A program made the position numbers and the translations under genes. A stretch of 64,000 nt of DNA, taken from the NCBI GenBank assembly GCA_039944855.1, contig JBDUXZ010000017.1:1-64000 (forward strand), in the 5' to 3' direction. Below the pieces are notes generated by a model, which ran no database searches, was not told the origin of the DNA, and worked only from the letters and a program-made list of their open reading frames with translations. Positions 1-64,000 of the stretch are shown piece after piece; the stretch's first letter is position 1, and each line of letters opens with the position of its first letter. Origin of the DNA: Rhodothermales bacterium. GTDB lineage: Bacteria; Bacteroidota; Rhodothermia; Rhodothermales; JANQRZ01.

Positions 1-1
1 G

Positions 2-166
2 GTGCTCCAGGCCGAGACCGAGACGATCACCCGCTACGTCGCGCGGCGGCGGCAGGCCGAGGCGTTCGGGGACTACGGGCTCGCGGCCGAGCTCGACACG
101 ATCCTCAGCGACGAGACGCGGCACAAGGAGGAGACCGACAAGCTCCTCCGCGACCTTGGGGCCTGA
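2..166 (+). CDS. Ferritin-like domain protein, C-terminal fragment
   Basis: An open frame enters from the left edge and ends at TGA 164-166, giving about 54 residues. The fragment is helical and contains DETRHKEE, an ExxH-type signature of the last helix of ferritin-like, bacterioferritin or rubrerythrin proteins, which bind a di-iron centre. Such proteins store iron or detoxify peroxide in the cytoplasm. The start and the other iron ligands lie outside the window, so the subfamily cannot be decided; Dps-like and bacterioferritin-like readings are both possible. Confidence 0.6.
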   Translation: MLQAETETITRYVARRRQAEAFGDYGLAAELDTILSDETRHKEETDKLLRDLGA

Positions 167-246
167 GCTTCCGGTCGGCATCACTCCGCGCCGGGTGGGC
201 CAGCAGCCCCGCCCGGCCTCTTCGCCGCCATTCGCCTCTCTCTATC

Positions 247-669
247 ATGAACGGCAAAAGAAACATCGCGGCGGGCTTCCTTTTCCTGGCGGCCTTCATG
301 GTCTACGGCTTCGTGCTCATCTACCTGCGGGACTTCGCGCCGGGTAAGGCAGAGTGGATCGCGAGCTACGCCGTCGGGGCGCACTTCGAGTCGCGCCTGG
401 CCCACGTACACGGCAACCTCTTCGCCCTCCTCAACGTCGTGATCGGGTACCTGCTCTACCGTCTCCCTTACGATCCGCGCGCCGCGCGTGGGGTGTCGTG
501 GCTGGCGCTCGTCGGGATGCTGATGCCGCTTGGGATCCTGGCGGAGGTACTTGTCGGCGCACCGCCTGCGTTCGTGCTCCTCGGCGGGGTTTCAATGGTG
601 GCGGCTGTGGCCTGGCTGGGCGCCGCTTCGTTCTCGCTCCCGGCGGCATCGCCGGGCCGCGCGGCCTAG
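247..669 (+). CDS. Small four-helix membrane protein, unknown function
   Basis: Encodes 140 residues with about four hydrophobic segments (roughly 7-26, 52-72, 83-102 and 108-130). I do not recognise the family. A histidine-bearing stretch near residue 53 (HVHGNLFALLN) leads into a helix ending in YRLP, which resembles the second helix of the putative heme protein at 34706-35932. This hints at heme or metal contact but is weak evidence. The start is an ATG in an AT-richer stretch. The two-component genes follow 40 nt downstream, so it may belong to the same transcript or stand alone. Confidence 0.6.
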   Translation: MNGKRNIAAGFLFLAAFMVYGFVLIYLRDFAPGKAEWIASYAVGAHFESRLAHVHGNLFALLNVVIGYLLYRLPYDPRAARGVSWLALVGMLMPLGILAEVLVGAPPAFVLLGGVSMVAAVAWLGAASFSLPAASPGRAA

Positions 670-709
670 AAGAGCCGAGTCCGTATTGTGAGGTCAAACC
701 ACGCACGCG

Positions 710-1414
710 ATGCACCGTATTCTCCTCATCGAAGACGAGCGACAGGTGGCCTCCTTTGTCCGGCAAGGGCTGGAGGAGGAGGGTTACGCCGTCGAGTGGG
801 CTGCTACGGGGCGTGAGGGCGAGCGCCGTGCCCTCGCCGAACCGTTCGACCTCGTCCTCCTCGACCTCCGCCTCCCGGATGTGCATGGGATCGAGGTGTG
901 CGAGGCCGTCCGCCGGCACGATCCCACGCTCCCCATCCTCATGCTCACGGCGCTCGACGCCATCGAGGACCGCGTGGCCGGCCTCCGCGCCGGCGCCGAC
1001 GACTACCTCCCCAAGCCGTTCGCCTTCGACGAACTCGTCGCCCGCGTCGAGGCGCTCCTGCGCCGGGCTGCGCTCGAACCCGCCGACCGCGCCCACACCG
1101 ACGGCCCGCTCGCCGTCGATCCTGCCACGCGGCAGTGTACCTGCTTCGGCGAGCCGCTCGACCTCTCGGCGACGGAGTTCGACCTGCTGGCCTACTTCGT
1201 CGCGCGCAAAGGCCAGGTGCTGACCCGCGACGAGCTCCACCGCGACGTGTGGGGCCACCGCTTCGACCGCGGCACCAACCTCGTGGACGTGTACGTCGGC
1301 TACGTGCGGCGGAAGCTGACGGCGGCGGGGTGTGCCGCACGGATCGAGACGATGCGGGGGGTCGGGTACCGGTACGTCCCGGCCGAGGACGTGGAGGTGT
1401 CGCGAGATGGTTGA
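710..1414 (+). CDS. OmpR-family response regulator (CusR/CopR-like)
   Basis: Encodes 234 residues. An N-terminal receiver domain (about 1-115) has the acidic pair near residues 8-9, the phospho-acceptor Asp in LVLLDLRLPD (about residue 50) and the conserved Lys in LPKPF. A winged-helix DNA-binding domain (about 130-230) ends in the typical RGVGYRY hairpin. It overlaps the downstream kinase gene by 8 nt, so the two are translationally coupled and form a pair. Sequence style is closest to heavy-metal responders such as CusR. Copper sensing would fit the nearby cbb3 oxidase and copper ATPase, but that is an inference from neighbours. Confidence 0.9.
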   Translation: MHRILLIEDERQVASFVRQGLEEEGYAVEWAATGREGERRALAEPFDLVLLDLRLPDVHGIEVCEAVRRHDPTLPILMLTALDAIEDRVAGLRAGADDYLPKPFAFDELVARVEALLRRAALEPADRAHTDGPLAVDPATRQCTCFGEPLDLSATEFDLLAYFVARKGQVLTRDELHRDVWGHRFDRGTNLVDVYVGYVRRKLTAAGCAARIETMRGVGYRYVPAEDVEVSRDG

Positions 1415-2867
1415 CGATGCCTCCCACGCGCAAGACGCGCACCCGATGGCGCTCTCGCGTTTGGCTAAGAAATCCCCGTCATTCCGGGTTCGGCTGACCC
1501 GCACGCTCGGCATGGCGCTGGGCTCAGCGCTGCTCGTCCTCGGCTTCCTCGTGGTGCTCGGAGCGTGGGCGTTCATGAACTACAGCTCCCGTGCTTACCT
1601 CGCCTCCGAGGTCAACAACTTCACCGCCCACGTCGTTCGGGGAGACCGGCTCGACCTTGATGCGTATCCCTGGTCCGAGCCGCACCACCGCTTCACCGAG
1701 CGCCACATCGACCCCCACTTCATCCAGGTGTTCGACGCGGAGGGTCGGCCCCTTCGCTCGTCGGCGAACGTCGCCCGGCTCGGCGAGAGCTTCCCCGCCC
1801 GCCGCCTGCCCGTCACCGGAGCCGACCCCGGCGTCGGGCGGCTGCGGACGTTCGAAGCCGAAGGTACGTCCTTCTATTACCTCGCGACGCCGCTCGCGAC
1901 CCAGCAGGGAACCCCGCTCGGCTACCTCCAGATCGCGCGGTACGAGCCGGGCATCGGGGCGATGATCGGTCGGATTGGCTTCGGGCTCGCCGTGGGATAC
2001 GTCGTCGCGCTCGCCGGACTCCTCGCCCTGCTGTGGGCCGTCGGTGGGCGCGTCGTCCGGCCGCTGGAGGCGATGACGACGGCTGCGCGGAACCTCTCGC
2101 CTGACCGGCTGGACCAGCGCGTGCCCGTCCCCCCCGACGCCGACCGGGAGACGGCTGAGCTTGGCCGCGCGCTCAACGACGCCCTGACGCGCCTCGAAGG
2201 GGCGTTCGACGAGGTCCACCGCTTCACCGCCGACGCCGCGCACGAGCTCCAGACCCCGCTGACGGTCCTGCTCGGCCACGTCGAGGTGGCGCTCCGGCGC
2301 GAGCGCTCAACGGAGGCCTACCGCGAGACGCTCCGCGTGCTCCAGGCGGAGGCCGAGGGGCTGGTCCGCACGGTGCGCGGGCTCCTCGCCCTCGCGCGCA
2401 GCGAGGGGCCGTCAGCGCCCCATGAGTTCGTGGACCTCGGCCTCCTCGCACACGAGGAAGCCGACGCTGTCCGCCCCCAGGCCGAAGCGAAGGGGCTGGC
2501 GCTGACGGTCAGCGCCGAGGCCGGGGTCCGAGTGATGGGGCACCCGACCCTCCTCCGCGAGGCCGCGCAGAACCTCCTCGACAACGCTGTGAAGTACACT
2601 AATGCGGGCGAAGTACGTGTGGGTGTGCAGCGCCGCGATGGGCACGTCGCGTTCGCCGTGGAGGACACGGGCGTCGGTATCGCGCCCGAGCTCCTCCCCC
2701 ACGTCACCGCCCGGTTCTGGCGGGCCGATGGCGTGCAGCACCTGCCGGGGAGCGGTCTGGGGCTCCCGCTCGTCGAGCAGGTCGCCACGTATCACGGCGG
2801 CCGGTTCAGGATCGACTCGGAGCCCGGCGTCGGGACGCGCGCCGAGATGCTGCTGCCGGTGGGGTAG
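1407..2867 (+). CDS. Sensor histidine kinase (CusS-like)
   Basis: Encodes 486 residues from ATG 1407, chosen because GGAGGT at 1393-1398 sits 8 nt upstream; ATG 1446 is a second possibility. Order: transmembrane helix about 35-56, extracytoplasmic sensor of about 130 residues, second helix near 185-210, HAMP, HisKA with the phospho-acceptor His in DAAHELQTPL, then an ATPase domain with N box (NLLDNAVKYTN), G1 box (DTGVGIAPE) and G2 box (GSGLGLPLV). All catalytic motifs are present. It partners the overlapping response regulator. The ligand is unknown; metal ions are the usual signal of this subfamily. Confidence 0.9.
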   Translation: MVDDASHAQDAHPMALSRLAKKSPSFRVRLTRTLGMALGSALLVLGFLVVLGAWAFMNYSSRAYLASEVNNFTAHVVRGDRLDLDAYPWSEPHHRFTERHIDPHFIQVFDAEGRPLRSSANVARLGESFPARRLPVTGADPGVGRLRTFEAEGTSFYYLATPLATQQGTPLGYLQIARYEPGIGAMIGRIGFGLAVGYVVALAGLLALLWAVGGRVVRPLEAMTTAARNLSPDRLDQRVPVPPDADRETAELGRALNDALTRLEGAFDEVHRFTADAAHELQTPLTVLLGHVEVALRRERSTEAYRETLRVLQAEAEGLVRTVRGLLALARSEGPSAPHEFVDLGLLAHEEADAVRPQAEAKGLALTVSAEAGVRVMGHPTLLREAAQNLLDNAVKYTNAGEVRVGVQRRDGHVAFAVEDTGVGIAPELLPHVTARFWRADGVQHLPGSGLGLPLVEQVATYHGGRFRIDSEPGVGTRAEMLLPVG

Positions 2868-2940
2868 TCGCCTTTTGTACTTGAAGCTTACCAGGCGTAA
2901 TTAGGCAAAACGAACGCTCTTCCATCGAGGTAGCCTGGCA

Positions 2941-4194
2941 ATGCTTGAGGACATTACGCTTTTTAAAGCGCTTGGCGAAGCGCTCGCCATCGGCCTCCTC
3001 ATCGGGGTCGAGCGCTACAAGAGCCGTAGCGCCAATCAGAAGGCGTCGGCCGGTCTGCGAACCTTCCCCGCGATCGCACTCCTGGGCGCGGTCTGCGCCC
3101 TGATGGAGGTCCCCAGCTTCACGGTGGTGACCTTCGGCGCGCTCCTGGTGCTGATCGGCGTGGGCTACTGGCGCGAGTCGGCGAAGAGCCTCGGGCTGAC
3201 GACCGAGATCGCCGCGCTGCTGACGTTCTGGTTGGGCTATCTGGTCGGGACCTACGAGGCCTTGATAATCAGCGCGGCCATCGTGCTCACGATCCTGCTG
3301 GCCTCCAAGGACGTGCTGCACGGGTTCGTCAAAGGGAAGGTGAGCGAGATCGAGTTCTACGACACGCTGAAGTTCCTCGCCGTGGTCTTCGTCATCTTCC
3401 CCCTGTTGCCGAATCGCGACATCGGTCCGTACGAGTTCTTCAACCCTACCGAGATCTGGCTATTGGTCATTCTGGTCTCGACGATCAGCTATTCGGGGTA
3501 CGTGCTCATTCGAATCCTGGGTAGCAAACGCGGCCTCCAGGTCAACGCGCTGGTGGGTGGGCTCGTCTCGACGATGGCCGTGACCATGTCGCTGGCCGAG
3601 CGGGCGCGTAAGGCTCCCGAGGCCTCTCGGCTCTTCGGTATAACGGGGGTGATGGCGAATGCCGTGCAGTTCCCGCGCCTGCTGGTGCTCGTCTGGGTCG
3701 TCGACCGGGATCTGGCCCTGTTCCTGGCGATCCCGCTGATGGGCGCGTTCGTCGTGGGCCTAGTCGGGGCCTGGGCGCTGGGGCACGTCCGGAAGGTCTG
3801 GGAGGAGGCCCCTCCGGCGGAGATGCTTCTTGAGAATCCCTATTCGTTCTGGCCGGCCCTCAAGTTCGCCCTCTTGTTCGTGGTCGTGTTCCTATTTACG
3901 AAGCTCACGACCATCTGGTTGGGCGAGCAAGGCGTCTATCTCGTTAGTGCGGTCGCCGGTCTGGCCGACGTAAGCGCCATCTCGCTGTCGGTAGCAGACA
4001 TGTCCCACAGCGGGTCGGTGTCGTTGCTGGCAGCGTCGGTCGCGATCTTGATCGCCGTGTCGGTGAACGCCTTGATGAAGTGGGGCGTAGCCCTGGTCAA
4101 CGGCAACCGTGAACTGGCTTTCTGGCTAGGCGGCGGGTTTTTGACGATGCTGACGACGGGGGTATTGCTGGCCTTTGCGGTCTCAGGCTTTTGA
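2941..4194 (+). CDS. MgtC/SapB-DUF4010 family membrane protein
   Basis: Encodes 417 residues with many transmembrane helices. The N-terminal part (about 1-140) carries the MgtC/SapB signature, including GEALAIGLLIGVER and AGLRTFP. The rest matches the DUF4010 architecture often fused to it. MgtC relatives act in magnesium homeostasis or ATPase control, but the fused family has no assigned reaction. The gene stands alone on the plus strand, 73 nt after the kinase, and ends just before the convergent cbb3 operon. Its codon use looks slightly less GC-biased than its neighbours. Confidence 0.8.
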   Translation: MLEDITLFKALGEALAIGLLIGVERYKSRSANQKASAGLRTFPAIALLGAVCALMEVPSFTVVTFGALLVLIGVGYWRESAKSLGLTTEIAALLTFWLGYLVGTYEALIISAAIVLTILLASKDVLHGFVKGKVSEIEFYDTLKFLAVVFVIFPLLPNRDIGPYEFFNPTEIWLLVILVSTISYSGYVLIRILGSKRGLQVNALVGGLVSTMAVTMSLAERARKAPEASRLFGITGVMANAVQFPRLLVLVWVVDRDLALFLAIPLMGAFVVGLVGAWALGHVRKVWEEAPPAEMLLENPYSFWPALKFALLFVVVFLFTKLTTIWLGEQGVYLVSAVAGLADVSAISLSVADMSHSGSVSLLAASVAILIAVSVNALMKWGVALVNGNRELAFWLGGGFLTMLTTGVLLAFAVSGF

Positions 4195-4258
4195 GTAGCC
4201 CCAGAGAGATCAAGCGTCCCAGCACGTCGAGGCGATCATCCGTCGTGATTGCACTCGG

Positions 4259-4369
4259 TCATGCCAGGAGCAGGTAGAGCAGGCCGCCCGTGGCGAGGAG
4301 GGTGAGCGCGAGGATCGCCATTCCTTTCCAGTAGGGCAACACCGGCGGTTGAGGAGCATCCCACGACAT
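4259..4369 (-). CDS. 36-residue single-span membrane peptide closing the cbb3 operon
   Basis: A short frame of 36 residues starts at ATG 4369, 19 nt after the stop of the TauE/SafE-like gene, and reads MSWDAPQPP, then PYWKGMAIL and a hydrophobic run to the end. A proline-rich cytoplasmic head followed by one membrane span is typical of small oxidase subunits such as CcoQ or CcoH-like peptides. Same-strand position at the end of the operon supports a real gene. There is no clear Shine-Dalgarno sequence. The length makes chance possible, so confidence is moderate. Confidence 0.5.
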   Translation of the reverse strand: MSWDAPQPPVLPYWKGMAILALTLLATGGLLYLLLA

Positions 4370-4388
4370 GGCGGCGAGCGGTTGATCG

Positions 4389-5075
4389 TCAGGTGCTGTG
4401 GAGGAGGTGCATGACGTGCTCCATCCAGGGTGTTGCCCGGAGGACCGTCACGGCCCCGGCGAGGACGGCGACAGCACCCGCGACCCAGTTCAGGTGGGCG
4501 CGACGGGACGGTCGGAGGAGGGAGCCGAGCGTGGCGACGGCGAACAATGCCGGGACCGTAGCGAGGCCGAAGGCCGTCATGGTGAGCGCGCCACCGAACG
4601 CGGAGCCCGAGGCGACGGCGAGGGCGAGCGCGGCGTAGACGAGTCCGCACGGGAGGAACCCGTTGAGGAAGCCGAGGCCGAGCGTCGAAGCGGGGCTCCG
4701 GCGGCGGACGAAGAACGCGAGGGCGGCGCGGAAGCCGGGGAGCCGGGCGAGCGCACCCCCGCCCTCCAGCCACCGCGTGTTCCGCATCAGCCCGATCCCC
4801 ATCCCGATGAGCACGACCCCAAGCGCGATGCTCAGCGCGTCCTGCATTCCGGCGAAGAGGCTGCCGAGTCCGGCCCCGAGCGTGCCTGCAACGGCTCCGA
4901 GTAGAGCGTAGGCCCCGGTCTTGCCGAGGTAGTAGAGCCCCTGCCGGAGGTGGAGCTGTGCCGCCGAGGGCTGGTCCTGCGCCAGCAGCAGCACGAGCGG
5001 CCCGCACATCCCCACGCAGTGGAGGCTGCCGGCGAGGCCGAACACGAAGGCGGCGGTGAGCGCGGCGAGGTCCAT
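4389..5075 (-). CDS. TauE/SafE-type (COG2836-like) membrane protein of the cbb3 cluster
   Basis: Encodes 228 residues with six to seven membrane helices. The first helix contains GSLHCVGMCGPL, the Cys/His motif of the sulfite-exporter-like proteins found beside ccoNOP and copper ATPase genes, and a second motif FLNGFLPCGLVYAAL lies near the middle. The motif fits metal (copper) handling during oxidase maturation more than sulfite export. The start is ATG 5075, 4 nt after the stop of the Rieske fusion, so the genes are co-transcribed. The role in cbb3 assembly is inferred from family context. Confidence 0.8.
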   Translation of the reverse strand: MDLAALTAAFVFGLAGSLHCVGMCGPLVLLLAQDQPSAAQLHLRQGLYYLGKTGAYALLGAVAGTLGAGLGSLFAGMQDALSIALGVVLIGMGIGLMRNTRWLEGGGALARLPGFRAALAFFVRRRSPASTLGLGFLNGFLPCGLVYAALALAVASGSAFGGALTMTAFGLATVPALFAVATLGSLLRPSRRAHLNWVAGAVAVLAGAVTVLRATPWMEHVMHLLHST

Positions 5076-5079
5076 CGCG

Positions 5080-5976
5080 TCAGGCGGCGCGGGGTCGCAG
5101 TTCGACCTGCCCGCCGCGCACCCGCGTCTCGAAGGCGGGCTGGCGGTGGACGCTCGGGCCGTGGACGATGGAGCCGTCTCGGAGGTCGAAGACGGAGTCG
5201 TGCCACGGGCAGCGAACCGTGCAGCGACCATCCTCGCAGCCCTCGACCTCACCCTCGTCGAGGGGGCCGCCGGCGTGGGCGCACGTCGCCGCGAGCGCGT
5301 AGAGCGCTTCGCCGTCGCGGTAGAGGAGGACCGGCTCGCCGTCGTACTCCGCTCGCGTGGGCTGCCGCTCAAGGAGGTCGGCCTCGGTGAGGACGGCCTG
5401 CCAGTCTGCGTCTGCGTCGAACGAGGGCGCGTGGTCGGTGCCGACTTTGTGGGTGTAGACGAGGTGGCCGCCGAGCCAGGCCGAGGCACCGCTGAGGGCG
5501 AGGGCACCGAGCGAGAGCGCCACGCCACGCCCGTGGCGGCCGTGCCGCCGCTCACGAATGGAGAGGCCGTAGAGCACGACGTTGAGGTCGTTGAGGGCGG
5601 CGTGGAGTGTGGCGGCCCCGGCCGCCGGCTTCGGGATGCCCGAGAAGTCGGCGAGTCCGGCGAGGGCCGTCGGTACGGCGGCCACGGTGCCGAACGTGGC
5701 GAGCGCATCGCCGGCCCAGCGCGCCTTCCGGTTCCCGCTCGCGAGGGCGGCTACGTCGAAAGCGGCCCCCGCCGCCCACGCACCGATGACGAAGTCGGTG
5801 AGGACGACGTGGAGCGGGTGGCCGAGCCAGGTCCCGTGGAGGAGGTCGGCCAGCGCGCGCGTCGGTGTGCCGCCCTGGAGGATGGCCTCGTGGAGGTCGT
5901 GGGCGAGGGCCTCACCGCGCTCCTGCAGACCGGGGATCGCGTCGAGGGCGGTTTCGGCGTACTTCGTGATAGGCAT
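5080..5976 (-). CDS. DUF2231 membrane domain fused to a Rieske [2Fe-2S] domain
   Basis: Encodes 298 residues. The N-terminal half (about 30-170) has the DUF2231 pattern with LHGTWLGHPLHVVLTDF and about four helices. The C-terminal 110 residues form a Rieske domain with ligands in CAHAGGPL and CPWHDSVFD. A reductase or electron-transfer role at the membrane is likely. It lies between the copper ATPase gene and the TauE/SafE-like gene. ATG 5976 was chosen because longer versions would run into the ATPase gene. Whether it delivers electrons to the oxidase or acts in assembly is unknown. Confidence 0.8.
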   Translation of the reverse strand: MPITKYAETALDAIPGLQERGEALAHDLHEAILQGGTPTRALADLLHGTWLGHPLHVVLTDFVIGAWAAGAAFDVAALASGNRKARWAGDALATFGTVAAVPTALAGLADFSGIPKPAAGAATLHAALNDLNVVLYGLSIRERRHGRHGRGVALSLGALALSGASAWLGGHLVYTHKVGTDHAPSFDADADWQAVLTEADLLERQPTRAEYDGEPVLLYRDGEALYALAATCAHAGGPLDEGEVEGCEDGRCTVRCPWHDSVFDLRDGSIVHGPSVHRQPAFETRVRGGQVELRPRAA

Positions 5977-6020
5977 GATAGCGAGGGGCAAATGACGAAG
6001 GGGTCTGTCCGAGTGTCGTA

Positions 6021-8273
6021 CTACGACGGGTTGGTGCCGGTCCCCGTCCGAGCGTCTCCTCCCGGAGCAAGGTCGGAGAGGCGCGCACGGAGGCGGAGCG
6101 CATTCCACGTCACGAACGCGCTCGAGAGCACCATCACGACGACGGCCACCAGCGGGTGGAGCAGCCCGGCCACGGCGAGCCCCAGCCCGACGGCGTTGTA
6201 GGCGAACGTCCACACGAGGTTGTGCCGGATCGTCTGCCGGGTCTGACGCGCGAGGCGGACGAGCCACGGCAGGCCGCGGAGGTCGGGGTCGTAGAGCGCC
6301 ACGTCGGCGGCTTCGACGGCGAGGGCAGCCCCGCGCGCGAGGGCGATCCCGACATCGGCGGCGGCGAGCGCGGCGGCATCGTTGATCCCATCTCCGACTG
6401 CGGCGACGGGGCCGTGCGCGGCGCGGAGCGCTTCGACACGGGTGAGCTTGGCTTCGGGCGAGGCGTCGCCGCGGGAGGGAACGCCGAGCCGGCGTGCGAG
6501 AGCACGTGTAGCCGCCCCCCGGTCCCCCGAGAGCATCTCGACGTGCAGCCCCTCGGCGCGCAGGGCACGGACGGCGGCCTCGGCGTGTTCCACGGGGTGC
6601 TCGGCTACCGCCAGCACGGCGACCGGGTGTGCGTCTACAGCGAGAAACAGCGCTCGGCTTCCTTCTGCTTCGATGAACTGGGCAGCGTCGAGGAAGAGGT
6701 CATCTCCCCGCTCGCCGTTCAGCACACCGACGTTCCCCACGGCCACCTCACGCAGGATGCCCCCACTCCAGACCAGCCCGCGTACGCCGATGCCGGGCAG
6801 GACGTGGGCCTCGACGACCTCGGGCAGGACCAACCGACGGACTCGGGCCTCAGCGTAGACGGCCTCGGCGAGTGGGTGCTGTACGCCTCCCTCCACCGCT
6901 GCTGCGAGGGCGAGCAGCCGGTCGCCGTCGGCCTCGCTCTCAGGGGAGAGCCACTCAGGGGAGAGCCCGGCGACGACCGGCCATCCTGTCGCTCGACCAT
7001 CGCCACCGACGAAGGCGGGGGTGGAAGCGACGCTAACCAGCGCACTCGGCGGTGGCACGATCACGCGCACTCGGCCTGACGTCGTACCGGTGAGGGTGCC
7101 GGTCTTGTCGAGCACCACGGCGCGGACGTCGCCGAGGTCGAGGAGGGCCTGCCCGGAGCGGACGAGGAGGCCCCGGCGGGCGGCGGCCCCGAGTGCGACG
7201 TGGAGTACGAGCGGGATCGCGAGGCCGAGCGCACACGGGCAGGCGATGAGCACGACGGAGAGCGAGGCGTAGAGCGCCCGCTCGAACCCGGCCACCCAGA
7301 ACCATCCCGCGAACGTGGCGAGGGCGAGCGCGACGACGCCGGGGATGAGCCAGCGGAGGATGCGGTCCGTCGTCTGCACGATCCGGGGCGGACGGGTGAG
7401 CGCCTCGCGCATCAGGCGCTCGACGCGGGCCAGCCGCCGCTCCGTGCCGGTCGCGGTGACGCGGACGACGAGCGACCCGTCGAGGCTCGCCGTGCCCGCG
7501 TAGACCGATGCTCCCGGTGCTTTCGCAGCGGGCGCGCTCTCGCCCGTCAGCTTCGACTCGTCCACGAACCCCCGTCCGCGTGCGACTGCACCGTCGGCCG
7601 GGAGTACGTCCCCGGCGCGGATGCGGACGAGGTCGCCGACGCGGAGCTCGTCGGGGAGGACGGAGCCGGGGTCGGGGCGGAGCCGCTCGTAGGCGACGGT
7701 GGGCACGTCGAGGAGGCGGCGGAGCACGCGCGTCGTCTCGCCGCGCGTTCGGGCATCGAGGTAGCGGCCGAGGGTGTAGAGCGCGAGGAGCATGGCGGCG
7801 GTCTCGAGGTAGACCGGCCCCGTCCCCCGCACGAACGAGACGGCGCTCGCCGCGACGGCGCTCGTCGTGCCGAGGGCGAAGAGGACTTCGAGGGTGAGCC
7901 GGCCGCGCCGGAGGTCCCGGAGCGCGCCGTGCAGCACGGGTGGGCCGAGGAGCACGAGCGCGGGGATGGCCGCGAGCAGCATCGCCCAGTGCGCCGCGTC
8001 CCAGTCGCTTTCGAGCGCACGGAGGGTGCCGAACCCGTATCCGGATGAGATGGCGACAGAGAGCACCATCGTGAACCCGGCCAAGAGTGTGCCGACGAAG
8101 AGCCGGTAGAGGAGCGCCTGCTCTTCGGGCGAGCGCCCCTCTCCCACCCCGCTGCCCAGCACCTCGGCCACCATCCGGCAGCCATAGCAGCAGTACACGG
8201 CCTTTGGCGCGGCGTCGCCGCCGGGCACGCCGCCTCCCGGCACGGGGAGATCGCAGTGGGCGCAGCGGTTCAT
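6021..8273 (-). CDS. ccoI: CcoI/FixI-type copper-transporting P1B ATPase
   Basis: Encodes 750 residues. The N-terminus has the cysteine-rich metal-binding domain seen in oxidase-linked ATPases (CAHC near residue 4 and CCYGC near residue 28) in place of an HMA domain. Later come the TGES actuator motif, the membrane ion site ACPCALGLA, the phosphorylation site DKTGT and the hinge GDGINDAAA. All catalytic motifs are intact. It would export copper to the periplasm for insertion into CcoN. It follows the cytochrome c gene by 9 nt. A short in-frame duplication (LSPE repeated, about 6947-6975) lies in the nucleotide-binding domain. Confidence 0.9.
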   Translation of the reverse strand: MNRCAHCDLPVPGGGVPGGDAAPKAVYCCYGCRMVAEVLGSGVGEGRSPEEQALLYRLFVGTLLAGFTMVLSVAISSGYGFGTLRALESDWDAAHWAMLLAAIPALVLLGPPVLHGALRDLRRGRLTLEVLFALGTTSAVAASAVSFVRGTGPVYLETAAMLLALYTLGRYLDARTRGETTRVLRRLLDVPTVAYERLRPDPGSVLPDELRVGDLVRIRAGDVLPADGAVARGRGFVDESKLTGESAPAAKAPGASVYAGTASLDGSLVVRVTATGTERRLARVERLMREALTRPPRIVQTTDRILRWLIPGVVALALATFAGWFWVAGFERALYASLSVVLIACPCALGLAIPLVLHVALGAAARRGLLVRSGQALLDLGDVRAVVLDKTGTLTGTTSGRVRVIVPPPSALVSVASTPAFVGGDGRATGWPVVAGLSPEWLSPESEADGDRLLALAAAVEGGVQHPLAEAVYAEARVRRLVLPEVVEAHVLPGIGVRGLVWSGGILREVAVGNVGVLNGERGDDLFLDAAQFIEAEGSRALFLAVDAHPVAVLAVAEHPVEHAEAAVRALRAEGLHVEMLSGDRGAATRALARRLGVPSRGDASPEAKLTRVEALRAAHGPVAAVGDGINDAAALAAADVGIALARGAALAVEAADVALYDPDLRGLPWLVRLARQTRQTIRHNLVWTFAYNAVGLGLAVAGLLHPLVAVVVMVLSSAFVTWNALRLRARLSDLAPGGDARTGTGTNPS

Positions 8274-8282
8274 GACGAGGGA

Positions 8283-9002
8283 CTATTCGGGGAGCACGGT
8301 GTCGGCGGGAGGGGCTCCTTCAGTACGGGGAATACCCTGGTTCTCGGGCAGGGCCAGTTCGTCGGCCGTCCACGGCTGCGAGCGCCCCACGAGGGCCTCG
8401 CGGATCGCGGCGACCTCCTCGGCCGAGATCGGGCCAGCGTCGTTGCCCCAGCTCGAACGCTCGTGCGTCGTGACGGCGGCGATCTCCTCATCCGAGAGCA
8501 TCGGCCACGCCGGCATCGCCCCGTCGTACATCGTGCCTTCGACCTCAATGGGGCCGCTCAGCCCGTGCAGAACGACCCGAACGAGAACGCCCTTGTCGCC
8601 CTGCACGACTTCGGAGCCGGCGAGGGGCGGGAACGTGCCAAGCACGCCCTCGCCACCTGCTTGGTGGCAGGCAGCGCACCGCGACTGGTAGATCTGCGCC
8701 CCGTCTACGGACTCCGCGGCGGCCAAGGTGGGCACCGTCGCACTCGGGTGCTGGAGCCAGGGGTACGGGCTGAAGTCGCCGACGTAGCTGCCGAGGTAGT
8801 AAACGCCTATGAGGATCGTGCCGAAGATGGCGACCCACAGCCACATCGGCGGAGCCTCCCCCCCCTCCGGCGCGAGGGCGCTCTCCCGGAAATACGGCGA
8901 GAGCTGGTCGAGCGGCTCGTCGTGTTCGGTCTCCTCGGCCACGCCGGCAGGCGCCAGCGCGGGCTGAGGCTTGCTCGTCGGGTCGTGTTTTTCGTCGGGC
9001 AT
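8283..9002 (-). CDS. Membrane-anchored monoheme cytochrome c, third subunit of the cbb3-type oxidase
   Basis: Encodes 239 residues from ATG 9002, 5 nt after ccoO. One membrane helix (about 52-70) is followed by a cytochrome c domain with a single heme site CAACH near residue 109 and a candidate axial Met in the MPAWPM stretch. Canonical CcoP has two heme domains; this protein has one, so the oxidase's entry chain is shorter than usual. The cytoplasmic N-terminal 50 residues are acidic and proline-rich. Position after ccoN and ccoO identifies it as the third subunit rather than a free cytochrome. Confidence 0.85.
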   Translation of the reverse strand: MPDEKHDPTSKPQPALAPAGVAEETEHDEPLDQLSPYFRESALAPEGGEAPPMWLWVAIFGTILIGVYYLGSYVGDFSPYPWLQHPSATVPTLAAAESVDGAQIYQSRCAACHQAGGEGVLGTFPPLAGSEVVQGDKGVLVRVVLHGLSGPIEVEGTMYDGAMPAWPMLSDEEIAAVTTHERSSWGNDAGPISAEEVAAIREALVGRSQPWTADELALPENQGIPRTEGAPPADTVLPE

Positions 9003-9007
9003 GGCGG

Positions 9008-9619
9008 CTACTCGGTGGCTCTGGCGGCGGCGGGCGTCCCGGCGGCTTCCAGCTTCAGCGTCATGAGGTAGGCGAAGAGCGCCTCGGCCTCGTCGGTCGG
9101 GACGACGAACTGACCGTCGGGCGGGGCGTAGGCGGGCGCAATCGTCACCGGCTCCTCCGAGGCGAGCACGGCGGCGGGCGGCTTCACCTCGAAGAGCCAC
9201 GGGTAGGGCGGCATCACCGAGCCGGGGCTGACCGAGCGCGGCTGGTAGAGGTGGGCGAGGTGCCAGTCGCGCGAGGGCTGGCGCGAGGCGATGTCGTGGA
9301 GGTCCGGCCCGGTCCGCATCGTCCCGAGCAGGTGGGGGCGGTCGAAGACGTAGTCGCCGGGGAGCGAGCCGCGCGGCCCCCACCCGCGCGCGATGTCGCT
9401 GCCGTAGCCCTCGGCGCGCACCTGCTGCGTGTGGCAGTAGATGCAGCCCTCGCGGATGTAGACGTCGCGCCCCAGCGACTCGACGTTCGTGTAGGCGCGG
9501 GTGCCGGGCGTCGGCTCGACGGTGGCGAGCTGGAGCTTCGGCACGAGCGAGAGCGCCGTGTAGCTCATCGCAATTGCGGCGAACGCGCCGAGGAAGAGGA
9601 GGACGGGACGGGTCAGCAT
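9008..9619 (-). CDS. ccoO: cbb3-type cytochrome c oxidase subunit II (CcoO)
   Basis: Encodes 203 residues. One N-terminal membrane anchor is followed by a periplasmic cytochrome c domain with heme site CIYCH near residue 58 and flanking text typical of CcoO (GRDVYIREGC, QQVRAEGYGSD, GTMRTGPDL, and a methionine near VMPPYPWLF). It passes electrons from the third subunit to heme b of CcoN. The start ATG 9619 lies 22 nt after the ccoN stop. Length and motifs are normal for the family. Confidence 0.93.
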   Translation of the reverse strand: MLTRPVLLFLGAFAAIAMSYTALSLVPKLQLATVEPTPGTRAYTNVESLGRDVYIREGCIYCHTQQVRAEGYGSDIARGWGPRGSLPGDYVFDRPHLLGTMRTGPDLHDIASRQPSRDWHLAHLYQPRSVSPGSVMPPYPWLFEVKPPAAVLASEEPVTIAPAYAPPDGQFVVPTDEAEALFAYLMTLKLEAAGTPAAARATE

Positions 9620-9641
9620 GGCGGAAGGGCCGAGGAGTCGG

Positions 9642-11168
9642 TCAGAGCAGGTTTGCGTCGGTGCCGGGAGTGGCCGGGGTCGTGCCGCCGTCGCCGCGCC
9701 CAAAGAGGCCCTCGGGCGGCGGGCGGAAGTAAACGGGGCCGGCCGGGGTCGGGCCGCGATGTCGGACGATCTGCCAGACGAGGTACGCGAAGACGAGGTG
9801 GCCGACCGTGATGAGAACGCCCGCAATCGAGCGGCTCCACAGCCACGGCTTCGTCGCGCCCACCGTCTCGATGAACGGGATCGAAGCGTCGTTCACCATC
9901 AGCCCCTGGATGATGCCGCCAGCGGTGAGCCCCACGACGTACATCCCGATCCCCAGGCCCGTCGTCCAGAAGTGGACGGCAATGAGCTTTCGGCTCCGCC
10001 ACTCCCACCCCGTCACACGCGGGAGGAGGTAGTAGAGCGACCCGAAGGCGACCATCGTGGCGAAGCCGTAGACGCCGAGGTGAGAGTGCGCGATGGTGTG
10101 GTGGGTGAAGTGCGTCACCTCCATCAGCGAGCGGAACGGCATCAGCGCGCCCTGGAGGCTCACCACGGTGTAGCTCATCGCTCCGAAAACGACGAACCGC
10201 AGCGTCGGACTGTAAAAGACCCGCTTGATCCGTGCGAAGGCCGTCATGTGGTGGTTGACAGCGACGACGAGGACCGGGATGATCATCATCGCGCTGAACA
10301 CGATCGACACCGTCACCACCCACTGCGGCGGCGGCCCCCCGACGAGGTGGTGGACGCCGGCCCAGTTGTAGAAGAGGGCTAGGGTCCAGAAGCCGAGGTA
10401 CGAGAGGTGGTAGGAATACACCGGCCGGCCGACCACCTTCGGGATGAAGTAGTACGCCGCCGCCAGCCCTACGGGCGTCAGCCACAGCCCGAGGATGTTG
10501 TGGGCGAACCACCAGTTCACCGTCGCGTGCGGCACGCCCGAGTAGATCGGTAGTAGCACGGCGATGAGGAGGATCGGCGTCCAGAGCATGCACGCGCCGA
10601 GGTACCACACCGAGATGTAGAGGTGCTGCACGCGGCGGTGCGGCAGCGACGAGAGCAGCGCGAACGCCACGAGCCCCAGCGCCGGCACGATGAAGAAGAA
10701 GGCGATGACGGGCATCTCGATCCACTCGACGCCCGTGGAATACCCCGCCAGCAGCCCGAGCGTCCCGACGAGCACGCCGAGGTTCCACAGCGCGCAGCTC
10801 GCGAGCAGCACCCACGGGTGGCGGACCTCGGTCTTGAGCAGCCGCCCCCACAGCCAGATCATGATCCCTACGTCCACCATCGAGAGCCAGCCGTAGATCA
10901 TCGTGGCGAGGTGGGCCGGGCGCACGCGCCCGAACGTGAGCGCCGCCGTCTGCCCCAGCCAGTCCGCCTCGTGGAGCTTGAACGAGGCGATGAGCGCGAA
11001 GACGGTCCCGACGAGGAGCCAGAAGACGCCGCTGAGGACGTAGGCCAGCACGGGCCGCCGCGCCGCCGCATCCACGCTCCTTCGCCACGAGGCGACGGTC
11101 TCGGGGACCGCGTCGGTTCGGGCGTCGGCCGTGCGAACGTCGGGCATACCGGGATGGGAGGTGCTCAT
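9642..11168 (-). CDS. ccoN: cbb3-type cytochrome c oxidase subunit I (CcoN)
   Basis: Encodes 508 residues with about 12 helices. Visible ligands: His86 (low-spin heme, in RPAHLATM), His223 and His273-His274 (copper B), Tyr267 placed Y-x5-HH as in the cross-linked Tyr of cbb3 oxidases, and His361/His363 in the HSHLGVYG segment for the two hemes. The conserved Tyr marks an oxygen reductase and not a NO reductase. The start ATG 11168 overlaps the ccoS stop by 4 nt. The C-terminal 35 residues are a Gly/Pro-rich tail not typical of CcoN. Confidence 0.95.
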   Translation of the reverse strand: MSTSHPGMPDVRTADARTDAVPETVASWRRSVDAAARRPVLAYVLSGVFWLLVGTVFALIASFKLHEADWLGQTAALTFGRVRPAHLATMIYGWLSMVDVGIMIWLWGRLLKTEVRHPWVLLASCALWNLGVLVGTLGLLAGYSTGVEWIEMPVIAFFFIVPALGLVAFALLSSLPHRRVQHLYISVWYLGACMLWTPILLIAVLLPIYSGVPHATVNWWFAHNILGLWLTPVGLAAAYYFIPKVVGRPVYSYHLSYLGFWTLALFYNWAGVHHLVGGPPPQWVVTVSIVFSAMMIIPVLVVAVNHHMTAFARIKRVFYSPTLRFVVFGAMSYTVVSLQGALMPFRSLMEVTHFTHHTIAHSHLGVYGFATMVAFGSLYYLLPRVTGWEWRSRKLIAVHFWTTGLGIGMYVVGLTAGGIIQGLMVNDASIPFIETVGATKPWLWSRSIAGVLITVGHLVFAYLVWQIVRHRGPTPAGPVYFRPPPEGLFGRGDGGTTPATPGTDANLL

Positions 11169-11410
11169 GAGGTCGGCAGCGTGCGGGTGAGCGGGTGGCG
11201 GCCAGCCGAGGCATCGCTCGGCGCGTCGCCCGGCGCGAAGAGCTGGTCCTGCGGGATGCCCAGCGGCTCGGCCTCGTCGAAGAGCACGAAGGCCCCGGCC
11301 GAGAGCCGGCGGAAGAGCCCGGCGCGGTCTGCCCGAAACAGTACGGTGAGCGTGACGCCCGCCCCGAGGACGAGCACGCCGAGGACGACGAGGAGCGGCG
11401 TGTAGGTCAT
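11165..11410 (-). CDS. ccoS: cbb3 oxidase maturation protein CcoS
   Basis: Encodes 81 residues: one N-terminal membrane span followed by a short cytoplasmic tail. The segment around LFRRLSAGAFVLFDEAEP matches the CcoS signature, in which a hydrophobic stretch is followed by an acidic turn. CcoS is needed for heme and copper insertion into CcoN. Both ends overlap neighbours by 4 nt (ATGA), with the 64-residue membrane protein upstream and ccoN downstream, which indicates tight translational coupling. In many genomes ccoS follows ccoI; here it precedes ccoN. Confidence 0.85.
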   Translation of the reverse strand: MTYTPLLVVLGVLVLGAGVTLTVLFRADRAGLFRRLSAGAFVLFDEAEPLGIPQDQLFAPGDAPSDASAGRHPLTRTLPTS

Positions 11411-11601
11411 GCCGGTGGAGAGAGAGAAGAGAGCGGAATCGGCTCGGCGTGGGACGTCGGCTCCGGCGGTGGGGCCGTCCGGGCCTGGGCATCTCGGATC
11501 ACCCGGAACAGGATGACGGCGAGGAGGAGCGTGGCCGCCAGGAACAGCGCGATCACAAACCCGGCCGCGGCGCGCTCGACGTGGATGCGGGCGTCGCTCA
11601 T
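11407..11601 (-). CDS. 64-residue single-span membrane protein of the cbb3 operon
   Basis: Starts at ATG 11601 and overlaps both neighbours by 4 nt. A basic head (MSDARIHVERAAAG) is followed by one strong membrane helix (about 13-35) and a proline-rich cytoplasmic or periplasmic tail. There is no motif that names it. Size and topology recall CcoQ/FixQ, the small stabilising subunit of cbb3 oxidases, but CcoQ normally follows ccoO. It could equally be an assembly factor. The coupled overlaps make it very likely to be a real gene. Confidence 0.65.
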   Translation of the reverse strand: MSDARIHVERAAAGFVIALFLAATLLLAVILFRVIRDAQARTAPPPEPTSHAEPIPLSSLSPPA

Positions 11602-12071
11602 GCGGACACCTCCCCGCGCTCGGGGCGGGCGGGAGCAGAACGTCGGCCGGTCGGGCGGAGCGAAGCCGGCACGTTGCCCAGCACGGTCTGGTAGAGGTTG
11701 CGCGCTGTGTACCACCCCGTCTCCACGTCCTCGCGGTCGGCCACGCTCAGGCGGTCGCTCCGACGGATCGACTGCTCGATGGCCGGGGCGCGCTCGGCCA
11801 GGAGCAGGGCGCGGTGCGCTGGCGTCTTCAGGATGCTCGCCAGGTGACCGGCGCGGACCGCGAGGGCGTGGAGGTCGGCCTCCCCGTCCACCTCAGACGA
11901 GTCGGTCCACGTCAGGAATGCCCGGAGCGACGTGCGGAAGATGGCCAGCATGTCCGCTAGCGCTGCCGCGTAGTCGGGTGGCGTAGCGACGAGGTATCGC
12001 TCGGCCTGCCGCAGGTGGGCCGCGGCCTCCTGCAGGAGCGTGCGGGTGCGTTCGGCGCGTGGCTCGCTCAC
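11598..12071 (-). CDS. All-helical HEPN-like protein of unknown function in the cbb3 operon
   Basis: Encodes 157 residues from GTG 12071, which overlaps the cupin stop as GTGA; the frame is open further upstream but that part lies inside the cupin gene. Predicted structure is all alpha-helical, with a tyrosine near AERYLVATPPDY and a repeated helical pattern similar to HEPN or four-helix bundle proteins. The RX4-6H motif of HEPN RNases is not clearly present, so nuclease activity should not be assumed. A soluble helical protein translationally coupled to oxidase genes suggests an assembly or regulatory partner. Confidence 0.6.
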   Translation of the reverse strand: MSEPRAERTRTLLQEAAAHLRQAERYLVATPPDYAAALADMLAIFRTSLRAFLTWTDSSEVDGEADLHALAVRAGHLASILKTPAHRALLLAERAPAIEQSIRRSDRLSVADREDVETGWYTARNLYQTVLGNVPASLRPTGRRSAPARPERGEVSA

Positions 12072-12418
12072 GACGCGCCTCCTCCCGTCTGGAAGACGAA
12101 CAGCAGCATCACCGTATCGGTCCGGGCGCGGATGCTGTGGGGCAGGCGCGGCGGCAGGTGGATCCACGTCCCGGCGCTGGCGCGGGCGTCGTCGGGGCCG
12201 AGCGTCACGTCGGCCTCTCCACTGAGGAAGTGCAGGGCGACGGGATGCGGGGCCGTGTGCTCCGCGAGGGCTTGCCCGGCCTCGAACGGGAACGCCAGCA
12301 CCTTCACGTGGTCATCGGTGAAGACGGCGCGCCCCTGGACGTGCTCCGTCGGGTGCGGGGCCTGGGCGACCAACTCGTCCACGTGGGCCGCGAGATCGGG
12401 GATGAAGGTGTAGTCCAT
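12068..12418 (-). CDS. Single-domain cupin protein, first gene of the cbb3 operon
   Basis: Encodes 116 residues forming one cupin barrel. The first motif is AGQALAEHTAPHPVALHFLSGEA and the second GTWIHLPPRLPHSIRA (shown here only as landmarks). The metal-binding His residues of both motifs are present (EHTAPHP and LPHS). Small cupins of this kind occur beside hemerythrin, DUF2249 and NO-response genes, where they may sense or bind a small ligand. It is the promoter-proximal gene and overlaps the next gene by 4 nt. The ligand is unknown. Confidence 0.8.
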   Translation of the reverse strand: MDYTFIPDLAAHVDELVAQAPHPTEHVQGRAVFTDDHVKVLAFPFEAGQALAEHTAPHPVALHFLSGEADVTLGPDDARASAGTWIHLPPRLPHSIRARTDTVMLLFVFQTGGGAS

Positions 12419-12451
12419 AATCGGAAGTACTGTTCGTTCGGAGTCGTCTCC

Positions 12452-12530
12452 CCTAAGCAGGAAGGGGCTCCTAAGCAGGAAGGGCTCGCGGAGGCATTGG
12501 TTTCATCTTTTGTTTTGATGTATTCATCGA
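12452..12530 (-). promoter_or_regulatory. Upstream region of the cbb3 operon: 18-nt tandem repeat and a 16-bp dyad
   Basis: Two near-identical copies of CCTAAGCAGGAAGGG lie at 12452 and 12470, a period of 18. Beyond them is a near-palindrome TTGATG-TATT-CATCGA at 12515-12530, one mismatch from perfect, with a half-site similar to Crp/Fnr-family operators (TTGAT-N6-ATCGA). The cupin-cbb3 operon begins at 12418 and the cupredoxin gene ends at 12540. An oxygen- or NO-responsive Crp/Fnr regulator is the obvious hypothesis, unproven. Confidence 0.35.
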
Positions 12531-12539
12531 CGTAGCCTA

Positions 12540-12983
12540 TCAGGTCACGGTCATCGTCCCTTGCATCATCACGTAGTGGCCGGGGTAGGTGCAGATGTAG
12601 CGGTAGGTGCCTGGCTCCGACGGGGCCGTGAACGAGACCCGCACCGTCTCGCCCGGTGCCGACATCGGCGTGTGCGCGAGGATGGCCGGGTCGTTCGGGA
12701 TGTAGTCGGTGTCGACCGCGGTCATCGCCGCCTGCCCGACCCGGTTCGCGACCTCGTCGTCGTTCGAGGTGAGCACGACGACGTTGTGGTGCATGGCCTC
12801 ACTCGTGGCCGTGTTCTCGAAGACGATCGTGACCTCCTGCCCGGCCTCGACGGTGAACGAGGTCTGCGCGTACTTCATCTCGTTGTCGACGGGTTGGATG
12901 GTGACTTCGGCCGGTCCGCCGCCGCACGCGGCGAGGACGAGAGCGAAGAGCGGGAGGAGAAAGAAGGAGCGGAGTAGGTTCAT
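12540..12983 (-). CDS. Azurin-like cupredoxin lipoprotein
   Basis: Encodes 147 residues with a lipoprotein signal (hydrophobic h-region then VLAACGGG, lipobox Cys near residue 20). The type 1 copper ligands are visible: His in AMHHNVVVL and Cys, His and Met in CTYPGHYVMM, with the C-x4-H-x3-M spacing of azurins. It would carry electrons in the periplasm to an oxidase or to denitrification enzymes. The start ATG 12983 overlaps the stop of the upstream membrane-protein gene by 4 nt. It lies between the cbb3 and nor operons and could serve either. Confidence 0.88.
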   Translation of the reverse strand: MNLLRSFFLLPLFALVLAACGGGPAEVTIQPVDNEMKYAQTSFTVEAGQEVTIVFENTATSEAMHHNVVVLTSNDDEVANRVGQAAMTAVDTDYIPNDPAILAHTPMSAPGETVRVSFTAPSEPGTYRYICTYPGHYVMMQGTMTVT

Positions 12984-13558
12984 GATGTTGGTGAAGATGT
13001 TTCGTGGTGAGGGGTGATAGGTGAGGTCCGGACTGTTCGGAAAGACCTGGCGATGGAGCGCGGGGCGCGTCGGACCTCGGCCGGCCGAGGTCTTGCTACA
13101 GCTCGGGGCGCGAGCCATCCGGCGGCGAGGAGGGCGAGCACCTTCGCCCCTTCGGCCAGGCCGTAGAGCAGGTGCAGGGGCGTGCCTGAGCCTTCGGGTG
13201 TTCCTCCAGCGATGATGAGCACGGCCCGTGCGTCGAGGGCGGGTAGCAGCCACACCGTCTGCAGCAGCAGCGCTGCCCACACGATCCCCAGCGCGACCCA
13301 CGTGCTGCGGCGCGGCCTTGTCGCCCACGCCAGTCCCACGCTCGCCAGCGCCAGGATCAACTCGGCCCGGTTCAAAGCCTGGAACACGTGTCGCCCCACG
13401 TCGAGTCCGACCGCAAGGGTCAGGCTGGGCGCGGTGAACTTCACGGGGGCCTCAATGAACGAGATGCCCACGACGAGCCCGGCCCAGGCGAACGCAAGCC
13501 CACCGAGGAGGCGGAGGCTCCAGGGTTGGTGCGGGGAGGGGGTGCGCTGCGGAGACAT
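12980..13558 (-). CDS. Four-helix membrane protein coupled to the cupredoxin
   Basis: Encodes 192 residues from ATG 13558; an in-frame GTG at 13615 would add 19 residues without obvious benefit. Four membrane helices are seen (about 15-37, 57-75, 84-105 and 120-150), with GISFIEAPVKF after the first helix. The C-terminal 30 residues are Arg/Ser-rich and cytoplasmic in character. I do not recognise a named family; DUF4149-like proteins have a similar layout. The 4-nt overlap with the cupredoxin gene suggests the two act together at the membrane. Confidence 0.65.
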   Translation of the reverse strand: MSPQRTPSPHQPWSLRLLGGLAFAWAGLVVGISFIEAPVKFTAPSLTLAVGLDVGRHVFQALNRAELILALASVGLAWATRPRRSTWVALGIVWAALLLQTVWLLPALDARAVLIIAGGTPEGSGTPLHLLYGLAEGAKVLALLAAGWLAPRAVARPRPAEVRRAPRSIARSFRTVRTSPITPHHETSSPTS

Positions 13559-13931
13559 GGGATCCAAGTTCGGACGTGGGAAGTCAGCCTTTGGAGGTGA
13601 GAATGACGCTGTCACCGTCCGTATGGTCGAGGAGCGTGCAGGGACAGGATAGGTGAAACAGAATGAAGCAAGAGTTAATAAAGCAAGGAACCTTTATAAT
13701 TAATTGCAACGCTCCTCCCGCCCTCCGGTACAGAGCTCTGGCTCAGGCGGAGGAGTCGTCGGGCGACTCGGTGCGGACGTGGCGCAGGATCACCGGCTTC
13801 TCCACTCGTCCGTGAGGCTACGGCGTCACCGTCGGTTGGACCATGCACGGAGCGCTTCGCTCGGGGTGCAGAAGAACCTGACGGTGCGAGTCCGGTACAG
13901 GCTCGGTCCCTTTCGTTGTCGCGTTGATCCC
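13559..13931. other. 373-nt divergent intergenic region with AT-rich promoter core
   Basis: Lies between the divergent membrane-protein/cupredoxin genes and the Rrf2 gene. It contains an AT-rich island at about 13665-13710 with TATAAT at 13695-13700, a perfect 10-bp palindrome CAGAGCTCTG at 13731-13740, and a hairpin with arms GAGTCG/CGACTC at 13753-13769. The frame of the Rrf2 gene is open back to 13704, but that part is Arg/Ser-rich and does not look like protein. No gene is seen. Confidence 0.5.
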
Positions 13932-14381
13932 ATGCTCCTTTCCCGGCGGTGCGAATACGCCATCCGTGCGGTACTCTACCTCGCCTCCCAGACCTCGGCC
14001 GCGCCGCTGCCCGTGCGGGAGGTGAGCCGGACCCTGGAGGTCCCCCACGCCTTTCTCGCCAAGACGGTGCGGGACCTCGTAAGAGCGGATATCGTATCGA
14101 CGCAGCCGGGAACCGGGGGCGGGCTGACGCTGGCACGACCTGCCGCAGAGCTGACCCTCAAGGACGTGGTACTGGCCGTTGATGGGCCGGAGCTGTTCGA
14201 GGCGTGCGTGCTCCGGCTGCCGGGCTGCGGCGAGCTCCAGCCGTGCCCGCTCCACGAAGCGTGGGTCCAGACCCGCGAGCGGATCGACCGGATGCTCAGC
14301 GCAGCGACGCTCGACGCCGTGGCGGAGGCCACGCGCGCCCACGGCTTCCGGCTCTCCGAGACCGACGTGATCGGAAGCTGA
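13932..14381 (+). CDS. Rrf2-family regulator, NsrR/IscR-like, upstream of the nor operon
   Basis: Encodes 149 residues. It begins with LSRRCEYAIRA, the standard Rrf2 opening, followed by a winged helix-turn-helix and, at about 87-100, three cysteines in ACVLRLPGCGELQPCPLHE (spacing C-x6-C-x5-C) suited to bind an iron-sulfur cluster. Such proteins sense NO or cluster status. It is 154 nt upstream of the nor operon on the same strand and could regulate it and itself. A similar protein is encoded at 33432. It is not possible to choose between NsrR and IscR from sequence alone. Confidence 0.85.
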   Translation: MLLSRRCEYAIRAVLYLASQTSAAPLPVREVSRTLEVPHAFLAKTVRDLVRADIVSTQPGTGGGLTLARPAAELTLKDVVLAVDGPELFEACVLRLPGCGELQPCPLHEAWVQTRERIDRMLSAATLDAVAEATRAHGFRLSETDVIGS

Positions 14382-14430
14382 GGGCGAGAATCACCGGCAG
14401 CAGAAGTCTACCGATCCGACGGAGGGGAAC

Positions 14431-14480
14431 GACTATTTTGGAAGCATCGTGGATTCATAGGTCCACGAGTCCTATTTTGC
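14431..14480 (+). promoter_or_regulatory. Putative nor operon promoter with nested dyads
   Basis: Two copies of TATTTTG lie at 14434-14440 and 14473-14479. Between them are overlapping inverted repeats: GTGGA-N8-TCCAC (14449-14466) and ATAGG-N9-CCTAT (14457-14475). The second resembles the TAGG-N10-CCTA core of the larger palindrome before the nitronate monooxygenase gene at 24163. Placement 60-100 nt before the nor genes fits an operator overlapping a promoter. No regulator can be assigned with certainty; the adjacent Rrf2 protein is the candidate. Confidence 0.4.
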
Positions 14481-14535
14481 TCGCGCGATCATTTTTTTGG
14501 CACCGCGACCGCTCCGGCTCCTCTGCTCTACGCCC

Positions 14536-14700
14536 ATGACGACTCCGACGCCAGCGGACCCCGCCGTCCCTGACCCCGCTTCCTCGCTCCTCTACACCGC
14601 CCTCCGCGCGCTCGGCCTCGTCGTGCTGGTGCTCATGCTCCTCAGCATCGTCTACTCAGGCTGGATCGCCCTCGAGAACTGGGGAGACATCGGGGTCTAA
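14536..14700 (+). CDS. 54-residue single-span membrane protein leading the nor operon
   Basis: Starts at ATG 14536 and encodes a proline-rich cytoplasmic head (about 18 residues) followed by one strong membrane helix and a short tail ending in WGDIGV. It precedes norC by 62 nt on the same strand. Small one-helix proteins are found with heme-copper oxidases and NO reductases, sometimes as extra subunits. There is no motif to name it. Coding style (G/C at third positions) agrees with its neighbours, which supports a real gene. Confidence 0.6.
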   Translation: MTTPTPADPAVPDPASSLLYTALRALGLVVLVLMLLSIVYSGWIALENWGDIGV

Positions 14701-14762
14701 CCGTCGGTGTCGTCCCCGCCCTCCCTTCTCCGAGCCTCTGGCTTCCCTAGCCCACCAACGCC

Positions 14763-15590
14763 ATGACGAAGCGCCACACCCGGCTGTTCTTCATCGGAGG
14801 AACGCTGCTCTTCGCCCTCATCTTCGTGGGGCTGACGATTGACAGCCACCGGCAGTTCGGCGAACTCACGAACGCCGAGAACATCACCGAGGAGGTGGTC
14901 GAGGGCAAGCACGTCTGGCACGACAACAACTGCATCAACTGCCACACCCTCTTCGGCGAGGGGGCCTACTACGCGCCCGATCTCACCAAGATCACCAAGC
15001 AGCGCGGCGAGGCCTTCCTGACTGCCTTCCTCCGCGACCCCTCGCAGTTCTACTCCGAGGAAGTCCACCGCCGCCTGATGCCGAACCCGGACCTCAGCGA
15101 CACCGAGATCCGGCACGTGATAGCGTTCCTCGACTGGGTGAGCGAGGTGGATAACCAGGGCTGGCCGCCGCGGCCCATCCAGGTTTCGAGCGGGGCCCTG
15201 GCCGGCTCCAACACGGCGGTCGCCCCTACGACCGGGGCACCGGCCTCGACGGAGCCCGTGGCACTCGGCGAGGCGGTGTTCCGCGATCCCGCCTTTGCCT
15301 GCATGGCCTGCCACTCGACGCAGCCCGGCGTGACGCTGGCAGGCCCGAGCGTGGCCGGCCTCGGCACACGCGCGGCCGAGCGGGTCGCCGACCCCGGTTA
15401 CGCCGGCGACGCGACGGACGCCGAAGGCTACGTCCGCGAGTCCGTCCTCCACCCCAGCGCCTACCTCGTGCCGGGGGCCAACTTCTCCACCGGTCCGGGT
15501 GGCGTCTCGCTCATGCCCACGGACTACGGTACCCGCCTCGACGAGAGCCAGATCGGCCACCTCGTCGCCTACCTCATGAGCCTCCGCTGA
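14763..15590 (+). CDS. norC: NorC-type NO reductase cytochrome c subunit with an extra C-terminal cytochrome c domain
   Basis: Encodes 275 residues, nearly twice the usual NorC length of about 150. The first half is classical NorC: one membrane anchor (about 8-26), heme site CINCH at 57-61 followed by TLFGEGAYYAPDL, and Met106 in RRLMPNPD as axial ligand. A linker rich in Ala/Thr/Pro (about 140-165) leads to a second cytochrome c domain with CMACH at 180-184 and a candidate Met in SLMPTDY. The second domain may replace a soluble donor. It lies 33 nt before norB. Confidence 0.92.
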   Translation: MTKRHTRLFFIGGTLLFALIFVGLTIDSHRQFGELTNAENITEEVVEGKHVWHDNNCINCHTLFGEGAYYAPDLTKITKQRGEAFLTAFLRDPSQFYSEEVHRRLMPNPDLSDTEIRHVIAFLDWVSEVDNQGWPPRPIQVSSGALAGSNTAVAPTTGAPASTEPVALGEAVFRDPAFACMACHSTQPGVTLAGPSVAGLGTRAAERVADPGYAGDATDAEGYVRESVLHPSAYLVPGANFSTGPGGVSLMPTDYGTRLDESQIGHLVAYLMSLR

Positions 15591-15623
15591 CACGCCCCCG
15601 CTGACGCCTCACCCGCCGCCCTC

Positions 15624-17000
15624 ATGCGCTACCGCACCCAATCGATCTCGTACTGGTACTTCGCCGTCGCGGTGTGCCTGTTCGGGCTCCAGATGGTCTT
15701 CGGCCTCCTCGCCGTCGTGAAGTACCTCGGCCCGGACCCGCTCATCGACGTGTTCCCGTTCGACCGCGTCAAGGCCGTCCACACCAACCTCCTCATCGTG
15801 TGGGTGCTGACGGGGTTCATGGGGGCCACCTACTTCGTCGTCCCTGAGGAGTCGCGCACGGAGATCTGGAGTCCGAAGCTGGCCTTCTGGCAGCTCGGCC
15901 TGTGGGTCGTCGCCGGGGTCACGGCCGTCGTCGGCTACCTCTTCGGGTGGACGGCGGGCAACAAGCTCCTCGAGCAGCCCTACGTCGTCAAGCTCGCCAT
16001 CGTCGTCGTGATGCTGATGTTCCTCTACAACATCCTCATGACGATCCGCAAGGCCGGGCGGTGGACGACGACCGAGGGCGTGCTCGTCGCCGGCCTCGGC
16101 CTCGCGGCGCTGCTCTACCTCCCGGCGCTCGCTTCGTTCGACAACTACACCATCAGCATCTTCTACCGCTGGTGGACGATCCACCTGTGGGTCGAGGGCG
16201 TCTGGGAGATGATCCAGGCCGGGCTGCTGGCCTACCTCCTCATCCGCCTCTCCGGGGCCGATCGCGAGGTGATGGAGAAGTGGCTCTACGTCATCGTCGG
16301 GCTCGTCTTCATCGCGGGCATCCTCGGCACGGCGCACCACTACTACTGGGTGGGCGTGCCGCAGTACTGGCTCCCCATCGGCGGGATCTTCAGCGCGCTC
16401 GAACCCCTCGCGCTCTTCGTGATGGTGGCCTACGCCTACGTCGCCATGCGGCGCTCGGGGCTCTCGCACCCGAACAGCCTCGCTCTCCACTGGACCATCG
16501 GCAGCGCCGTCTTCACGGCGTTCGGCGCGGGACTGCTCGGGCTGGCTCACACGTGGCCCGCCGTCAACAAGTGGACGCACGGCACGATGATCACGCCGAT
16601 GCACGGACACTCGGCGTTCTTCGGGGCCTACGTCATGATCAACCTCGCCATCATCACCTTCGCGATGCCGGCGCTCACGGACCGCCGCGTCGAGGACAGC
16701 CAGAAGTTGGGCTACTGGGCCTTCTGGATGATGGTCGCCGGGATGTTCGGGATGACGCTGGCCTTCGCCGCCGCGGGCATCTCGCAGACCTACCTCGAGC
16801 GGATCATGGGGCTCGGCTACCTCGAGACCCAGCTCAAGATCCAGGTCCACATGCTCATGCTGACCATCACGGGCATCCTGTTCACGGTCGGCGTGGGGCT
16901 GTTCGTCGTCGACTTCTTCCGCGCCCGCCCGCGCCCGGTGCCGCTGGCCGTGACGCCGGTGCCGGAGACGCCCGAAGAGGTCACCGTCGTCGGAGCATGA
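15624..17000 (+). CDS. norB: Cytochrome c-dependent nitric oxide reductase catalytic subunit NorB
   Basis: Encodes 458 residues with 12 helices. Ligands can be placed: His53 (low-spin heme), His187 and His238-His239 (non-heme iron FeB), His326/His328 in MHGHSAFFG (hemes). The catalytic glutamates are present at Glu191 and Glu195 in HLWVEGVWE, and Glu260 in the FSALEPL stretch. The Tyr of oxygen reductases is absent, which separates it from CcoN. No N-terminal quinol-oxidising extension is present, so it is a cNor. It reduces two NO to N2O in the membrane. Its stop overlaps the norQ start. Confidence 0.96.
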
Positions 17001-17836
17001 CTGAGACTACGCACCCCCTCAACGGCCTCGCCCACGAAGGCATCCGCCCCCCCGGCGAGGAGCCGTACTACCTCCCCGTCGGCGACGAGGTGGCGATCTT
17101 CGAGCAGTGCCACGAGCGCCGCCTCGCGGTGATGCTCAAAGGCCCGACGGGCTGCGGCAAGACGCGCTTCGTCGAGTACGTGGCGTGGCGGCTCGGCCGT
17201 CCGCTCGTGACCGTCGCCTGCCACGACGACCTCTCGGCGAGCGACCTCACGGGCCGCTACCTCATCCGCGGCGGCGAGACGGTCTGGCAGGACGGCCCGC
17301 TCACGCTCGCTGCCCGCCTCGGCGCGGTCTGCTACCTCGACGAGGTCGTCGAGGCACGGCAGGACACCGTCGTGGTGATCCACCCGCTCACCGACCACCG
17401 CCGGCTGCTCCCGGTCGAGAAGACGGGCGAGCTCGTCGAGGCGGCCGAGGGGTTCCAGCTCGTCGTCTCCTACAACCCCGGCTACCAGCACGTCTTGAAG
17501 GACCTCAAGCCGAGCACGCGCCAGCGCTTCGTCGCGCTCGAGTTCGACTTCCCCCCGCCCGAGCGCGAGGTCGAGATCGTGCAGCACGAGAGCGGCGTGG
17601 ACCGGCCGACGGCGCACCAGCTCGTGACCCTCGGCGGGCAGCTCCGCCGCCTCCGCGACCGCGGCCTCGCCGAGGTCCCGAGCACGCGGCTGCTCGTGGC
17701 GACGGCTCGCCTCGTCGCCGGTGGCATCGCCCCGAAGACGGCCTGCCGCGTCGGTCTCGTCGGCCCGCTCTCGGACGATGCGGACCTCGTGGCCGCCATG
17801 CGCGACCTCGTGGACCTCACGATGGCCGGCTCGTAG
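16997..17836 (+). CDS. norQ: NorQ/CbbQ-family AAA ATPase for NO reductase maturation
   Basis: Encodes 279 residues of the MoxR/CbbQ class. The P-loop [10 protein letters not shown] lies near residue 50, the Walker [10 protein letters not shown] near 115, and the sensor region VVSYNPGYQ near 157. It starts within the norB stop (ATGA), so expression is coupled. NorQ with NorD is thought to insert the non-heme iron into NorB. The C-terminal helical lid is complete. Length is normal for the family. Confidence 0.92.
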
Positions 17837-17875
17837 GACGTCCAGCGAACGACGAGCTACGAATGGCGAGCCCTC

Positions 17876-19867
17876 ATGTCTGAGCCCGAAGACGTACTCC
17901 TCGACGGCGCGCACCACGCCACGCTCTTCGCGCAGCGCCTCTGGCGACGGCACGCCGGGGTCGCCGAACCCGAGACCCTCCGCCTCGTCGAGGTGCGCGG
18001 GCGGCTCGAGCTGTTCGTGCGCGCCGCCTTCGGGCACGAGCTCACCGTGGCCGTGGCCGAGCCGCCGGCGCTGCCGTCGTGGTTCAGCCGGCTCGGGCGG
18101 CGCATCCCGCGCCACCTCGTCGAGCGCCGCACGCTCGCCTCGACCGACGGCGAGCGCCTCCGCCTCCCGCGCACGCTACCAGACGAGGACGACGACGCGC
18201 TGACGACCTACCGCCTCCTCGCCGCCGAGTCCGCCGCCCGCGCTGTGCGGGGGACGCCGCACCACCTTCCCGCTGATCCACTCGTGCGCGACCTCTACCT
18301 CGCGCGCGAGGCCGCCGCCGTAGACCATCGCCTCGCTACCGATCTGCCGGGGTTGATCCCCCCGCTCTGCGCCGCCCGCACCTCCGCGCTCTCCTCCCGG
18401 CCTCTCCCGAAGCTCCTCACCCCACAAGACGCCGCCGTCGAGGCCGAGGTGCAGGCCGTCCTCGCCGCCGACCCGACAGGCGGCCCGGTTTCCCCTTCCC
18501 CGGAGACATCGCTTAGATGGGCGAGAGAAACGGCGGTTCGCATCCGCGCGCTCGGCGGGACCTACCGTGGGCTGCCCGCCGTCGCGCTCTGGGGCGGCGT
18601 CGTGCCGCCGCCGCCCGCCGGGTCGGGCCGGAACGTCACACCGGGCGACGACCCCGATGCCTTCCCCGCCCGTCCCCGCATCAGCCGGATGACCCGCCGC
18701 CCCCAGATCCGCCAGGCTCCCGAGGACGAGGACGACGAGAGCGTCGGTCTCTGGATGATCCAGCTCGACGACCCGCAGGAGCACGTCGAGGACCCGATGG
18801 GCCTCCAGCGCCCGACCGACCGCGACGACGAGGCGGACCCCGACGACCTCGCCGACTCGCTCTCGGAGTTGCCCGAGGCGCGGCTCGTCGAAGCGCCCGG
18901 CTCCCCCCGCGAGGTCCTCGCCAGCGACGACCCGCCGCCGACGGGCGCGGCCCAGGTGTTGCGCGGCGGTCCGCAGCAGGGCCTCATTTATCCCGAGTGG
19001 GACTACCGCGCCGGCACCTACCACGAGTACGGGGCCGTCGTCCACGAGCGGATGCCGCCCCTCGGCGATCCGGCGTGGGCCGAGGGCGTGCTCGCCCGCC
19101 GGGCGGCACTCCTGCACGAGGTCCGCCGCCGCTTCGAGCGGCTACGCCCGCGCCGCCAGCGCCTCGGCCGCCAGCGCGACGGGCCGGAGGTGGACCTCGC
19201 TGCCTACGTAGCCGCCTGTGCCGACCGCCGCGCCGGCTGCCCGGCCGACGACCGACTCTACGAGGCCGTCCGCCCGGCCCGCCGCGATGTCGCCATTGCG
19301 CTGCTCGTGGACGTGAGCGGCTCGACCGATAGCTGGGTGACGGAGAACCTCCGCGTCGTGGACGTCGAGAAGGAGGCGCTCCTCGTCGTCTGCGACGCCC
19401 TCGACGCGCTCGGCGATCCGTACACCATCCTCGCCTTCTCGGGTGAGGGGCCGGAGTCCGTATCTATCCTCCCGCTCAAGGGGTTCGACGAGCGGACCGG
19501 CGCGGTCGTGCGGCGGCGTATCGCTGCGCTCGAACCGGATCGGTACACGCGGATGGGGGCGGCGCTCCGCCACGCGACGGCCCGGCTCATGACGAAGCCC
19601 GCCCGCCACCGCCTCCTCCTCGTCCTTTCCGACGGCAAGCCCAACGACGTGGACCGCTACGAGGGCCGCTACGGCGTCGAGGACGCGCGCCAGGCCGTCG
19701 TCGAGGCGCGGCTTCAGGGGCTCCACCCGTTCTGCGTGACGGTGGACCGCGGGGCGCCGGCCTACATGCCGCGCATCTTCGGGGCCGGCGGCTACGCCGC
19801 GCTCCACCACCCGGAGCACCTCCCGACGGTCCTCGTGGACGTACTCCGCCGTCTCGTGCGGGCCTGA
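17876..19867 (+). CDS. norD: NorD, von Willebrand factor A-domain protein for NO reductase maturation
   Basis: Encodes 663 residues. The C-terminal 200 residues form a VWA domain with an intact metal-ion site (LVDVSGSTDSW, then a Thr near YTRMG and the acidic LSDGKPND). The N-terminal half is helical and ends in an acidic low-complexity region around EDEDDES. It is the partner of NorQ, 39 nt upstream. The acidic middle is longer than I would expect but is common in high-GC genomes. The gene ends the nor operon and faces a convergent DUF488 gene 10 nt away. Confidence 0.9.
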   Translation: MSEPEDVLLDGAHHATLFAQRLWRRHAGVAEPETLRLVEVRGRLELFVRAAFGHELTVAVAEPPALPSWFSRLGRRIPRHLVERRTLASTDGERLRLPRTLPDEDDDALTTYRLLAAESAARAVRGTPHHLPADPLVRDLYLAREAAAVDHRLATDLPGLIPPLCAARTSALSSRPLPKLLTPQDAAVEAEVQAVLAADPTGGPVSPSPETSLRWARETAVRIRALGGTYRGLPAVALWGGVVPPPPAGSGRNVTPGDDPDAFPARPRISRMTRRPQIRQAPEDEDDESVGLWMIQLDDPQEHVEDPMGLQRPTDRDDEADPDDLADSLSELPEARLVEAPGSPREVLASDDPPPTGAAQVLRGGPQQGLIYPEWDYRAGTYHEYGAVVHERMPPLGDPAWAEGVLARRAALLHEVRRRFERLRPRRQRLGRQRDGPEVDLAAYVAACADRRAGCPADDRLYEAVRPARRDVAIALLVDVSGSTDSWVTENLRVVDVEKEALLVVCDALDALGDPYTILAFSGEGPESVSILPLKGFDERTGAVVRRRIAALEPDRYTRMGAALRHATARLMTKPARHRLLLVLSDGKPNDVDRYEGRYGVEDARQAVVEARLQGLHPFCVTVDRGAPAYMPRIFGAGGYAALHHPEHLPTVLVDVLRRLVRA

Positions 19868-19877
19868 ACGGGCCGGC

Positions 19878-20417
19878 CTACGATTCGTCGGGATAGGTCA
19901 GCGCGCCGTCGTGGACGCAGGCGAAGTCGGTCAGCGTGTGGGGTTGCGCGCGGCCCGGCGCGATGATGTCGAGAGCTTCCCAGCCGCGCACGAGCAGGGC
20001 GTCGGCTACGAGGCGGCGATGGCAGCGCCAGGGGACGGCCTCGGAGCACATCATCGCCGTACGTCGCTCGGTGGCGAATCCTTCCAGCCGCTCCAGTCCC
20101 TCCCGGAACGCCTCCGTCGCCATGTAGTCGGCGTAGGCCCCGAACGAGGCCACGCGCCAGCCGGTGTTGGGCGAGTCCTCGGCCGGAGTGCCACGTCGTC
20201 CACCGAGGGCGGGGAAGTGAGCATAGGCGATGGTCCGGCCGGCCAGCGATGCCCGCAGCGCGTCTTCCCCGAAGTGCGGCTGGCGGCGCGAGCCGGGGAA
20301 CCGCCGGACGTCGGCAATCTGCTCGACACCGGCCCCGACGAGCAGGTGTAGAAAGTCTTCCGGCTCCCGATTGGAGTGGCCGACGGTCCATATCTGCTTC
20401 GGGCGAGGCTCAGGCAT
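19878..20417 (-). CDS. DUF488 family protein
   Basis: Encodes 179 residues. It opens with IWTVGHSNREPEDFL, the TxGHS signature of DUF488, followed by DVRRFPGSRR and, near 125, the MMCSEAVPWRCHRRLVAD segment with the conserved Cys, Cys-His and Arg. No reaction is established for the family, although a possible nucleotide- or nucleic-acid-related role has been suggested. It overlaps nothing and lies 10 nt before the PLP decarboxylase stop on the same strand, so the two may share a transcript. It is convergent with norD. Confidence 0.85.
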   Translation of the reverse strand: MPEPRPKQIWTVGHSNREPEDFLHLLVGAGVEQIADVRRFPGSRRQPHFGEDALRASLAGRTIAYAHFPALGGRRGTPAEDSPNTGWRVASFGAYADYMATEAFREGLERLEGFATERRTAMMCSEAVPWRCHRRLVADALLVRGWEALDIIAPGRAQPHTLTDFACVHDGALTYPDES

Positions 20418-20427
20418 GGGGCGAGGT

Positions 20428-22689
20428 TCAGGCTGCTATGACATCATCGAGCGCAGCGACGAGGTGCCCCGTGAGGTCGTGGAGTCTGCCGCCGTCCCAC
20501 ACCACGGCTCCGTCCGGGATGCTGTCCCTTGAGGCGGCCCAGACTACGGCGTCGGCATCATCGTAGGCATCGCCGGGGACGACGGCATGCACGTCGAGGT
20601 AGGCCGCGTAGGCGGGCGTGTGCTGGAGGCGGTGCGCGAGGGCATCCGGCGCAGCCAGGTCGTCCTCGACGACGGCCACGCGGAGCCGTCGGCCCCATCC
20701 CTCAGCGAGTTGGCCGAGCGCGTGCGCGGGATAGACCTCGGCAGCGATGGCGTGGAGCGTCTCGGCGAAGCGCTCGGCGAAGGCGGGCTCGCGCTCGTTC
20801 CACGCCGCCACGAACGGGTTGAGCACGAACGATCGGAGGAGCATCACCGTCGCCTCGTCCGGCTCGTCCTCCGCCAGCCCCGGCAGCATCCGGCCGAGGA
20901 CGTGACGGTAGCGCCCGACGGGCAGCTCGGTCTTGGAGAGGATGAAGGCGTAGGCCCCGACGTCCTCGCGCCCGTCCACGTTCACGCGCTCCCAGAGGCG
21001 GCGCGTGAACGCGTTGAGCGCGGCCAGCGAGCGAACCCCGCGCCGGGGGACGAGCGCGAAGCAGAAGCCCACGCTGTCGGGCTCGGCGAGGGGGCGGAGC
21101 GCGAGCGGCCCGTCTGCGAAGCGTTCGTCGAGGGCGGCCACGAGCGCGCGGCTCGCCGCCACGCAGTCACGGACGAGCGCGCCGTGGCCCTCGGGGCCGA
21201 GCGGGACGACGGCCTGCGAGAGGTAGGCGCTCACGGCCGAGGCACCGGGCCGCGAGCCCTCCAGCGTCCACCGCCCGAGGAAGCCGCCGAACCCGTCCGC
21301 CTCGTCCGTCGGGATGTACGGCGCGGCATAGGCCACGGCATCGCGCACGCGGTAGTCGCGGCACAGGAGCGCCCCGGCTCCGTAGGGCACGTAGCCCCAC
21401 TTGTGCGGGTCGATCGTGATGGAGTCCACGTCAGCGAGCGCGGCGACGGCGCGGTAGACGTCCTCGGATAGCAGCCCGGCCGGGCCGTCGGAGTCGTACG
21501 GAAGGGCGCGGCCGTCGTCGTCGCGGGGTAGCATCGTGGTGAGGTAGCCGCCGAAGGCGGCGTCGGCGTGGTGCCAGAACGAGAGGCCCTCGGCGGCGAG
21601 GTCGGCGCGGAGCGCTTCGACGCGGTGGAGCGGGTCGACGGCCCCCTCCTCGGTCGTGCCGCAGATGCTCACGGTCATGAGCACGGCCTCCTCGTGGGCA
21701 GCGGCGTCGCGGACGGCCTCGGCGAGTGCATCCATGTCGAGGCGGAGGTGCTGGTCCACATCGAGCGTGCGGAGCGCGTCGGCACCGAGCCCGACGATGT
21801 CCAGCCCCTTCGCCCATCCGTAGTGCGCGGCGTGGGAGGCGAGCACTACGGGGGGGCGGAGCGGGTCCGCCGGGAAGCAGGCGTTGTAGCGGAAGAGGAG
21901 CCCGCTGAGGCCCGCCTTGCGGACGCTCGGCAGCGCGGCCTTAAAAGTCGCCGTGGCCTCTGCCCCGTCTGCGCGAAGTGCGGTGTGGATGCGGGCGTGG
22001 AGTGCGATGACGGCCGGGAGCGGGAGGTTCATCAGCTCGAACGTCTTCAGTTCCCCCAGCGGCCGGGTGCCGCCACCGGCCGTTTCCACCTCCCACTCTG
22101 CATACCCGCCGAAGGCGGCATCGCTCGCGGCGAGGAGGCGCACGGCGAGCGGGTAGAGCCGGACGTTCCGCGCCAGCCACATCGCTTCGATGTTGGCGAC
22201 GGTGCCGCCGCTGGCGAGGTGGCCCCACGCGTAGGGCGTGCGCACCCGCAGATCCTCGGCTGATAGCCGCTCCGTCAGGAGGGGCGGGTAGCCGACCATC
22301 CGCGCGAGGGCGGCTACGTAGGCCCCCTCCTTCCGTACCGTCTCTGGCGCGGCCTCGGCCACGACATTGTTCTGGTTGTAGAGCAGCCCGGCGAAGTAGC
22401 CCACGAGCGCGGGCAGCGTCGGATCGCTGACCATGTGGCCGACCTGGCGCGGGGAGAACAGCGGGGCACCGCGCTTGAGCTCGGCGAGGATCTGGAAGAG
22501 CTCGTCGCGGAGGCGGGCCTCGGCGCGCTCGTAGGTCGCCGAACGTTTCGTCTCCTCGGTGATGAGGCGGGGGTCGGCCGGGTGGTAGTTCCGCCGCCAG
22601 AACACGTGGTCGCGGAGGACCTCGGTGAGGAGGCGTTCGAGGAGGTCGGCGTTCTCGGCTTTCGGGCCGAGGAAGACGGCATCGTGCAT
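20428..22689 (-). CDS. PLP-dependent group II decarboxylase (glutamate/aspartate type) with a C-terminal extension
   Basis: Encodes 753 residues from ATG 22689; an upstream start would overlap the flavin gene. The catalytic core (about 60-520) has the cofactor Asp in HHADAAFGGY and the Schiff-base Lys in ITIDPHKWGYVPYG. Substrate may be glutamate, aspartate (PanP-type) or an aromatic amino acid; sequence reading alone cannot decide. Group II decarboxylases are usually 450-550 residues, so about 150-200 extra residues follow. The last 85 residues start RLRVAVVEDDLAAPDAL, which looks like a receiver or Rossmann-like fold. Confidence 0.85.
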   Translation of the reverse strand: MHDAVFLGPKAENADLLERLLTEVLRDHVFWRRNYHPADPRLITEETKRSATYERAEARLRDELFQILAELKRGAPLFSPRQVGHMVSDPTLPALVGYFAGLLYNQNNVVAEAAPETVRKEGAYVAALARMVGYPPLLTERLSAEDLRVRTPYAWGHLASGGTVANIEAMWLARNVRLYPLAVRLLAASDAAFGGYAEWEVETAGGGTRPLGELKTFELMNLPLPAVIALHARIHTALRADGAEATATFKAALPSVRKAGLSGLLFRYNACFPADPLRPPVVLASHAAHYGWAKGLDIVGLGADALRTLDVDQHLRLDMDALAEAVRDAAAHEEAVLMTVSICGTTEEGAVDPLHRVEALRADLAAEGLSFWHHADAAFGGYLTTMLPRDDDGRALPYDSDGPAGLLSEDVYRAVAALADVDSITIDPHKWGYVPYGAGALLCRDYRVRDAVAYAAPYIPTDEADGFGGFLGRWTLEGSRPGASAVSAYLSQAVVPLGPEGHGALVRDCVAASRALVAALDERFADGPLALRPLAEPDSVGFCFALVPRRGVRSLAALNAFTRRLWERVNVDGREDVGAYAFILSKTELPVGRYRHVLGRMLPGLAEDEPDEATVMLLRSFVLNPFVAAWNEREPAFAERFAETLHAIAAEVYPAHALGQLAEGWGRRLRVAVVEDDLAAPDALAHRLQHTPAYAAYLDVHAVVPGDAYDDADAVVWAASRDSIPDGAVVWDGGRLHDLTGHLVAALDDVIAA

Positions 22690-22705
22690 GGTGAGCAGAA
22701 AGGGG

Positions 22706-24151
22706 TTACGCGGTGGCGGGCGCGGCCTCGCCACGGAGGTAGGCGATCACGTCAGCGGCGTCGTACTGGGGACGCTCGGCTGAGCCGAGGGGGAGGTTGA
22801 CGAGGTCGTCGCCGGCCGTGAAGAGCCGCTCCTCGCGGCCCCCTTTCTGTGTCTGCCCCAGCCCGATGTTCGCCATCAGCCCGTTGCAGAGGCACGCGCG
22901 GCCGTGCGTCTCCTCCTCCTTGCCACCCTTGCGGACGTAGTCGGCCACGGGCTCGGCCGGGCATCGGCCCTGCACGCGGCCCTTCTCGTCGACGTACGCC
23001 TGCTGGAGATAGCCGAGGTCACAGATCCGCGTCCGCCCCGCAAGGTTCTCGGGGACGCCGAGCGTGCCTTTCATCTCGACGACTTTGAACGGAAACCCGG
23101 TGCCCGAGGCGCGCCCGTCCGTGCGCACGGCGAGGTCACCACGGTGGAGCCCGCCGATGAGCTCGGCCTTCGCCGCCGCCGGGTAGCCCGACTCGTCGGC
23201 GAGCGAGAACAGCGAGCCGACCTGGATGCCGGCGGCCCCGGCGTCGAGCGCCTCGCGCAGCTTCTCCGCCGTGCCATAGCCGCCGGCGAGCCAGAACGGC
23301 AGCCCGAGCGCGGCGATGCGGTCGAGGTCTGCGACATCGCGCTCGGTGTAGACCGGGTTGCCCTCGGCGTCAGTGCCCTTGTTCCGGGGCGGGGCGTTGT
23401 GGCCCCCCGCCGTCGGCCCCTCTACGACCCACCCGGCGATGCTTCCCTCGGGCAGCTTCTTGAAGAGGATGGACGCGAGGAGGTCGGAGGAGATGACGGG
23501 GTAGAACGCCGGGCACGGCAGCGGGCGCGGCTCCGGGACGAGGTCGGCCGGGTCGAGGTCGTAGAAGAACGGCCCCGCGCCCTCGGGAGCCTGTGCCGCA
23601 TCGGCGTCGAGGCGGAGGCGGGCGGGCTGCCCGGCGGCGAGCTTGCGCACCTCCTCGACCTCCTCGATGGGGATCCCCGCCCCCATCATCACGGCGTCCA
23701 CGCCGGCCAGGATCGCGCCGTAGAGGCACGGCAGCGTATAGCGCTTGAGCTTGGCGAGGAGATTGATCCCGATCGGACCCTCGTGCCCCTCCTTGGCGAG
23801 GGCGACCTCGCTGAACGTCGCCGCGGCGAGGACCCGTTGCGACTGGAGGGTCGGCTTGAAGCGGTGGATCGGGAGGAGCTTGTAGGGCGTCCCCTCCTCG
23901 ATCCCGCCCTCGACGTAGAACCGCTCGGTGAGCCAGCCGACGACCTCGGGGTCGGGGTAGGCACCGAGCACGCGGAGACGCTGGTTCGGGTCGCCCTGCT
24001 GGAGCTCGCGCGCGAGGACCGTGTCGATGCCGGTGCCGGAGACTACGCCGAACTGGCCGAGCTCGGCGACGCGGCGGGCCAGCCGCCAGCTCGATACGCC
24101 GACGCCCATCCCGCCTTGGATGATCTGTGGGACCGCGTGAGAGAGAGGCAT
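22706..24151 (-). CDS. Nitronate monooxygenase-like flavoprotein (2-nitropropane dioxygenase/PfaD superfamily)
   Basis: Encodes 481 residues forming a TIM barrel that binds FMN. Markers are QGGMGVGVSSWRLA at the N-terminus, the EGPTAGGHNAP loop with the catalytic-site His, and the phosphate-binding GAAGIQVGS. It is about 100 residues longer than typical nitronate monooxygenases, and the C-terminal part contains CDLGYL, GRCPAEP and ACLCNGL, four cysteines that could bind a metal or cluster. A strong palindrome lies directly upstream. Its place among NO-response genes suggests handling of nitro compounds, an inference. Confidence 0.82.
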   Translation of the reverse strand: MPLSHAVPQIIQGGMGVGVSSWRLARRVAELGQFGVVSGTGIDTVLARELQQGDPNQRLRVLGAYPDPEVVGWLTERFYVEGGIEEGTPYKLLPIHRFKPTLQSQRVLAAATFSEVALAKEGHEGPIGINLLAKLKRYTLPCLYGAILAGVDAVMMGAGIPIEEVEEVRKLAAGQPARLRLDADAAQAPEGAGPFFYDLDPADLVPEPRPLPCPAFYPVISSDLLASILFKKLPEGSIAGWVVEGPTAGGHNAPPRNKGTDAEGNPVYTERDVADLDRIAALGLPFWLAGGYGTAEKLREALDAGAAGIQVGSLFSLADESGYPAAAKAELIGGLHRGDLAVRTDGRASGTGFPFKVVEMKGTLGVPENLAGRTRICDLGYLQQAYVDEKGRVQGRCPAEPVADYVRKGGKEEETHGRACLCNGLMANIGLGQTQKGGREERLFTAGDDLVNLPLGSAERPQYDAADVIAYLRGEAAPATA

Positions 24152-24162
24152 GACGGAGCACC

Positions 24163-24188
24163 TATTTAGGATGGCGTAGTCCTAAATA
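24163..24188 (-). promoter_or_regulatory. Perfect 26-bp palindrome upstream of the nitronate monooxygenase gene
   Basis: Arms TATTTAGGA and TCCTAAATA are perfect 9-bp inverted repeats separated by 8 nt. The palindrome lies 12-37 nt upstream of the ATG at 24151, in the only AT-rich stretch of this gap, so a protein bound there would block transcription or initiation. The size suits a dimeric repressor such as an Rrf2 or MarR family protein. No T-run follows in either direction, so a terminator is unlikely. The rest of the gap (24189-24375) shows nothing clear. Confidence 0.6.
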
Positions 24189-24375
24189 TAATTACGCCCT
24201 CTCTCTCCTCCCCTGCATTCCTCGGAATCCTCCTTATTTACACGGACCCGCCGTGGCTCCTCTGAACCGCCCGCCCTTACGACCACACCCCCAGGGCGAT
24301 CCCGACGAGCGGCGATCTAAACGAGCACGGCCCGGCGAGGTAGGCCGGTGCTGCTTTGCGAAGTGGCGGGCGAGG

Positions 24376-25518
24376 TCAGGCCCGGCCCGATTCCCCCTCT
24401 GAAAACACAACCGGGACGGGTGCCGCCTGGCCCCTGACGATGCCGTAGACCGTCAGCGCCAGGAAGAGCACGACGGCGACGGCGTTGAGCATCCCGCCCC
24501 ACGCGCGCAGCGGATGCGCCCCCGCGACGCCGCCCACGAGCAGGAGGTCGCCCGCGAGGCGCAGTACGAGCGAGGCGTGCAGGAGGGCGAGCGGGCCGTA
24601 GGCGAGCGGCTGGTACGTGATCGGCACGCCCAGTACGGAGGGGAAGATGATCGGCGCGTGCCCGAAGATCATCGAGAACACGAACCCGACGAAGACGGCG
24701 TGGAGCACGGCGTCGTAGCCCGGCCCGGCCGCGACACCCCCGAGCGCGGCCGCGAGCACTCCCCCGACGCCCAGCCACGCGTAGCCCGTGAGGAGGCAGA
24801 CGGCGATGAACCGCGTCAGCCCCGACTGCCGGACCGTGAAGCGGGCCACGTCGTAGCGGGCGAGCCACGCCGCGAGGGCCACGAGCGCCGCCCCGACGAG
24901 CCGCATCCCCACGTCCGGCACGAGAGCCGTCACGACGAGCGCGGCGAGCAAAAGCCCCGTGAAGAGCAGGAAGAGCCGCTGGACGCGCGGCGCGTGGAAG
25001 AGCATCCGGCTCAGCTCCAGCCGCTCGCCCGCGATCGTGAGCACGAGGAAGCCCAGCCACCACGGTACGACGTGAAACACCGGAGCGCCCCCGAGCCAGG
25101 CCACGTTCCCGACGAGCCATGCGACGGCCCCCAGCGCCATTACCACCGCGAAGGCCTGGGGCTGAATCCGGAGGACGGCCGCGAAGATGGCGATCAGCAT
25201 GGCGCTCCCGCCCGCGACCAGCAGCGGCCCGTGCCACGTCCCGACGCCCGCGACGAGCAGCACGCCGCCCAGGCCGGTGCAGACCGGGGCCGTGTAGGCC
25301 CAGGGCCGCCCGAGCGCCACCGCCCGCTCCAGGCTGATGAGTGTGCCGATGAAGCCGCAGACCATCAGTGGTCCGTGCAGCATCGCCAGTGTGGGTTGCA
25401 ACGGCTCCAGCGACCAGCCGAGGCGGAGGAGCCCGGCCCACAACCCCCCCAGCAGCGCCAGCATGCCCAGCGCCAGGAGCGGGTAGCGCCACCGTCGTCC
25501 GGGCTGCTCTATCTGCAT
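24376..25518 (-). CDS. NnrS-family membrane protein
   Basis: Encodes 380 residues with about 12 helices. ATG 25518 was chosen because the first helix follows directly; the open frame further upstream is not protein-like. NnrS hallmarks include LHGPLMVCGFIGTLISLERA in the second helix and FVFSMIFGHAPIIFP later. NnrS is a heme- and copper-containing membrane protein that protects cells from NO-linked iron stress. It sits between the nitronate monooxygenase and cytochrome c'/RIC genes, in keeping with NO defence. Gene name nnrS is plausible but the family is broad. Confidence 0.85.
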   Translation of the reverse strand: MQIEQPGRRWRYPLLALGMLALLGGLWAGLLRLGWSLEPLQPTLAMLHGPLMVCGFIGTLISLERAVALGRPWAYTAPVCTGLGGVLLVAGVGTWHGPLLVAGGSAMLIAIFAAVLRIQPQAFAVVMALGAVAWLVGNVAWLGGAPVFHVVPWWLGFLVLTIAGERLELSRMLFHAPRVQRLFLLFTGLLLAALVVTALVPDVGMRLVGAALVALAAWLARYDVARFTVRQSGLTRFIAVCLLTGYAWLGVGGVLAAALGGVAAGPGYDAVLHAVFVGFVFSMIFGHAPIIFPSVLGVPITYQPLAYGPLALLHASLVLRLAGDLLLVGGVAGAHPLRAWGGMLNAVAVVLFLALTVYGIVRGQAAPVPVVFSEGESGRA

Positions 25519-25649
25519 GTCGCCTCGCTCTGCATCACCGTCGGGCCGTCGCTTTCTGCTTGAGCGCTGAGATCTAGCGCGGATTGTCGCTTCCCTTGGG
25601 GCAGGCCTCCACGCAATTGATGACCGTGTAGCATATTCACAGCCCTTCC

Positions 25650-25880
25650 TTAGCCTTCGAGAATCGCCAAGCGCTCGACCGCCCCCACGTCGCGCGTGTA
25701 GATTATGTGGCCGCATGCCTTGACGAAGGCTGTAGGGCCGAGGTAGTCCGGGCTGGCCCTGGCCCTGGCCCGGGTCGGGGCTTTCTGCGAGATGCCGCGC
25801 GGCCAGAGCCGGTTGAGGAACATGCGGACCACGCCGTCTTCGGTGGACGCGTCGTAGGCGCGATCGATCTGGATCGGCAT
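25650..25880 (-). pseudogene. Remnant: start of a DUF488 (YeaO-like) gene joined to an unrelated tail
   Basis: A 76-residue frame starts MPIQIDRAYDAS and continues to FLNRLWPRGISQK, a close match to the opening of YeaO-type DUF488 proteins. After about residue 38 the match stops at a GGCCCT triplicate repeat (25751-25770) and the remaining 35 residues (ACGHIIYTRDVGAVERLA) look more like the end of a PIN-domain toxin. A full YeaO protein has about 115 residues with later motifs that are missing here. It is best read as a deletion junction; it could still be translated. Confidence 0.5.
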
Positions 25881-25885
25881 AGGCG

Positions 25886-26425
25886 CTACGGCACGGGCCG
25901 GTCGGTGCGCAGCCGCTGGCGGAACCGGGTATGGCAGGCCATGCACCCGACCTGTAGCTCGTTGAGACGCTGCAAGATCATGTCTACGTCGCGTAGCTCG
26001 GCGGCCTCCTCCAAGCGCAGCGCCCCGGTGTGTACGGCCTCATCCGCCGCGACGAAGCCGTCCATCTCCTGCCCGAGCTCGCTCTTGATGCGCTGGATCT
26101 CGGCGGGCGACATGAGTGGGTGGTTCACGATGTCGTCCGCGTAAGCGGCCATCTGATCGTACTCCTCCAGCCATAGGGCCTGCGTGAAGCCCGCCATGTC
26201 GGCCCCCAGTTTTTGCATGATGGGGCGCAGGGGCACCCCGTCGGGGGCCGCACCGTCCTGGCGGGCCGCGTGCCCCGCATCTGCTGGCACGGCCTCGGCG
26301 TTGCCGGGCGTCTCGGCATCGGGAGCTGGCGACCGGCAGGCAGCGGCCCCCATCACCGCGAGGCCGATCAGTAAAAGGCGAACGACCGTCGGACTTCTGT
26401 AAACGTCTCGCATGGTTCGGGTCAT
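25886..26425 (-). CDS. Cytochrome c'-like (class II) monoheme lipoprotein
   Basis: Encodes 179 residues. The N-terminus has a lipoprotein signal (LLLIGLAVMGAAACRS, lipid Cys near residue 30), then a low-complexity linker, then a four-helix bundle with one heme site CMACH close to the C-terminus (about 161-165), the placement typical of class II cytochromes. Cytochrome c' binds NO at its five-coordinate heme and protects against NO. It lies 21 nt downstream of the RIC gene on the same strand, so the two are likely one operon. Confidence 0.8.
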   Translation of the reverse strand: MTRTMRDVYRSPTVVRLLLIGLAVMGAAACRSPAPDAETPGNAEAVPADAGHAARQDGAAPDGVPLRPIMQKLGADMAGFTQALWLEEYDQMAAYADDIVNHPLMSPAEIQRIKSELGQEMDGFVAADEAVHTGALRLEEAAELRDVDMILQRLNELQVGCMACHTRFRQRLRTDRPVP

Positions 26426-26446
26426 TTTCTATCGGCTTCTCGGTGG

Positions 26447-27172
26447 TTACGCCGCCGGCGCGGGTTCCAGCGCCGCCGCCTTCGGGAAGAGCACGTTGTT
26501 CTCGAGGTGGACGTGGAGGTGGAGGTCGTCCTCGAATTCCTCCAGCTTCGCGTAGGCGGCGCGGAACGTGGCGCAGGCGTGCTCGGGCGGCGTGAAATCG
26601 TCGCTCAGGCGTCGGATCTCCCGGAGGAGCGCCCCCGCGTGCTCGTGCTCGCGCTCGAGCTCCTCGATGGACGCGCCGATCGAGCCGAAGGTGGGCCGCT
26701 CCGGCTCGCGGCCCTCGCGCCGTGCCGCCACGAGGTCCCGGACGTACGGGAAGAGTCCCCCCTCCTCGTCCTCGAGGTGGACGCCGAGCTCCGTCGCTAG
26801 CTCGTCGAAGAGCCCGGCGATTTCGACCGTCTCGGGGTGGGTGCCGCCGTGGACGCGGGCGACCTTCTCGGTGAAGGACCGCAGCACGGGGATATTCTCG
26901 CGGACGTAGGCGTGGTGGACGTTGACGATGTAGTCAGCGAGGAAGTCCGGCGACCAGGTTTCGGCGCGGGCGGGGGTAGCGGCGCCGCTCCGGTCGTCGG
27001 TCAGGGCGAGGGCTTGTTCGATCTCGCCGAGGGGCACGCCGCGTTTTTCACAGGCCGCCTGGAGCGTCCGGCCGCCTCCGCAGCAGAAGTCTATGCCGTA
27101 GCGTTTGAGCACGCCGGCCCGGCGGTAGTCCTCCGCGACGATCTCGCCGACGGATCTTTGGGAGAGTTCCAT
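26447..27172 (-). CDS. RIC (YtfE/ScdA/DnrN) di-iron iron-sulfur cluster repair protein
   Basis: Encodes 241 residues. The N-terminal ScdA_N domain has YGIDFCCGGGRTL with the CC pair. The hemerythrin-like domain supplies His and Glu ligands in VHHAYVREN, HLEDEEGG, EREHEHAG and HVHLENNVLFP. It repairs iron-sulfur clusters damaged by NO or oxidation. Length is slightly above the E. coli protein (220). It lies between OsmC and cytochrome c' genes on the same strand, and no operator could be seen in the 53-nt gap upstream. Confidence 0.93.
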   Translation of the reverse strand: MELSQRSVGEIVAEDYRRAGVLKRYGIDFCCGGGRTLQAACEKRGVPLGEIEQALALTDDRSGAATPARAETWSPDFLADYIVNVHHAYVRENIPVLRSFTEKVARVHGGTHPETVEIAGLFDELATELGVHLEDEEGGLFPYVRDLVAARREGREPERPTFGSIGASIEELEREHEHAGALLREIRRLSDDFTPPEHACATFRAAYAKLEEFEDDLHLHVHLENNVLFPKAAALEPAPAA

Positions 27173-27225
27173 GGCTGTATGGGGTTAGTTGTTGGCTGGG
27201 GTTGGATGGAAGAGGCGAGGGTTCG

Positions 27226-27651
27226 TCACGCGGGCTCGGCGAGGCGCGCCGCCTTCAACACCACCTCGACGCCGGCGAGCGCCTTCGAGACGGGGCAGAC
27301 CGCCTTCGCCTTCTCGGCCGCCTCGAGGAAACCGGTCTCGTCGAGCCCCGGCACCTCGCCCTCCGTCTCCAGCTCGACCTTCGTGATGGCGAGCTGGTCG
27401 GGGTCGAGCGTGACGGTGGCCGTGGTGCGGATCGCCTTCGGCTCGTGGTCGTCCTCGCCGAGGACGAGCGCGAGGGCCATCGAGAAGCAGCCGGCGTGGG
27501 CCGCGCCGATGAGCTCCTCGGGGTTGGTGCCGCCTGCCTGCTCGAAGCGTGAAGCGAAGGAGTACGGCCGTTCGACGTCGCCGAAGCGGACGGTGCCGCC
27601 GCCCCGCTTGAGGGTGTCGTTCCAAACGGCCTGGGCAGTGCGTGTGATCAT
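27226..27651 (-). CDS. OsmC-family peroxiredoxin-like protein
   Basis: Encodes 141 residues. The two redox cysteines are in AAHAGCFSMAL (about residue 55) and AVCPVSKAL (about residue 119), the normal OsmC/Ohr arrangement, with FASRFEQAGGTNPEEL before the first. It reduces organic or fatty-acid peroxides in the cytoplasm. OsmC is more likely than Ohr given the GTNPEEL loop. It is the first gene of the minus-strand run containing ric and the cytochrome c' gene and is divergent from the heptaheme cytochrome, sharing a 188-nt promoter region. Confidence 0.88.
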   Translation of the reverse strand: MITRTAQAVWNDTLKRGGGTVRFGDVERPYSFASRFEQAGGTNPEELIGAAHAGCFSMALALVLGEDDHEPKAIRTTATVTLDPDQLAITKVELETEGEVPGLDETGFLEAAEKAKAVCPVSKALAGVEVVLKAARLAEPA

Positions 27652-27713
27652 GGGAGGTTCCTCTTAGGGTTCGCTGGGTGAGGGAGACGTTGGCAAGGTA
27701 GGGCCAGAAACGT

Positions 27714-27744
27714 ATTTTGTAATTTAAAGAAGTGATTTAACTTT
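27714..27744. promoter_or_regulatory. AT-rich divergent promoter core between osmC-like and heptaheme cytochrome genes
   Basis: Contains TATTTTG near 27712-27718, then TTAAA-GAAGTGA-TTTAA, a perfect 5-bp inverted repeat with a 7-nt spacer (about 27724-27740). The 10-mer TTTAAAGAAG here (27723-27732) recurs on the other strand at 32372-32381, in the other divergent promoter of this region. Both flanking genes could be served. No regulator is identified. Confidence 0.4.
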
Positions 27745-27839
27745 TTTATGACATCCCGACTCTACTTCGCGGCTCCAAGCGGTTGAATGGGGCCGAGATG
27801 CCGTAGTGTCGGGGCCGCACCGACTGCCACGCTTCCCTC

Positions 27840-29843
27840 ATGAGATCGTCGTTCTCTCTTCTCCTGGTGCTTCTCGCGCTCGGCGCGTGTCGGGGCGAGC
27901 CAGATCCTTCTTCCCTGCCCGCCGCGGAAAGGGCCTACCTCAACCTCGGCCCCGAGGCGACCTATGTCGGGGCCGAGACCTGCCGCACCTGCCACCCCGC
28001 GCAGTACGAGACCTTCATGCAGTCGGAGATGGGCCGCTCGTTCCGGGCGGCAACGCTCAGCAACAGCGATGCCTCTTGGGAGGGCATCGAGCCGGTCTAC
28101 GACGCCGAGCGCGACCTCTACTACCTCCCCTTCCACCGCGGCGAGGACCTCTTCGTCATGGAGTACCGCCTCGCCGGGCGCGACACCGTCCACCGGCGCG
28201 TCGAGCAGATCGACTTCATCGTCGGCTCCGGCCACCACACCAACTCTCACATGCGCGAGGAGAACGGGTACGTCTACCAGATCCCCGTGACGTGGTACGT
28301 CGAGGACGGGCGGTGGGACCTCCCTCCCGGCTTCGATCACAACAGGGACAGCCGGTTCCGCCGGCCCATCACGGAGGCGTGCATGACGTGCCACAACGCC
28401 CTGCCCGGCTTCGTCGAGGGCTCGGAGAACAAGTTCGACCACGTCCCCCTCGGCATCGACTGCGAGCGGTGCCACGGGCCGGGCTCCGTCCACGTCGAGG
28501 CGAAGCGGACCGGCGAGGTCGTCGACGTCTCGGAGGAAATCGACTACACGATCGTCAACCCGGGCAAGCTCCCGCCCGAGCGCCAACTCGACGTGTGCCA
28601 GCGATGCCACATGCAGGGGACGGGCACGTTCCGCGAGGGGAGGGGGCCGGCCGACTTCCGACCGGGCATGCGCCTCGACGCTGTCCTCAACGTCTTCGAG
28701 GTGCGCGAGGCCGACAGCACGGCCCGCTTCCGAATGGCCGCGCACCCGGACCGCCTCCGGATGAGTGCGTGCTTCCAGGCCACGCACGAGCCGGAGAGCC
28801 CCTTCGAGCCGATGACGTGCATCACCTGCCACGACCCCCACGTCCCCGTCAAGACGCTGGATTACAACGAGTCCTGCCGCTCCTGCCATGCTACCGTCCT
28901 CGGGGACAATTTGGAGTCCGGATCGGAAGACATAGGAGCCGCAAAGGCTTCCGCCTGCACGGAGCCGGAGGTGGTCCACGCCACGGCCCCGACTGACTGC
29001 GTCGCCTGCCACATGTCGACCTCGGGCTCGTGGGACATCCCCCACATCACCATCACCGACCACTTCATTCGCGTCCCGGCCGAAGCGATTCCTACCCCGG
29101 CCCTCACGACCGCCGAGGTGGAGGCTCGCCGACAGATGGTCCGCCTCGCCAGCCTCATCGCGGCCAACCCGTCGAACCGCGAGGTAGCCGAGGGCTTCAT
29201 GGAGCACTATGAGACGGTCACGAACCGCCCCCGTCTTCTCGACTCGGCAGCCGTGCGGCTCGAACGGGGGCGGGCGGAGGAGCCGCTCCAGGCCCTCGCC
29301 CCGTCGCTCATTCGCCTCGGATTCCTCCGCGGCGACCACGCCGCCGTCCGTACTCTCGCTAGTCAGATCGACACCGGCGCGCTCGACGCGTGGGCGCTCT
29401 ACCGGATCGGAGAGGCGTTCACCCGGTCCGGCGAGTACGAGGCTGCCATCAGGTACCTCCGCCGTGCCGTGGATGCGGCCCCGTTCCACCTCCGCTTCCG
29501 GAAGGAGCTCGCCTCGGCCTACGCCGACGCCGGGCAGCTCCTCGCTGCTGTCGCCGCCTACGACGCGCTTCTCGCCGAGGACCCGACGTTCGAGGACGCC
29601 TACAACGACCGCGGCTTCGCACACCTCCTCCTCGGCGACCTCGTCGCCGCCGAGGCGGACTTCCGCGCGGCGCTCCGGCTCGACTCCGACCTGGAGATGG
29701 CCCTCGCGAACCTCGCCTCGCTCTACTTCAACACCGAGCGGGCGGACGAGGCCCGGCCCTACGCCGAGCGGCTGGTCCGGCTGTTCCCAGAGAAGGCCCG
29801 CTACCGGCAGTTCCTGGAAACGGTGGAAAAAGCCGGGCGCTGA
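27840..29843 (+). CDS. Exported heptaheme cytochrome c with C-terminal TPR repeats (cytochrome c554-type)
   Basis: Encodes 667 residues with a lipoprotein-type signal ending LALGACRGE. Seven CxxCH heme sites are visible: CRTCH, CMTCH, CERCH, CQRCH, CITCH, CRSCH and CVACH, spread over about residues 48-385, with cytochrome c554/c'-like spacing. An eighth cysteine lies in SACFQATHEP but lacks a canonical motif. Residues about 430-660 form tetratricopeptide repeats. Relatives occur in nitrogen-oxide and multiheme redox systems, but substrate is unknown. Its position beside NO-defence genes suggests periplasmic electron transfer or nitrogen-oxide reduction. Confidence 0.85.
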   Translation: MRSSFSLLLVLLALGACRGEPDPSSLPAAERAYLNLGPEATYVGAETCRTCHPAQYETFMQSEMGRSFRAATLSNSDASWEGIEPVYDAERDLYYLPFHRGEDLFVMEYRLAGRDTVHRRVEQIDFIVGSGHHTNSHMREENGYVYQIPVTWYVEDGRWDLPPGFDHNRDSRFRRPITEACMTCHNALPGFVEGSENKFDHVPLGIDCERCHGPGSVHVEAKRTGEVVDVSEEIDYTIVNPGKLPPERQLDVCQRCHMQGTGTFREGRGPADFRPGMRLDAVLNVFEVREADSTARFRMAAHPDRLRMSACFQATHEPESPFEPMTCITCHDPHVPVKTLDYNESCRSCHATVLGDNLESGSEDIGAAKASACTEPEVVHATAPTDCVACHMSTSGSWDIPHITITDHFIRVPAEAIPTPALTTAEVEARRQMVRLASLIAANPSNREVAEGFMEHYETVTNRPRLLDSAAVRLERGRAEEPLQALAPSLIRLGFLRGDHAAVRTLASQIDTGALDAWALYRIGEAFTRSGEYEAAIRYLRRAVDAAPFHLRFRKELASAYADAGQLLAAVAAYDALLAEDPTFEDAYNDRGFAHLLLGDLVAAEADFRAALRLDSDLEMALANLASLYFNTERADEARPYAERLVRLFPEKARYRQFLETVEKAGR

Positions 29844-29865
29844 AGAAGCGGCCCCGGCCCCGTCG

Positions 29866-30243
29866 TTACGCTTCCTGCTCGGGGGCTTCGACGTCCCAGG
29901 TCAGGATGTCCTCCTCTGACTTATGCTCGGACTCGGGCGGGGTCGCCCACCGCTCCGACTCTGGCAGCGGCTCCTGCTTCTCGGTGAGGTTGTGGCCCAT
30001 CTGGCCCCACTGCTCGGCGAGGTAGGCGTTCCACTCGGCGTAGTGCGCCCACTTGGCCGGCAGTTCGTCGTCGGCATAGATGGCCTCGGTCGGGCAGACG
30101 GGGACGCAGGCGTTGCAGTCGATGCACTCGTCGGGGTGTATGGCGATGAAGTTGGGGCCGACGTAGAAGCAATCCACAGGACAGACCTCGACGCAGTCCG
30201 TGTGGAGGCAGTTGATGCAGGGCTCGGCGACGACGTAGGGCAT
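29866..30243 (-). CDS. fdxA: 7Fe ferredoxin FdxA
   Basis: Encodes 125 residues. The N-terminal 60 residues carry the two cluster motifs CINCLHTDCVEVCP and CIDCNACVPVCP, arranged as in seven-iron FdxA ferredoxins with [3Fe-4S] and [4Fe-4S] clusters; VDCFY and the HPDECIDC spacer fit. The remaining 65 residues are a charged tail usual for this family. It carries electrons in the cytoplasm. It is the last gene of the minus-strand group with DUF2249 and MIP18-type proteins, 39 nt after the preceding gene. Confidence 0.9.
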   Translation of the reverse strand: MPYVVAEPCINCLHTDCVEVCPVDCFYVGPNFIAIHPDECIDCNACVPVCPTEAIYADDELPAKWAHYAEWNAYLAEQWGQMGHNLTEKQEPLPESERWATPPESEHKSEEDILTWDVEAPEQEA

Positions 30244-30282
30244 GGGGTTCGAAGTTTCTCGTTGATGCGTCAGCGGGCGGGG

Positions 30283-30570
30283 TCAGGCGACGTCGCGCGT
30301 CCGGTAGAACCAGACGATCCATTCGTCCCCCTCGCCAAGCTCGGCCCAGTGCTTCCAGCCGCGGGCGCGCATCACGCCGAAGAGCGGGACGGGCTTGAAG
30401 GGGGCGTGCAGCCGGAGGACGTGGCCCTCGGGCACGCGGCCGGCGGTCTCCATGATGAGCGAGAACGGCTCGCCGCCGTCGCGGAGCGTGGGGCGCACGT
30501 CGAGCTCGACCCGCTCGGCTTCTGTGACCTCAGCGAGGGCTTCGGGGCGCGGTTCGTGTACGTCGGGCAT
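30283..30570 (-). CDS. DUF2249 protein (third of three)
   Basis: Encodes 95 residues from ATG 30570; the frame is open upstream but that part is inside a region of low-complexity shadow. It has the DUF2249 features: ELDVRPTLRDGGEPFSLI near residue 22 and VLRLHAPFKPVPLFGVMRARGW, in which the family's LxxxDPxP loop becomes APFKPVPL. DUF2249 proteins are soluble and of unknown function; they recur with hemerythrin, cupin and NO-response genes. Two relatives are encoded at 31026 and 32016. Confidence 0.8.
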   Translation of the reverse strand: MPDVHEPRPEALAEVTEAERVELDVRPTLRDGGEPFSLIMETAGRVPEGHVLRLHAPFKPVPLFGVMRARGWKHWAELGEGDEWIVWFYRTRDVA

Positions 30571-30593
30571 GAGAAGGAGAGGTTGGAAGCGTT

Positions 30594-31016
30594 TCAATAC
30601 GTGGGAGGCCGCCGCCCGCCGTAGAGCGTCGCGCGCGCCTCGGGCACGATCATGTGCGGCGACCACGGCGGGTCCCACACCAGCTCGACGACGCCGCGCC
30701 GCAGCCCCGGCACACGCTGGAGCACGCCGCCGACCTGCTGCTTGATGTAGCTCGACATCGGGCAGGCCGGCGTCGTCATCGTCAGGCGCACCGTCGCCGT
30801 GCCGTCCTCGAGCTGGAGGTCGTAGATCAGCCCGAGGGCGACGATGTTCAGCCCCACCTCGGGGTCGATCACGCTGCGGAGCCCGTCGGCGAGGGCGAGG
30901 CGTGAGGGGACCTCGGTATCGGGCGCGGCCTCGGTATCGGGCGGCTCAGGCGTGTTCGAGGGCTCGGCCGATTCGGCGGCGTGGGCGCCCCGTCGGAGGG
31001 ATCGGAAGAAGGACAT
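30594..31016 (-). CDS. MIP18/DUF59-type iron-sulfur cluster assembly factor
   Basis: Encodes 140 residues from ATG 31016 (a GTG one codon before is possible). After a Pro/Glu/Ala-rich N-terminal tail of about 35 residues comes a DUF59 domain with SVIDPEVGLNIVALGLIYDL and TTPACPMSSYI, which contains the cysteine typical of PaaD/SufT-like factors. These proteins help deliver iron-sulfur clusters to enzymes. The first-tail low complexity is unusual. It lies between two DUF2249 genes with gaps of 9 and 23 nt, so it belongs to the same operon. Confidence 0.85.
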   Translation of the reverse strand: MSFFRSLRRGAHAAESAEPSNTPEPPDTEAAPDTEVPSRLALADGLRSVIDPEVGLNIVALGLIYDLQLEDGTATVRLTMTTPACPMSSYIKQQVGGVLQRVPGLRRGVVELVWDPPWSPHMIVPEARATLYGGRRPPTY

Positions 31017-31025
31017 CACGAGGGC

Positions 31026-31277
31026 TCAGCCGGTCCGGGTGACGTGGACACGCCACGTCACGGGGCCGCGCTCGAGGTAGTCGAACGTGAAGGCGGCTGC
31101 GCCGTGTTCGGCGAGGAGCGTGTAGTACATGCACTCCGGGTCGTGGTCCACGACGAGCTCGAGGACCGCGTCGGACGGGAGCGCGTGGTAGGCGCCCATG
31201 ATGGTCTCGAAGCGGTGCTTCGGCTCGACGGGGCGCACGTCGAGCACCTGGATCGTGGGGGGGTGCGTCGCGGTCAT
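31026..31277 (-). CDS. DUF2249 protein (second of three)
   Basis: Encodes 83 residues from ATG 31277. It reads IQVLDVRPVEPKHRFETIMGAYHAL near the start and VVDHDPECMYYTLL after, which match the DUF2249 layout of a DVRP loop, an amphipathic helix and a DHDPxP-like loop (here DHDPECMYY, with a Cys in place of Pro). The end THRVHVTRTG-like strand (WRVHVTR) matches its sister at 32016. Function is unknown; a ligand- or cofactor-binding role is only a guess. It is flanked at 9 nt by the MIP18-type gene. Confidence 0.78.
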   Translation of the reverse strand: MTATHPPTIQVLDVRPVEPKHRFETIMGAYHALPSDAVLELVVDHDPECMYYTLLAEHGAAAFTFDYLERGPVTWRVHVTRTG

Positions 31278-31303
31278 GGGGATCGTCCGGGTAGGGAGAT
31301 GGT

Positions 31304-32035
31304 TCAGCGAGTCGAGCCGGCGGCGACCTTTCGTTCGGCGGCGGCTTTCTTCTCGGCGGCGGAGCCCCAGCCCCAGCCGCGCCCGCGCCGGAGCCAGCGT
31401 TCCCAGGCCGCGAGGTGCTCCGGCGACGAGGGGGCCAGGGCCACGGTGCCGCCGTAGCCGCGCAGCGCGAGCCGGCTCAAGAGCCACCCCGTGCCGTCGG
31501 AGGCCCCGCCTTCCGCCTCGGCTTCAGGGCCGGCACCGAGCAGTCGGACGTGGGCGAGGTGCGGCCCGGTGGCGTCGAGCACGGCCGTCCAGCGGTCGGG
31601 ATCGAATGCGGCGGGGCGCACCTCCCAGCCCGTCTGTGCGCCGTGATCCTCGGCCCATGCGACCGCCCGGCGGGCAGCGTCGAGGTCCGTGTCGTGGAGG
31701 AGCGCGGTGTGCGATAGGGCCGGGCACTCGACGGTCGCGCGCCGGAGCAGTACCCCGGCACCGAGCCCGTAGGCCGCGCTCGACCATATCGACCGCATGG
31801 CGAGGTCGGCTTCGTCGGGCAGCAGGAGCCACGCGATTGGCAGGTCGGTCGGCGTCGCCGGGAAGCAGTCGACGCCGGCCTCGTGCCGGATGGCGCACGG
31901 CGAGGCATCGGCACCGTGGTGGTGGCCCGCGCCCAGCCTCAGCTCCAGGCCCGCGAGCGAGCGCCGACGCCCGGCCACACGCAGCCCCTCGGCGGTAGCA
32001 TCGGGGAGGGCGTCGCTACTCAGCAGCAGCTTCAT
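31304..32035 (-). CDS. 243-residue protein of unknown function inside the DUF2249 operon
   Basis: Starts at ATG 32035, overlapping the end of the upstream DUF2249 gene by 20 nt. The protein is soluble, with alternating alpha/beta character and histidine-rich GAGHHHGAD near residue 36. An N-terminal LLLSSDALPD and an aspartate-rich LLHDTDLDAAR give it the look of a sugar-isomerase-type TIM barrel, but I cannot name a family. The C-terminus is Lys/Ala/Arg-rich. The overlap with DUF2249 and its conserved reading style support a real, co-translated gene. Confidence 0.6.
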   Translation of the reverse strand: MKLLLSSDALPDATAEGLRVAGRRRSLAGLELRLGAGHHHGADASPCAIRHEAGVDCFPATPTDLPIAWLLLPDEADLAMRSIWSSAAYGLGAGVLLRRATVECPALSHTALLHDTDLDAARRAVAWAEDHGAQTGWEVRPAAFDPDRWTAVLDATGPHLAHVRLLGAGPEAEAEGGASDGTGWLLSRLALRGYGGTVALAPSSPEHLAAWERWLRRGRGWGWGSAAEKKAAAERKVAAGSTR

Positions 32036-32291
32036 CGCGGACGGGGTCGCCAGTGAGCCGGCTGATCTTGACGCGCCACAGCTCCGGCCCTTGCTCGAGG
32101 TATTCCCAGCCGATCTGCCCCTTCCGCACGAAGTCGAACTGGTGCTTGAGCGGGATCGGGTCGTGGTCGTTGACGAGGACGAAGTGCTCGCCGGGGGTGA
32201 GGGCGTCGAAGGTGGCGAAGATGGCGGGGTGCTTCTGAGGCGGCGGGAGAGGCCGCACATCGAGGACTTTCTCTTCCGTCGTGGCAGACAT
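32016..32291 (-). CDS. DUF2249 protein (first of three), operon leader
   Basis: Encodes 91 residues. It contains EEKVLDVRPLPPPQKHPAIF and VLVNDHDPIPLKHQFDF, the clearest DUF2249 motifs in the window (DVRP, then NDHDPxPL), and ends in a beta strand LWRVKISR. DUF2249 folds are small and may resemble TusA/SirA-like proteins, recalled but not verified. It is the first gene of the minus-strand operon that runs to fdxA and is divergent from the SufR-like regulator, which suggests control by that regulator. Confidence 0.85.
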   Translation of the reverse strand: MSATTEEKVLDVRPLPPPQKHPAIFATFDALTPGEHFVLVNDHDPIPLKHQFDFVRKGQIGWEYLEQGPELWRVKISRLTGDPVRDEAAAE

Positions 32292-32444
32292 GGGTCGCGG
32301 GGTTGAAAGGAGGGGGACACCCCGAAAGTAGGAGCCTCGCGAGCCTTTATCAAGTTAAAAATGGTTATTAGCTTCTTTAAAGCATAAATCACATCCCCTT
32401 CATATCTTGCAGGCACCCGATCCCTGATCCTCCGTATCACCGGC
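32292..32444. promoter_or_regulatory. 153-nt divergent promoter region between DUF2249 operon and SufR-like gene
   Basis: The region turns AT-rich from 32348 to 32395 and contains CTTCTTTAAA at 32372-32381, the reverse complement of a 10-mer in the osmC promoter region. A palindrome CTCGCGAG lies at 32336-32343. Both flanking genes start within 70 nt of the AT-rich core, so one promoter island could serve both. No known operator could be assigned. Confidence 0.4.
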
Positions 32445-33101
32445 ATGCCTTCTTCCCTCCTCCCCTCCGGCACGAAGGGCGACCTCCTGCTCCTGATGAA
32501 GCGGCAGGGTCCGATCTCGCTCGACGACGCCGAAGCGGCCACCGGCCTCACCCGGCCCACGCTGCGCCAGCACCTCGGCGGGCTCGAGCGCGACCGCCTC
32601 GTGGAGCGCTCGACCCAACGGCAACCGCGCGGTCGTCCCAGTCTCCGGTACGCCCTCACGCCCCAGGCCGAGGCCCTCTTTCCCTCCCGCGACGGCGTGC
32701 TTCTGGGCCGCCTCCTCGATTTCCTCCAGGAGCGGGACGACGACGCGCTCATCGAGGGTTTCTTCGAGCATTACTGGGACGAGCGGCTGCGCGACGTGCA
32801 GCACCGGCTCAGCCAAGTCCCCGAGGGCGATGGGGACGAGCGTCTGTCGGTGCTGGTGGAACTCCTCCGCGAGCAGGGGTTCATGCCGGAGGTGCGAAGC
32901 GACGAGGGCGGCCTCGTCATCCGGGAGTGCAACTGCCCGTTCCCAGAGGCTGTCAAGCGCACGCGGCTACCGTGCCGGCTCGAAGCGCGCTTCTTCGAGC
33001 GGGTCTTCGACGACCGGATCAGCCGCGTGACGTACATCCCCGATGGCTTCCCGGCCTGCACCTACGAGTTCCCCGCTTCCGAAGAGGCCGGTGCTCCATG
33101 A
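32445..33101 (+). CDS. SufR-like iron-sulfur transcriptional regulator
   Basis: Encodes 218 residues. The N-terminal 70 residues form a winged helix-turn-helix (DAEAATGLTRPTLRQHLGGLERDRLVERSTQ region). The C-terminal part holds cysteines in RECNCPF, then LPC 12 residues later, then PAC, close to the C-x12-C...C pattern of SufR, which binds a [4Fe-4S] cluster. A third SufR cysteine seems replaced. It likely senses cluster status or NO and may control the divergent DUF2249/MIP18 operon. It is coupled by 4 nt to the next gene. Confidence 0.8.
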   Translation: MPSSLLPSGTKGDLLLLMKRQGPISLDDAEAATGLTRPTLRQHLGGLERDRLVERSTQRQPRGRPSLRYALTPQAEALFPSRDGVLLGRLLDFLQERDDDALIEGFFEHYWDERLRDVQHRLSQVPEGDGDERLSVLVELLREQGFMPEVRSDEGGLVIRECNCPFPEAVKRTRLPCRLEARFFERVFDDRISRVTYIPDGFPACTYEFPASEEAGAP

Positions 33102-33334
33102 ACGAGCCCTCCCCATCCCCCGACGACGCCCGCTTGGCCGAGGCCGTCCGTGCCGCGTGTCTGCGCGCGGCGCTCGACGCCTTCGAAGCAGCCTCCATTA
33201 GCGGCCTCTGCTGCACCGGCGCGTGGGAGTGCGCTGTGGGGGCCGTGCGGACGCTGGATCTGGAGGAGCTCCTGCGAGCCCGGCATAGCGTCGAGACGGG
33301 GAGCCGGGATTCCGTGCGTCGAGCCTCCCGTTGA
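33098..33334 (+). CDS. Small cysteine-containing protein coupled to the SufR-like gene
   Basis: Encodes 78 residues from ATG 33098, overlapping the SufR-like stop (ATGA). The centre reads ISGLCCTGAWECAVGAVRTLDL, in which Gly-Leu-Cys, Trp-Glu and Leu-Asp-Leu resemble a small family of unknown function that databases sometimes label acetyltransferase without support. It is helical and has no membrane segment or signal. The coupling suggests a partner of the regulator, perhaps in cluster sensing. No function is claimed. Confidence 0.6.
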   Translation: MNEPSPSPDDARLAEAVRAACLRAALDAFEAASISGLCCTGAWECAVGAVRTLDLEELLRARHSVETGSRDSVRRASR

Positions 33335-33337
33335 TTC

Positions 33338-33410
33338 CTCTGTCTCCTGAACAGAGTGAGGAGACCACCGAACTTCCATCGTCGGCTTCAATATGCATTT
33401 CCAATTCAGG
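33338..33410 (+). promoter_or_regulatory. Upstream region of the second Rrf2 gene: inverted repeat and NsrR-like half-site
   Basis: CTCTGT-N7-ACAGAG (33338-33356) is a perfect 6-bp inverted repeat just after the previous gene. About 35 nt further, AATATGCATTT (33390-33400) matches one half of the NsrR consensus AAGATGYATTT, with a weaker partner half in AATTCAGG. The site ends 32 nt before the Rrf2 start codon. The half-site match is by eye only. Confidence 0.35.
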
Positions 33411-33431
33411 ACGAGACGATCCGAATAAGCC

Positions 33432-33890
33432 ATGCTACTCTCCCGGCGTTGCGAATACGCTCTCCGAACCGCGCTCTACGTGGCGGCGGCCGACCCCGTG
33501 GCGTACATCGCGGTGCGCGAGATCAGCGAGGCCCTCCGCATTCCCTACCCGTTCCTCGCCAAGACCGTCCAGTCGCTCACCGGTGCCGGCCTCTTCCGGT
33601 CCATGCGTGGGCCGAAGGGCGGCGTCGCCCTCGCTCGTCCCGCCGACCGAATCGCGCTCAAGGAGATCGTCCTCGCCGTAGACGGCCCTGCCATCTTCAG
33701 CGAGTGCGTCCTCGGACTCCCCGGCTGTGGGGAACGGAAGCCGTGCCCGCTCCACGACGAGTGGGGGCCTGCCCGCGACCGCGTCGAGCGCATGTTCGCC
33801 GCTGCCACCCTCGCCGCCACCGCTTCCCGCATCCAAGTCGGTGATTTCCGACTCGCCACGCCCCCACCCGCTCGGCCCACGCCTCCATGA
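33432..33890 (+). CDS. Rrf2-family regulator (NsrR-like) leading the haemoglobin-hemerythrin operon
   Basis: Encodes 152 residues. It opens LSRRCEYALRTALYVAAAD and has cysteines in SECVLGLPGCGERKPCPLHDEW with the same C-x6-C-x5-C spacing as the regulator at 13932; the two are close paralogs. The winged helix comes first, the cluster loop near residue 92, then a helical tail. It probably senses NO through an iron-sulfur cluster and represses its own operon. It overlaps the haemoglobin gene by 4 nt. Confidence 0.87.
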   Translation: MLLSRRCEYALRTALYVAAADPVAYIAVREISEALRIPYPFLAKTVQSLTGAGLFRSMRGPKGGVALARPADRIALKEIVLAVDGPAIFSECVLGLPGCGERKPCPLHDEWGPARDRVERMFAAATLAATASRIQVGDFRLATPPPARPTPP

Positions 33891-34285
33891 AGCCCGACCT
33901 CCAGACGACCGATGACGTTCGCACCGTCGTCCACACGTTCTACGCGGATATGGAGGCCGACCCCGTGCTCGGCCCTTACTTCGCCGGGCTCGACTGGGCG
34001 GCGCACCTCCCGAAGATGGTCCGCTTCTGGTCGTCCGTCGTGTTCGGGACGGGCGCGTACCGGGGGCGGCCGTTCGACCCCCACACGCGGATGCAGGGCC
34101 TCACGCGCGCGCACTTCGCGCACTGGGTCGAGCGCTTTCACCAGACCGTGGACGCCCACTTCGCAGGCGAGCACGCCGAGCGGATGAAGGCGCGGGCCGA
34201 GCAGATCGCGGGCGTCTTCCAGGTCAAGCTCGGCCTCTGGGGCGTCTTCGGCGATGATGTGCCCGAGGCGGAGGTGCCCTCGTGA
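33887..34285 (+). CDS. Group III truncated haemoglobin
   Basis: Encodes 132 residues with a 2/2 globin fold. The start (TTDDVRTVVHTFYADMEADPVLG) and the proximal His region (MQGLTRAHFAHWVERF) match group III truncated haemoglobins, which are short and linked to NO and oxygen handling. The heme is cytoplasmic. It overlaps the Rrf2 gene upstream (ATGA) and the hemerythrin gene downstream (GTGA). NO dioxygenation or binding is the likely role. Confidence 0.88.
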   Translation: MKPDLQTTDDVRTVVHTFYADMEADPVLGPYFAGLDWAAHLPKMVRFWSSVVFGTGAYRGRPFDPHTRMQGLTRAHFAHWVERFHQTVDAHFAGEHAERMKARAEQIAGVFQVKLGLWGVFGDDVPEAEVPS

Positions 34286-34713
34286 AGCGTTCCCCAGCCC
34301 TCCAGCCGCTCTCGCACGATCACTACGAGGGGCTGCATCTTGTAGCTCGCCTCCGCAAGGCGCTCCGCGCCGGCGAGGACATGACGGACTGGCCCGGAAT
34401 CATCGCCGCGTTCTGGTGCGATCACCTCGTCCCTCATTTTGCCGAGGAGGAGGCGCTCGTGCTGCCCGTTCTACGCGAGGGAGCCCCGCCGCTCGCCGAG
34501 CGGATGAGCCGCGAGCACGAGGCGCTCCGAAGGCTGACGGAGGCCGTCGGGGAGGCGGGTGCAGCCCCGGGGGAAGTGCTTACGTCCTTCGCTGACGCGC
34601 TCGCTGCCCACATCCGGTTTGAGGAACGCGAGGCGTTCCCCGTCGCCGAGGGGCTCCTGGGAATCGGGACGTCGGCTCCGCCCGATGCTGATGGCCCCGA
34701 TGCCGATGACTGA
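34282..34713 (+). CDS. Hemerythrin-like (HHE) protein
   Basis: Encodes 143 residues from GTG 34282. Iron ligands are visible in LSHDHYEGLHLV, CDHLVPHFAEEE, SREHEALRR and HIRFEEREAFP, the pattern of an HHE cation-binding bundle. These proteins bind oxygen, NO or store iron. A Cys in WCDHL is unusual close to a ligand. It overlaps the haemoglobin gene by 4 nt and the next membrane-protein gene by 8 nt, so four genes form one coupled operon. Confidence 0.88.
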   Translation: MKRSPALQPLSHDHYEGLHLVARLRKALRAGEDMTDWPGIIAAFWCDHLVPHFAEEEALVLPVLREGAPPLAERMSREHEALRRLTEAVGEAGAAPGEVLTSFADALAAHIRFEEREAFPVAEGLLGIGTSAPPDADGPDADD

Positions 34714-35932
34714 GCCCACGCGACTCCCGCTCCGATGGGCATGGCGCGGTGCCCTCGCCGTCTTCGTCCTCGCCGGCCTCACCGGGGCATTCTTCCGGTT
34801 CGCCATCGCGCACGGTGGGGCGCTGGGGCTCGACCTGGGGAACGTGCGCCACGCCCACTCGCACCTGATGTACTTCGGGTGGGCAACGCCGGCGCTCTTC
34901 GCCCTCATCGCGTACCGCCTCCCCCACCTCGGAGGGCGGCCGATGCCAGGGGCGGGCCTCGTGATTGGGGCGACGTTCGTCCTGGCGCTCCTCGCCTATC
35001 CGCCGTTCCTGCTGTTCGGCTATGCGCCGGCCGTGATCGGCGACGCGCGGCTTCCGCTCTCCGTAGTGGCGGCGGGGCTCAACGTGCTCGCGTGGTACGC
35101 CTTCGCCGCACTCTATGCACGGGCGCGGCGCGCGGCCCCGTCGTCACTGGGGCTCTGGCTCTTCGACCTCGCGCTGTTCTTCCTCGTCCTCGCCACGCTC
35201 GGCGCGTGGGGGCTACCGGCGCTCCAGGTCGTGGGCAGCGAGAACATCGCCCTCAAGACGGCCCTCACCCACCTCTTCCTCGACGTGTTCTCCGAGGGCT
35301 GGTTCGTCTTCGGTGTGCTCGGCCTCGCGGCGACGGAGGCCGAGAGTGAGAGCCGCCTCGCTCGCTGGGGCATGGGGCTGGCGGCAGCGGGTGTGCCGTT
35401 CACGTTCGCGCTGGGGATGCCCGCGGCGCTCGTACCTCCGCTCTTCGCGGGGCTGGCCCGGCTCGGCGGCGTGCTCGTCGGGGTCGGGCTCCTCGTCGTC
35501 GTGGTCGCACTCTGGCCGAGGCTTCGCGGGCTGTGGCGGCTGGCGCTCGGGCTACTCGCACTGAAGGCGCTCGGCGAGGTGGCCGTGAGCGCCGCGCCGG
35601 GGGCGGGGTGGGCGGCCGTGCCCGGCTTCCGCATCCTCTATCTCCACCTCATGTTGCTCGGGTTCGTCACGCTCGGCCTCGTCGCGGCGGCACGCGGCGC
35701 GTGGGGAACCGAGGCGACGCGAGGCCACACCCTTTTTGCCGCATCCGTCGTGCTCCTCCTCGCTTCGCTTCTGACGATGACGCCCGCTTGGCCGGCGGCG
35801 TGGGGCGGCGCGTGGATCGCCGAGTTCGTCGCGTGGTGCGCCCTCGGTCCCGTGCTCGCTGCCGGGGCGATGGGGATCGGGTTCAGGGAGATACATTTAG
35901 ACCTGTTCCCGCCGAAGAGCGTGCTTCAATAG
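34706..35932 (+). CDS. Putative heme-binding 12-helix membrane protein, distantly heme-copper-oxidase-like
   Basis: Encodes 408 residues from ATG 34706 (ATG 34700 or 34685 also possible) with about 12 helices. Three histidine sites fall as in heme-copper oxidases: VRHAHSHLMYFGW (His49-53, cf. helix 2 of CcoN), THLFLDVFSEGW (His189, Asp193, cf. HLWVEGVWE of NorB) and LHLMLLGFVTLG (His314, cf. HLGVYGFAT of CcoN). The copper/FeB histidine pair of helix 7 is missing. I infer a heme protein, perhaps related to NnrS, acting in NO defence. The family is not one I can name. Confidence 0.65.
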   Translation: MTEPTRLPLRWAWRGALAVFVLAGLTGAFFRFAIAHGGALGLDLGNVRHAHSHLMYFGWATPALFALIAYRLPHLGGRPMPGAGLVIGATFVLALLAYPPFLLFGYAPAVIGDARLPLSVVAAGLNVLAWYAFAALYARARRAAPSSLGLWLFDLALFFLVLATLGAWGLPALQVVGSENIALKTALTHLFLDVFSEGWFVFGVLGLAATEAESESRLARWGMGLAAAGVPFTFALGMPAALVPPLFAGLARLGGVLVGVGLLVVVVALWPRLRGLWRLALGLLALKALGEVAVSAAPGAGWAAVPGFRILYLHLMLLGFVTLGLVAAARGAWGTEATRGHTLFAASVVLLLASLLTMTPAWPAAWGGAWIAEFVAWCALGPVLAAGAMGIGFREIHLDLFPPKSVLQ

Positions 35933-36041
35933 ATGGTTTCGTCCTCGTTAATCTTCGAAAAGAGAGCGCCCATACGTACCTTCCCTGTAGCTCCCCGGCG
36001 GTGGACGCCTCGACTCGGCCTATCTCGTCCTGTCGCTGCGG

Positions 36042-36076
36042 GAGACGCCTGTCTCAAGAATGCCTGTCTCAAGCAT
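36042..36076 (+). repeat. 15-nt tandem repeat before the nitrate reductase operon
   Basis: GCCTGTCTCAAG occurs at 36047-36058 and again at 36062-36073, a period of 15. The first copy is also the right half of a small palindrome GAGAC-GCCT-GTCTC (36042-36055). The repeats end 13 nt before the first start codon of the operon. Their position suits a regulatory site or a recent duplication. The remaining gap (35933-36041) shows nothing clear. Confidence 0.45.
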
Positions 36077-36088
36077 GTAGGGTGATCC

Positions 36089-37270
36089 ATGAGCCGCGAA
36101 TCACGAAAAGCGACCGGGTGGGGCCTCGGCGCCACCCTCGTCCTCGGCGTCCTGATCCTCGTCGGCTCGCGGAACCTCGAGCACTTCGACGCGGCCCTCG
36201 TCGGCTACACCTTCGCCGTCCTCTTCGCCACGTTCGGGCTGACGTACCGCTACACGATGTGGCTCCAGCGGCCCCCGACGGCGGTCTATTGGCGGCGCGG
36301 CTGGGAGGCCTTCTTCAAGCGCGGCTACCGCGCCCGCAATGCCGGGACCTGGTTCAAGCGGGTCGGCTCTGAGGTGCTCGCCAACCGGTTCATCTTCAAG
36401 CGGGGCACGCTGCGCGGCGTGACGCACCTCCTCATCATGTGGGGCTGCCTGATCGCCGTTGCGATCACGTTCCCGCTCGTCTTCGGATGGCTCTACTTCC
36501 GGCCTGTCGCGGGCGACCTCGCGCTCTACGAGGCCGTCGTCTTCGGCTTCCCGCTGTTCCGGTTCCCGCACGAGTCGGCGGTCGCGTTCTTCCTCTTCCA
36601 CGGGCTCGTGTGGTCGTCCTTCCTCGTCATCGCGGGCGTGATGCTTGCGATGCGGCGGCGGATGCGGGAGGAGGGCGCGGTGGCGGTCCAGCGCTTCGCG
36701 GAGGACTTCATGCCGCTGATCCTCCTCTTCGCCGTGAGCCTGACCGGGCTGATGCTGACGGCGAGCTACACGTGGATGGCGGGGTACGCCTACACCTTCA
36801 TCGCCATCCTCCACGCCATCACCGTGATCGGGACGTTCCTCTGGCTCCCGTTCGGGAAGTTCTTCCACGTCTTCCAGCGGCCAGCACAACTCGGCGTCGG
36901 CTTCTACAAAGACGTGGGGCGGGCCGAGGAGCCGGCGCACTGCCGGCGCTGTGGGCACGCCTTCACGTCGCGGATGCACGTCGAGGACCTCATCGAGGTC
37001 GAGCGACAGCTCGGCTACCGCTACGAGATCCCCGGCAGCACGGCGTCCGACGGCGCGGCGTCGGGGCAGGCCGTCGAGCACTACCAGTGGATCTGCCCGC
37101 CGTGCCGCCGCGCCTCGTTCGTCATGGCGCAGGGGCTCCGGTGGCAGGGCCGGCGCGGCGGCGCGGCGCTCCCGCTCGACGGGCGGCCCATCCCGATGCC
37201 CGTCTACGCCAACCCCGGCACGGGCGAAGGCCCCCTCGGGGCCGAGGACGCCGAGAACTTCCACCCGTAA
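36089..37270 (+). CDS. NarI/DsrM-like b-type cytochrome subunit with C-terminal zinc-ribbon segment
   Basis: Encodes 393 residues. About six membrane helices carry histidines ([24 protein letters not shown] and KFFHVFQRP) that could bind two hemes b, as in quinol-oxidising membrane subunits of NarI/DsrM type. The last 110 residues are soluble with HCRRCGHAF and ICPPCRRA, two CxxC pairs resembling a zinc ribbon or rubredoxin. It leads the operon, 12 nt before the molybdenum subunit. It probably takes electrons from quinol to the ferredoxin subunit. A soluble tail on such a subunit is unusual. Confidence 0.78.
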
Positions 37271-37282
37271 TCTGCTCTTCCC

Positions 37283-39562
37283 ATGCCCACGACTACGCCT
37301 ACGCCCGGCCTCGACCTCGACGCCATCCGCGAGTTCGGCCCGTACCTCCAGTACGCCCGCGACATCCGCGTCGACACGGGCGTCGAGCCGGACCGACTCG
37401 TCAAGACGCACTGCTGCTTCTGCGGCCAGCAGTGCGGGATGCAGCTCAAGGTCAAGGGCAACACCGTCGTCGGCGTCGAACCGTGGTATGACTTCCCGTT
37501 CAACCGCGGGATGATGTGCCCGAAGGGGATCAAGCGCTACCTCCAGCAGAGCCACCCCGACCGCCTCCTCCACGCCTACAAGAAGGACCCGAGCGCGCCG
37601 AGCGGGTTCTCCGAGATGCCCTACGACGAAGCCATCCGCCGCGTCGCCGACGAGATCGACCGCATCCAGCGCGAGTACGGGAACGACGCCTTCGCCATAC
37701 TCTCCGGGGCAAGCCTGACGACGGAGAAGACGTACCTCATGGGCAAGTTCGCCCACATGGCGCTGAAGACGGCCAACATCGACTACAACGGCCGCCTCTG
37801 CATGGTCAGCGCGGCGGCGGGTAACAAGAAGTCGTTCGGGGTCGACCGCGCGGCGAACCCATGGGGCGACATCCTCGGGGCCGAGGTCGTCTGGATCAGC
37901 GGGGCGAACGTGGCCGAGTGCGCGCCGATCACGACGAACTACGTCTGGCAGGCGCGCGAGCAGGGCGCGAAGGTCATCGTCGCCGACCCGCGCATCACGC
38001 CGATCGCGCGGACGTGCGACCTCTTCCTCCCCGTCAAGCCGGGCCGCGACACGGCGCTCTTCAACGGCGTCCTCCACCTCATGATCGAGCACGACTGGCT
38101 CGACCACGACTTCATCGAGAACCACACGGTCGGGTTCGACGCCGTCGCCGAGGAGGTGAGCAAGTGGACGCCCGCGCTGACGGCCGAGGTCACGGGGGTC
38201 GCCGAGAAGTCGATCCAGCAGGCCGCCGAGTGGTGGGGCCAGGCCTCGACGAGCTTTCTGATGCACGCGCGCGGCATCGAGCACCACAGCCGTGGCGTAC
38301 AGAACGTGATGAGCGCGATCAACATCGTCCTCGCCTCCGGGCGCATCGGCCGCGAAAACTGCGGCTACGGGACGATCACCGGCCAGGCGAACGGGCAGGG
38401 CGGGCGCGAGCACGGGCAGAAGTGCGACCAGCTCCCCGGCGGGCGCGACCTCGGCAACCCCGAGCACCGGGCCTACGTCGCCGGCGTCTGGGGCATGGAC
38501 CCCGACGACCTCCCGCAGCCCGGCGTCGACGCCTACGAGATCATGCGGAAGGCGCACAGCGGTGAGATCAAGGGGCTCCTCTCGATCTGCTTCAACCCCG
38601 TCGTCTCGCTCCCCGACAACAACTTCGTCCGCGAGGCGCTCGACAAGCTGGAGTTCTTCGTCGCCATCGACTTCTTCATGAGTGCGACGTCCCGCTACGC
38701 CGACGTCGTGCTGCCGGGCTCGCTCCAGGAGGAGGACGAGGGGACGGTGACGCAGCTCGAAGGCCGCGTCATCAAGATCAACCAGGTTGTCGACTGCCCC
38801 GGCGAGGCGCGGCGCGACTGGGAGATCATTCAGGACATCGCGAAGGCACTGGGGCGAGAGCGTGGGCTGACGTTCAGCGGGCCGCGTGAGATGTTCGAGG
38901 AACTGCGCATCGCGTCGAAGGGCTACACGAATGACTACTCCGGGATCACGTGGGAGGGCGTCGAAGACAACTACGGGGTGTTCTGGCCGTGCCCGGCCGA
39001 GACGCCGGAGGGCGTGCCGCTGCCCGGTCCGCAGGGGACCGTCCGCCTGTTTGAGCCCGGCTCGTGGAACCCGATTGCGAAGGGCGCCGGCCCGTTCTAC
39101 TTCCCCGACGGCAAGGCCCGCTTCAACGTGACCGAGTACGTCGGCCCGACCGAGGACGTGGACGCCGACTACCCCGTCATCCTCACGACGGGCCGCGTCG
39201 TCAGCCAGTTCCTCTCGGGCAATCAGACCCGCCGCATCGGCCCGCTCCTCGACCACTACCCCGAGCCGAAGATCGAGATGCACCCGCGCCTCGCCGCGAA
39301 GCTCGGCATCCGAGACGGCGACTGGGCGACGGCCGAGAGCCGCCGGGGAAACTGCACGCTCCGCGCCTCGGTCGTCAAGACGATCCGTCCGGACACCGTC
39401 TTCATCCCCTACCACTGGGCCGGACGCAAGAGCGCCAACCAGCTCACGATCTCGGCGCAGGACCCGATCTCGAAGATCCCCGAGTACAAGGTGTGCGCCG
39501 TCCGCGTCTCCAAGGCTGAGGCCCCACCCGAGTACGCCGACCAACTCCAGCCTCAGCAGTAA
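37283..39562 (+). CDS. Molybdopterin oxidoreductase catalytic subunit, Nas/Nap-type (putative nitrate reductase)
   Basis: Encodes 759 residues. The [4Fe-4S] motif is Cys44-x2-Cys47-x3-Cys51-x27-Cys79, with Lys81 following. The molybdenum ligand is Cys173 in GRLCMVSA, as in Nas, Nap and formate dehydrogenases. [12 protein letters not shown] and [13 protein letters not shown] match the nitrate reductase/formate dehydrogenase family. There is no twin-arginine signal, so it is cytoplasmic. A downstream narK and moa/moe genes favour nitrate as substrate; formate or another oxyanion remains possible. It sits in a respiratory-type operon in place of NarG. Confidence 0.85.
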
Positions 39563-39588
39563 GCCCCTCCACCCAGCCCTCCGTCCCC

Positions 39589-40269
39589 GTGCCCGTCCCC
39601 GCCACGCTCGAGTTCTTCATCGATCCCGCCCGCTGCATCGGCTGCCAGGCGTGCGTGCAGGCGTGCGCCGAGTGCGACACCCACCGCGGCCAGTCGATGA
39701 TCCAGCTCGACTACGTCGACCGCGCCCACTCGACGCAGACGGTGCCCGTCGTGTGCATGCACTGCGACTCGCCGACGTGCGCCGAGGTCTGCCCCGCCGA
39801 CGCCATCAAGCGGACCGAGGACGGCGTGGTCCACTCGGCCCGGAAGCCACGCTGCATCGCGTGCAACAACTGCGTCCTCGCCTGCCCCTTCGGCGTGCCG
39901 AAGATGAACACCGAGATGCAGCTCATGATGAAGTGCAACATGTGCTACGACCGGACCTCGGTCGGGCTCAAGCCGATGTGCGCCTCGGTCTGCCCGAGCC
40001 AGGCCCTCGCCTTCGGGACGCGCGAGGAGATGGCCCGCCTCCGGCCGAGTGCCCGCCCCGTCAACACCTTCCAGTTCGGCGCGCAGACCATCACGACGAA
40101 GGTGAACATGATGGTCCCCGCCGACGACGGCCCGGACTGGGTGGACGTGACGGCCGCCATGCACGAGCCGACGATCGGACACCAGATGCTCGACGACATC
40201 TTCGACGACGACGTGTTCGGGGGCGACGGCTTCATCGACCTTCTCAACGACGACCCCGCTGACGCATGA
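39589..40269 (+). CDS. Four-cluster ferredoxin-like electron-transfer subunit
   Basis: Encodes 226 residues from GTG 39589. Four cysteine groups are visible: [37 protein letters not shown] and CNMCYD with ASVCP, the layout of NrfC/DmsB/HybA-type subunits that hold four [4Fe-4S] clusters. It would pass electrons from the membrane b cytochrome or Rieske protein to the molybdenum subunit. The tail from about 180 is acidic ([11 protein letters not shown]). It overlaps the Rieske gene by 4 nt. There is no signal peptide. Confidence 0.88.
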
Positions 40270-40880
40270 GCCCCGAGCCCCCCCTCATCTCCCGTGGTGC
40301 CTCCGCCCCGCAGGACGCCGACCGCTCGACCGTCCCGCCCGACGGTCGCCCGCTCGCCGAGCAGCCGAAGTGGCGGCGGGACTTCCCCATCGACTGGCCG
40401 CAGGACGAGTACGTTTCGCGCCGTGACCTCGTGAAGTTCATCTGCCTCACGAGCGTGGCCTTCGTGGTCGGGCAGTTCTGGATCGTCGGGAAGAGCCTGT
40501 TCGGGCGGCGCGAGGCCGCGCTTCCGGCGCTCGCCATCGCGGATGTCGACGAGCTCCCCATAGGCGGGGCCAAGACGTTCCGCTACCCCGAGGGCAGCAC
40601 GCCGCGGCTACTCGTGCGCACCGGAGCGGCGACGTTCGTGGCCTACGACCAGCAGTGCACCCACCTCCTCTGCCCCATCGTGCCGGCGCACCGGGAGGGC
40701 ATGGGCGTCGCCGCGTCTGAGCGGGGGCTGGAGCTCCACTGCCCGTGCCACAACGGCTGGTTCGATCTCGAGACGGGCCGCCCCCTCGCCGGGCCGCCGC
40801 GCCGCCCGCTCCCGCGCGTCTCCGTCGAGGTCCGCGGCAGCATCGTCTACGCGACCGGCGTGGAGGAGCCTGCGGCATGA
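40266..40880 (+). CDS. Rieske [2Fe-2S] protein with Tat-type signal anchor
   Basis: Encodes 204 residues. A long, 50-residue cytoplasmic N-terminus precedes [12 protein letters not shown] (Arg52-Arg53) and one membrane helix, a Tat-type anchor like that of bc1 Rieske subunits. The ligands are in QQCTHLLCP and HCPCHNGWF, with both cysteines of the disulfide present. The cluster would face the periplasm while the molybdenum subunit is cytoplasmic, which is odd for a shared complex. It overlaps both neighbours by 4 nt, so it is part of the operon. Confidence 0.85.
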
Positions 40881-41137
40881 AGCATCGCCCTGCCTTCTCC
40901 GACGAACGGGCTCCCGGCAGACGCCCGCCCTTCGTCCGCGCCCAGCGGATGACGATCGTCAACGGCATCCTGCTGTTCGTCGTGCTGATCGTCATCTTGC
41001 AGCTCTGGCTGCTGACCGCGACGATGAACGCCTACCTCGGCGGCGACACCGGCGTCGTGTGGCCCGCTGCCCTCGCGAGCCTCGTCTGCCTCGGCCTCAA
41101 CGCCGGCCTCCTCTGGTACCTCTACCGGCTCGACTGA
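40877..41137 (+). CDS. Small two-helix membrane protein of the nitrate reductase operon
   Basis: Encodes 86 residues from ATG 40877, which overlaps the Rieske stop. A basic, proline-rich head of about 25 residues is followed by two membrane helices (about 28-47 and 60-80) ending in YLYRLD. I do not recognise a named family with certainty; proteins of this type occur beside Rieske proteins. It lies directly before the transporter gene, with no gap. It may anchor the electron-transfer subunits. Confidence 0.65.
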   Translation: MKHRPAFSDERAPGRRPPFVRAQRMTIVNGILLFVVLIVILQLWLLTATMNAYLGGDTGVVWPAALASLVCLGLNAGLLWYLYRLD

Positions 41138-42358
41138 ATGGACCCTCTAGCCCCTCCGGCCCCCACGTCTGCCACCGACGCACCGCCCGACCGACGGGGT
41201 GCGGTGCGCGCCCTCGCACTCGCCACGCTCGCGCTCGCGGTGAACTTCTGGGCGTGGAACCTCCTCGGCCCCCTCGCACCGACCTACCGAGAGCTCCTCG
41301 CCCTCTCGCCATTCCAGGTCTCGCTCCTCGTCGCGGTCCCCGCGCTCATCGGCGCGCTGGCCCGCATCCCCATCGGCGCGCTCACCGACCGCTACGGCGG
41401 CCGGATCATGTTCACGGCCGTGACGGCGCTCACGATCGTGCCCGTCCTCTTCCTTGCCGCGACCGACGCCTACCCGTCGCTGCTCGTTGGTGGCTTTTTC
41501 CTCGGGCTGGGTGGGGCCTCGTTCGCCGTCGGCATCCCGTTCGTGAACGCGTGGGTGGCCCCCGAGCGGCGCGGCCTCTTCCTCGGCATCTACGGCGCGG
41601 GCAACGTCGGCACGGCCGTTTCAGGGTTCCTCTCGCCGCCCATCGCGGGGGCCTTCGGGCTCCCATCGGCGTACCTCGTCGTGGCGGGCGCGCTCGCCGT
41701 GACGGCCGTCGTCTTCGCGCTCCTCGGCCGCGATGCGCCGGGGCGGGTGGCTTCGACCGGGTCGATGATGGCGGGCTTCGTCGCGGCCGTGAAGCTCCCC
41801 ATCGCCCGCGACCTCGCGCTGCTCTACGCCATCACGTTCGGCGGCTTCGTCGCCTTCGGCGCCTACCTGCCGACGTTCCTGACCGAGGCCTACGCCCTCA
41901 CCGTGCCGGACGCGGCGCTGCGGGCGGCCGGTTTCATCGTCCTCGCCACGGCGACCCGTCCGGTCGGCGGCGCGCTCGCAGACCGGTTCGGCGGGGTGCC
42001 CGTGCTCCTCGGCTCCTTCCTCGCGATTGGCGTCGGCGCGATCGTGACGGCGTTCGAGCCGGACATCGTGACGGCGACGGTGGGCTTCCTGACGATTGCC
42101 GCCGCGCTCGGCGTCGGCAACGGGGCCGTGTTCGCGCTCGTCGGCCGGCGCTCGCCGGCCGGGACGGTCGGGAGCGTGACGGGTCTCGTCGGCGCGGCGG
42201 GTGGCTTGGGCGGGTTCCTCCCGCCGATCATCATGGGGCTCGTCTTTCAGGCGACGGGGTCGTACGCCATCGGCCTCATGCTGCTCTCGGACGTCGCGTT
42301 CGCGGGGGCGGTCTACACGGCGTGGCGTCTGCGGGACGTGAAGCTCCCGAGCGCCTGA
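41138..42358 (+). CDS. narK: NarK-type nitrate/nitrite transporter (MFS)
   Basis: Encodes 406 residues with 12 helices. NarK signatures include FWAWNLLGPLAPTYRELL after the first helix and the glycine-rich FLGLGGASFAVGIPFVNAW and VGNGAVFALVGRR nitrate signature regions; Arg residues in helices 2 and 8 are present (ALARIPIGALTDR; ATATRPVGG). It would take up nitrate or exchange it for nitrite across the inner membrane, consistent with a cytoplasmic nitrate reductase. It starts directly after the two-helix gene and ends the operon. Confidence 0.88.
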   Translation: MDPLAPPAPTSATDAPPDRRGAVRALALATLALAVNFWAWNLLGPLAPTYRELLALSPFQVSLLVAVPALIGALARIPIGALTDRYGGRIMFTAVTALTIVPVLFLAATDAYPSLLVGGFFLGLGGASFAVGIPFVNAWVAPERRGLFLGIYGAGNVGTAVSGFLSPPIAGAFGLPSAYLVVAGALAVTAVVFALLGRDAPGRVASTGSMMAGFVAAVKLPIARDLALLYAITFGGFVAFGAYLPTFLTEAYALTVPDAALRAAGFIVLATATRPVGGALADRFGGVPVLLGSFLAIGVGAIVTAFEPDIVTATVGFLTIAAALGVGNGAVFALVGRRSPAGTVGSVTGLVGAAGGLGGFLPPIIMGLVFQATGSYAIGLMLLSDVAFAGAVYTAWRLRDVKLPSA

Positions 42359-42393
42359 GGCTAGGCAAATTGACCGGGGTTGCCCTCGCCTGC

Positions 42394-43782
42394 TTAGGCC
42401 GGCAGGTGAGGTCCGGCCCCGCTCAGCGCCGCAGCGGCGAACCAACGGTATGTCACGGTGCTCTCCTCGCTCCCCCCGACATCCGCCGACTCGACGCGTA
42501 CCCCGATCAGGTTTGCACGGTAGGCCAACGGGGGGAGGCACTCATCCCATCCGGCCGGGCTCCCTTCACCCCACAGCAGACGGAACCGCAGCCAGCATTC
42601 CTTGTCGTCGCGTCCGGCTTCGACGACCACGCGCTCCAGCCCCTGATCCTTCAGGGTCGCGTTGAGCAGGTCTTTAGCGAGTTGGTAGAGTTGCGCAGCT
42701 TCGAAGCGGTTGACGGGAGCCTCTAAGCCGTCCCGGTGCACCGAGATAGGGACACGGTGCCGCTGAGCGGCCGTCGCAGCTAGTTCGTCGAGGGCGTTGC
42801 CCAGGCTGCCCATCGCTTCCAGGGGTGCGACGGACTGGAACAGGCTCAGCGCCTGCTGGTCCACCTGGTGCAGGTGCGCCGTTAGCTCTAAGGCCTCGTC
42901 CGCTTCGGCGAGTTGCCGTCTCTCGAGGTGCCGCGCGAGCTGGCGGCTCATCATGCCGAGTCCCGTGAGCGACTGCCCGAGTTCCTCGTGGAGGCTGTAC
43001 CCGACGGCCCATCGCTCTTCGTCGCTCGCCCGTAGCACGTGCTGCTCCAGCAGGCGGCGCTCGGTGATGTCCCGCACCGTCACCGTGTACTGGAGCCCCT
43101 CCTCGTGTGTCACCGGGACGAAGACGACCTCGACGGGGAAGCAGGCCCCGCTCTCGCGCCGCCCGCCCATCTCGTGAGTACGTGTGGCGCCCTGCTCGGC
43201 CGGTCGCAGGAATATGGCGCGGTCCCGCTCGAAACGCACGCGGTGCTCCGGGTTCAAAAGCTCGGCGAAGGGCCGGCCACGGAGCTCCGGCTCGGCATAG
43301 CCGAAGATCTGCTCGGCCGCGGGGTTGACTGAGGTGATGCATCCACGCGCGTCCAGCGTCAGAACGCCGTCAGCCGTCGTGGCGAGGACGGCCCGGTGCT
43401 TGGCTTCGCTCCTGAGCAGAGCACCCTCGAAGGCCTTCCGCTGGAACGACAGCACGGCGACGGTCCACATCGCGGCGACGGCCAGGAGCCGGTTCGTGAG
43501 CGTGATGGACAGCGCCGCGCCCGGCGGGGACAGCCACAGCCCGGCGCCGGTGAGCAACGAGCACACCGCCGCCACGGCGATGATGAGGCGTCGGTCCGGC
43601 AACCACATCGCCAGAAGGACGGGCGCGATGTACGGGACGCCCCCCGCGATGCCGAGGGGCAGCCAGAGGTCGACGACGAAGATGACGAGCGTCAGCAGCG
43701 CCCCGAAGAGCACGACGTCGGCCCGCGCCTCCCCCCGACGTAGCGGACCGAGGAGGACATCGCGATACGGGGTAACGTTCAT
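42394..43782 (-). CDS. Membrane PAS sensor kinase with degenerate catalytic domain (HisKA_3 type)
   Basis: Encodes 462 residues. An N-terminal membrane domain of about four helices (residues 20-115) is followed by a PAS domain (about 130-245, with ITSVNPAAEQIFGY) and a HisKA_3-like segment ASDEERWAVGYSLHEELGQSLTG, which has His but Glu in place of the usual Asp. The ATPase part lacks the N box, replaced by DLLNATLKD, and no G1/G2 boxes are seen. It may be a sensor without kinase activity. It is convergent with narK and divergent from moeA. Confidence 0.75.
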   Translation of the reverse strand: MNVTPYRDVLLGPLRRGEARADVVLFGALLTLVIFVVDLWLPLGIAGGVPYIAPVLLAMWLPDRRLIIAVAAVCSLLTGAGLWLSPPGAALSITLTNRLLAVAAMWTVAVLSFQRKAFEGALLRSEAKHRAVLATTADGVLTLDARGCITSVNPAAEQIFGYAEPELRGRPFAELLNPEHRVRFERDRAIFLRPAEQGATRTHEMGGRRESGACFPVEVVFVPVTHEEGLQYTVTVRDITERRLLEQHVLRASDEERWAVGYSLHEELGQSLTGLGMMSRQLARHLERRQLAEADEALELTAHLHQVDQQALSLFQSVAPLEAMGSLGNALDELAATAAQRHRVPISVHRDGLEAPVNRFEAAQLYQLAKDLLNATLKDQGLERVVVEAGRDDKECWLRFRLLWGEGSPAGWDECLPPLAYRANLIGVRVESADVGGSEESTVTYRWFAAAALSGAGPHLPA

Positions 43783-43859
43783 CGTTCAGGACGCCGGGGG
43801 TGGTCGCTGGAGAGTCGGCACGGTACCATGATCCCCCATCGTTGCGGTTCGACGCGACA

Positions 43860-43918
43860 GGGGCCACCACCTCGCGCGTGTAAGCTGCATCCCTACACAG
43901 CCGCGAGCGTGTGGCCCC
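43860..43918. other. 59-nt imperfect hairpin between the degenerate kinase and moeA
   Basis: Arms are GGGGCCAC (43860-43867) with GTGGCCCC (43911-43918), then CTCGCG (43871-43876) with CGCGAG (43902-43907), then TGTA (43879-43882) with TACA (43894-43897), leaving an 11-nt loop. Eighteen base pairs are interrupted only by small internal loops. It ends 108 nt before moeA. It could be a regulatory RNA element, a stalk of a mobile repeat, or a bidirectional terminator; there is no T-run. The rest of this 244-nt gap shows nothing clear. Confidence 0.55.
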
Positions 43919-44026
43919 CGTACTGGCCTACTGCGTGGCTACCGATCAGGCCCGCGTCGGGATGCCCCGCCGCCTGCAGCGGCCCCGTAGTTTGTCATCC
44001 CTCGTTGCCTCTCGCGAACCCCAGCA

Positions 44027-45211
44027 ATGATCACTGTTCAGGAAGCCGACCTCCTCCTAGCCGAGCACGCCTGCACGCGCGGGGCAGTCTCCGTCCCGCT
44101 GACGCAGGCCGTTGGCCGCGTGCTCCGCGAGGACGTGGCGGCCGACCGCGACTACCCCCCCTTCGACCGCGTGGCGATGGACGGGATCGCCGTGGCCTCG
44201 GCCGGACTGGAAGACGGAGCGCGTCGGTTCCGGCTGGCGAGCACGCAGGCGGCGGGCGAACCGCCCCACACGCTCCCCGAGACGGGAGCATGTATCGAGA
44301 TCATGACGGGCGCGGCGCTGGCGGAGGGGTGCGACACGGTCGTCCGCTATGAGGACCTCGACCTCTCGGGCGGCTGGGCCACGCTGCGCGACAGCGTCGA
44401 GGTGGAACCGAAGCAGAACGTGCACGTCCGCGGCTCGGACCGTCGGGCGGGGGAGCCGGTGCTAGAGGCGGGCACCCGGCTCCGCTCGCCCGACATCGCC
44501 GCGCTCGCCTCGATAGGGAAGGCGGAGGTTCGCGTGGCGGCGCTGCCGCAGATCGCCGTCGTCACGACGGGCGACGAGGTCGTGGCGGTAGACGCCCCTG
44601 TGCTCCCGCACCAGATTCGCGAGTCAAACGGCCCCGCCGTCCGCGCCGCGCTCCACCGGCACGGCTACCCGGACGTGCAGCTCGATCACGTGCCCGACGA
44701 CGAGGCCCAGCTCCGGCACCACCTCGGTGCCGCCCTCGATGAGGCCGACGTGCTCGTGCTCTCCGGCGGCGTCTCGGCCGGCAAGTTCGACCTCGTACCG
44801 AAGCTCTTGGACGAACTCGGCGTGCGCGAGGTCTTCCACAAGATCCGCCAGAAGCCGGGCAAGCCGCTCTGGTTCGGCACGGCGGCGCGCGGGCAGGCGG
44901 TCTTCGGACTGCCGGGGAACCCCGTCTCCGCGCTCGTGTGTCTGTATCGCTACGTGCTCCCCTTTCTTGCAGCCTCCGCCGGCGAGACGCCCCGACCGCC
45001 GGAGACGGCCCGGCTCGCGCGGCTACCGAGGCGGAAAAACGACTTCACGCTCTTCGTGCCGGCCCGCCGCGAGGGCCTCGACGCGCACCCCGTCCACTCC
45101 AACGGCTCCGGCGACTTCCTCTCGCTCCTCGCGAGCGACGGATTCGCTGAGGTCGCGGCCGAGGTCGAGCAGCCCAGCCCCGTCCCCTTCTACTCTTGGA
45201 GCGCCGCCTGA
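44027..45211 (+). CDS. moeA: Molybdopterin molybdotransferase MoeA
   Basis: Encodes 394 residues. The N-terminal domain reads ITVQEADLLLAEH and DRVAMDGIAV (typical SxMDG-like motif), and the central domain has the MogA-like TTGDEVV, LSGGVSAGKFD and FGLPGNPVSALVC. It inserts molybdate into adenylylated molybdopterin. It starts the Moco operon and overlaps moaA by one base. Its place next to the molybdenum reductase genes supports a shared purpose. Confidence 0.94.
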   Translation: MITVQEADLLLAEHACTRGAVSVPLTQAVGRVLREDVAADRDYPPFDRVAMDGIAVASAGLEDGARRFRLASTQAAGEPPHTLPETGACIEIMTGAALAEGCDTVVRYEDLDLSGGWATLRDSVEVEPKQNVHVRGSDRRAGEPVLEAGTRLRSPDIAALASIGKAEVRVAALPQIAVVTTGDEVVAVDAPVLPHQIRESNGPAVRAALHRHGYPDVQLDHVPDDEAQLRHHLGAALDEADVLVLSGGVSAGKFDLVPKLLDELGVREVFHKIRQKPGKPLWFGTAARGQAVFGLPGNPVSALVCLYRYVLPFLAASAGETPRPPETARLARLPRRKNDFTLFVPARREGLDAHPVHSNGSGDFLSLLASDGFAEVAAEVEQPSPVPFYSWSAA

Positions 45212-46161
45212 TGGAACTCCTCCCCGTCCTCACCGACCCCCACGGCCGCTGGATCCGCAAGCTGCGCGTCTCGCTCACCGACGTGTGCAACTTCCGGTGC
45301 ACGTACTGCATGCCCGCGAACGTCCGCTTCCAGCCGTCGGCGACGCTGCTCCCGCCGGACGAGCTGGTGGGGATGGTCGCCGGACTCGTTGAGGAGGGCG
45401 TTCGCCAGGTCCGCCTCACGGGCGGCGAGCCGCTGGCGCGGAGGGAGTTCCGAGAGATCGCCGAGGGCGTCGCCGCGCTCCCCCTCGACAAGCTCGGCCT
45501 CACGACGAACGGGTACTGGCTCGAAGACCACCTCCCGTTCCTCGAAAAAATCGGCTGCCGCCACGTCAACGTCAGCCTCGACAGCCTCCGCGCCGACCGC
45601 TTCGAGGCCATCACCCGCACGCCCTTCTTCGACCGCGTGCTCCGCTCGATCCTGGAGGCGAAGGCGATGGGCTTCCCCGTCAAGGTGAATGTCGTCCTCA
45701 TCCGCGGCGCGAACGACGCCGAGGTCGAGGACTTCGTGGCCTTCTCGGCCACGCACGGCGTCCCCGTCCGCTTCCTCGAATACATGAAGATTGGACCGCA
45801 GCGCGGGCGGCACGACGATCTGTTCGTCCCGGCTGGCGAGGTGATCGAACGGCTCCGCAAGAGAAACGCGCTCACGCCCATCGAGGCCGAGGCCGACGCG
45901 ACAGCGTTCTCATTCCGCACCGACGACGGGGCCGAGGTCGGGTTCATCGCGTCGGAGAGCCGGCCGTTCTGCGCTACGTGCTCGCGGCTACGCCTCTCCG
46001 CGCGCGGCCGGCTCCGCGCCTGCCTGATGTCTGAGGACGGGCTGAGCCTCGTGGGCGTCCCGCGCGAGCGCTACCCGGAGGTGCTGGCCGAGGTGATGGC
46101 GATGAAGCCCACCGGGCGGCTGCCGGAGATCGCGCAGCCCATGCACGAGATCGGAGGATGA
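45211..46161 (+). CDS. moaA: GTP 3',8-cyclase MoaA
   Basis: Encodes 316 residues from ATG 45211; a TTG 15 nt earlier is less likely. The radical SAM motif CNFRCTYC lies near residue 28, the GGEP motif near 76, and the C-terminal second-cluster cysteines in CATCSRLRLSARGRLRACL. It catalyses the first step of molybdenum cofactor synthesis from GTP. The usual C-terminal GG is present as EIGG, the last residues. moaC, which acts with MoaA, is not in this operon. Confidence 0.94.
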   Translation: MELLPVLTDPHGRWIRKLRVSLTDVCNFRCTYCMPANVRFQPSATLLPPDELVGMVAGLVEEGVRQVRLTGGEPLARREFREIAEGVAALPLDKLGLTTNGYWLEDHLPFLEKIGCRHVNVSLDSLRADRFEAITRTPFFDRVLRSILEAKAMGFPVKVNVVLIRGANDAEVEDFVAFSATHGVPVRFLEYMKIGPQRGRHDDLFVPAGEVIERLRKRNALTPIEAEADATAFSFRTDDGAEVGFIASESRPFCATCSRLRLSARGRLRACLMSEDGLSLVGVPRERYPEVLAEVMAMKPTGRLPEIAQPMHEIGG

Positions 46162-47330
46162 GCGAGATGCCCAGCAAGAGGATGTCCAGCGAGAAGACGT
46201 GCGACCGCACCCGTCGCCGGTTCACCTACCACCCGTTCGAGGTGGCGCTCTGCGGCTACTCGGGGGCGGGCAAGACGACGCTCGCGTGCCGCCTCCTCGC
46301 GCGCTGGGCCGACCGCTACCACGTCGGCTTCGTTAAGCACGACGCGCACCGGTTCGAGATGGACGAGCCGGGGAAGGACACGCACCGGGCGGCCGAGGCC
46401 GGCGCGGCGGGCGTGATGATCAACGACCCCCGCCACTTCGCCCGGATCAGCACCCTCCCCTACTCCACCTTCGAGCGCGCCACCGCCTTCCTCGACGCCG
46501 ACTTCGTCCTCGCCGAGGGGTTCAAGCGCTCCGACCTCCCCAAGCTCCTCCTCCTCGACCCCGACGGCCGCGCCGAACGGGAGTACCGCGACGGCCGGTT
46601 CACGAACGTCCTCGCCGTCGTCGGCCCCGCCGAGCGGCCCGAGGGGCTCGGCGTGCCGCTCTTCCACCGCGACGACGTGGACGACGTCGCCGAGCTGATC
46701 GAATCTCACGTTCGTCGGCAGGCCGAAGCACCGCTCTACGGCCTCGTGCTCGTCGGCGGCGAGAGCCGGCGGATGGGCCGCCCGAAGTGGGCGCTCGACT
46801 ACCGAGGAGAGCCGCAGGCCGCGCGCACGGCCCGCCTCCTCGGCACCGTCTGCGAGCGCGTTTTCCTCTCCGTTCGCCCCGGCCAGGCGGTCGAGGGGAT
46901 GCCCGAGGCGGAGCGCATTGAGGACCGATTCCCGGCGTGGGGACCTTCCACGGGCATCCTCTCCGCGATGGAGGCGCACCCCGAGGCCGCGTGGCTCGTC
47001 GCCGCGTGCGACCTCCCCTTCCTCGACGCGCGGACGCTCGAAGACCTCGTGGCGGGCCGCGACCCGCTCAAGCTCGCGACGGCCTACCGAAGCACCCACG
47101 GCGGCAGCCACGAGGGCCTGCCCGAGCCACTCTGCGCCGTCTGGGAGCCGCGCGCCCGCCTGCGCCTCCTCCAGGCCGCCGGGCTGGGGATGGCCTGCCC
47201 GCGCAAGGTGCTCATCGAGTCGGTGCCCCGGTTGCTCGACCTAGCGAACGCGCGGGCGCTCGACAACGCCAACACGCCCGGCGAGTACGAGGCGGCGCGT
47301 GCGGCCCTGCAGTCGTCCGCGCAAACCTGA
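46158..47330 (+). CDS. MobB-MobA fusion protein (molybdenum cofactor guanylylation)
   Basis: Encodes 390 residues. The N-terminal half (about 25-185) is MobB-like with P-loop GYSGAGKTTL and AEGFKRSDLPK. The C-terminal half (about 195-380) is MobA-like with VLVGGESRRMGRPKWAL and CDLPFLD. MobA attaches GMP to form the bis-MGD cofactor needed by the oxidoreductase at 37283; MobB is an accessory GTP-binding protein. Fusion in this order is known in some bacteria. It overlaps moaA by 4 nt. Confidence 0.9.
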   Translation: MSEMPSKRMSSEKTCDRTRRRFTYHPFEVALCGYSGAGKTTLACRLLARWADRYHVGFVKHDAHRFEMDEPGKDTHRAAEAGAAGVMINDPRHFARISTLPYSTFERATAFLDADFVLAEGFKRSDLPKLLLLDPDGRAEREYRDGRFTNVLAVVGPAERPEGLGVPLFHRDDVDDVAELIESHVRRQAEAPLYGLVLVGGESRRMGRPKWALDYRGEPQAARTARLLGTVCERVFLSVRPGQAVEGMPEAERIEDRFPAWGPSTGILSAMEAHPEAAWLVAACDLPFLDARTLEDLVAGRDPLKLATAYRSTHGGSHEGLPEPLCAVWEPRARLRLLQAAGLGMACPRKVLIESVPRLLDLANARALDNANTPGEYEAARAALQSSAQT

Positions 47331-47335
47331 TCCCC

Positions 47336-47596
47336 ATGAAGAAGCAGATCGACGTCAAGCAGATCGTCGTCCACTACTACGCCCTCTTCCGCGACCTCCG
47401 CGGGAAGGATAGCGAGACCATATCGACGCAGGCCGCTTCGCCGCGCGAGCTGTACGAGGAGCTGGGGATGAGCGACGCCCTCCGCCTCGACACGCGCTCC
47501 GTCAAGGTGGCGGTGAACGACGCCTTCGCCTCATGGGACGACGCCCTTCAGGGTGGCGATCTCGTCGTCTTCATTGCGCCTACGGCGGGGGGCTGA
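47336..47596 (+). CDS. moaD: Molybdopterin synthase small subunit MoaD
   Basis: Encodes 86 residues from ATG 47336. It has the ubiquitin-like fold of MoaD and ends in the essential GG (PTAGG), which carries the thiocarboxylate. YYALFRDLRGKDSE and VNDAFASWDDALQGGDLVVFIAP are typical. It is the sulfur donor of molybdopterin synthase together with MoaE, whose gene begins 2 nt downstream. The start is 5 nt after the mobBA stop. Confidence 0.9.
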   Translation: MKKQIDVKQIVVHYYALFRDLRGKDSETISTQAASPRELYEELGMSDALRLDTRSVKVAVNDAFASWDDALQGGDLVVFIAPTAGG

Positions 47597-47597
47597 C

Positions 47598-48035
47598 GTG
47601 TTTCGGATCACCAACGAACGTATCGACACGGCGGACTGCCGCCGTGCCCTCGAAGCCGCCTCGGCCGGCGGGTTCGTGGCGTTTGAGGGGTGGGTGCGCG
47701 ACCACAACGAGGGGCGGGGCGTCGTCTCGCTCGAATACGAGGCGTACACCGCCCTCGCCGAGAAGGAGGGGCTCCTCATCGTTACGGAGGCCGGCCAGCG
47801 TTTCGAGGCCGAGCGCGTAGGCGCCGCGCACCGGACGGGCCACCTCGCCGTCGGCGACCTCGCCGTGTGGGTGGGGGTCTCCGCCGCGCACCGCGACGCC
47901 GCTTTCGCGGCCTGCCGCTACGTCATCGACGAGCTCAAGCGCCGGGTGCCCATCTGGAAGCGCGAGCATTACGCCGACGGCACGGCGGAGTGGGTGAACG
48001 GTGCCGCGCGCCCGCCCGAGCAGCGAACGAACTGA
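47598..48035 (+). CDS. moaE: Molybdopterin synthase catalytic subunit MoaE
   Basis: Encodes 145 residues from GTG 47598, 2 nt after the moaD stop. Features are FEGWVRDHNEGR near residue 28, LEYEAYTALAEKE, the HRTGHLAVGDLAVWVGVSAAHRD segment and the catalytic Lys in VPIWKREHYADG. It adds the dithiolene sulfurs to precursor Z. All conserved residues I know are present. It ends the Moco operon and is convergent with the next gene. Confidence 0.93.
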   Translation: MFRITNERIDTADCRRALEAASAGGFVAFEGWVRDHNEGRGVVSLEYEAYTALAEKEGLLIVTEAGQRFEAERVGAAHRTGHLAVGDLAVWVGVSAAHRDAAFAACRYVIDELKRRVPIWKREHYADGTAEWVNGAARPPEQRTN

Positions 48036-48064
48036 GGGGAGCCAGCGCTACCCCGGAGCCGGGG

Positions 48065-48805
48065 CTACGTCGCAAGCATCTTCAGCCCCGCCACGATCAG
48101 CACCACGCCCAAGAGCCGCCGGACGGCCGGTGCGGGGAGCCGACGGCTTCCCAACTCGGCCCCGATCCACCCACCGGCCAGGGCCGCCACGGCGAGACCG
48201 GGAAGGAACGGCGGCAGCATCGCGCCCTGTGTGGCTTGCCCGAGCAGCCCGGCTACCGAGTTGACGAGGATGAACGCCGCCGCCACGCCCGAGGCCGTTC
48301 GCACGTCCGTCCACCCCGCCAGCACGAGGAGCGGACTCAGGAAGATGCCGCCGCCAACGCCCGTGAGGCCGGAGAGCAGGCCGATGACGGCCCCGACCGC
48401 GAGCGCCACCCCGTGCGGGGCCGCTCCCGCTGGGGTAGAAGGCACCCCCCGTGGCTGGCGCAGGAGCCGGTACGCCGCGTAGAGCAGGACGAGCCCCACG
48501 AGGGGACGGTAGAACGCGCCCGGCAGCGTCGCCGCCCCGCCGATGTAAGCGAACGGTACCGAGAACGCGGCGAACGGCCAGAAGGCCGTCCATGAGAAGC
48601 GACCGGCGCGGTAGAACTTCACACTCCCGATCCCGGCGACGAGCACGTTGAGCACGAGGGCGGCCGGCCGCATCTCCGGCGGTGCCACGCCGAGGAACGC
48701 CATCGCCGCGAGGTAGCCCGAGGCTCCGCCGTGGCCGACGGAGGCGTAGAGGACGGCGGCCACGAATACGAGCCCGCCGAGGACGATGAGGGGGCCCGCT
48801 TCCAC
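48065..48805 (-). CDS. TauE/SafE family membrane transporter
   Basis: Encodes 246 residues with about eight helices. The two TauE/SafE glycine motifs are ASVGHGGASGYLA (N-terminal half) and GLLSGLTGVGGGIFLSPLL (C-terminal half). The family exports sulfite, sulfoacetate or other organosulfur anions; the substrate here is open. It stands alone, convergent with moaE, and its start has no operon partner within 110 nt. Length and motifs are normal. Confidence 0.88.
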   Translation of the reverse strand: MEAGPLIVLGGLVFVAAVLYASVGHGGASGYLAAMAFLGVAPPEMRPAALVLNVLVAGIGSVKFYRAGRFSWTAFWPFAAFSVPFAYIGGAATLPGAFYRPLVGLVLLYAAYRLLRQPRGVPSTPAGAAPHGVALAVGAVIGLLSGLTGVGGGIFLSPLLVLAGWTDVRTASGVAAAFILVNSVAGLLGQATQGAMLPPFLPGLAVAALAGGWIGAELGSRRLPAPAVRRLLGVVLIVAGLKMLAT

Positions 48806-48916
48806 CCGCTAGACGTTTACGAGGTCAGTGGGAGGATACGCTCCGTGGGGCAGTTGGAGCACGCCACTACTTCTCCGACGCAGCTTGGGCACTCCCCTCG
48901 AGCTCGGGAGGCACCC

Positions 48917-49333
48917 TCAGATGAGGCGCTCCTCGTAGGCTGAGAGGTGGATGAGGAAAGCGCTGCGGAGCGTCCGCCGCCGAACCTCCTCGGACGTGGG
49001 GTCTGTATGCAAGAGGCGCCCCCGGAGTCCGCCCGTCGTCGGGTGCCCTCGGATGGCGAAGAGCTCGGGCGTGAGGACACCGAACTGGCAGCACAAGCAA
49101 CGCGCGAAGAACGTCATGTCGAGGGGCCGCCACTTGCCGGGGAACGCCAAAACCTTGGCCGTGCGCGGCACGACCTGCTGGACGAACCCGCCGGCCGGAT
49201 CCACCTCGAAGAGCGCCCGCGCGAGCGCGGAGGGAATCGCTTCTCGGACAGCCGGCAGCTCGACTTGGCCGTCGGTGTTGATCGCGGAGGCGATGAGGAA
49301 CGTGGGGTTGATCACGGCGAGGCCCTCACGCAA
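48917..49333 (-). CDS. Small protein of unknown function coupled to the Rnk-like gene
   Basis: Encodes 138 residues if started at TTG 49333, which overlaps the Rnk-like stop; GTG 49315 gives 132 residues. There is a Cys cluster FARCLCCQFG near the centre. The sequence starts VINPTFLIASAINTDGQVELP and has no membrane segment or signal. I do not recognise a family. Directly after its stop, in another frame, a CPSC...CSNC zinc-knuckle tail can be read (48826-48880), which might be part of a longer protein after a frameshift. Confidence 0.5.
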   Translation of the reverse strand: MREGLAVINPTFLIASAINTDGQVELPAVREAIPSALARALFEVDPAGGFVQQVVPRTAKVLAFPGKWRPLDMTFFARCLCCQFGVLTPELFAIRGHPTTGGLRGRLLHTDPTSEEVRRRTLRSAFLIHLSAYEERLI

Positions 49334-49763
49334 CGGCCAACGCTCCCTCTGCGCCGGCGGCTTCCGGTTGATACAGGACGGCCTCGATGCAGAACCGCTT
49401 CCGTCCGGCGGGGACGACCCATTCCACGACGTCCCCCTCCTGCTGCCCGAGCAGCGCCGTGCCCACCGGCGCGAGCACCGAGACCCTTCCTTGGCGGAAG
49501 TCGGCGCTGCCCGGCATTACGAGGGTGTATTCCCCTTTCTCACCGGTATCAACGTCCCGGATCCGCACCCGTGAGTTGAGGGTGACGACGGTCGGGGGAA
49601 CGTCCGTGGAGGGGACGACGACGGCCCGCTCTAGCTCGTCCGTCAGGTCTACGAGAGACTTGACGTCCTGGCCTGCCGGCTGCCGCGACGTGATGAGCCG
49701 GTAGAGCATGCCCCGGTCCAGTTCCGTGACGTAGAGGGTATTCTGACGAGCGGTCTTTTTCAT
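49326..49763 (-). CDS. rnk: Rnk/GreA-GreB family protein (nucleoside diphosphate kinase regulator-like)
   Basis: Encodes 145 residues. The C-terminal FKBP-like domain reads VVTLNSRVRIRDVDTGEKGEYTLV and SVLAPVGTALLGQQEGDVVEWVVPAG and ends in VLYQPEAAG, the motif of Rnk proteins. Rnk binds RNA polymerase near the secondary channel and affects nucleoside diphosphate kinase. The start is ATG 49763. It has an unusual 474-nt upstream region full of hairpins (see below), and the next gene overlaps its stop by 8 nt. Confidence 0.85.
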   Translation of the reverse strand: MKKTARQNTLYVTELDRGMLYRLITSRQPAGQDVKSLVDLTDELERAVVVPSTDVPPTVVTLNSRVRIRDVDTGEKGEYTLVMPGSADFRQGRVSVLAPVGTALLGQQEGDVVEWVVPAGRKRFCIEAVLYQPEAAGAEGALAVA

Positions 49764-49790
49764 GGCGGTCGATAACGATGAGTGGCCGTC

Positions 49791-50071
49791 TCCGTTCGAC
49801 GGTAGTGCCGTCCGACGGAAATGGGGAGGTAGCCGGGGACCGACCCTCGCCGCGGAGCCTACTGGAGGTGGAACATCGAGTCTCGTCGCGAAGCCTCGCG
49901 GTGCGCCTCCCTGCGTGGCTCCAGTGGTCCCCGTCTAGGCCGAGGGCTCGGTGGGTAGATCACACGGCTCTACCACCCGACGGGCCGGGGCCGTAGAGCC
50001 CCGGCCCTTGATGGGCCGTAGAGAAGGGATTGAGGGACCGTTGGGGACCCCGGAGTCGGCGGAAGCCGCCG
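49791..50071. ncRNA. Candidate structured RNA or leader upstream of the rnk-like gene
   Basis: The 474-nt gap 49764-50237 has no convincing gene but is packed with inverted repeats: a 12-nt pair with 10 matches (49791-49802/49808-49819); GGGGACC/GGTCCCC (49835-49841/49926-49932) stacked on ACTGGAG/CTCCAGT (49861-49867/49919-49925); GGTGGGTAG/CTACCACC (49950-49958/49970-49977); a perfect 10-bp stem GGGCCGGGGC/GCCCCGGCCC (49982-50007); and CGGCGG/CCGCCG (50057-50071). On the minus strand TTGGAC and GATACT near 50110-50080 could be promoter boxes. I cannot assign a known RNA class, and the strand is unclear. Confidence 0.45.
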
Positions 50072-50237
50072 GGCTCTGATTGAGTATCGGGACCTTTCAG
50101 CGATAAGTCCAATCTTTTAATCGTATTCCCCGATAGGGAAGGCGTATCGGATCGGCCGCCCGCGCTGCGTGTTCGAGATCGACGGACGTACTGGCCTCCC
50201 ATACCTTCGTAGAGCCGCACTGCGTGAGGGGCGGCGG

Positions 50238-51437
50238 TCAGGTCGCGGGGTGGATCTCCCCCACCCTTCCCGCCCCGAGCCCCACGACCACCTTCGCGCC
50301 GAGTACGACGACGAGGGACAGAAGCGGGACGCTCCACCCCCCCGAGAGGTCGTGGAGCGCGCCGAAGAGGGTCGGGCCGACGGCCGCCAGCAGGTAGCCT
50401 ACCGACTGCGCCATCCCTGAGAGCGCCGTAGCCGTCTCCGCATCCGCGGCGCGGACGACGAGGAAGAGCAGCGAGAGCCCAAACGTCCCCCCCAGCACGA
50501 ACCCGAGCAGCCCCACCCAGAGAGCGGCGAGGTCGAGGCCGGGTGCGAGGAGCCCAGCGAGGGCGACGGCCTCGACGAGCGCGAGCGCCCACACGATGCC
50601 GCGTTGGTCGGCGCGGCGGCCGGCCCAGAGCGGGACGACGGCTGAGCCCAGGACGCCCGTGGCCTGCGAGAGTGCGAGCATCCATCCGGCCTCGGCCGCG
50701 CCCAGCCCGCGGCTCTGGAGGAGGTCGGGGAGCCACGCCAGCACGACGTAGAACGTGAGCGACTGGAGCCCCATGAAGAGCGCGACCTGCCACGCCAGCG
50801 GCGAGCGGCCGAGGTCACGCAGCGACGCGCCTACACTCCGGGACGTCCGGGCGGGCGTCCGCCGTCGGAGCTGCGGGAGCCACGCGGCGAGGGCGACGAG
50901 CGCGAGCACCGCCCATGCCCCGAGCGAGCCGCGCCACCCGAGCACCGCTGCGAGCGGTACGGCGACGCCGGCGGCGACCGTTGCGCCCACGCCCATCGCG
51001 CTCGAATACAGGCTCGTCATCGGGCCGGACCGCTCGGGGAAGTCGCGCTTGACGAGGGCCGGGAGGAGCACGTTGCCGAGCGCGATTCCCACGCCGAGCA
51101 GCGCCATCCCGCCGAAGAGCAACGCGACCGAAGGCACCGCGCGCACCACCGTCCCCACGCCGATCAGAGCCAGGGCAACGGCGAGTGCCCCCTCAATCCC
51201 TCTCCGCCGCGTCACAAGCGGCGTGAGGGCAGAGACGAACCCGAAGGCGAGGAGCGGGAGCGTCGTCAGCAGCCCGAGGGCCGTGTTCGAGAGGCCTGTC
51301 GCGTCACGGATGTCGGCGACGAGCGGGCCGATGCCGGCGAGCGCCGGACGGAGGTTCACGGCGATGAGCACGATGCCCATCACCAGTAGCCCCCGACGCA
51401 GAGTGCCCTGCTGCCGGACAGGGTTCGGCGCGTGCAT
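50238..51437 (-). CDS. CynX/NimT-type major facilitator transporter
   Basis: Encodes 399 residues from ATG 51437; an in-frame GTG at 51479 would add 14. Twelve helices and the opening GIVLIAVNLRPALAGIGPLVADIRDATGL mark the cyanate-transporter (CynX/YeaN/NimT) group. The substrate is not known; cyanate and 2-nitroimidazole efflux are functions of relatives. It is the second gene of a minus-strand series that begins with the MscS and patatin genes. Confidence 0.85.
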   Translation of the reverse strand: MHAPNPVRQQGTLRRGLLVMGIVLIAVNLRPALAGIGPLVADIRDATGLSNTALGLLTTLPLLAFGFVSALTPLVTRRRGIEGALAVALALIGVGTVVRAVPSVALLFGGMALLGVGIALGNVLLPALVKRDFPERSGPMTSLYSSAMGVGATVAAGVAVPLAAVLGWRGSLGAWAVLALVALAAWLPQLRRRTPARTSRSVGASLRDLGRSPLAWQVALFMGLQSLTFYVVLAWLPDLLQSRGLGAAEAGWMLALSQATGVLGSAVVPLWAGRRADQRGIVWALALVEAVALAGLLAPGLDLAALWVGLLGFVLGGTFGLSLLFLVVRAADAETATALSGMAQSVGYLLAAVGPTLFGALHDLSGGWSVPLLSLVVVLGAKVVVGLGAGRVGEIHPAT

Positions 51438-51481
51438 AGGCGGCTTCTCGCGGTCGTCGGATATGTCCGGTCTCTGCACCG

Positions 51482-53863
51482 CTAAAACACGTAGCCGATG
51501 CGGAGGCCGACATCGGGAAACCGGTCGAGCCGGTCCGTCCCGAGCGAGAGCACAAGCGGGCCGATGGGCGTGCGGTAGGCGAGGTCGAGGCCCAGCCCCG
51601 CCAACACGTCGTCGGTGTCCACGATCGCGTCGTCGTCACCGAAGGCACGGCCAGCATTGGCGAAGAGGTGAGCCACGAGGCCTCCCGTGTCAATCTGGAT
51701 GCCAGCGACGCCGAGCCACGCGTTGGGGCCGGTGAGTGCTTCGGACGGGTGACCGTAGAGTGGAAGGAACGTGCCCGGCAGGACCGTCACCGTCTGTATC
51801 CCCCCGACGAACGTCCGCCGGCCCAGCGGCAGTCCGTCGCCCGAGCCTCTGGCGTAGGCGGTGCGACCAGTGAGCGAGACGCGGGGCGAGACGGGGACCC
51901 AGACCTCGGCGTCGAAGAGGGCGCGCGTGAACGCCCCCGACTGGATGCCGAGGAGGCCGAGGGTGTCGGCCGAGACGCTGGCCTGCTCGGCGACGCGGTC
52001 GGTGAACTCCGTCGCGTCGAGGCGACCCTGCCCGGCCTCGGCCTGGGCGCGGAGCCGGAGGCCGCGCGTGGGTAGGTTCAGCCGGTCCAGCGTGCGCATT
52101 TCGGCGAACGCGGTGCCCGAGGCCCAGCGCTCGCGGAGCACGACGCCTTCCGGGTCGAGGACGATGGGTGTGCCGTCCGGCCCGGGGAAGACCGTGTTGG
52201 CGTCAACCGAGAAGTCCGTGATCTCGTCGCGGCCTAAGCCACCGCCGACAGAGCCACCGACGAGGAGAGAGGAGAGCGGCGACCAGCTCGCCACGAGTCC
52301 GCCCTCGGCGACGCGCTGCGTGAGGACGGAGCGGTCCTTCTGCTCGCCGAACAGGTCGACCGAGACGGGTGCCTCGGTGACGCTGGCCTGAGCGCCGACC
52401 TCGACGAGCGACGTGAGCCCGAGCGGCATCGTGTAGGTGGCGAGCGCCTGGGACTGGCGGCCGAGGCGGACGGCGAGCGCCGATCGGTCGCCCCAGCGGA
52501 GTCGGTGTCGGAGCGTGAGTTGGGCGAGCAGCTCGCCGCCGTTGAGGTCGTCGTAGCGAAGCCCCAGGCCCAGCCGGTCCGGCGGGTCTTTGGGAACGAG
52601 TGAGATTTCGAGCACGCCCGGCTCGCCCCCGGCTCCCCTCACGACGCGCGGGATGACGTAGTCGTAGCTGCCCGTGGCGACGAGGCGTTCGACGAGAAGG
52701 TCCACGTCGTCCGGGCTGAGGTCGGTGGGAAGGCGGAGCGCGGTGATCCGCTCGGCGAGCCGGAGCGCCGGTCCGTCGATGCCCTCGAAGCGGACGGACC
52801 CGATGCGAACAGCCTCGAAGGGTCCGGGCGACGCGAGCGGAATGGGGACACGCTCGATGCCGTTCGCGTCCAGGAGCGCGCGGATGGCCGGCATCGCTTC
52901 GGTGGCGACGCGGCGGCCCTCGGCGATCCAGGGTGCTATGTCCGTCATGCCAGCCGTGACGACGGCACCCACATCGGGCTGGATGAGCACGTCGGCGCGC
53001 TCACGGTCGGCCTTGGCGCGGCGGCGGCGCGTGGTGCCGGTCGCCTTCTCGAAGAGCACGAGCAGGTTGACGTTGTTGCCCTCTGCCGTCAGCCGCAACT
53101 CGCCCGTCTCCGGGTCGATGTCGGTGCCTACGTCGACCGCGATGACGAGGTCGCCGCCGAGCGCCTCGGCCTCGGCCGTCGGGAGCATGTGGTCCGGGCC
53201 GCCGTCGTAATAGATGCCGCCGTCGTAGGGAATGGGCCGAAAGGTGCCCGGCATCGAGAAGCACGTCCGGATGGCGAGCGGCAGGTAGCCCCGGTCGAGC
53301 ATCACGTCCTCGCCCGAGACCAGTTCGATGGCGTTGCAGGCGAAGGGCCGCGGCAACTCGCGGAAGTCGGTCACGTCCTGCACGTCCCACATCAGCCGGG
53401 CCATCAGTTCCAAGACCGGCTGGCCCGTCAGGATTCCGTCCGGGAGCGCAGGCGAGAGCCCGCGCATCGGAATGTCCAGAAGCGTCGGTCCCGGGGCGAG
53501 GGTTTCGCCGAGCGTGAGCGCGGGCGGGTCGTTTGAGCCGAAGAGGAGCGAGGGTACGTCGAGGCCCAGCACGATCCGTTCGAGGTCGTACCCGGTGTAG
53601 CCCACCGCGAAGAGCCCGCCCATGAGCGCACCCATACTGGTGCCCGCGACGATGTCGACCGGGACGCCTTCCTCTTCGAGCACCTGAAGGACGCCGATGT
53701 GGGCGAACCCCTTGGCGGCACCGCCCCCGAGCGCGAGCGCGACGGTCGGGCGCTCGGCTGATCGATCCGGCCTTGGGGATTGGGCGACGGCTAGCGGACC
53801 GGCAATCAGCAGAAGGACGAGGGCGCACGCGAGCGCGGGGAGGAGCTTCGAGAACGGGGACAT
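51482..53863 (-). CDS. Patatin-like phospholipase with POTRA and outer-membrane beta-barrel
   Basis: Encodes 793 residues from ATG 53863, with a signal peptide ending near PLAVAQSP. The patatin domain (about 40-330) has the oxyanion loop GGGAAKGFAHIGVL, the Ser nucleophile in GTSMG and the Asp of the dyad in YYDGGPDH. A POTRA-like segment (RIGSVRFEGIDGPALRL, about 365-440) and a C-terminal beta-barrel ending in phenylalanine follow, as in PlpD (type Vd secretion) proteins. It is displayed at or secreted through the outer membrane. It overlaps nothing and sits 10 nt after the MscS gene. Confidence 0.9.
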   Translation of the reverse strand: MSPFSKLLPALACALVLLLIAGPLAVAQSPRPDRSAERPTVALALGGGAAKGFAHIGVLQVLEEEGVPVDIVAGTSMGALMGGLFAVGYTGYDLERIVLGLDVPSLLFGSNDPPALTLGETLAPGPTLLDIPMRGLSPALPDGILTGQPVLELMARLMWDVQDVTDFRELPRPFACNAIELVSGEDVMLDRGYLPLAIRTCFSMPGTFRPIPYDGGIYYDGGPDHMLPTAEAEALGGDLVIAVDVGTDIDPETGELRLTAEGNNVNLLVLFEKATGTTRRRRAKADRERADVLIQPDVGAVVTAGMTDIAPWIAEGRRVATEAMPAIRALLDANGIERVPIPLASPGPFEAVRIGSVRFEGIDGPALRLAERITALRLPTDLSPDDVDLLVERLVATGSYDYVIPRVVRGAGGEPGVLEISLVPKDPPDRLGLGLRYDDLNGGELLAQLTLRHRLRWGDRSALAVRLGRQSQALATYTMPLGLTSLVEVGAQASVTEAPVSVDLFGEQKDRSVLTQRVAEGGLVASWSPLSSLLVGGSVGGGLGRDEITDFSVDANTVFPGPDGTPIVLDPEGVVLRERWASGTAFAEMRTLDRLNLPTRGLRLRAQAEAGQGRLDATEFTDRVAEQASVSADTLGLLGIQSGAFTRALFDAEVWVPVSPRVSLTGRTAYARGSGDGLPLGRRTFVGGIQTVTVLPGTFLPLYGHPSEALTGPNAWLGVAGIQIDTGGLVAHLFANAGRAFGDDDAIVDTDDVLAGLGLDLAYRTPIGPLVLSLGTDRLDRFPDVGLRIGYVF

Positions 53864-53873
53864 GGCAGCGGGG

Positions 53874-55046
53874 TCAGGGAGCAGACGTGGCGGGCGCATC
53901 GGAAGGGCCGGTGACAGGCGTGAGACGGCGGCCCGCCGTCTCCGCCGTCGCGATCTCCGCCGTCGCGATGTGGAGCGTCCGCGTGGGGAAGGCGAAATCG
54001 ATCCCCCGCTCTTCGAAGGCCGCGACGAGCCCGAGGTTGATCGCCTGCTGCGCGTCCATGTAGCGGCCGTAGTCGGAGTCGAGGACGTGGTAGACCACCT
54101 CGAAGTCGAGCGAGGAGTCGCCGAACGCCTTGAAGTGGGCGCGGTCGAACCGGAGGCGTGGCAGGTCCGGGGCCTCCCGCTCGACGGCGTCGCGGACGAG
54201 GCCGGGGATCGCCTGGAGCGTGGCGTGGGGGGTGTCGTAGGTGACGCCGAAAGTGAAGACGACGCGGCGCTCGACCATCCGGCGGTAGTTCCGCACGCGG
54301 CTCGCCAGGAGGTCGCCGTTCGAGAACACGATCTGCTCGCCGGACAGGCTCCGCAGCCGGGTCGACTTCAGCCCGATGTGCTCGACCGTCCCGAAGTCCG
54401 TCCCGACGGCGAGCGTGTCCCCGATCACGAACGGCTTGTCGAGCACGATCGAGAGCGAGGCGAAGAGGTCGCCGAGGATGTTCTGCACGGCGAGGCCGAT
54501 CGCGATCCCGCCGATGCCCAGCCCGGCCACGAGCGCCGTCACGTCGATGCCGAGGTTGTCGAGCAGCATCAGCCCGATCACCGCCCATACGACGAGGCGC
54601 GAGAGGAAGCTGACGGCCTGCATACTCGTCACGGCCGCGGCGTCGGCCTCCAGCTTCTCGGCCTTGTAGCGCTCCATCCAGAGCGTGATCAGCCCGGTGA
54701 TCCACCGGCCCGACTGAAGGAGGGCGGCGAGGGTCAGCAGGCCCGCCGTCCACGCCAGCCCGCGCTCGTCCCATCCGGTAATGCGGGCGGCGAGGTAGAG
54801 CGCGAGCGCGAAGAGGAAATACCCCCGCGTGCGCACCAAGACGTTCGTGATGACCTGCTCGACCCAGAGCGTCTCGCGGTCAGACGTGCGGCGGATGCGC
54901 CAGTGGATCAGCGCCCGTGCCCCGAGCATCAGGAGTGCCGTGACGACGAGCGCGGCGACGAGCAGCAGCCACTCCTCGACCGTCGCGCCGAGCACGGAGC
55001 GGGCGAGGAGTTCGTCGTCGAGGTATCGGTGCAGGAGCGCGCGCAT
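53874..55046 (-). CDS. MscS-family mechanosensitive channel
   Basis: Encodes 390 residues. Four helices come first; the pore helix and gate region read VAGLGIGGIAIGLAVQNILGDLFASLSI, as in MscS, then the soluble domain starts FVIGDTLAVG and contains FSNGDLLASRVRNY. The C-terminal 40 residues are Ala/Thr-rich and not conserved. It releases solutes on osmotic downshock. It is the first gene of a run with the patatin gene, but their functions are not clearly linked. Confidence 0.92.
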   Translation of the reverse strand: MRALLHRYLDDELLARSVLGATVEEWLLLVAALVVTALLMLGARALIHWRIRRTSDRETLWVEQVITNVLVRTRGYFLFALALYLAARITGWDERGLAWTAGLLTLAALLQSGRWITGLITLWMERYKAEKLEADAAAVTSMQAVSFLSRLVVWAVIGLMLLDNLGIDVTALVAGLGIGGIAIGLAVQNILGDLFASLSIVLDKPFVIGDTLAVGTDFGTVEHIGLKSTRLRSLSGEQIVFSNGDLLASRVRNYRRMVERRVVFTFGVTYDTPHATLQAIPGLVRDAVEREAPDLPRLRFDRAHFKAFGDSSLDFEVVYHVLDSDYGRYMDAQQAINLGLVAAFEERGIDFAFPTRTLHIATAEIATAETAGRRLTPVTGPSDAPATSAP

Positions 55047-55113
55047 GGGGTGACCGACGCAAAGGCGGGTGCTGATGAGAGCGAAGGGTTACCGGACAGC
55101 TTAGGCCGCCGTC

Positions 55114-55554
55114 TCAGTTCCCGCGGTACGTGCTGTACCCGTACGGGCTCACCACGACGGGCACGTGGGTGTGCACCGAGGGGTCGTCCAGACGAAACAC
55201 GACGACGATCTCGGGGAAGAACGGCAGGGCCGGACCCGCGGAGTCCTCCGGGGCCTCGGACGCGAAGGATGACCAGTAGCCCTCCATGTCGAACGTGAGC
55301 CGGTACCACCCCGCGCTAGGCGCGCCGGGCGCCGACGGCGTGCGGTCGAACGACTCGACGCGCCCGTTTTCGGCCGATACGGCGCGGCCGATCTCGGTCC
55401 AGGCATCGCCCTGCTTGACCTCGAGCATGACGGGGACGCCGCTGCCGCCGACACCTCGGGCGAGGTCGAGCACGTGCGTGGAGAGGTCTTGCGAGGACGC
55501 GAGTGGTGCGGTGAGGAGGGCGCAGAGGGCAGCGAGGAATAGACGGATGGACAT
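55114..55554 (-). CDS. uraH: Exported 5-hydroxyisourate hydrolase (transthyretin-like protein)
   Basis: Encodes 146 residues. An N-terminal signal peptide (LFLAALCALLTAPLASSQ, cleavage near 21) precedes the transthyretin fold: LSTHVLDLARG, the RTHVP-type HTHVPVVVSPYGYSTYRGN end (the family usually ends YRGS). Catalytic His and Arg positions are kept. It hydrolyses 5-hydroxyisourate in urate breakdown, here in the periplasm. No other urate gene is near, so it may act on exported or environmental substrates. It stands alone between MscS and SDR genes. Confidence 0.85.
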   Translation of the reverse strand: MSIRLFLAALCALLTAPLASSQDLSTHVLDLARGVGGSGVPVMLEVKQGDAWTEIGRAVSAENGRVESFDRTPSAPGAPSAGWYRLTFDMEGYWSSFASEAPEDSAGPALPFFPEIVVVFRLDDPSVHTHVPVVVSPYGYSTYRGN

Positions 55555-55642
55555 GGCGCGTACGGTTGGTTTGGGATCTGAAAGGGGAACCCTTCTGAAA
55601 GGGAATTACTTTGGGGAGACGGGGTAGCGGCTCATCGAGCGG

Positions 55643-56416
55643 TCAATCCAGCGTCTGCACGCCGCCGCCGTTGACGAAGAGCACCTGCCCGCTCACCCAC
55701 GACGAGATCGGGGCGGCGAAGTAGAGCACGGCCCCAGCGATGTCCTCGACCTCGCCGAGCCGCTCCAGCGGCGTGTGCGCCAGCATCCGGCGCTCGATCT
55801 CGGGCGTGAGGACGGAGGCGAGCGCATCGGTCCGCACCGCGCCGGGGGCGACGGCGTTGACGCGGACCGTGGGGCCGTAGTCGAAGGCGAGGTTCGCCGT
55901 CATGTGGTTGACGGCAGCCTTCGACGAGGCGTAGGCGCTGATGGCCGGGCTGTGGTTGACCGACGCCATCGAGGAGATGTTGACGATGGAGCCGGTCCCC
56001 GCCCGCTTCATGTGGGGCGCACAGAGCTGCGCCAGCCGCCACCCGCTGAACACGTTGAGCGCGAAGACCGAGGCGAACTGCTCGACCGAAATATCCGTCG
56101 GGCTCTCGCGTCCCGCTCCCCCGCCACCCGCGTTGTTGACGAGGACGTGGACGCCACCGAACTCGGCGACGGCCCGTTCCACCAGACCCGTCCGGTCCGC
56201 ATCGTCGGTCACGTCGCAGCGGACGGCCAGGGCTCGGCCTCCATCCCCCCGAATCCCCTCAGCCACGGCTTCGGCATCGGACAGGTCGAGGTCGGCCACG
56301 GCGACGGCGGCCCCGTAGTCGGCCAGCATCCGGCAGCAGGCGCGGCCGATCCCGTTGCCGCCGCCGGTTACGATGGCGACATGGTCTTTCAGGTTGAAGT
56401 GCTCAGTCGGTTTCAT
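55643..56416 (-). CDS. Short-chain dehydrogenase/reductase
   Basis: Encodes 257 residues from ATG 56416. The nucleotide motif is TGGGNGIGRA, the NNAG motif VLVNNAGGGG, the catalytic Ser in NISSMASVN, and Tyr/Lys in YASSKAAV, so a classical SDR is certain and NAD(P) is the cofactor. The acidic residue at ADLDLSD favours NAD. Substrate is unknown. It is directly upstream of nothing and follows the serine hydrolase gene by 2 nt, so the two are an operon. Confidence 0.9.
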   Translation of the reverse strand: MKPTEHFNLKDHVAIVTGGGNGIGRACCRMLADYGAAVAVADLDLSDAEAVAEGIRGDGGRALAVRCDVTDDADRTGLVERAVAEFGGVHVLVNNAGGGGAGRESPTDISVEQFASVFALNVFSGWRLAQLCAPHMKRAGTGSIVNISSMASVNHSPAISAYASSKAAVNHMTANLAFDYGPTVRVNAVAPGAVRTDALASVLTPEIERRMLAHTPLERLGEVEDIAGAVLYFAAPISSWVSGQVLFVNGGGVQTLD

Positions 56417-56418
56417 CG

Positions 56419-57726
56419 TCACTCTTCGTCTTGGGCCATGAGGTACTCGGCGATGGCGTGGTAGGCGGGCAGCGAGGTCGCATCGTTCGCAGCGTTCCCG
56501 GCAACGGGATGCGAGGCGAAGCGGACGATCACCATTTCGGCTGTCGGGTCGATGTAGATCGTTTGCCCGTGGACGCCTCGTGCGGCGAACGCTCCTTGCT
56601 CGTTGTGGGTGATCCACCACATGTTGCGGTAGGACCAGCCTGGGAGGGCCGGGTGATCCGAGGCCGCGAACGCCTCTTTACTTCCGCCCTGCCGGATGTC
56701 GGCGATCGCGAGGCGGGGCAGTACCTGCTCGCCGCGCCACATCCCTTCGTTCCGAACGAGCTCGCCGAAGCGGCCCATGTCCCGGAGCCCGGCGCTGAAT
56801 CCGCCCCCAGCCACAGGCGTGCCCTGAGCGTCCACCTGGAAGTAGGCCGACTGCTCCATCCCGAGACGGCTCCATGCCCGCTCTGAGAGGAGATCGGCCA
56901 CGGACTTCCCGGAGGCGCGCTTGACGATCCACCCGAGCGCGTCCGCGTTGGGCGTCTTGTAGGCGAAGACTCGACCGGGCTCCCCGTGTGGCTCGAGGGT
57001 CTGGAGGTAACTCAGGGTCCCGACCGGACCCGTGTACCCGGCGGGTTGGGGAAGCGGGTTGCTGGCGACGGCGTACTGCCAGACTTCGGCGTTGGGGTCT
57101 GCGTAATCCTCGCTGTAGTCGAGCGCCGTGGTCATATCCATGACCTCGCGGACCGTGGCCTCGCCGAACGCCGAGCCTTCGAGTTCGGGAACGTAGGCGG
57201 TCACCGGCTCGGACGGATCGAGGATGCCCTCGGCGGCGAGCGTGGCCGCCATCATTCCGGTGAGCGACTTCGTGACAGACATCGCCGCGTGCTGTCCTTC
57301 CGCTGTGAGCGCGGCGAAGTACCGCTCGTAGACGATCCGCCCCCGGTGGAGGACCAGGATGCCGTCGGTGTAGTTCTCCCACAGCGAGGCCTCCCACGTC
57401 ATCGGCTCGTCAGCCCCCCAGGGCATGAACGTGACGGCGTCGATGCTACCGTCGAGGGCGTACGCTAGGGGGACCGGCGCACCCAGCCCTCGCGACACGT
57501 CGACGGTGGGCAGGAACTGCCGCATGTGGGCTACGCTCCACCGCAGTGCCGGGAACTCGAAGAACGACCCGTCGGCCGCGCTCAGAAGCTTGTCGGCGGG
57601 CGGAGGGGAACCCTGCATCCACCCCATCTCCAGCGGATCGCTGTCACGGGCGGAGAGGGGCGCGTCTTGGGCACGGGTGGACGTGGACATGGCGAGGAGG
57701 GCCAGGAGGAAGAGGAGTTGTTTCAT
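56419..57726 (-). CDS. Exported serine hydrolase of the beta-lactamase/NylB family
   Basis: Encodes 435 residues with a signal peptide (LLFLLALLAMSTSTRAQ). The catalytic SxxK is SVTKSLTG near residue 150, with a tyrosine-containing TALDYSEDYADP loop about 60 residues later and HGQTIYIDP at the end, resembling NylB/EstB-type esterases more than resistance beta-lactamases. It probably cleaves an ester or amide in the periplasm. It precedes the SDR gene by 2 nt on the same strand. Antibiotic resistance should not be inferred. Confidence 0.85.
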   Translation of the reverse strand: MKQLLFLLALLAMSTSTRAQDAPLSARDSDPLEMGWMQGSPPPADKLLSAADGSFFEFPALRWSVAHMRQFLPTVDVSRGLGAPVPLAYALDGSIDAVTFMPWGADEPMTWEASLWENYTDGILVLHRGRIVYERYFAALTAEGQHAAMSVTKSLTGMMAATLAAEGILDPSEPVTAYVPELEGSAFGEATVREVMDMTTALDYSEDYADPNAEVWQYAVASNPLPQPAGYTGPVGTLSYLQTLEPHGEPGRVFAYKTPNADALGWIVKRASGKSVADLLSERAWSRLGMEQSAYFQVDAQGTPVAGGGFSAGLRDMGRFGELVRNEGMWRGEQVLPRLAIADIRQGGSKEAFAASDHPALPGWSYRNMWWITHNEQGAFAARGVHGQTIYIDPTAEMVIVRFASHPVAGNAANDATSLPAYHAIAEYLMAQDEE

Positions 57727-57785
57727 GATAGGCTCGGGAATCGTGAGAGGTGGAGCGGGGAAGCGGGTGCCCTCAGTCCAGTGAG

Positions 57786-58391
57786 TCAGCGCAGCGAGCG
57801 TCCGCAGCCGCGGAACGTCTCACCATCGAGCTCGACCACGACGGTCGCTAGGAGGCGCTCGCCGCTCATCGTGTCGGTGCACGGATCGGTGGTGATGGTG
57901 ACGGTGAGGTCGTGCGCCTCGGTCTCGGCGTGGTAGACGGTCGCATCGCTCGTCCGCTCCGGTTCCGGCGCAGGCATGATGGCGCTGCGGTCGCCATAGG
58001 CGTAGACGAACGTGATGCGTTCGCCTTCGCGGATTTCGAGGTGCCAGCCCGGCTCCTGCCCGATGGCGCGGAAGTCCACGCCGAGGCGCTCCGCCTCCAC
58101 CCACGGCTCACGCTGCGCGTTGCGACGGCAGCTCAGGAATTCCTCCCCGTCGACTTCGAGCAGGGCCTCATCAAGCCCCTTCGTCCAGACCGTCACAGGA
58201 CCGTCCTGGTACTTCACGCCGCTCGCCGCGCGGACCTGGCCGAGCACGCGGTACGTCCCGCGGGGGCCCTCGAAGCGCTCCGGCAGCCAGATCGCGATCT
58301 CCCCCGGCCCGGTGCGGATGCGGAAGGTGAAGGGGCCGTCGGGGCTGTCGCAGCGGTAGGTGTAGTCGCGGAGGGTCTCCTGGGGTGGCAT
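57786..58391 (-). CDS. MliC-COG3650-like envelope domains without signal peptide (in-frame continuation of the META gene)
   Basis: Encodes 201 residues from ATG 58391 (GTG 58400 possible). Residues about 10-95 match the MliC lysozyme-inhibitor fold (YTYRCDSPDGPFTF, YQDGPVTVWTKG, FLSCRRNA); the rest matches COG3650-type text (DFRAIGQEPGWHLEI, DPCTDTMSG). Such domains act in the envelope, but no signal peptide is present. The frame is the same as the upstream META gene, separated only by TGA 58413-58415. It is probably the second half of a larger lipoprotein cut by a nonsense change, or translated by reinitiation. Confidence 0.7.
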   Translation of the reverse strand: MPPQETLRDYTYRCDSPDGPFTFRIRTGPGEIAIWLPERFEGPRGTYRVLGQVRAASGVKYQDGPVTVWTKGLDEALLEVDGEEFLSCRRNAQREPWVEAERLGVDFRAIGQEPGWHLEIREGERITFVYAYGDRSAIMPAPEPERTSDATVYHAETEAHDLTVTITTDPCTDTMSGERLLATVVVELDGETFRGCGRSLR

Positions 58392-58412
58392 CTCGCCCAC
58401 GTCCTGAGCCCT

Positions 58413-59525
58413 TCACTGGAACACGAGCGCGCCGCCCTCGGGGCTGCTGAGCGTCAGACGCCCGTCGGCCAGGGTGTAGCGGCTCGCGCTGTTGAAGACG
58501 CCGAAGAAGTCCTGCGAGACGGACGGGTTGGGGCACGCGGCGAGCGTCGAGAGTCCCTGGGAGAGGCGGAGCGTCCCCCCGGGCGTGGCCTCGAACGTGC
58601 CGCCGTACTGGTTGCAGTCGGCTTGCCCGTTGTACCGGCCGTCGGCCCCGAAGGAGAGCGTGAACGGGGCCTCACCCTCGTACGAGATCGTGACGCCGCT
58701 CGGCTCCCGGATCTCGGCGAGCCGCCACGTCCGGCTGACGAGCCCGCCGATGTCCGCCTCGGTCACCTGGGTCAGCACAATCTCAATTTCGCTCTTGGGC
58801 GCGCCCTGGGTCACGACGGGGTACGCCGTGTCGGTCGTCCAGAGGAGCACGCCGTCGGCGTCGAAGATCTCCGCCCTCACGACGTAGCGGTTGCGTGGAT
58901 GGACATCGGCCGAATCGTAGTCGAGCGAGAACGGGAGGGGGACCTGGCTCCCGGCCGTCTCGAGGCGCTCCTCGGCGAGCGTGACCGACGGCGCGTCGGC
59001 GCGGCTGACGTCGAGCAGGCGTACGGAGAGGACGGCATTGGAGGGAAGCGCGATGCGGGGGCGGTAGGTGACCGTCCCGCTGAGCGTGGCGTCGGCGGTT
59101 TCGCTGGGCATGGATTGGAAGGTGAGTTGGGGGCCACCGCTCGCTGTGAGCATGAGCCGGTCACCCTCGACCACGACGCGCTCGGCCCCGTTCAGGGCGT
59201 CGAGAAAGCGGGTCTCCTGCGTCATCTCGGCCGGCGGGCAGGCCATCCGCGTCGAGCCGACGTTCGAGAGCGCGAGCGCGCCGCTCGGGGCCAGTTCGTA
59301 GGTGCCGAAGTAGCGGTTGCAGCCGGTCGTTCCGAAGACGCGGCCGTCGGAGTCAAAGGTGAGGGTGGCCTCGGCCCCGGCGGCGTCCGTACCGAGCGTG
59401 ACGAGCTGCCACGTCGGGCCGACGGCCCGGTCCGGCGCGTCTCCGAGGGACCCGGATGGGGCACAGCCAGCGGCTAGCAGGCCAAAGAAAAGCAGGGCGA
59501 GAGCAGGAACGAGGGGCGCGCGCAT
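58413..59525 (-). CDS. Lipoprotein with two META domains and a YbaY-type domain
   Basis: Encodes 370 residues from ATG 59525, with lipobox LAAGC near residue 20. The first META/HslJ domain (about 35-135, TTGCNRYFGTYEL and ACPPAEM) is followed by a YbaY-like beta domain (about 145-255, TYRPRIALPSNAVLSVRLLD landmark) and a second META domain (about 265-370, CNQYGGTFEA and AACPNP). META proteins are envelope or heat-related and can shift novobiocin sensitivity. The stop TGA is in frame with the MliC gene. Confidence 0.82.
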   Translation of the reverse strand: MRAPLVPALALLFFGLLAAGCAPSGSLGDAPDRAVGPTWQLVTLGTDAAGAEATLTFDSDGRVFGTTGCNRYFGTYELAPSGALALSNVGSTRMACPPAEMTQETRFLDALNGAERVVVEGDRLMLTASGGPQLTFQSMPSETADATLSGTVTYRPRIALPSNAVLSVRLLDVSRADAPSVTLAEERLETAGSQVPLPFSLDYDSADVHPRNRYVVRAEIFDADGVLLWTTDTAYPVVTQGAPKSEIEIVLTQVTEADIGGLVSRTWRLAEIREPSGVTISYEGEAPFTLSFGADGRYNGQADCNQYGGTFEATPGGTLRLSQGLSTLAACPNPSVSQDFFGVFNSASRYTLADGRLTLSSPEGGALVFQ

Positions 59526-59585
59526 GGTCAGAAGGGATGAGGTGGGCAGGAAGGGACTCAATGAAAATCAAACGGCGCGGCCGTC

Positions 59586-59633
59586 GATAGGTTTGATGGA
59601 TATTTTGTATCAATCCAGTAGTCTCAACCTATC
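59586..59633. promoter_or_regulatory. Divergent promoter with nested dyads between META lipoprotein and LysR genes
   Basis: A perfect 8-bp inverted repeat GATAGGTT/AACCTATC lies at 59586-59593 and 59626-59633. Inside it is TTGAT-N11-ATCAA (59593-59613), whose spacing fits a LysR-type binding site, and TATTTTG at 59601-59607. The region lies 13-60 nt before the LysR start and 60-107 nt before the META gene. It is the standard place for a LysR regulator to control itself and a divergent gene. Confidence 0.5.
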
Positions 59634-59645
59634 ACGACCTCTGCT

Positions 59646-60527
59646 ATGGAACTCCGCCACCTCCGCTACTTCGTCGCCGTCGCTGAGGAACTGCACTTCG
59701 GCCGGGCCGCAGAGCGGTCGTGCGTCGCCCAGCCCACGCTGAGCCAGCAGATCCGGACATTCGAGGACGAAATCGGCGCTCGCCTGTTCGAGCGGTCGCG
59801 GCGGAATGTCGCGCTCACACCCGTCGGAGAAGTCCTTCTCCCCCACGCCCGCCGTGTGCTGGCCGAGGCCACGCGCGCCGAGGCGGCGGTCCGGGCGGTG
59901 GCCGAGGGGCGGGCGGGCTCGCTCCGAATCGGCTACGAGGCCCCGATCATGCGCGACGGGCTGGCCGAGGCGATCCGGACGTTCCGGGCTGACGTGCCCG
60001 GCGTGACCCTGAACTTCTGGGAGACTGGGAGCCGAGAGCAGACCGAGGCCGTGCGCGAGGGGCAGGCCGATGTTGGGCTCGTGCTCCTACCCATCGACGA
60101 GCGGGGCGTCGAGGTCCGAATGCTGGGCGAGGCTCCGATTCTGGTGGTGCTTCCCGAGGACCACCGCTTGGCAGGCTGCGATACGGTGGCGCTGGCCGAG
60201 TTGGCCGACGAGCCGCAGATCGCGTGGGCGCGGGCACCGGCCCCCGAGGTCTACGACGCCTATCTCCGAGCGAGCCAGGAGGCCGGCTTCGTGCCGCACG
60301 TGGTCCAGGAGATCCGGCACGTCGAGAGCCTGCTCGGGCTCGTGGCCGCAGGCGTCGGTGTCGGCACGATGCACGCGGCCCGTGTCCAGCCGGGGTATCC
60401 GGGGGTGGTGTACGCCCGACTCGTCGAGCCCACGCTCACGATTGAGACCGGCGTCGTGTGGCGTCGGGGCGACGAGTCGCCGCTGCTCGCACGCTTCCTG
60501 AGCGCGGTCGAGGAGGTCGCGGAGTAG
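59646..60527 (+). CDS. LysR-family transcriptional regulator
   Basis: Encodes 293 residues. It starts MELRHLRYFVAVAEELHFGRAA with the winged helix-turn-helix (QPTLSQQIRTFEDEIGARLF) and then a substrate-binding domain from about 90, with RIGYEAP and VGLVLLP strands. The inducer is unknown. It is divergent from the META lipoprotein and just upstream of the exported 1008-residue protein, so it could control either. The pattern of a LysR divergent from a target favours the former. Confidence 0.92.
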   Translation: MELRHLRYFVAVAEELHFGRAAERSCVAQPTLSQQIRTFEDEIGARLFERSRRNVALTPVGEVLLPHARRVLAEATRAEAAVRAVAEGRAGSLRIGYEAPIMRDGLAEAIRTFRADVPGVTLNFWETGSREQTEAVREGQADVGLVLLPIDERGVEVRMLGEAPILVVLPEDHRLAGCDTVALAELADEPQIAWARAPAPEVYDAYLRASQEAGFVPHVVQEIRHVESLLGLVAAGVGVGTMHAARVQPGYPGVVYARLVEPTLTIETGVVWRRGDESPLLARFLSAVEEVAE

Positions 60528-60596
60528 GACGGTTTGTCCCGCTGAACCCTGCGCGGCGGACGCTCCACCTCCAGGAGTGTGATAGATCGGGCCTAC

Positions 60597-60638
60597 TGTA
60601 GTGATACAGAGTATCCATGTAGTGATACAGAGTATCCA
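60597..60638 (+). repeat. Two 21-bp direct repeats each holding the palindrome GATAC-AGA-GTATC
   Basis: The 21-nt unit starting TGTAGTGATACAGAG occurs twice head to tail at 60597-60617 and 60618-60638, perfectly identical. In each, GATAC and GTATC form a 13-bp palindrome (60603-60615 and 60624-60636). The 21-bp spacing equals two helical turns, so two dimers would bind on the same face. They end 54 nt before the start of the 1008-residue protein. This looks like a tandem operator. Confidence 0.6.
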
Positions 60639-60692
60639 TCGAGTCTGCCACAGGATTATGCCATCTTACCCCTCCTATCTGAAACCGTGATT

Positions 60693-63600
60693 ATGCGCTT
60701 CCTCGCCCTGGCTACCGCGCTTCTCCTATCGTCCACCGCTTTCGCGCAGAACGTGCATCTGGACACGACGCAGGCCCCCGTCCGCATCACGTCGATGGGG
60801 CAGCCGCCCGTCTTCAAGCCCTACGTGGTGGGCGCGGCGAGTTGGGATCGTGAGGCGGAGGCGGTGGGGCCGGACCTCACGGGTGGGGTGTACAGGGACC
60901 TCGTCAACCCCATCGTCGGCCTCGGGGTCGCGCTCGAAGGGTACGTCGGCTGGGCGGACGGGGTCGAGGGCGGCGTCCGTCTGCTCGGGAGCGCGCGGTC
61001 CCTCGCGTTCCAACTAGGCGTGGAGCACCAGTTCGGCGAGGGCGGGGTGGACTTAGTCGTCTCGGCGCTGCCCCCGCTCCAGCGCGGCGGTCCGTTCGGG
61101 CAGGGCGGTGCGCTCCGCATCGACTGGGTGCCGACGCGGGGTCACTCGCTCCGGCTCGGCCTGACGATGCCCATCGCGCAGCGCTGGCTGGGCGAGGCCC
61201 GCCCGCCGAGCGCGACCGCACTGCTGCCTACCAGCCCTGACCCCGGCCCAGCCCCCGAGCCGCTCGGAGCGGACGTCGAGCAGGCGCTGCGCGAGGCCGC
61301 CGAGGGGGCCTTCTGGCTCAGCGTCTTCAGCTACGCCTTCCTCGACAACAGCGGCAGAGACGACGAGGCCAAGACGCTCGAAGCGTTCGAGACGAAGGTC
61401 CTCGCCTGGCGCGACTCGCTCACCCGGCGGGGGTCGGTGGGCGGCGGCTTCCCCACGTTCGCCCAGGCGGAAGAAGACTACCACGCTGGCCTGGAGCGGG
61501 CCTTCGCCCAGACCGTAGGCGCAGCGTCGGCCGAAAGCCTAGCCGACGCCGCACGGGCATCACTCCTCGACGAGGTGCTCTTGCCCTACGACCGCCTCAT
61601 CGGCCAACCCAAGCGCACCGAGTCACTGCGGGGGCTATTCCCGGCGGCTCGCGCTCGCTTCGGACAGTGGCTGGGCGCGTCGATGTTCAGCGCCGAGGCG
61701 CAGCGGCGTGCGAAGGGCGCGTTCGATGGTCTGCTCGACATCGCCGAGGCGAACCGGGCTTGGATCCAGGGACAGTGGGCGGGGGACTCGCGCCCGGTCT
61801 GGCTCCCGCTCCAGCTCGGCCTGCGGCCCGACCAGCACGACTCGCAGGAGGAGTTGAATGCGCTCGTCGGCCGCGCCGTCAGGCGTCCCTTCACGCAGGG
61901 CAACGTCGTCCTGCCGATCAACAACACCTGGTTCTTCCGCGATCTCACCACCTCGCTCCACGCCGCCGAGGAGTACCACGTCCTGTGGGTCCACGACTAC
62001 AGCGGGCGCGACCCCATCGGGCAGCCCGACACCGTGGCCTACCGGGTGACGACGGGCGGCTATCTCGACGCGCTCACCCAGGCCGTGCGGCGCTACGACG
62101 AGACGGGGACGCTGCCGGCCTTCTTCGTCTTCCTCGACGAGAAGAGCTACGCCGCGACCGAGGGGAAAATCTGGATGGACGTGCTCGAAGACCCGCTCGG
62201 CCATCGCTTCGGTCTGGCGGGGCACCCCGAGATGGAGGCCGGCGTCCGGCAGGCGCAGGAGGCACTCCGCATGGCCGTGGCCGGGTCCGAGCGGCTCCAG
62301 CGCGAGGCGGCCGAGCACGGCGAGGGCTGGCTACGAGATGTCGTCAAGGTCCACGTCAACATCACCTTCCCGTCGGACTTCTCGTTCCGCTCGTCGGAGC
62401 TGGTCTCGTGGTGGCCGGGGTGGTCCGACCTGCTCCCCGACGAGCTGATGCGCGACCACCGCAAGCTCGCCTTCTACGACGTGACCGAGCGCGATCCCCG
62501 GCGCGGTCGGGCGCTCTTCGTCGGTACCGGGGTTGGCGAGCAGTACGCCTCACCGACGTGGGAGGACCGGGGCGTGCTCACCGTCGGTCCGGCCCTCGTC
62601 GCGCTCAAGGACGCGGCGCGGGAGCTGCTGCTCGTGCAGGGCTTCGAGGCCGCCGAGATTCCGCCGCCGCTCCGGGCGGAGACAAGCCCCCCGAACTACG
62701 ACGATCTCGTGGCCGAGTGGAACGAGGCCGGGGCCGACGCCGACGCGCTCAACGTGCACAACGAGGTGGGCTTTGCGCCGAAAGAGGCGACGCTCACGCA
62801 AGCCATCCTCTACACGCTGATGCCGAGCGGCTGCGTCATCTACGCCCCGGACTCGCTCTGGCTCAGCGCTTTCTGGGCGGGGCAACTCGTCGGGGCCGCC
62901 TTCCGCGGCTGCTCCGTCCGCGTGATCGCCCCGGCGCTCGCCAACGCGCCCTCGGCTTCCAGTCCGGTGATGGCGAGGAGCCGCGCCCTTGTCGCCCGGC
63001 TGCTCGCCGTCCAGACTCTGATGAGCGACGTGTTCGCTCAAGCCGGCGGGGACTTCCGCGTCGGGCTCTACACCCGGACCTCGCCCGTGGACGACCTGCC
63101 GGCGGTACTGGCGGAGGCGGCGGAGAACTTCGGCCCCGGCTCGTTCATGCGCGAGGAGATCCCGTTCTCCGACGAGGTCTACGACCTACTCGCGCGCGCC
63201 CCCGATATGCTCACCGAGGGCGGGTTCGAGGCAGACCCCCTCGTGACCGACGCGGTGGAGCGGTTGCCGCAGCTTCACCGCAAGACGCAGTTCCTCGCTA
63301 TGCGGCCCGTGATGCGGGAGATCGCGCGTGAGATGGACGTCGCCACAGTTCGCGAGGGCCTCGCAAGCGCGGCCCGAGGGATGGCGCTCGCCGACAGCGT
63401 CCAGGGTACGATCGCCTCCCGCGCCGCCGTGGCGCACCCGATGGTCGCCCGCGTGGACCAGCTACCCCCGGAGCTCCGCGACAGCACCGTGTTCTTCGCC
63501 CTCGTCGGCTCGATGAACAAGGACGCCCGCAGCATGATGCTCGACGGCGAGACGCTCCACGTCGTGGCCGGCCCGTGGAGCATGGTCCACTACCCCGACT

Positions 63601-63719
63601 TCGCGCTCCTGCTCGGGCGCACGACGTGGGTCGAAGAACAGCGGCAGATCGACGAGCTGATCCCGCCGTACAGCGCACTCAACCGCTGGCTGTCGCGTAT
63701 CCTCCGCGACGTGTTGTGA
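60693..63719 (+). CDS. Large exported protein of unknown function (1008 residues)
   Basis: Starts at ATG 60693, which gives a clean signal peptide (FLALATALLLSSTAFAQ). The N-terminal 130 residues are beta-rich and glycine-rich; the rest is mixed alpha/beta. No motif known to me (including phospholipase D HxK) is present. Landmarks are NTWFFRDLTTSLHA, LWVHDYSGRDP, VHVNITFPSDFSF, FVGTGVGEQYASPTW and IYAPDSLWLSAFW. Only a few cysteines are seen, so disulfide stabilisation is not evident. The gene is preceded by a tandem operator and followed by a convergent PAP2 gene. Confidence 0.8.
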   Translation: MRFLALATALLLSSTAFAQNVHLDTTQAPVRITSMGQPPVFKPYVVGAASWDREAEAVGPDLTGGVYRDLVNPIVGLGVALEGYVGWADGVEGGVRLLGSARSLAFQLGVEHQFGEGGVDLVVSALPPLQRGGPFGQGGALRIDWVPTRGHSLRLGLTMPIAQRWLGEARPPSATALLPTSPDPGPAPEPLGADVEQALREAAEGAFWLSVFSYAFLDNSGRDDEAKTLEAFETKVLAWRDSLTRRGSVGGGFPTFAQAEEDYHAGLERAFAQTVGAASAESLADAARASLLDEVLLPYDRLIGQPKRTESLRGLFPAARARFGQWLGASMFSAEAQRRAKGAFDGLLDIAEANRAWIQGQWAGDSRPVWLPLQLGLRPDQHDSQEELNALVGRAVRRPFTQGNVVLPINNTWFFRDLTTSLHAAEEYHVLWVHDYSGRDPIGQPDTVAYRVTTGGYLDALTQAVRRYDETGTLPAFFVFLDEKSYAATEGKIWMDVLEDPLGHRFGLAGHPEMEAGVRQAQEALRMAVAGSERLQREAAEHGEGWLRDVVKVHVNITFPSDFSFRSSELVSWWPGWSDLLPDELMRDHRKLAFYDVTERDPRRGRALFVGTGVGEQYASPTWEDRGVLTVGPALVALKDAARELLLVQGFEAAEIPPPLRAETSPPNYDDLVAEWNEAGADADALNVHNEVGFAPKEATLTQAILYTLMPSGCVIYAPDSLWLSAFWAGQLVGAAFRGCSVRVIAPALANAPSASSPVMARSRALVARLLAVQTLMSDVFAQAGGDFRVGLYTRTSPVDDLPAVLAEAAENFGPGSFMREEIPFSDEVYDLLARAPDMLTEGGFEADPLVTDAVERLPQLHRKTQFLAMRPVMREIAREMDVATVREGLASAARGMALADSVQGTIASRAAVAHPMVARVDQLPPELRDSTVFFALVGSMNKDARSMMLDGETLHVVAGPWSMVHYPDFALLLGRTTWVEEQRQIDELIPPYSALNRWLSRILRDVL

Positions 63720-63783
63720 TGCGGCACGGGCTCTCTTTCGTACTAACCGCAGGGCGCGCTCGAAGGGACCGCTAACTCCGGCG

Positions 63784-64000
63784 TCAGACGAGCGTACTGC
63801 CCCGCTCGATCCACCCGCGCCGCCGGAAGTACCGCTCGACGAGCCATGCCGCGAGGGCCCACGCCGCGCCTATCGTCCAGCCTGCCAGCACGTCCGTCGG
63901 CCAGTGGACGCCGAGATAGATGCGGCTGATCCCGATGGCGAGCGTCACCACGACGGCCGTCGCCACGACGTACACCTTCAGCCGCCGCCGCGGGAGCGCC
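63784..64000 (-). CDS. PAP2-superfamily phosphatase, C-terminal fragment
   Basis: The frame is open across the right edge and encodes at least 71 C-terminal residues. It contains SRIYLGVHWPTDVLAGW, the third PAP2 motif (SRxxxxxHxxxD) with catalytic His, followed by one more membrane helix and a basic tail ending RGSTLV. Such enzymes dephosphorylate lipid phosphates such as undecaprenyl pyrophosphate or phosphatidic acid at the membrane. The earlier motifs are outside the window. Confidence 0.8.
   Translation of the reverse strand, partial: ALPRRRLKVYVVATAVVVTLAIGISRIYLGVHWPTDVLAGWTIGAAWALAAWLVERYFRRRGWIERGSTLV

What the first reader, a model, noticed from the sequence alone, without database searches (positions are those of the whole stretch)
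36089..42358. Composite nitrate reductase operon mixing Nas/Nap-type, NarI-like and Rieske parts
The operon joins a cytoplasmic molybdenum subunit without a Tat signal, a four-cluster ferredoxin, a b-type membrane cytochrome with a zinc-ribbon tail, a Tat-anchored Rieske protein whose cluster should face the periplasm, and NarK. This does not match NarGHI, NapAB or assimilatory Nas. It may be a distinct respiratory nitrate (or other oxyanion) reductase.
Basis: partly seen in the sequence, partly recalled or inferred. Interest (0 to 1): 0.6.

Follow-up and report, generated by a model that had tools for sequence, protein, structure and literature searches.

The report
Widespread undescribed membrane-bound nitrate reductase
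This stretch encodes a five-protein, membrane-attached enzyme that very probably lets bacteria breathe nitrate; the same gene set recurs in the same order in at least nine bacterial phyla but fits none of the known bacterial nitrate reductase types, so gene surveys of the nitrogen cycle probably miss it.

Summary
It is not a one-off composite. The same core order (cytb-Mo-Fdx-Rieske-DUF6755) recurs in Bacteroidota, Deinococcota, Planctomycetota, Chloroflexota, Acidobacteriota, Myxococcota, Gemmatimonadota and others. In a roughly 390-genome phylum sample, cytochrome b, DUF6755 and this Mo subunit occur in exactly the same eight genomes. The catalytic subunits form one fully supported clade, sister to Gram-positive/actinobacterial NasC and outside formate dehydrogenases, NapA and proteobacterial NasA. 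Their active site is nitrate-reductase type. NirB adjoins all 8 assimilatory reference loci tested but only 2 of 90 family loci; nosZ, norB, nirK, narGH, RIC and Crp/Fnr genes occur instead. The window's genome has NrfA and NosZ, no NirK, NirS or NirB-type reductase, and no other plausible nitrate reductase. Best reading: a quinol-oxidising, NarGHI-like respiratory nitrate reductase built around a Nas-type catalytic subunit. The Rieske protein's role is unresolved. I found no description of it in the open papers searched. Function is inferred; no activity data exist.

The parts
36089..37270 (+). Membrane cytochrome b subunit (393 aa), six predicted membrane helices, four conserved heme-ligand histidines, cytoplasmic zinc-ribbon tail
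   Evidence: His 113/171/242/260; model, pLDDT 85.7; profile alignment puts H242/H260 on NarI H187/H205
37283..39562 (+). Catalytic Mo-bisPGD subunit, Nas-type nitrate reductase (759 aa), no Tat signal
39589..40269 (+). Ferredoxin-like electron-transfer subunit, four [4Fe-4S] clusters, no signal or membrane helix
40266..40880 (+). Rieske [2Fe-2S] protein with uncleaved-type Tat anchor; disulfide cysteines of bc1/AioB-type Rieske present
40877..41137 (+).
41138..42358 (+). NarK-type nitrate/nitrite transporter (MFS)
32016..32291 (-). DUF2249 protein, often near denitrification genes (context only)
33432..33890 (+). Rrf2-family regulator (NsrR/IscR-like), context
33887..34285 (+). Truncated haemoglobin, NO-related context
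34282..34713 (+). Hemerythrin-domain protein, context
42394..43782 (-). PAS-domain sensor kinase-like protein, context
44027..48035 (+). Molybdenum-cofactor genes moeA, moaA, mobB-mobA fusion and moaE, supplying the cofactor

Best explanation
A quinol-dependent, membrane-bound respiratory nitrate reductase of an undescribed type. The Nas-type catalytic subunit sits in the cytoplasm and reduces nitrate brought in by NarK. It receives electrons through the four-cluster ferredoxin subunit from two b hemes in the cytochrome b, which oxidises quinol towards the periplasmic side, as NarI does for NarGH, so the reaction can conserve energy by a redox loop. The Rieske protein, exported by Tat and anchored beside the cytochrome, most likely takes part at the periplasmic quinol-oxidising side, as a one-electron relay or as a link to another carrier. 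DUF6755 is a small membrane subunit. In the window's organism nitrite would go to NrfA (ammonification); in Flavobacterium-type relatives mostly to NirK. Shown here: gene content, conservation, phylogeny, active-site residues, context. Inferred: substrate, electron path, orientation, energy coupling, and the role of the Rieske and DUF6755 proteins.
For: Own clade 100/100, sister to NasC 100/100, apart from FDH 100/99. Cys-Met active site in 88 of 88 and the NR-type TGQ...RE.G motif in 86 of 88, in place of the Sec/Cys-His and Arg333 of formate dehydrogenase. Order cytb-Mo-Fdx-Rieske kept in 76-79 of 80 loci; small membrane ORF after Rieske in 78 of 80. cytb, DUF6755 and Mo occur in the same 8 genomes of about 390. 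H242/H260 align with NarI heme ligands H187/H205. NarK in 26 of 80. NirB beside 8 of 8 NasC references but 2 of 90 family loci; nosZ, norB, nirK, narGH, RIC and Crp/Fnr near others. The window genome has NrfA and NosZ but no NIR_SIR and no NirK over cut-off. In G343 and G354 this is the only molybdopterin-domain protein, alongside NirK. Four relatives carry a separate 1177-1201 aa Nas-type enzyme, with a sulfite/nitrite-reductase domain about 10 kb away in G254, G381 and G282 and 15 kb away in G116, so this operon is not their assimilation enzyme.
Against: No activity, mutant or expression data. Two Planctomycetes (L097, L109) have nirB and NarK directly upstream, fitting assimilation there. 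The cytochrome b matches NarI only weakly: Pfam gamma subunit in 24 of 63 members, best 4e-5; hhalign probability 44%; no PDB fold match. No NarJ/NapD-type chaperone gene was noticed in the operon. The Rieske protein has no obvious electron partner.
Confidence: 0.74

Rival explanations
1. An assimilatory nitrate reductase whose electrons come from the quinone pool instead of NADH or ferredoxin; nitrite is then assimilated.
For: Closest relatives of the catalytic subunit are assimilatory NasC; two Planctomycete loci have nirB-narK upstream.
Against: No NIR_SIR-domain reductase in the window genome, G046 or G348; NirB beside only 2 of 90 loci; four relatives carry a separate Nas-type enzyme.
Confidence: 0.13
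2. A nitrate reductase that takes electrons from a periplasmic high-potential donor (cytochrome c, bc1 or alternative complex III) through the Rieske protein rather than directly from quinol.
For: Rieske is bc1/AioB-like with conserved disulfide and Tat anchor; AioB exchanges electrons with periplasmic carriers (established knowledge). Streptomyces Nar1 depends on the bcc-aa3 supercomplex (PMC7931247).
Against: No cytochrome c gene is a regular neighbour; b hemes placed as in NarI suggest direct quinol oxidation.
Confidence: 0.08
3. A reductase for another oxyanion, or a nitrite oxidoreductase working in reverse.
For: No substrate has been tested; nitrate reductases of this family can be promiscuous (established knowledge).
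Against: Active-site motif and NasC kinship, NarK in the operon and N-oxide genes around it; Nxr is NarG-type, which this is not (narG 62 bits against cut-off 1084).
Confidence: 0.04
4. A formate dehydrogenase-type enzyme.
For: FDH profile TIGR01591 scores 557 bits; the best PDB hits are formate dehydrogenases.
Against: Below the FDH cut-off of 666; Met instead of His after the Mo-ligand Cys, no Arg333 equivalent; tree 100/99 against.
Confidence: 0.01

Closest known systems
Assimilatory nitrate reductase NasC of Gram-positives/Actinomycetota (NF047855)
   Same: Catalytic subunit: sister clade, same active-site motifs, cytoplasmic, about 41-43% identity
   Different: NasC is soluble and adjoins NirB in the references; here a membrane cytochrome, ferredoxin, Rieske and DUF6755 replace that, and the score (755) is under the NasC cut-off of 1100
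Respiratory nitrate reductase NarGHI
   Same: Works like it in layout: cytoplasmic Mo subunit, FeS relay subunit, diheme b cytochrome; H242/H260 align with NarI H187/H205
   Different: Catalytic subunit is not NarG; ferredoxin is not NarH (41 bits against cut-off 524); cytochrome has an extra helix, a different placing of the other two His and a zinc ribbon; no NarJ; plus Rieske and DUF6755
Haloarchaeal Nar operon with Rieske NarB and cytochrome b NarC (Haloferax mediterranei, PMC2483277)
   Same: Rieske protein and cytochrome b encoded with a nitrate reductase; a quinol-linked role was proposed there too
   Different: There the catalytic subunit is NarG-type and faces outside; here it is Nas-type without signal
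Arsenite oxidase small subunit AioB / bc1 Rieske
   Same: Rieske fold, Tat export, conserved disulfide
   Different: Encoded with a cytochrome b/Nas operon; Ser and Tyr of bc1 next to the cluster replaced by Gly and Phe, which should lower the potential (inference)
QmoC / TcuB membrane cytochromes
   Same: Weak profile matches of the cytochrome b (1e-6 and 4e-7)
   Different: Far below their cut-offs; no flavoprotein partners here

Membership tests
NarGHI | NarG-type catalytic subunit | tested here: not met
   TIGR01580 62 bits against cut-off 1084
NarGHI | NarI-type gamma subunit with four heme His | tested here: inconclusive
   Four His 99-100% conserved, two align with NarI ligands, but Pfam gamma subunit under cut-off (16 against 22.9) and no PDB fold match
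NarGHI | NarJ chaperone in operon | tested here: not met
   No NarJ gene among the ORFs of the operon
NapAB | Tat signal on the catalytic subunit | tested here: not met
   No RR motif at the N-terminus in 86 of 88; the RR in two members is followed by no hydrophobic helix
NapAB | NapA profile cut-off | tested here: not met
   250 bits against 931; separate in tree
Assimilatory NasC | Catalytic subunit in the NasC clade / over cut-off | tested here: not met
   755 bits against 1100; sister to, not inside, the NasC references
Assimilatory NasC | Linked NirB-type nitrite reductase | tested here: not met
   No NIR_SIR in the window genome; NirB in 2 of 90 family loci against 8 of 8 references
Formate dehydrogenase | Sec/Cys-His and Arg333 active site | tested here: not met
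   Cys-Met and Thr at these positions
Rieske proteins of bc1/AioB type | CxH...CxxH ligands plus disulfide cysteines, Tat anchor | tested here: met
   Ligands and disulfide Cys 100%, Tat motif 81 of 82; best PDB profile hits Thermus bc1 Rieske and AioB
DUF6755 (PF20540) | Over Pfam gathering score | tested here: met
   109.7 against 27 bits
Nitrate reductase (function) | Reduces nitrate to nitrite with quinol | not testable with these tools
   Needs biochemistry

The most novel reading that the evidence does not exclude
The cytochrome b, Rieske and DUF6755 subunits form a quinol-splitting site unrelated to bc1: one electron of quinol goes to the Rieske centre and on to a high-potential carrier, the other through the b hemes and FeS clusters to cytoplasmic nitrate, a second independent invention of quinol bifurcation wired directly to nitrate respiration.
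Probability: 0.06. Interest if true: 0.93.

Novelty: new variant of a known kind. Interest (0 to 1): 0.66.

Why it matters
Nitrate reduction is usually scored in genomes and metagenomes by narG and napA (for example PMC10732223 and PMC4770552). If this complex is respiratory, many Planctomycetota, Chloroflexota, Acidobacteriota, Myxococcota and Bacteroidota called incapable of nitrate respiration are nitrate reducers, and organisms with nirK, nrfA or nosZ but no nar or nap gain their missing first step. Its parts are now annotated as 'molybdopterin oxidoreductase family protein', 'MFS transporter' and DUF6755. It also raises a clean bioenergetic question: why a nitrate reductase keeps a periplasmic Rieske protein.

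Tried and rejected
Formate dehydrogenase reading: rejected on residues and tree. One-off composite assembled in this genome: rejected, conserved in 80 loci. My first window query for DUF6755 (40870) was out of frame; the DUF counts are superseded. Fold search of the cytochrome b model against PDB gave only noise (GPCRs, E of 0.03 or more). Viral contigs scan: nothing. Some neighbour clusters are antisense artefacts of a crude gene caller in GC-rich DNA and were ignored. No Rfam hit in the window; promoter scan empty. Ten paper searches found no description of the operon; the library lacks most subscription journals, so this is weak evidence of absence.

Full report
1. What is there. The window carries six tightly packed genes on the + strand: cytochrome b (36089-37270), molybdenum subunit (37283-39562), ferredoxin (39589-40269), Rieske (40266-40880), DUF6755 (40877-41137) and NarK (41138-42358), with gaps of 12, 26, -4, -4 and 0 bases. 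Upstream lie an Rrf2 regulator, a truncated haemoglobin and a hemerythrin; downstream a PAS sensor and moeA, moaA, mobB-mobA and moaE.

2. Catalytic subunit. It scores best against NasC (755 bits, cut-off 1100) and formate dehydrogenase (557, cut-off 666), under both. In an alignment with E. coli NapA, FdhF and FdnG, Paracoccus NapA and several NasC/NasA references, it has Cys-Met at the Mo ligand and TGQ...RE.G, the nitrate reductase residues; FdhF has Sec140-His and Arg333 there. The Gln of TGQ is Gln374 of mature E. coli NapA (precursor Q410 less a 36-residue signal, my count), discussed as possibly catalytic in PMC13223375. A maximum-likelihood tree of 55 proteins gives one clade for 24 family members (100/100), sister to five Gram-positive/actinobacterial-type NasC (100/100). 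NapA and proteobacterial NasA lie elsewhere, and FDHs are split off at 100/99.

3. A conserved module, not a local mixture. In the same order of bacteria only one other genome has it (G046, 91%), but Flavobacterium-like genomes and Deinococcus megaplasmids carry the same operon at 56-58% identity of the Mo subunit. The best 80 come from Planctomycetota, Chloroflexota, Acidobacteriota, Myxococcota, Gemmatimonadota, Armatimonadota, Verrucomicrobiota, Bdellovibrionota, Bacteroidota and Latescibacterota. Of these 80, 79 have the cytochrome, 79 the ferredoxin and 76 the Rieske gene in order; several losses are contig ends. A small membrane ORF follows Rieske in 78 of 80. In samples of about 390 genomes of the window's phylum, cytb, DUF6755 and Mo (1379 bits or more; the next protein scores 563) each occur in eight genomes, the same eight. 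The nearest relatives of the window protein outside its order are from Gemmatimonadota and Acidobacteriota, so transfer between phyla is likely.

4. Electron path. Cytochrome b: His 113, 171, 242 and 260 are conserved in 99-100% of 86. A profile alignment with NarI matches 106 columns and superposes H242/H260 on NarI H187/H205, the ligands of its last helix (E 2.4e-4, probability 44%). The other two ligands sit on separate helices, unlike NarI H56/H66. The model (pLDDT 86) has six membrane helices and a beta hairpin between helices 3 and 4, with no fold match in the PDB. I call it NarI-like in function, a distant NarI relative at best. The ferredoxin keeps 17 cysteines, enough for four [4Fe-4S] clusters. 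The Rieske protein keeps cluster ligands and disulfide in all members and a Tat motif in 81 of 82, with Thermus bc1 Rieske and AioB closest by sequence and AioB and Rieske ferredoxins by fold. The bc1 Ser and Tyr that raise the potential are Gly and Phe, so a lower potential is expected (inference from known bc1 mutants, from memory). Orientation with the cluster outside follows from the Tat motif and is inferred.

5. Which pathway. All eight assimilatory reference loci have NirB next door; 2 of 90 family loci do. Family loci instead lie near nosZ/nosD, norB, nirK, narGH, RIC, Crp/Fnr or moaA/moeA in a minority of cases. The window genome has NrfA and NosZ, no NirS, no NIR_SIR protein and no NirK over cut-off; its only other molybdopterin-domain hit is a weak one in a 639-residue frame. 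Seven of nine genomes tested have NirK. In two of them this is the only molybdopterin-domain protein. Four Flavobacterium-type genomes have a second, Nas-type enzyme elsewhere. So the enzyme's usual partners are dissimilatory; two Planctomycete loci with nirB-narK upstream are the exception.

6. Mechanism. Most likely quinol is oxidised at the cytochrome b, electrons pass two b hemes and four FeS clusters to the molybdenum site in the cytoplasm, and nitrate imported by NarK is reduced there, giving the NarGHI type of redox loop. The Rieske protein is the unexplained part: relay in quinol oxidation, link to a periplasmic carrier, or bifurcation. The haloarchaeal nar operon, with Rieske NarB and cytochrome b NarC, is the nearest precedent (PMC2483277), but its catalytic subunit is NarG-type and external.

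7. Novelty. Nitrate reductases are currently divided into four groups (PMC13223375). This complex fails membership tests for Nar, Nap and Nas. I found no description in ten searches of the open literature, but subscription journals are not held. I rate it a new variant of a known kind: known folds, new complex, very wide distribution.

Noticed in passing
window 34637-35932 (+): 431-aa membrane protein without any Pfam or NCBIfam match, between the hemerythrin gene and the operon; NnrS/CcoN-like look by eye. A similar-sized unmatched membrane protein lies near the Herpetosiphon operons (L085:5467-6750).
   Followed up: partly
window 32016-48035: A nitrate/NO island: DUF2249, HTH regulator, Rrf2, truncated haemoglobin, hemerythrin, the operon, a PAS sensor and molybdenum-cofactor genes including a mobB-mobA fusion.
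   Followed up: partly
G000 C20:469245-470447 and C20:252437-252649: The window's genome encodes NrfA and a NosZ (nos_propeller) but no NirK over cut-off, NirS or NirB: a predicted nitrate ammonifier that also consumes N2O.
   Followed up: yes
L054, L055, L101, L127: Canonical NarG genes lie within about 10 kb of this operon, so some organisms keep two different nitrate reductases side by side.
   Followed up: partly
L097, L109: Planctomycete loci with nirB and narK directly upstream of the operon, suggesting assimilatory use there.
   Followed up: partly
L033:7862-8974, L034:7847-8959, L035:7747-8859: The cytochrome b subunit is annotated 'MFS transporter' in Deinococcus plasmid records, a misannotation.
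   Followed up: yes
L048 (G348) cytochrome b: Heme-ligand position H171 is Gly in this one member, while the other three His are kept; it may have lost or moved a heme.
   Followed up: no
window 51482-53899 (-): Patatin phospholipase fused to an Omp85-type barrel (PlpD-like), unrelated to the finding.
   Followed up: no
L007, L012, L020: Nas/Nap-like genes of relatives in the same order with one in-frame stop each, possible pseudogenes or assembly errors.
   Followed up: no
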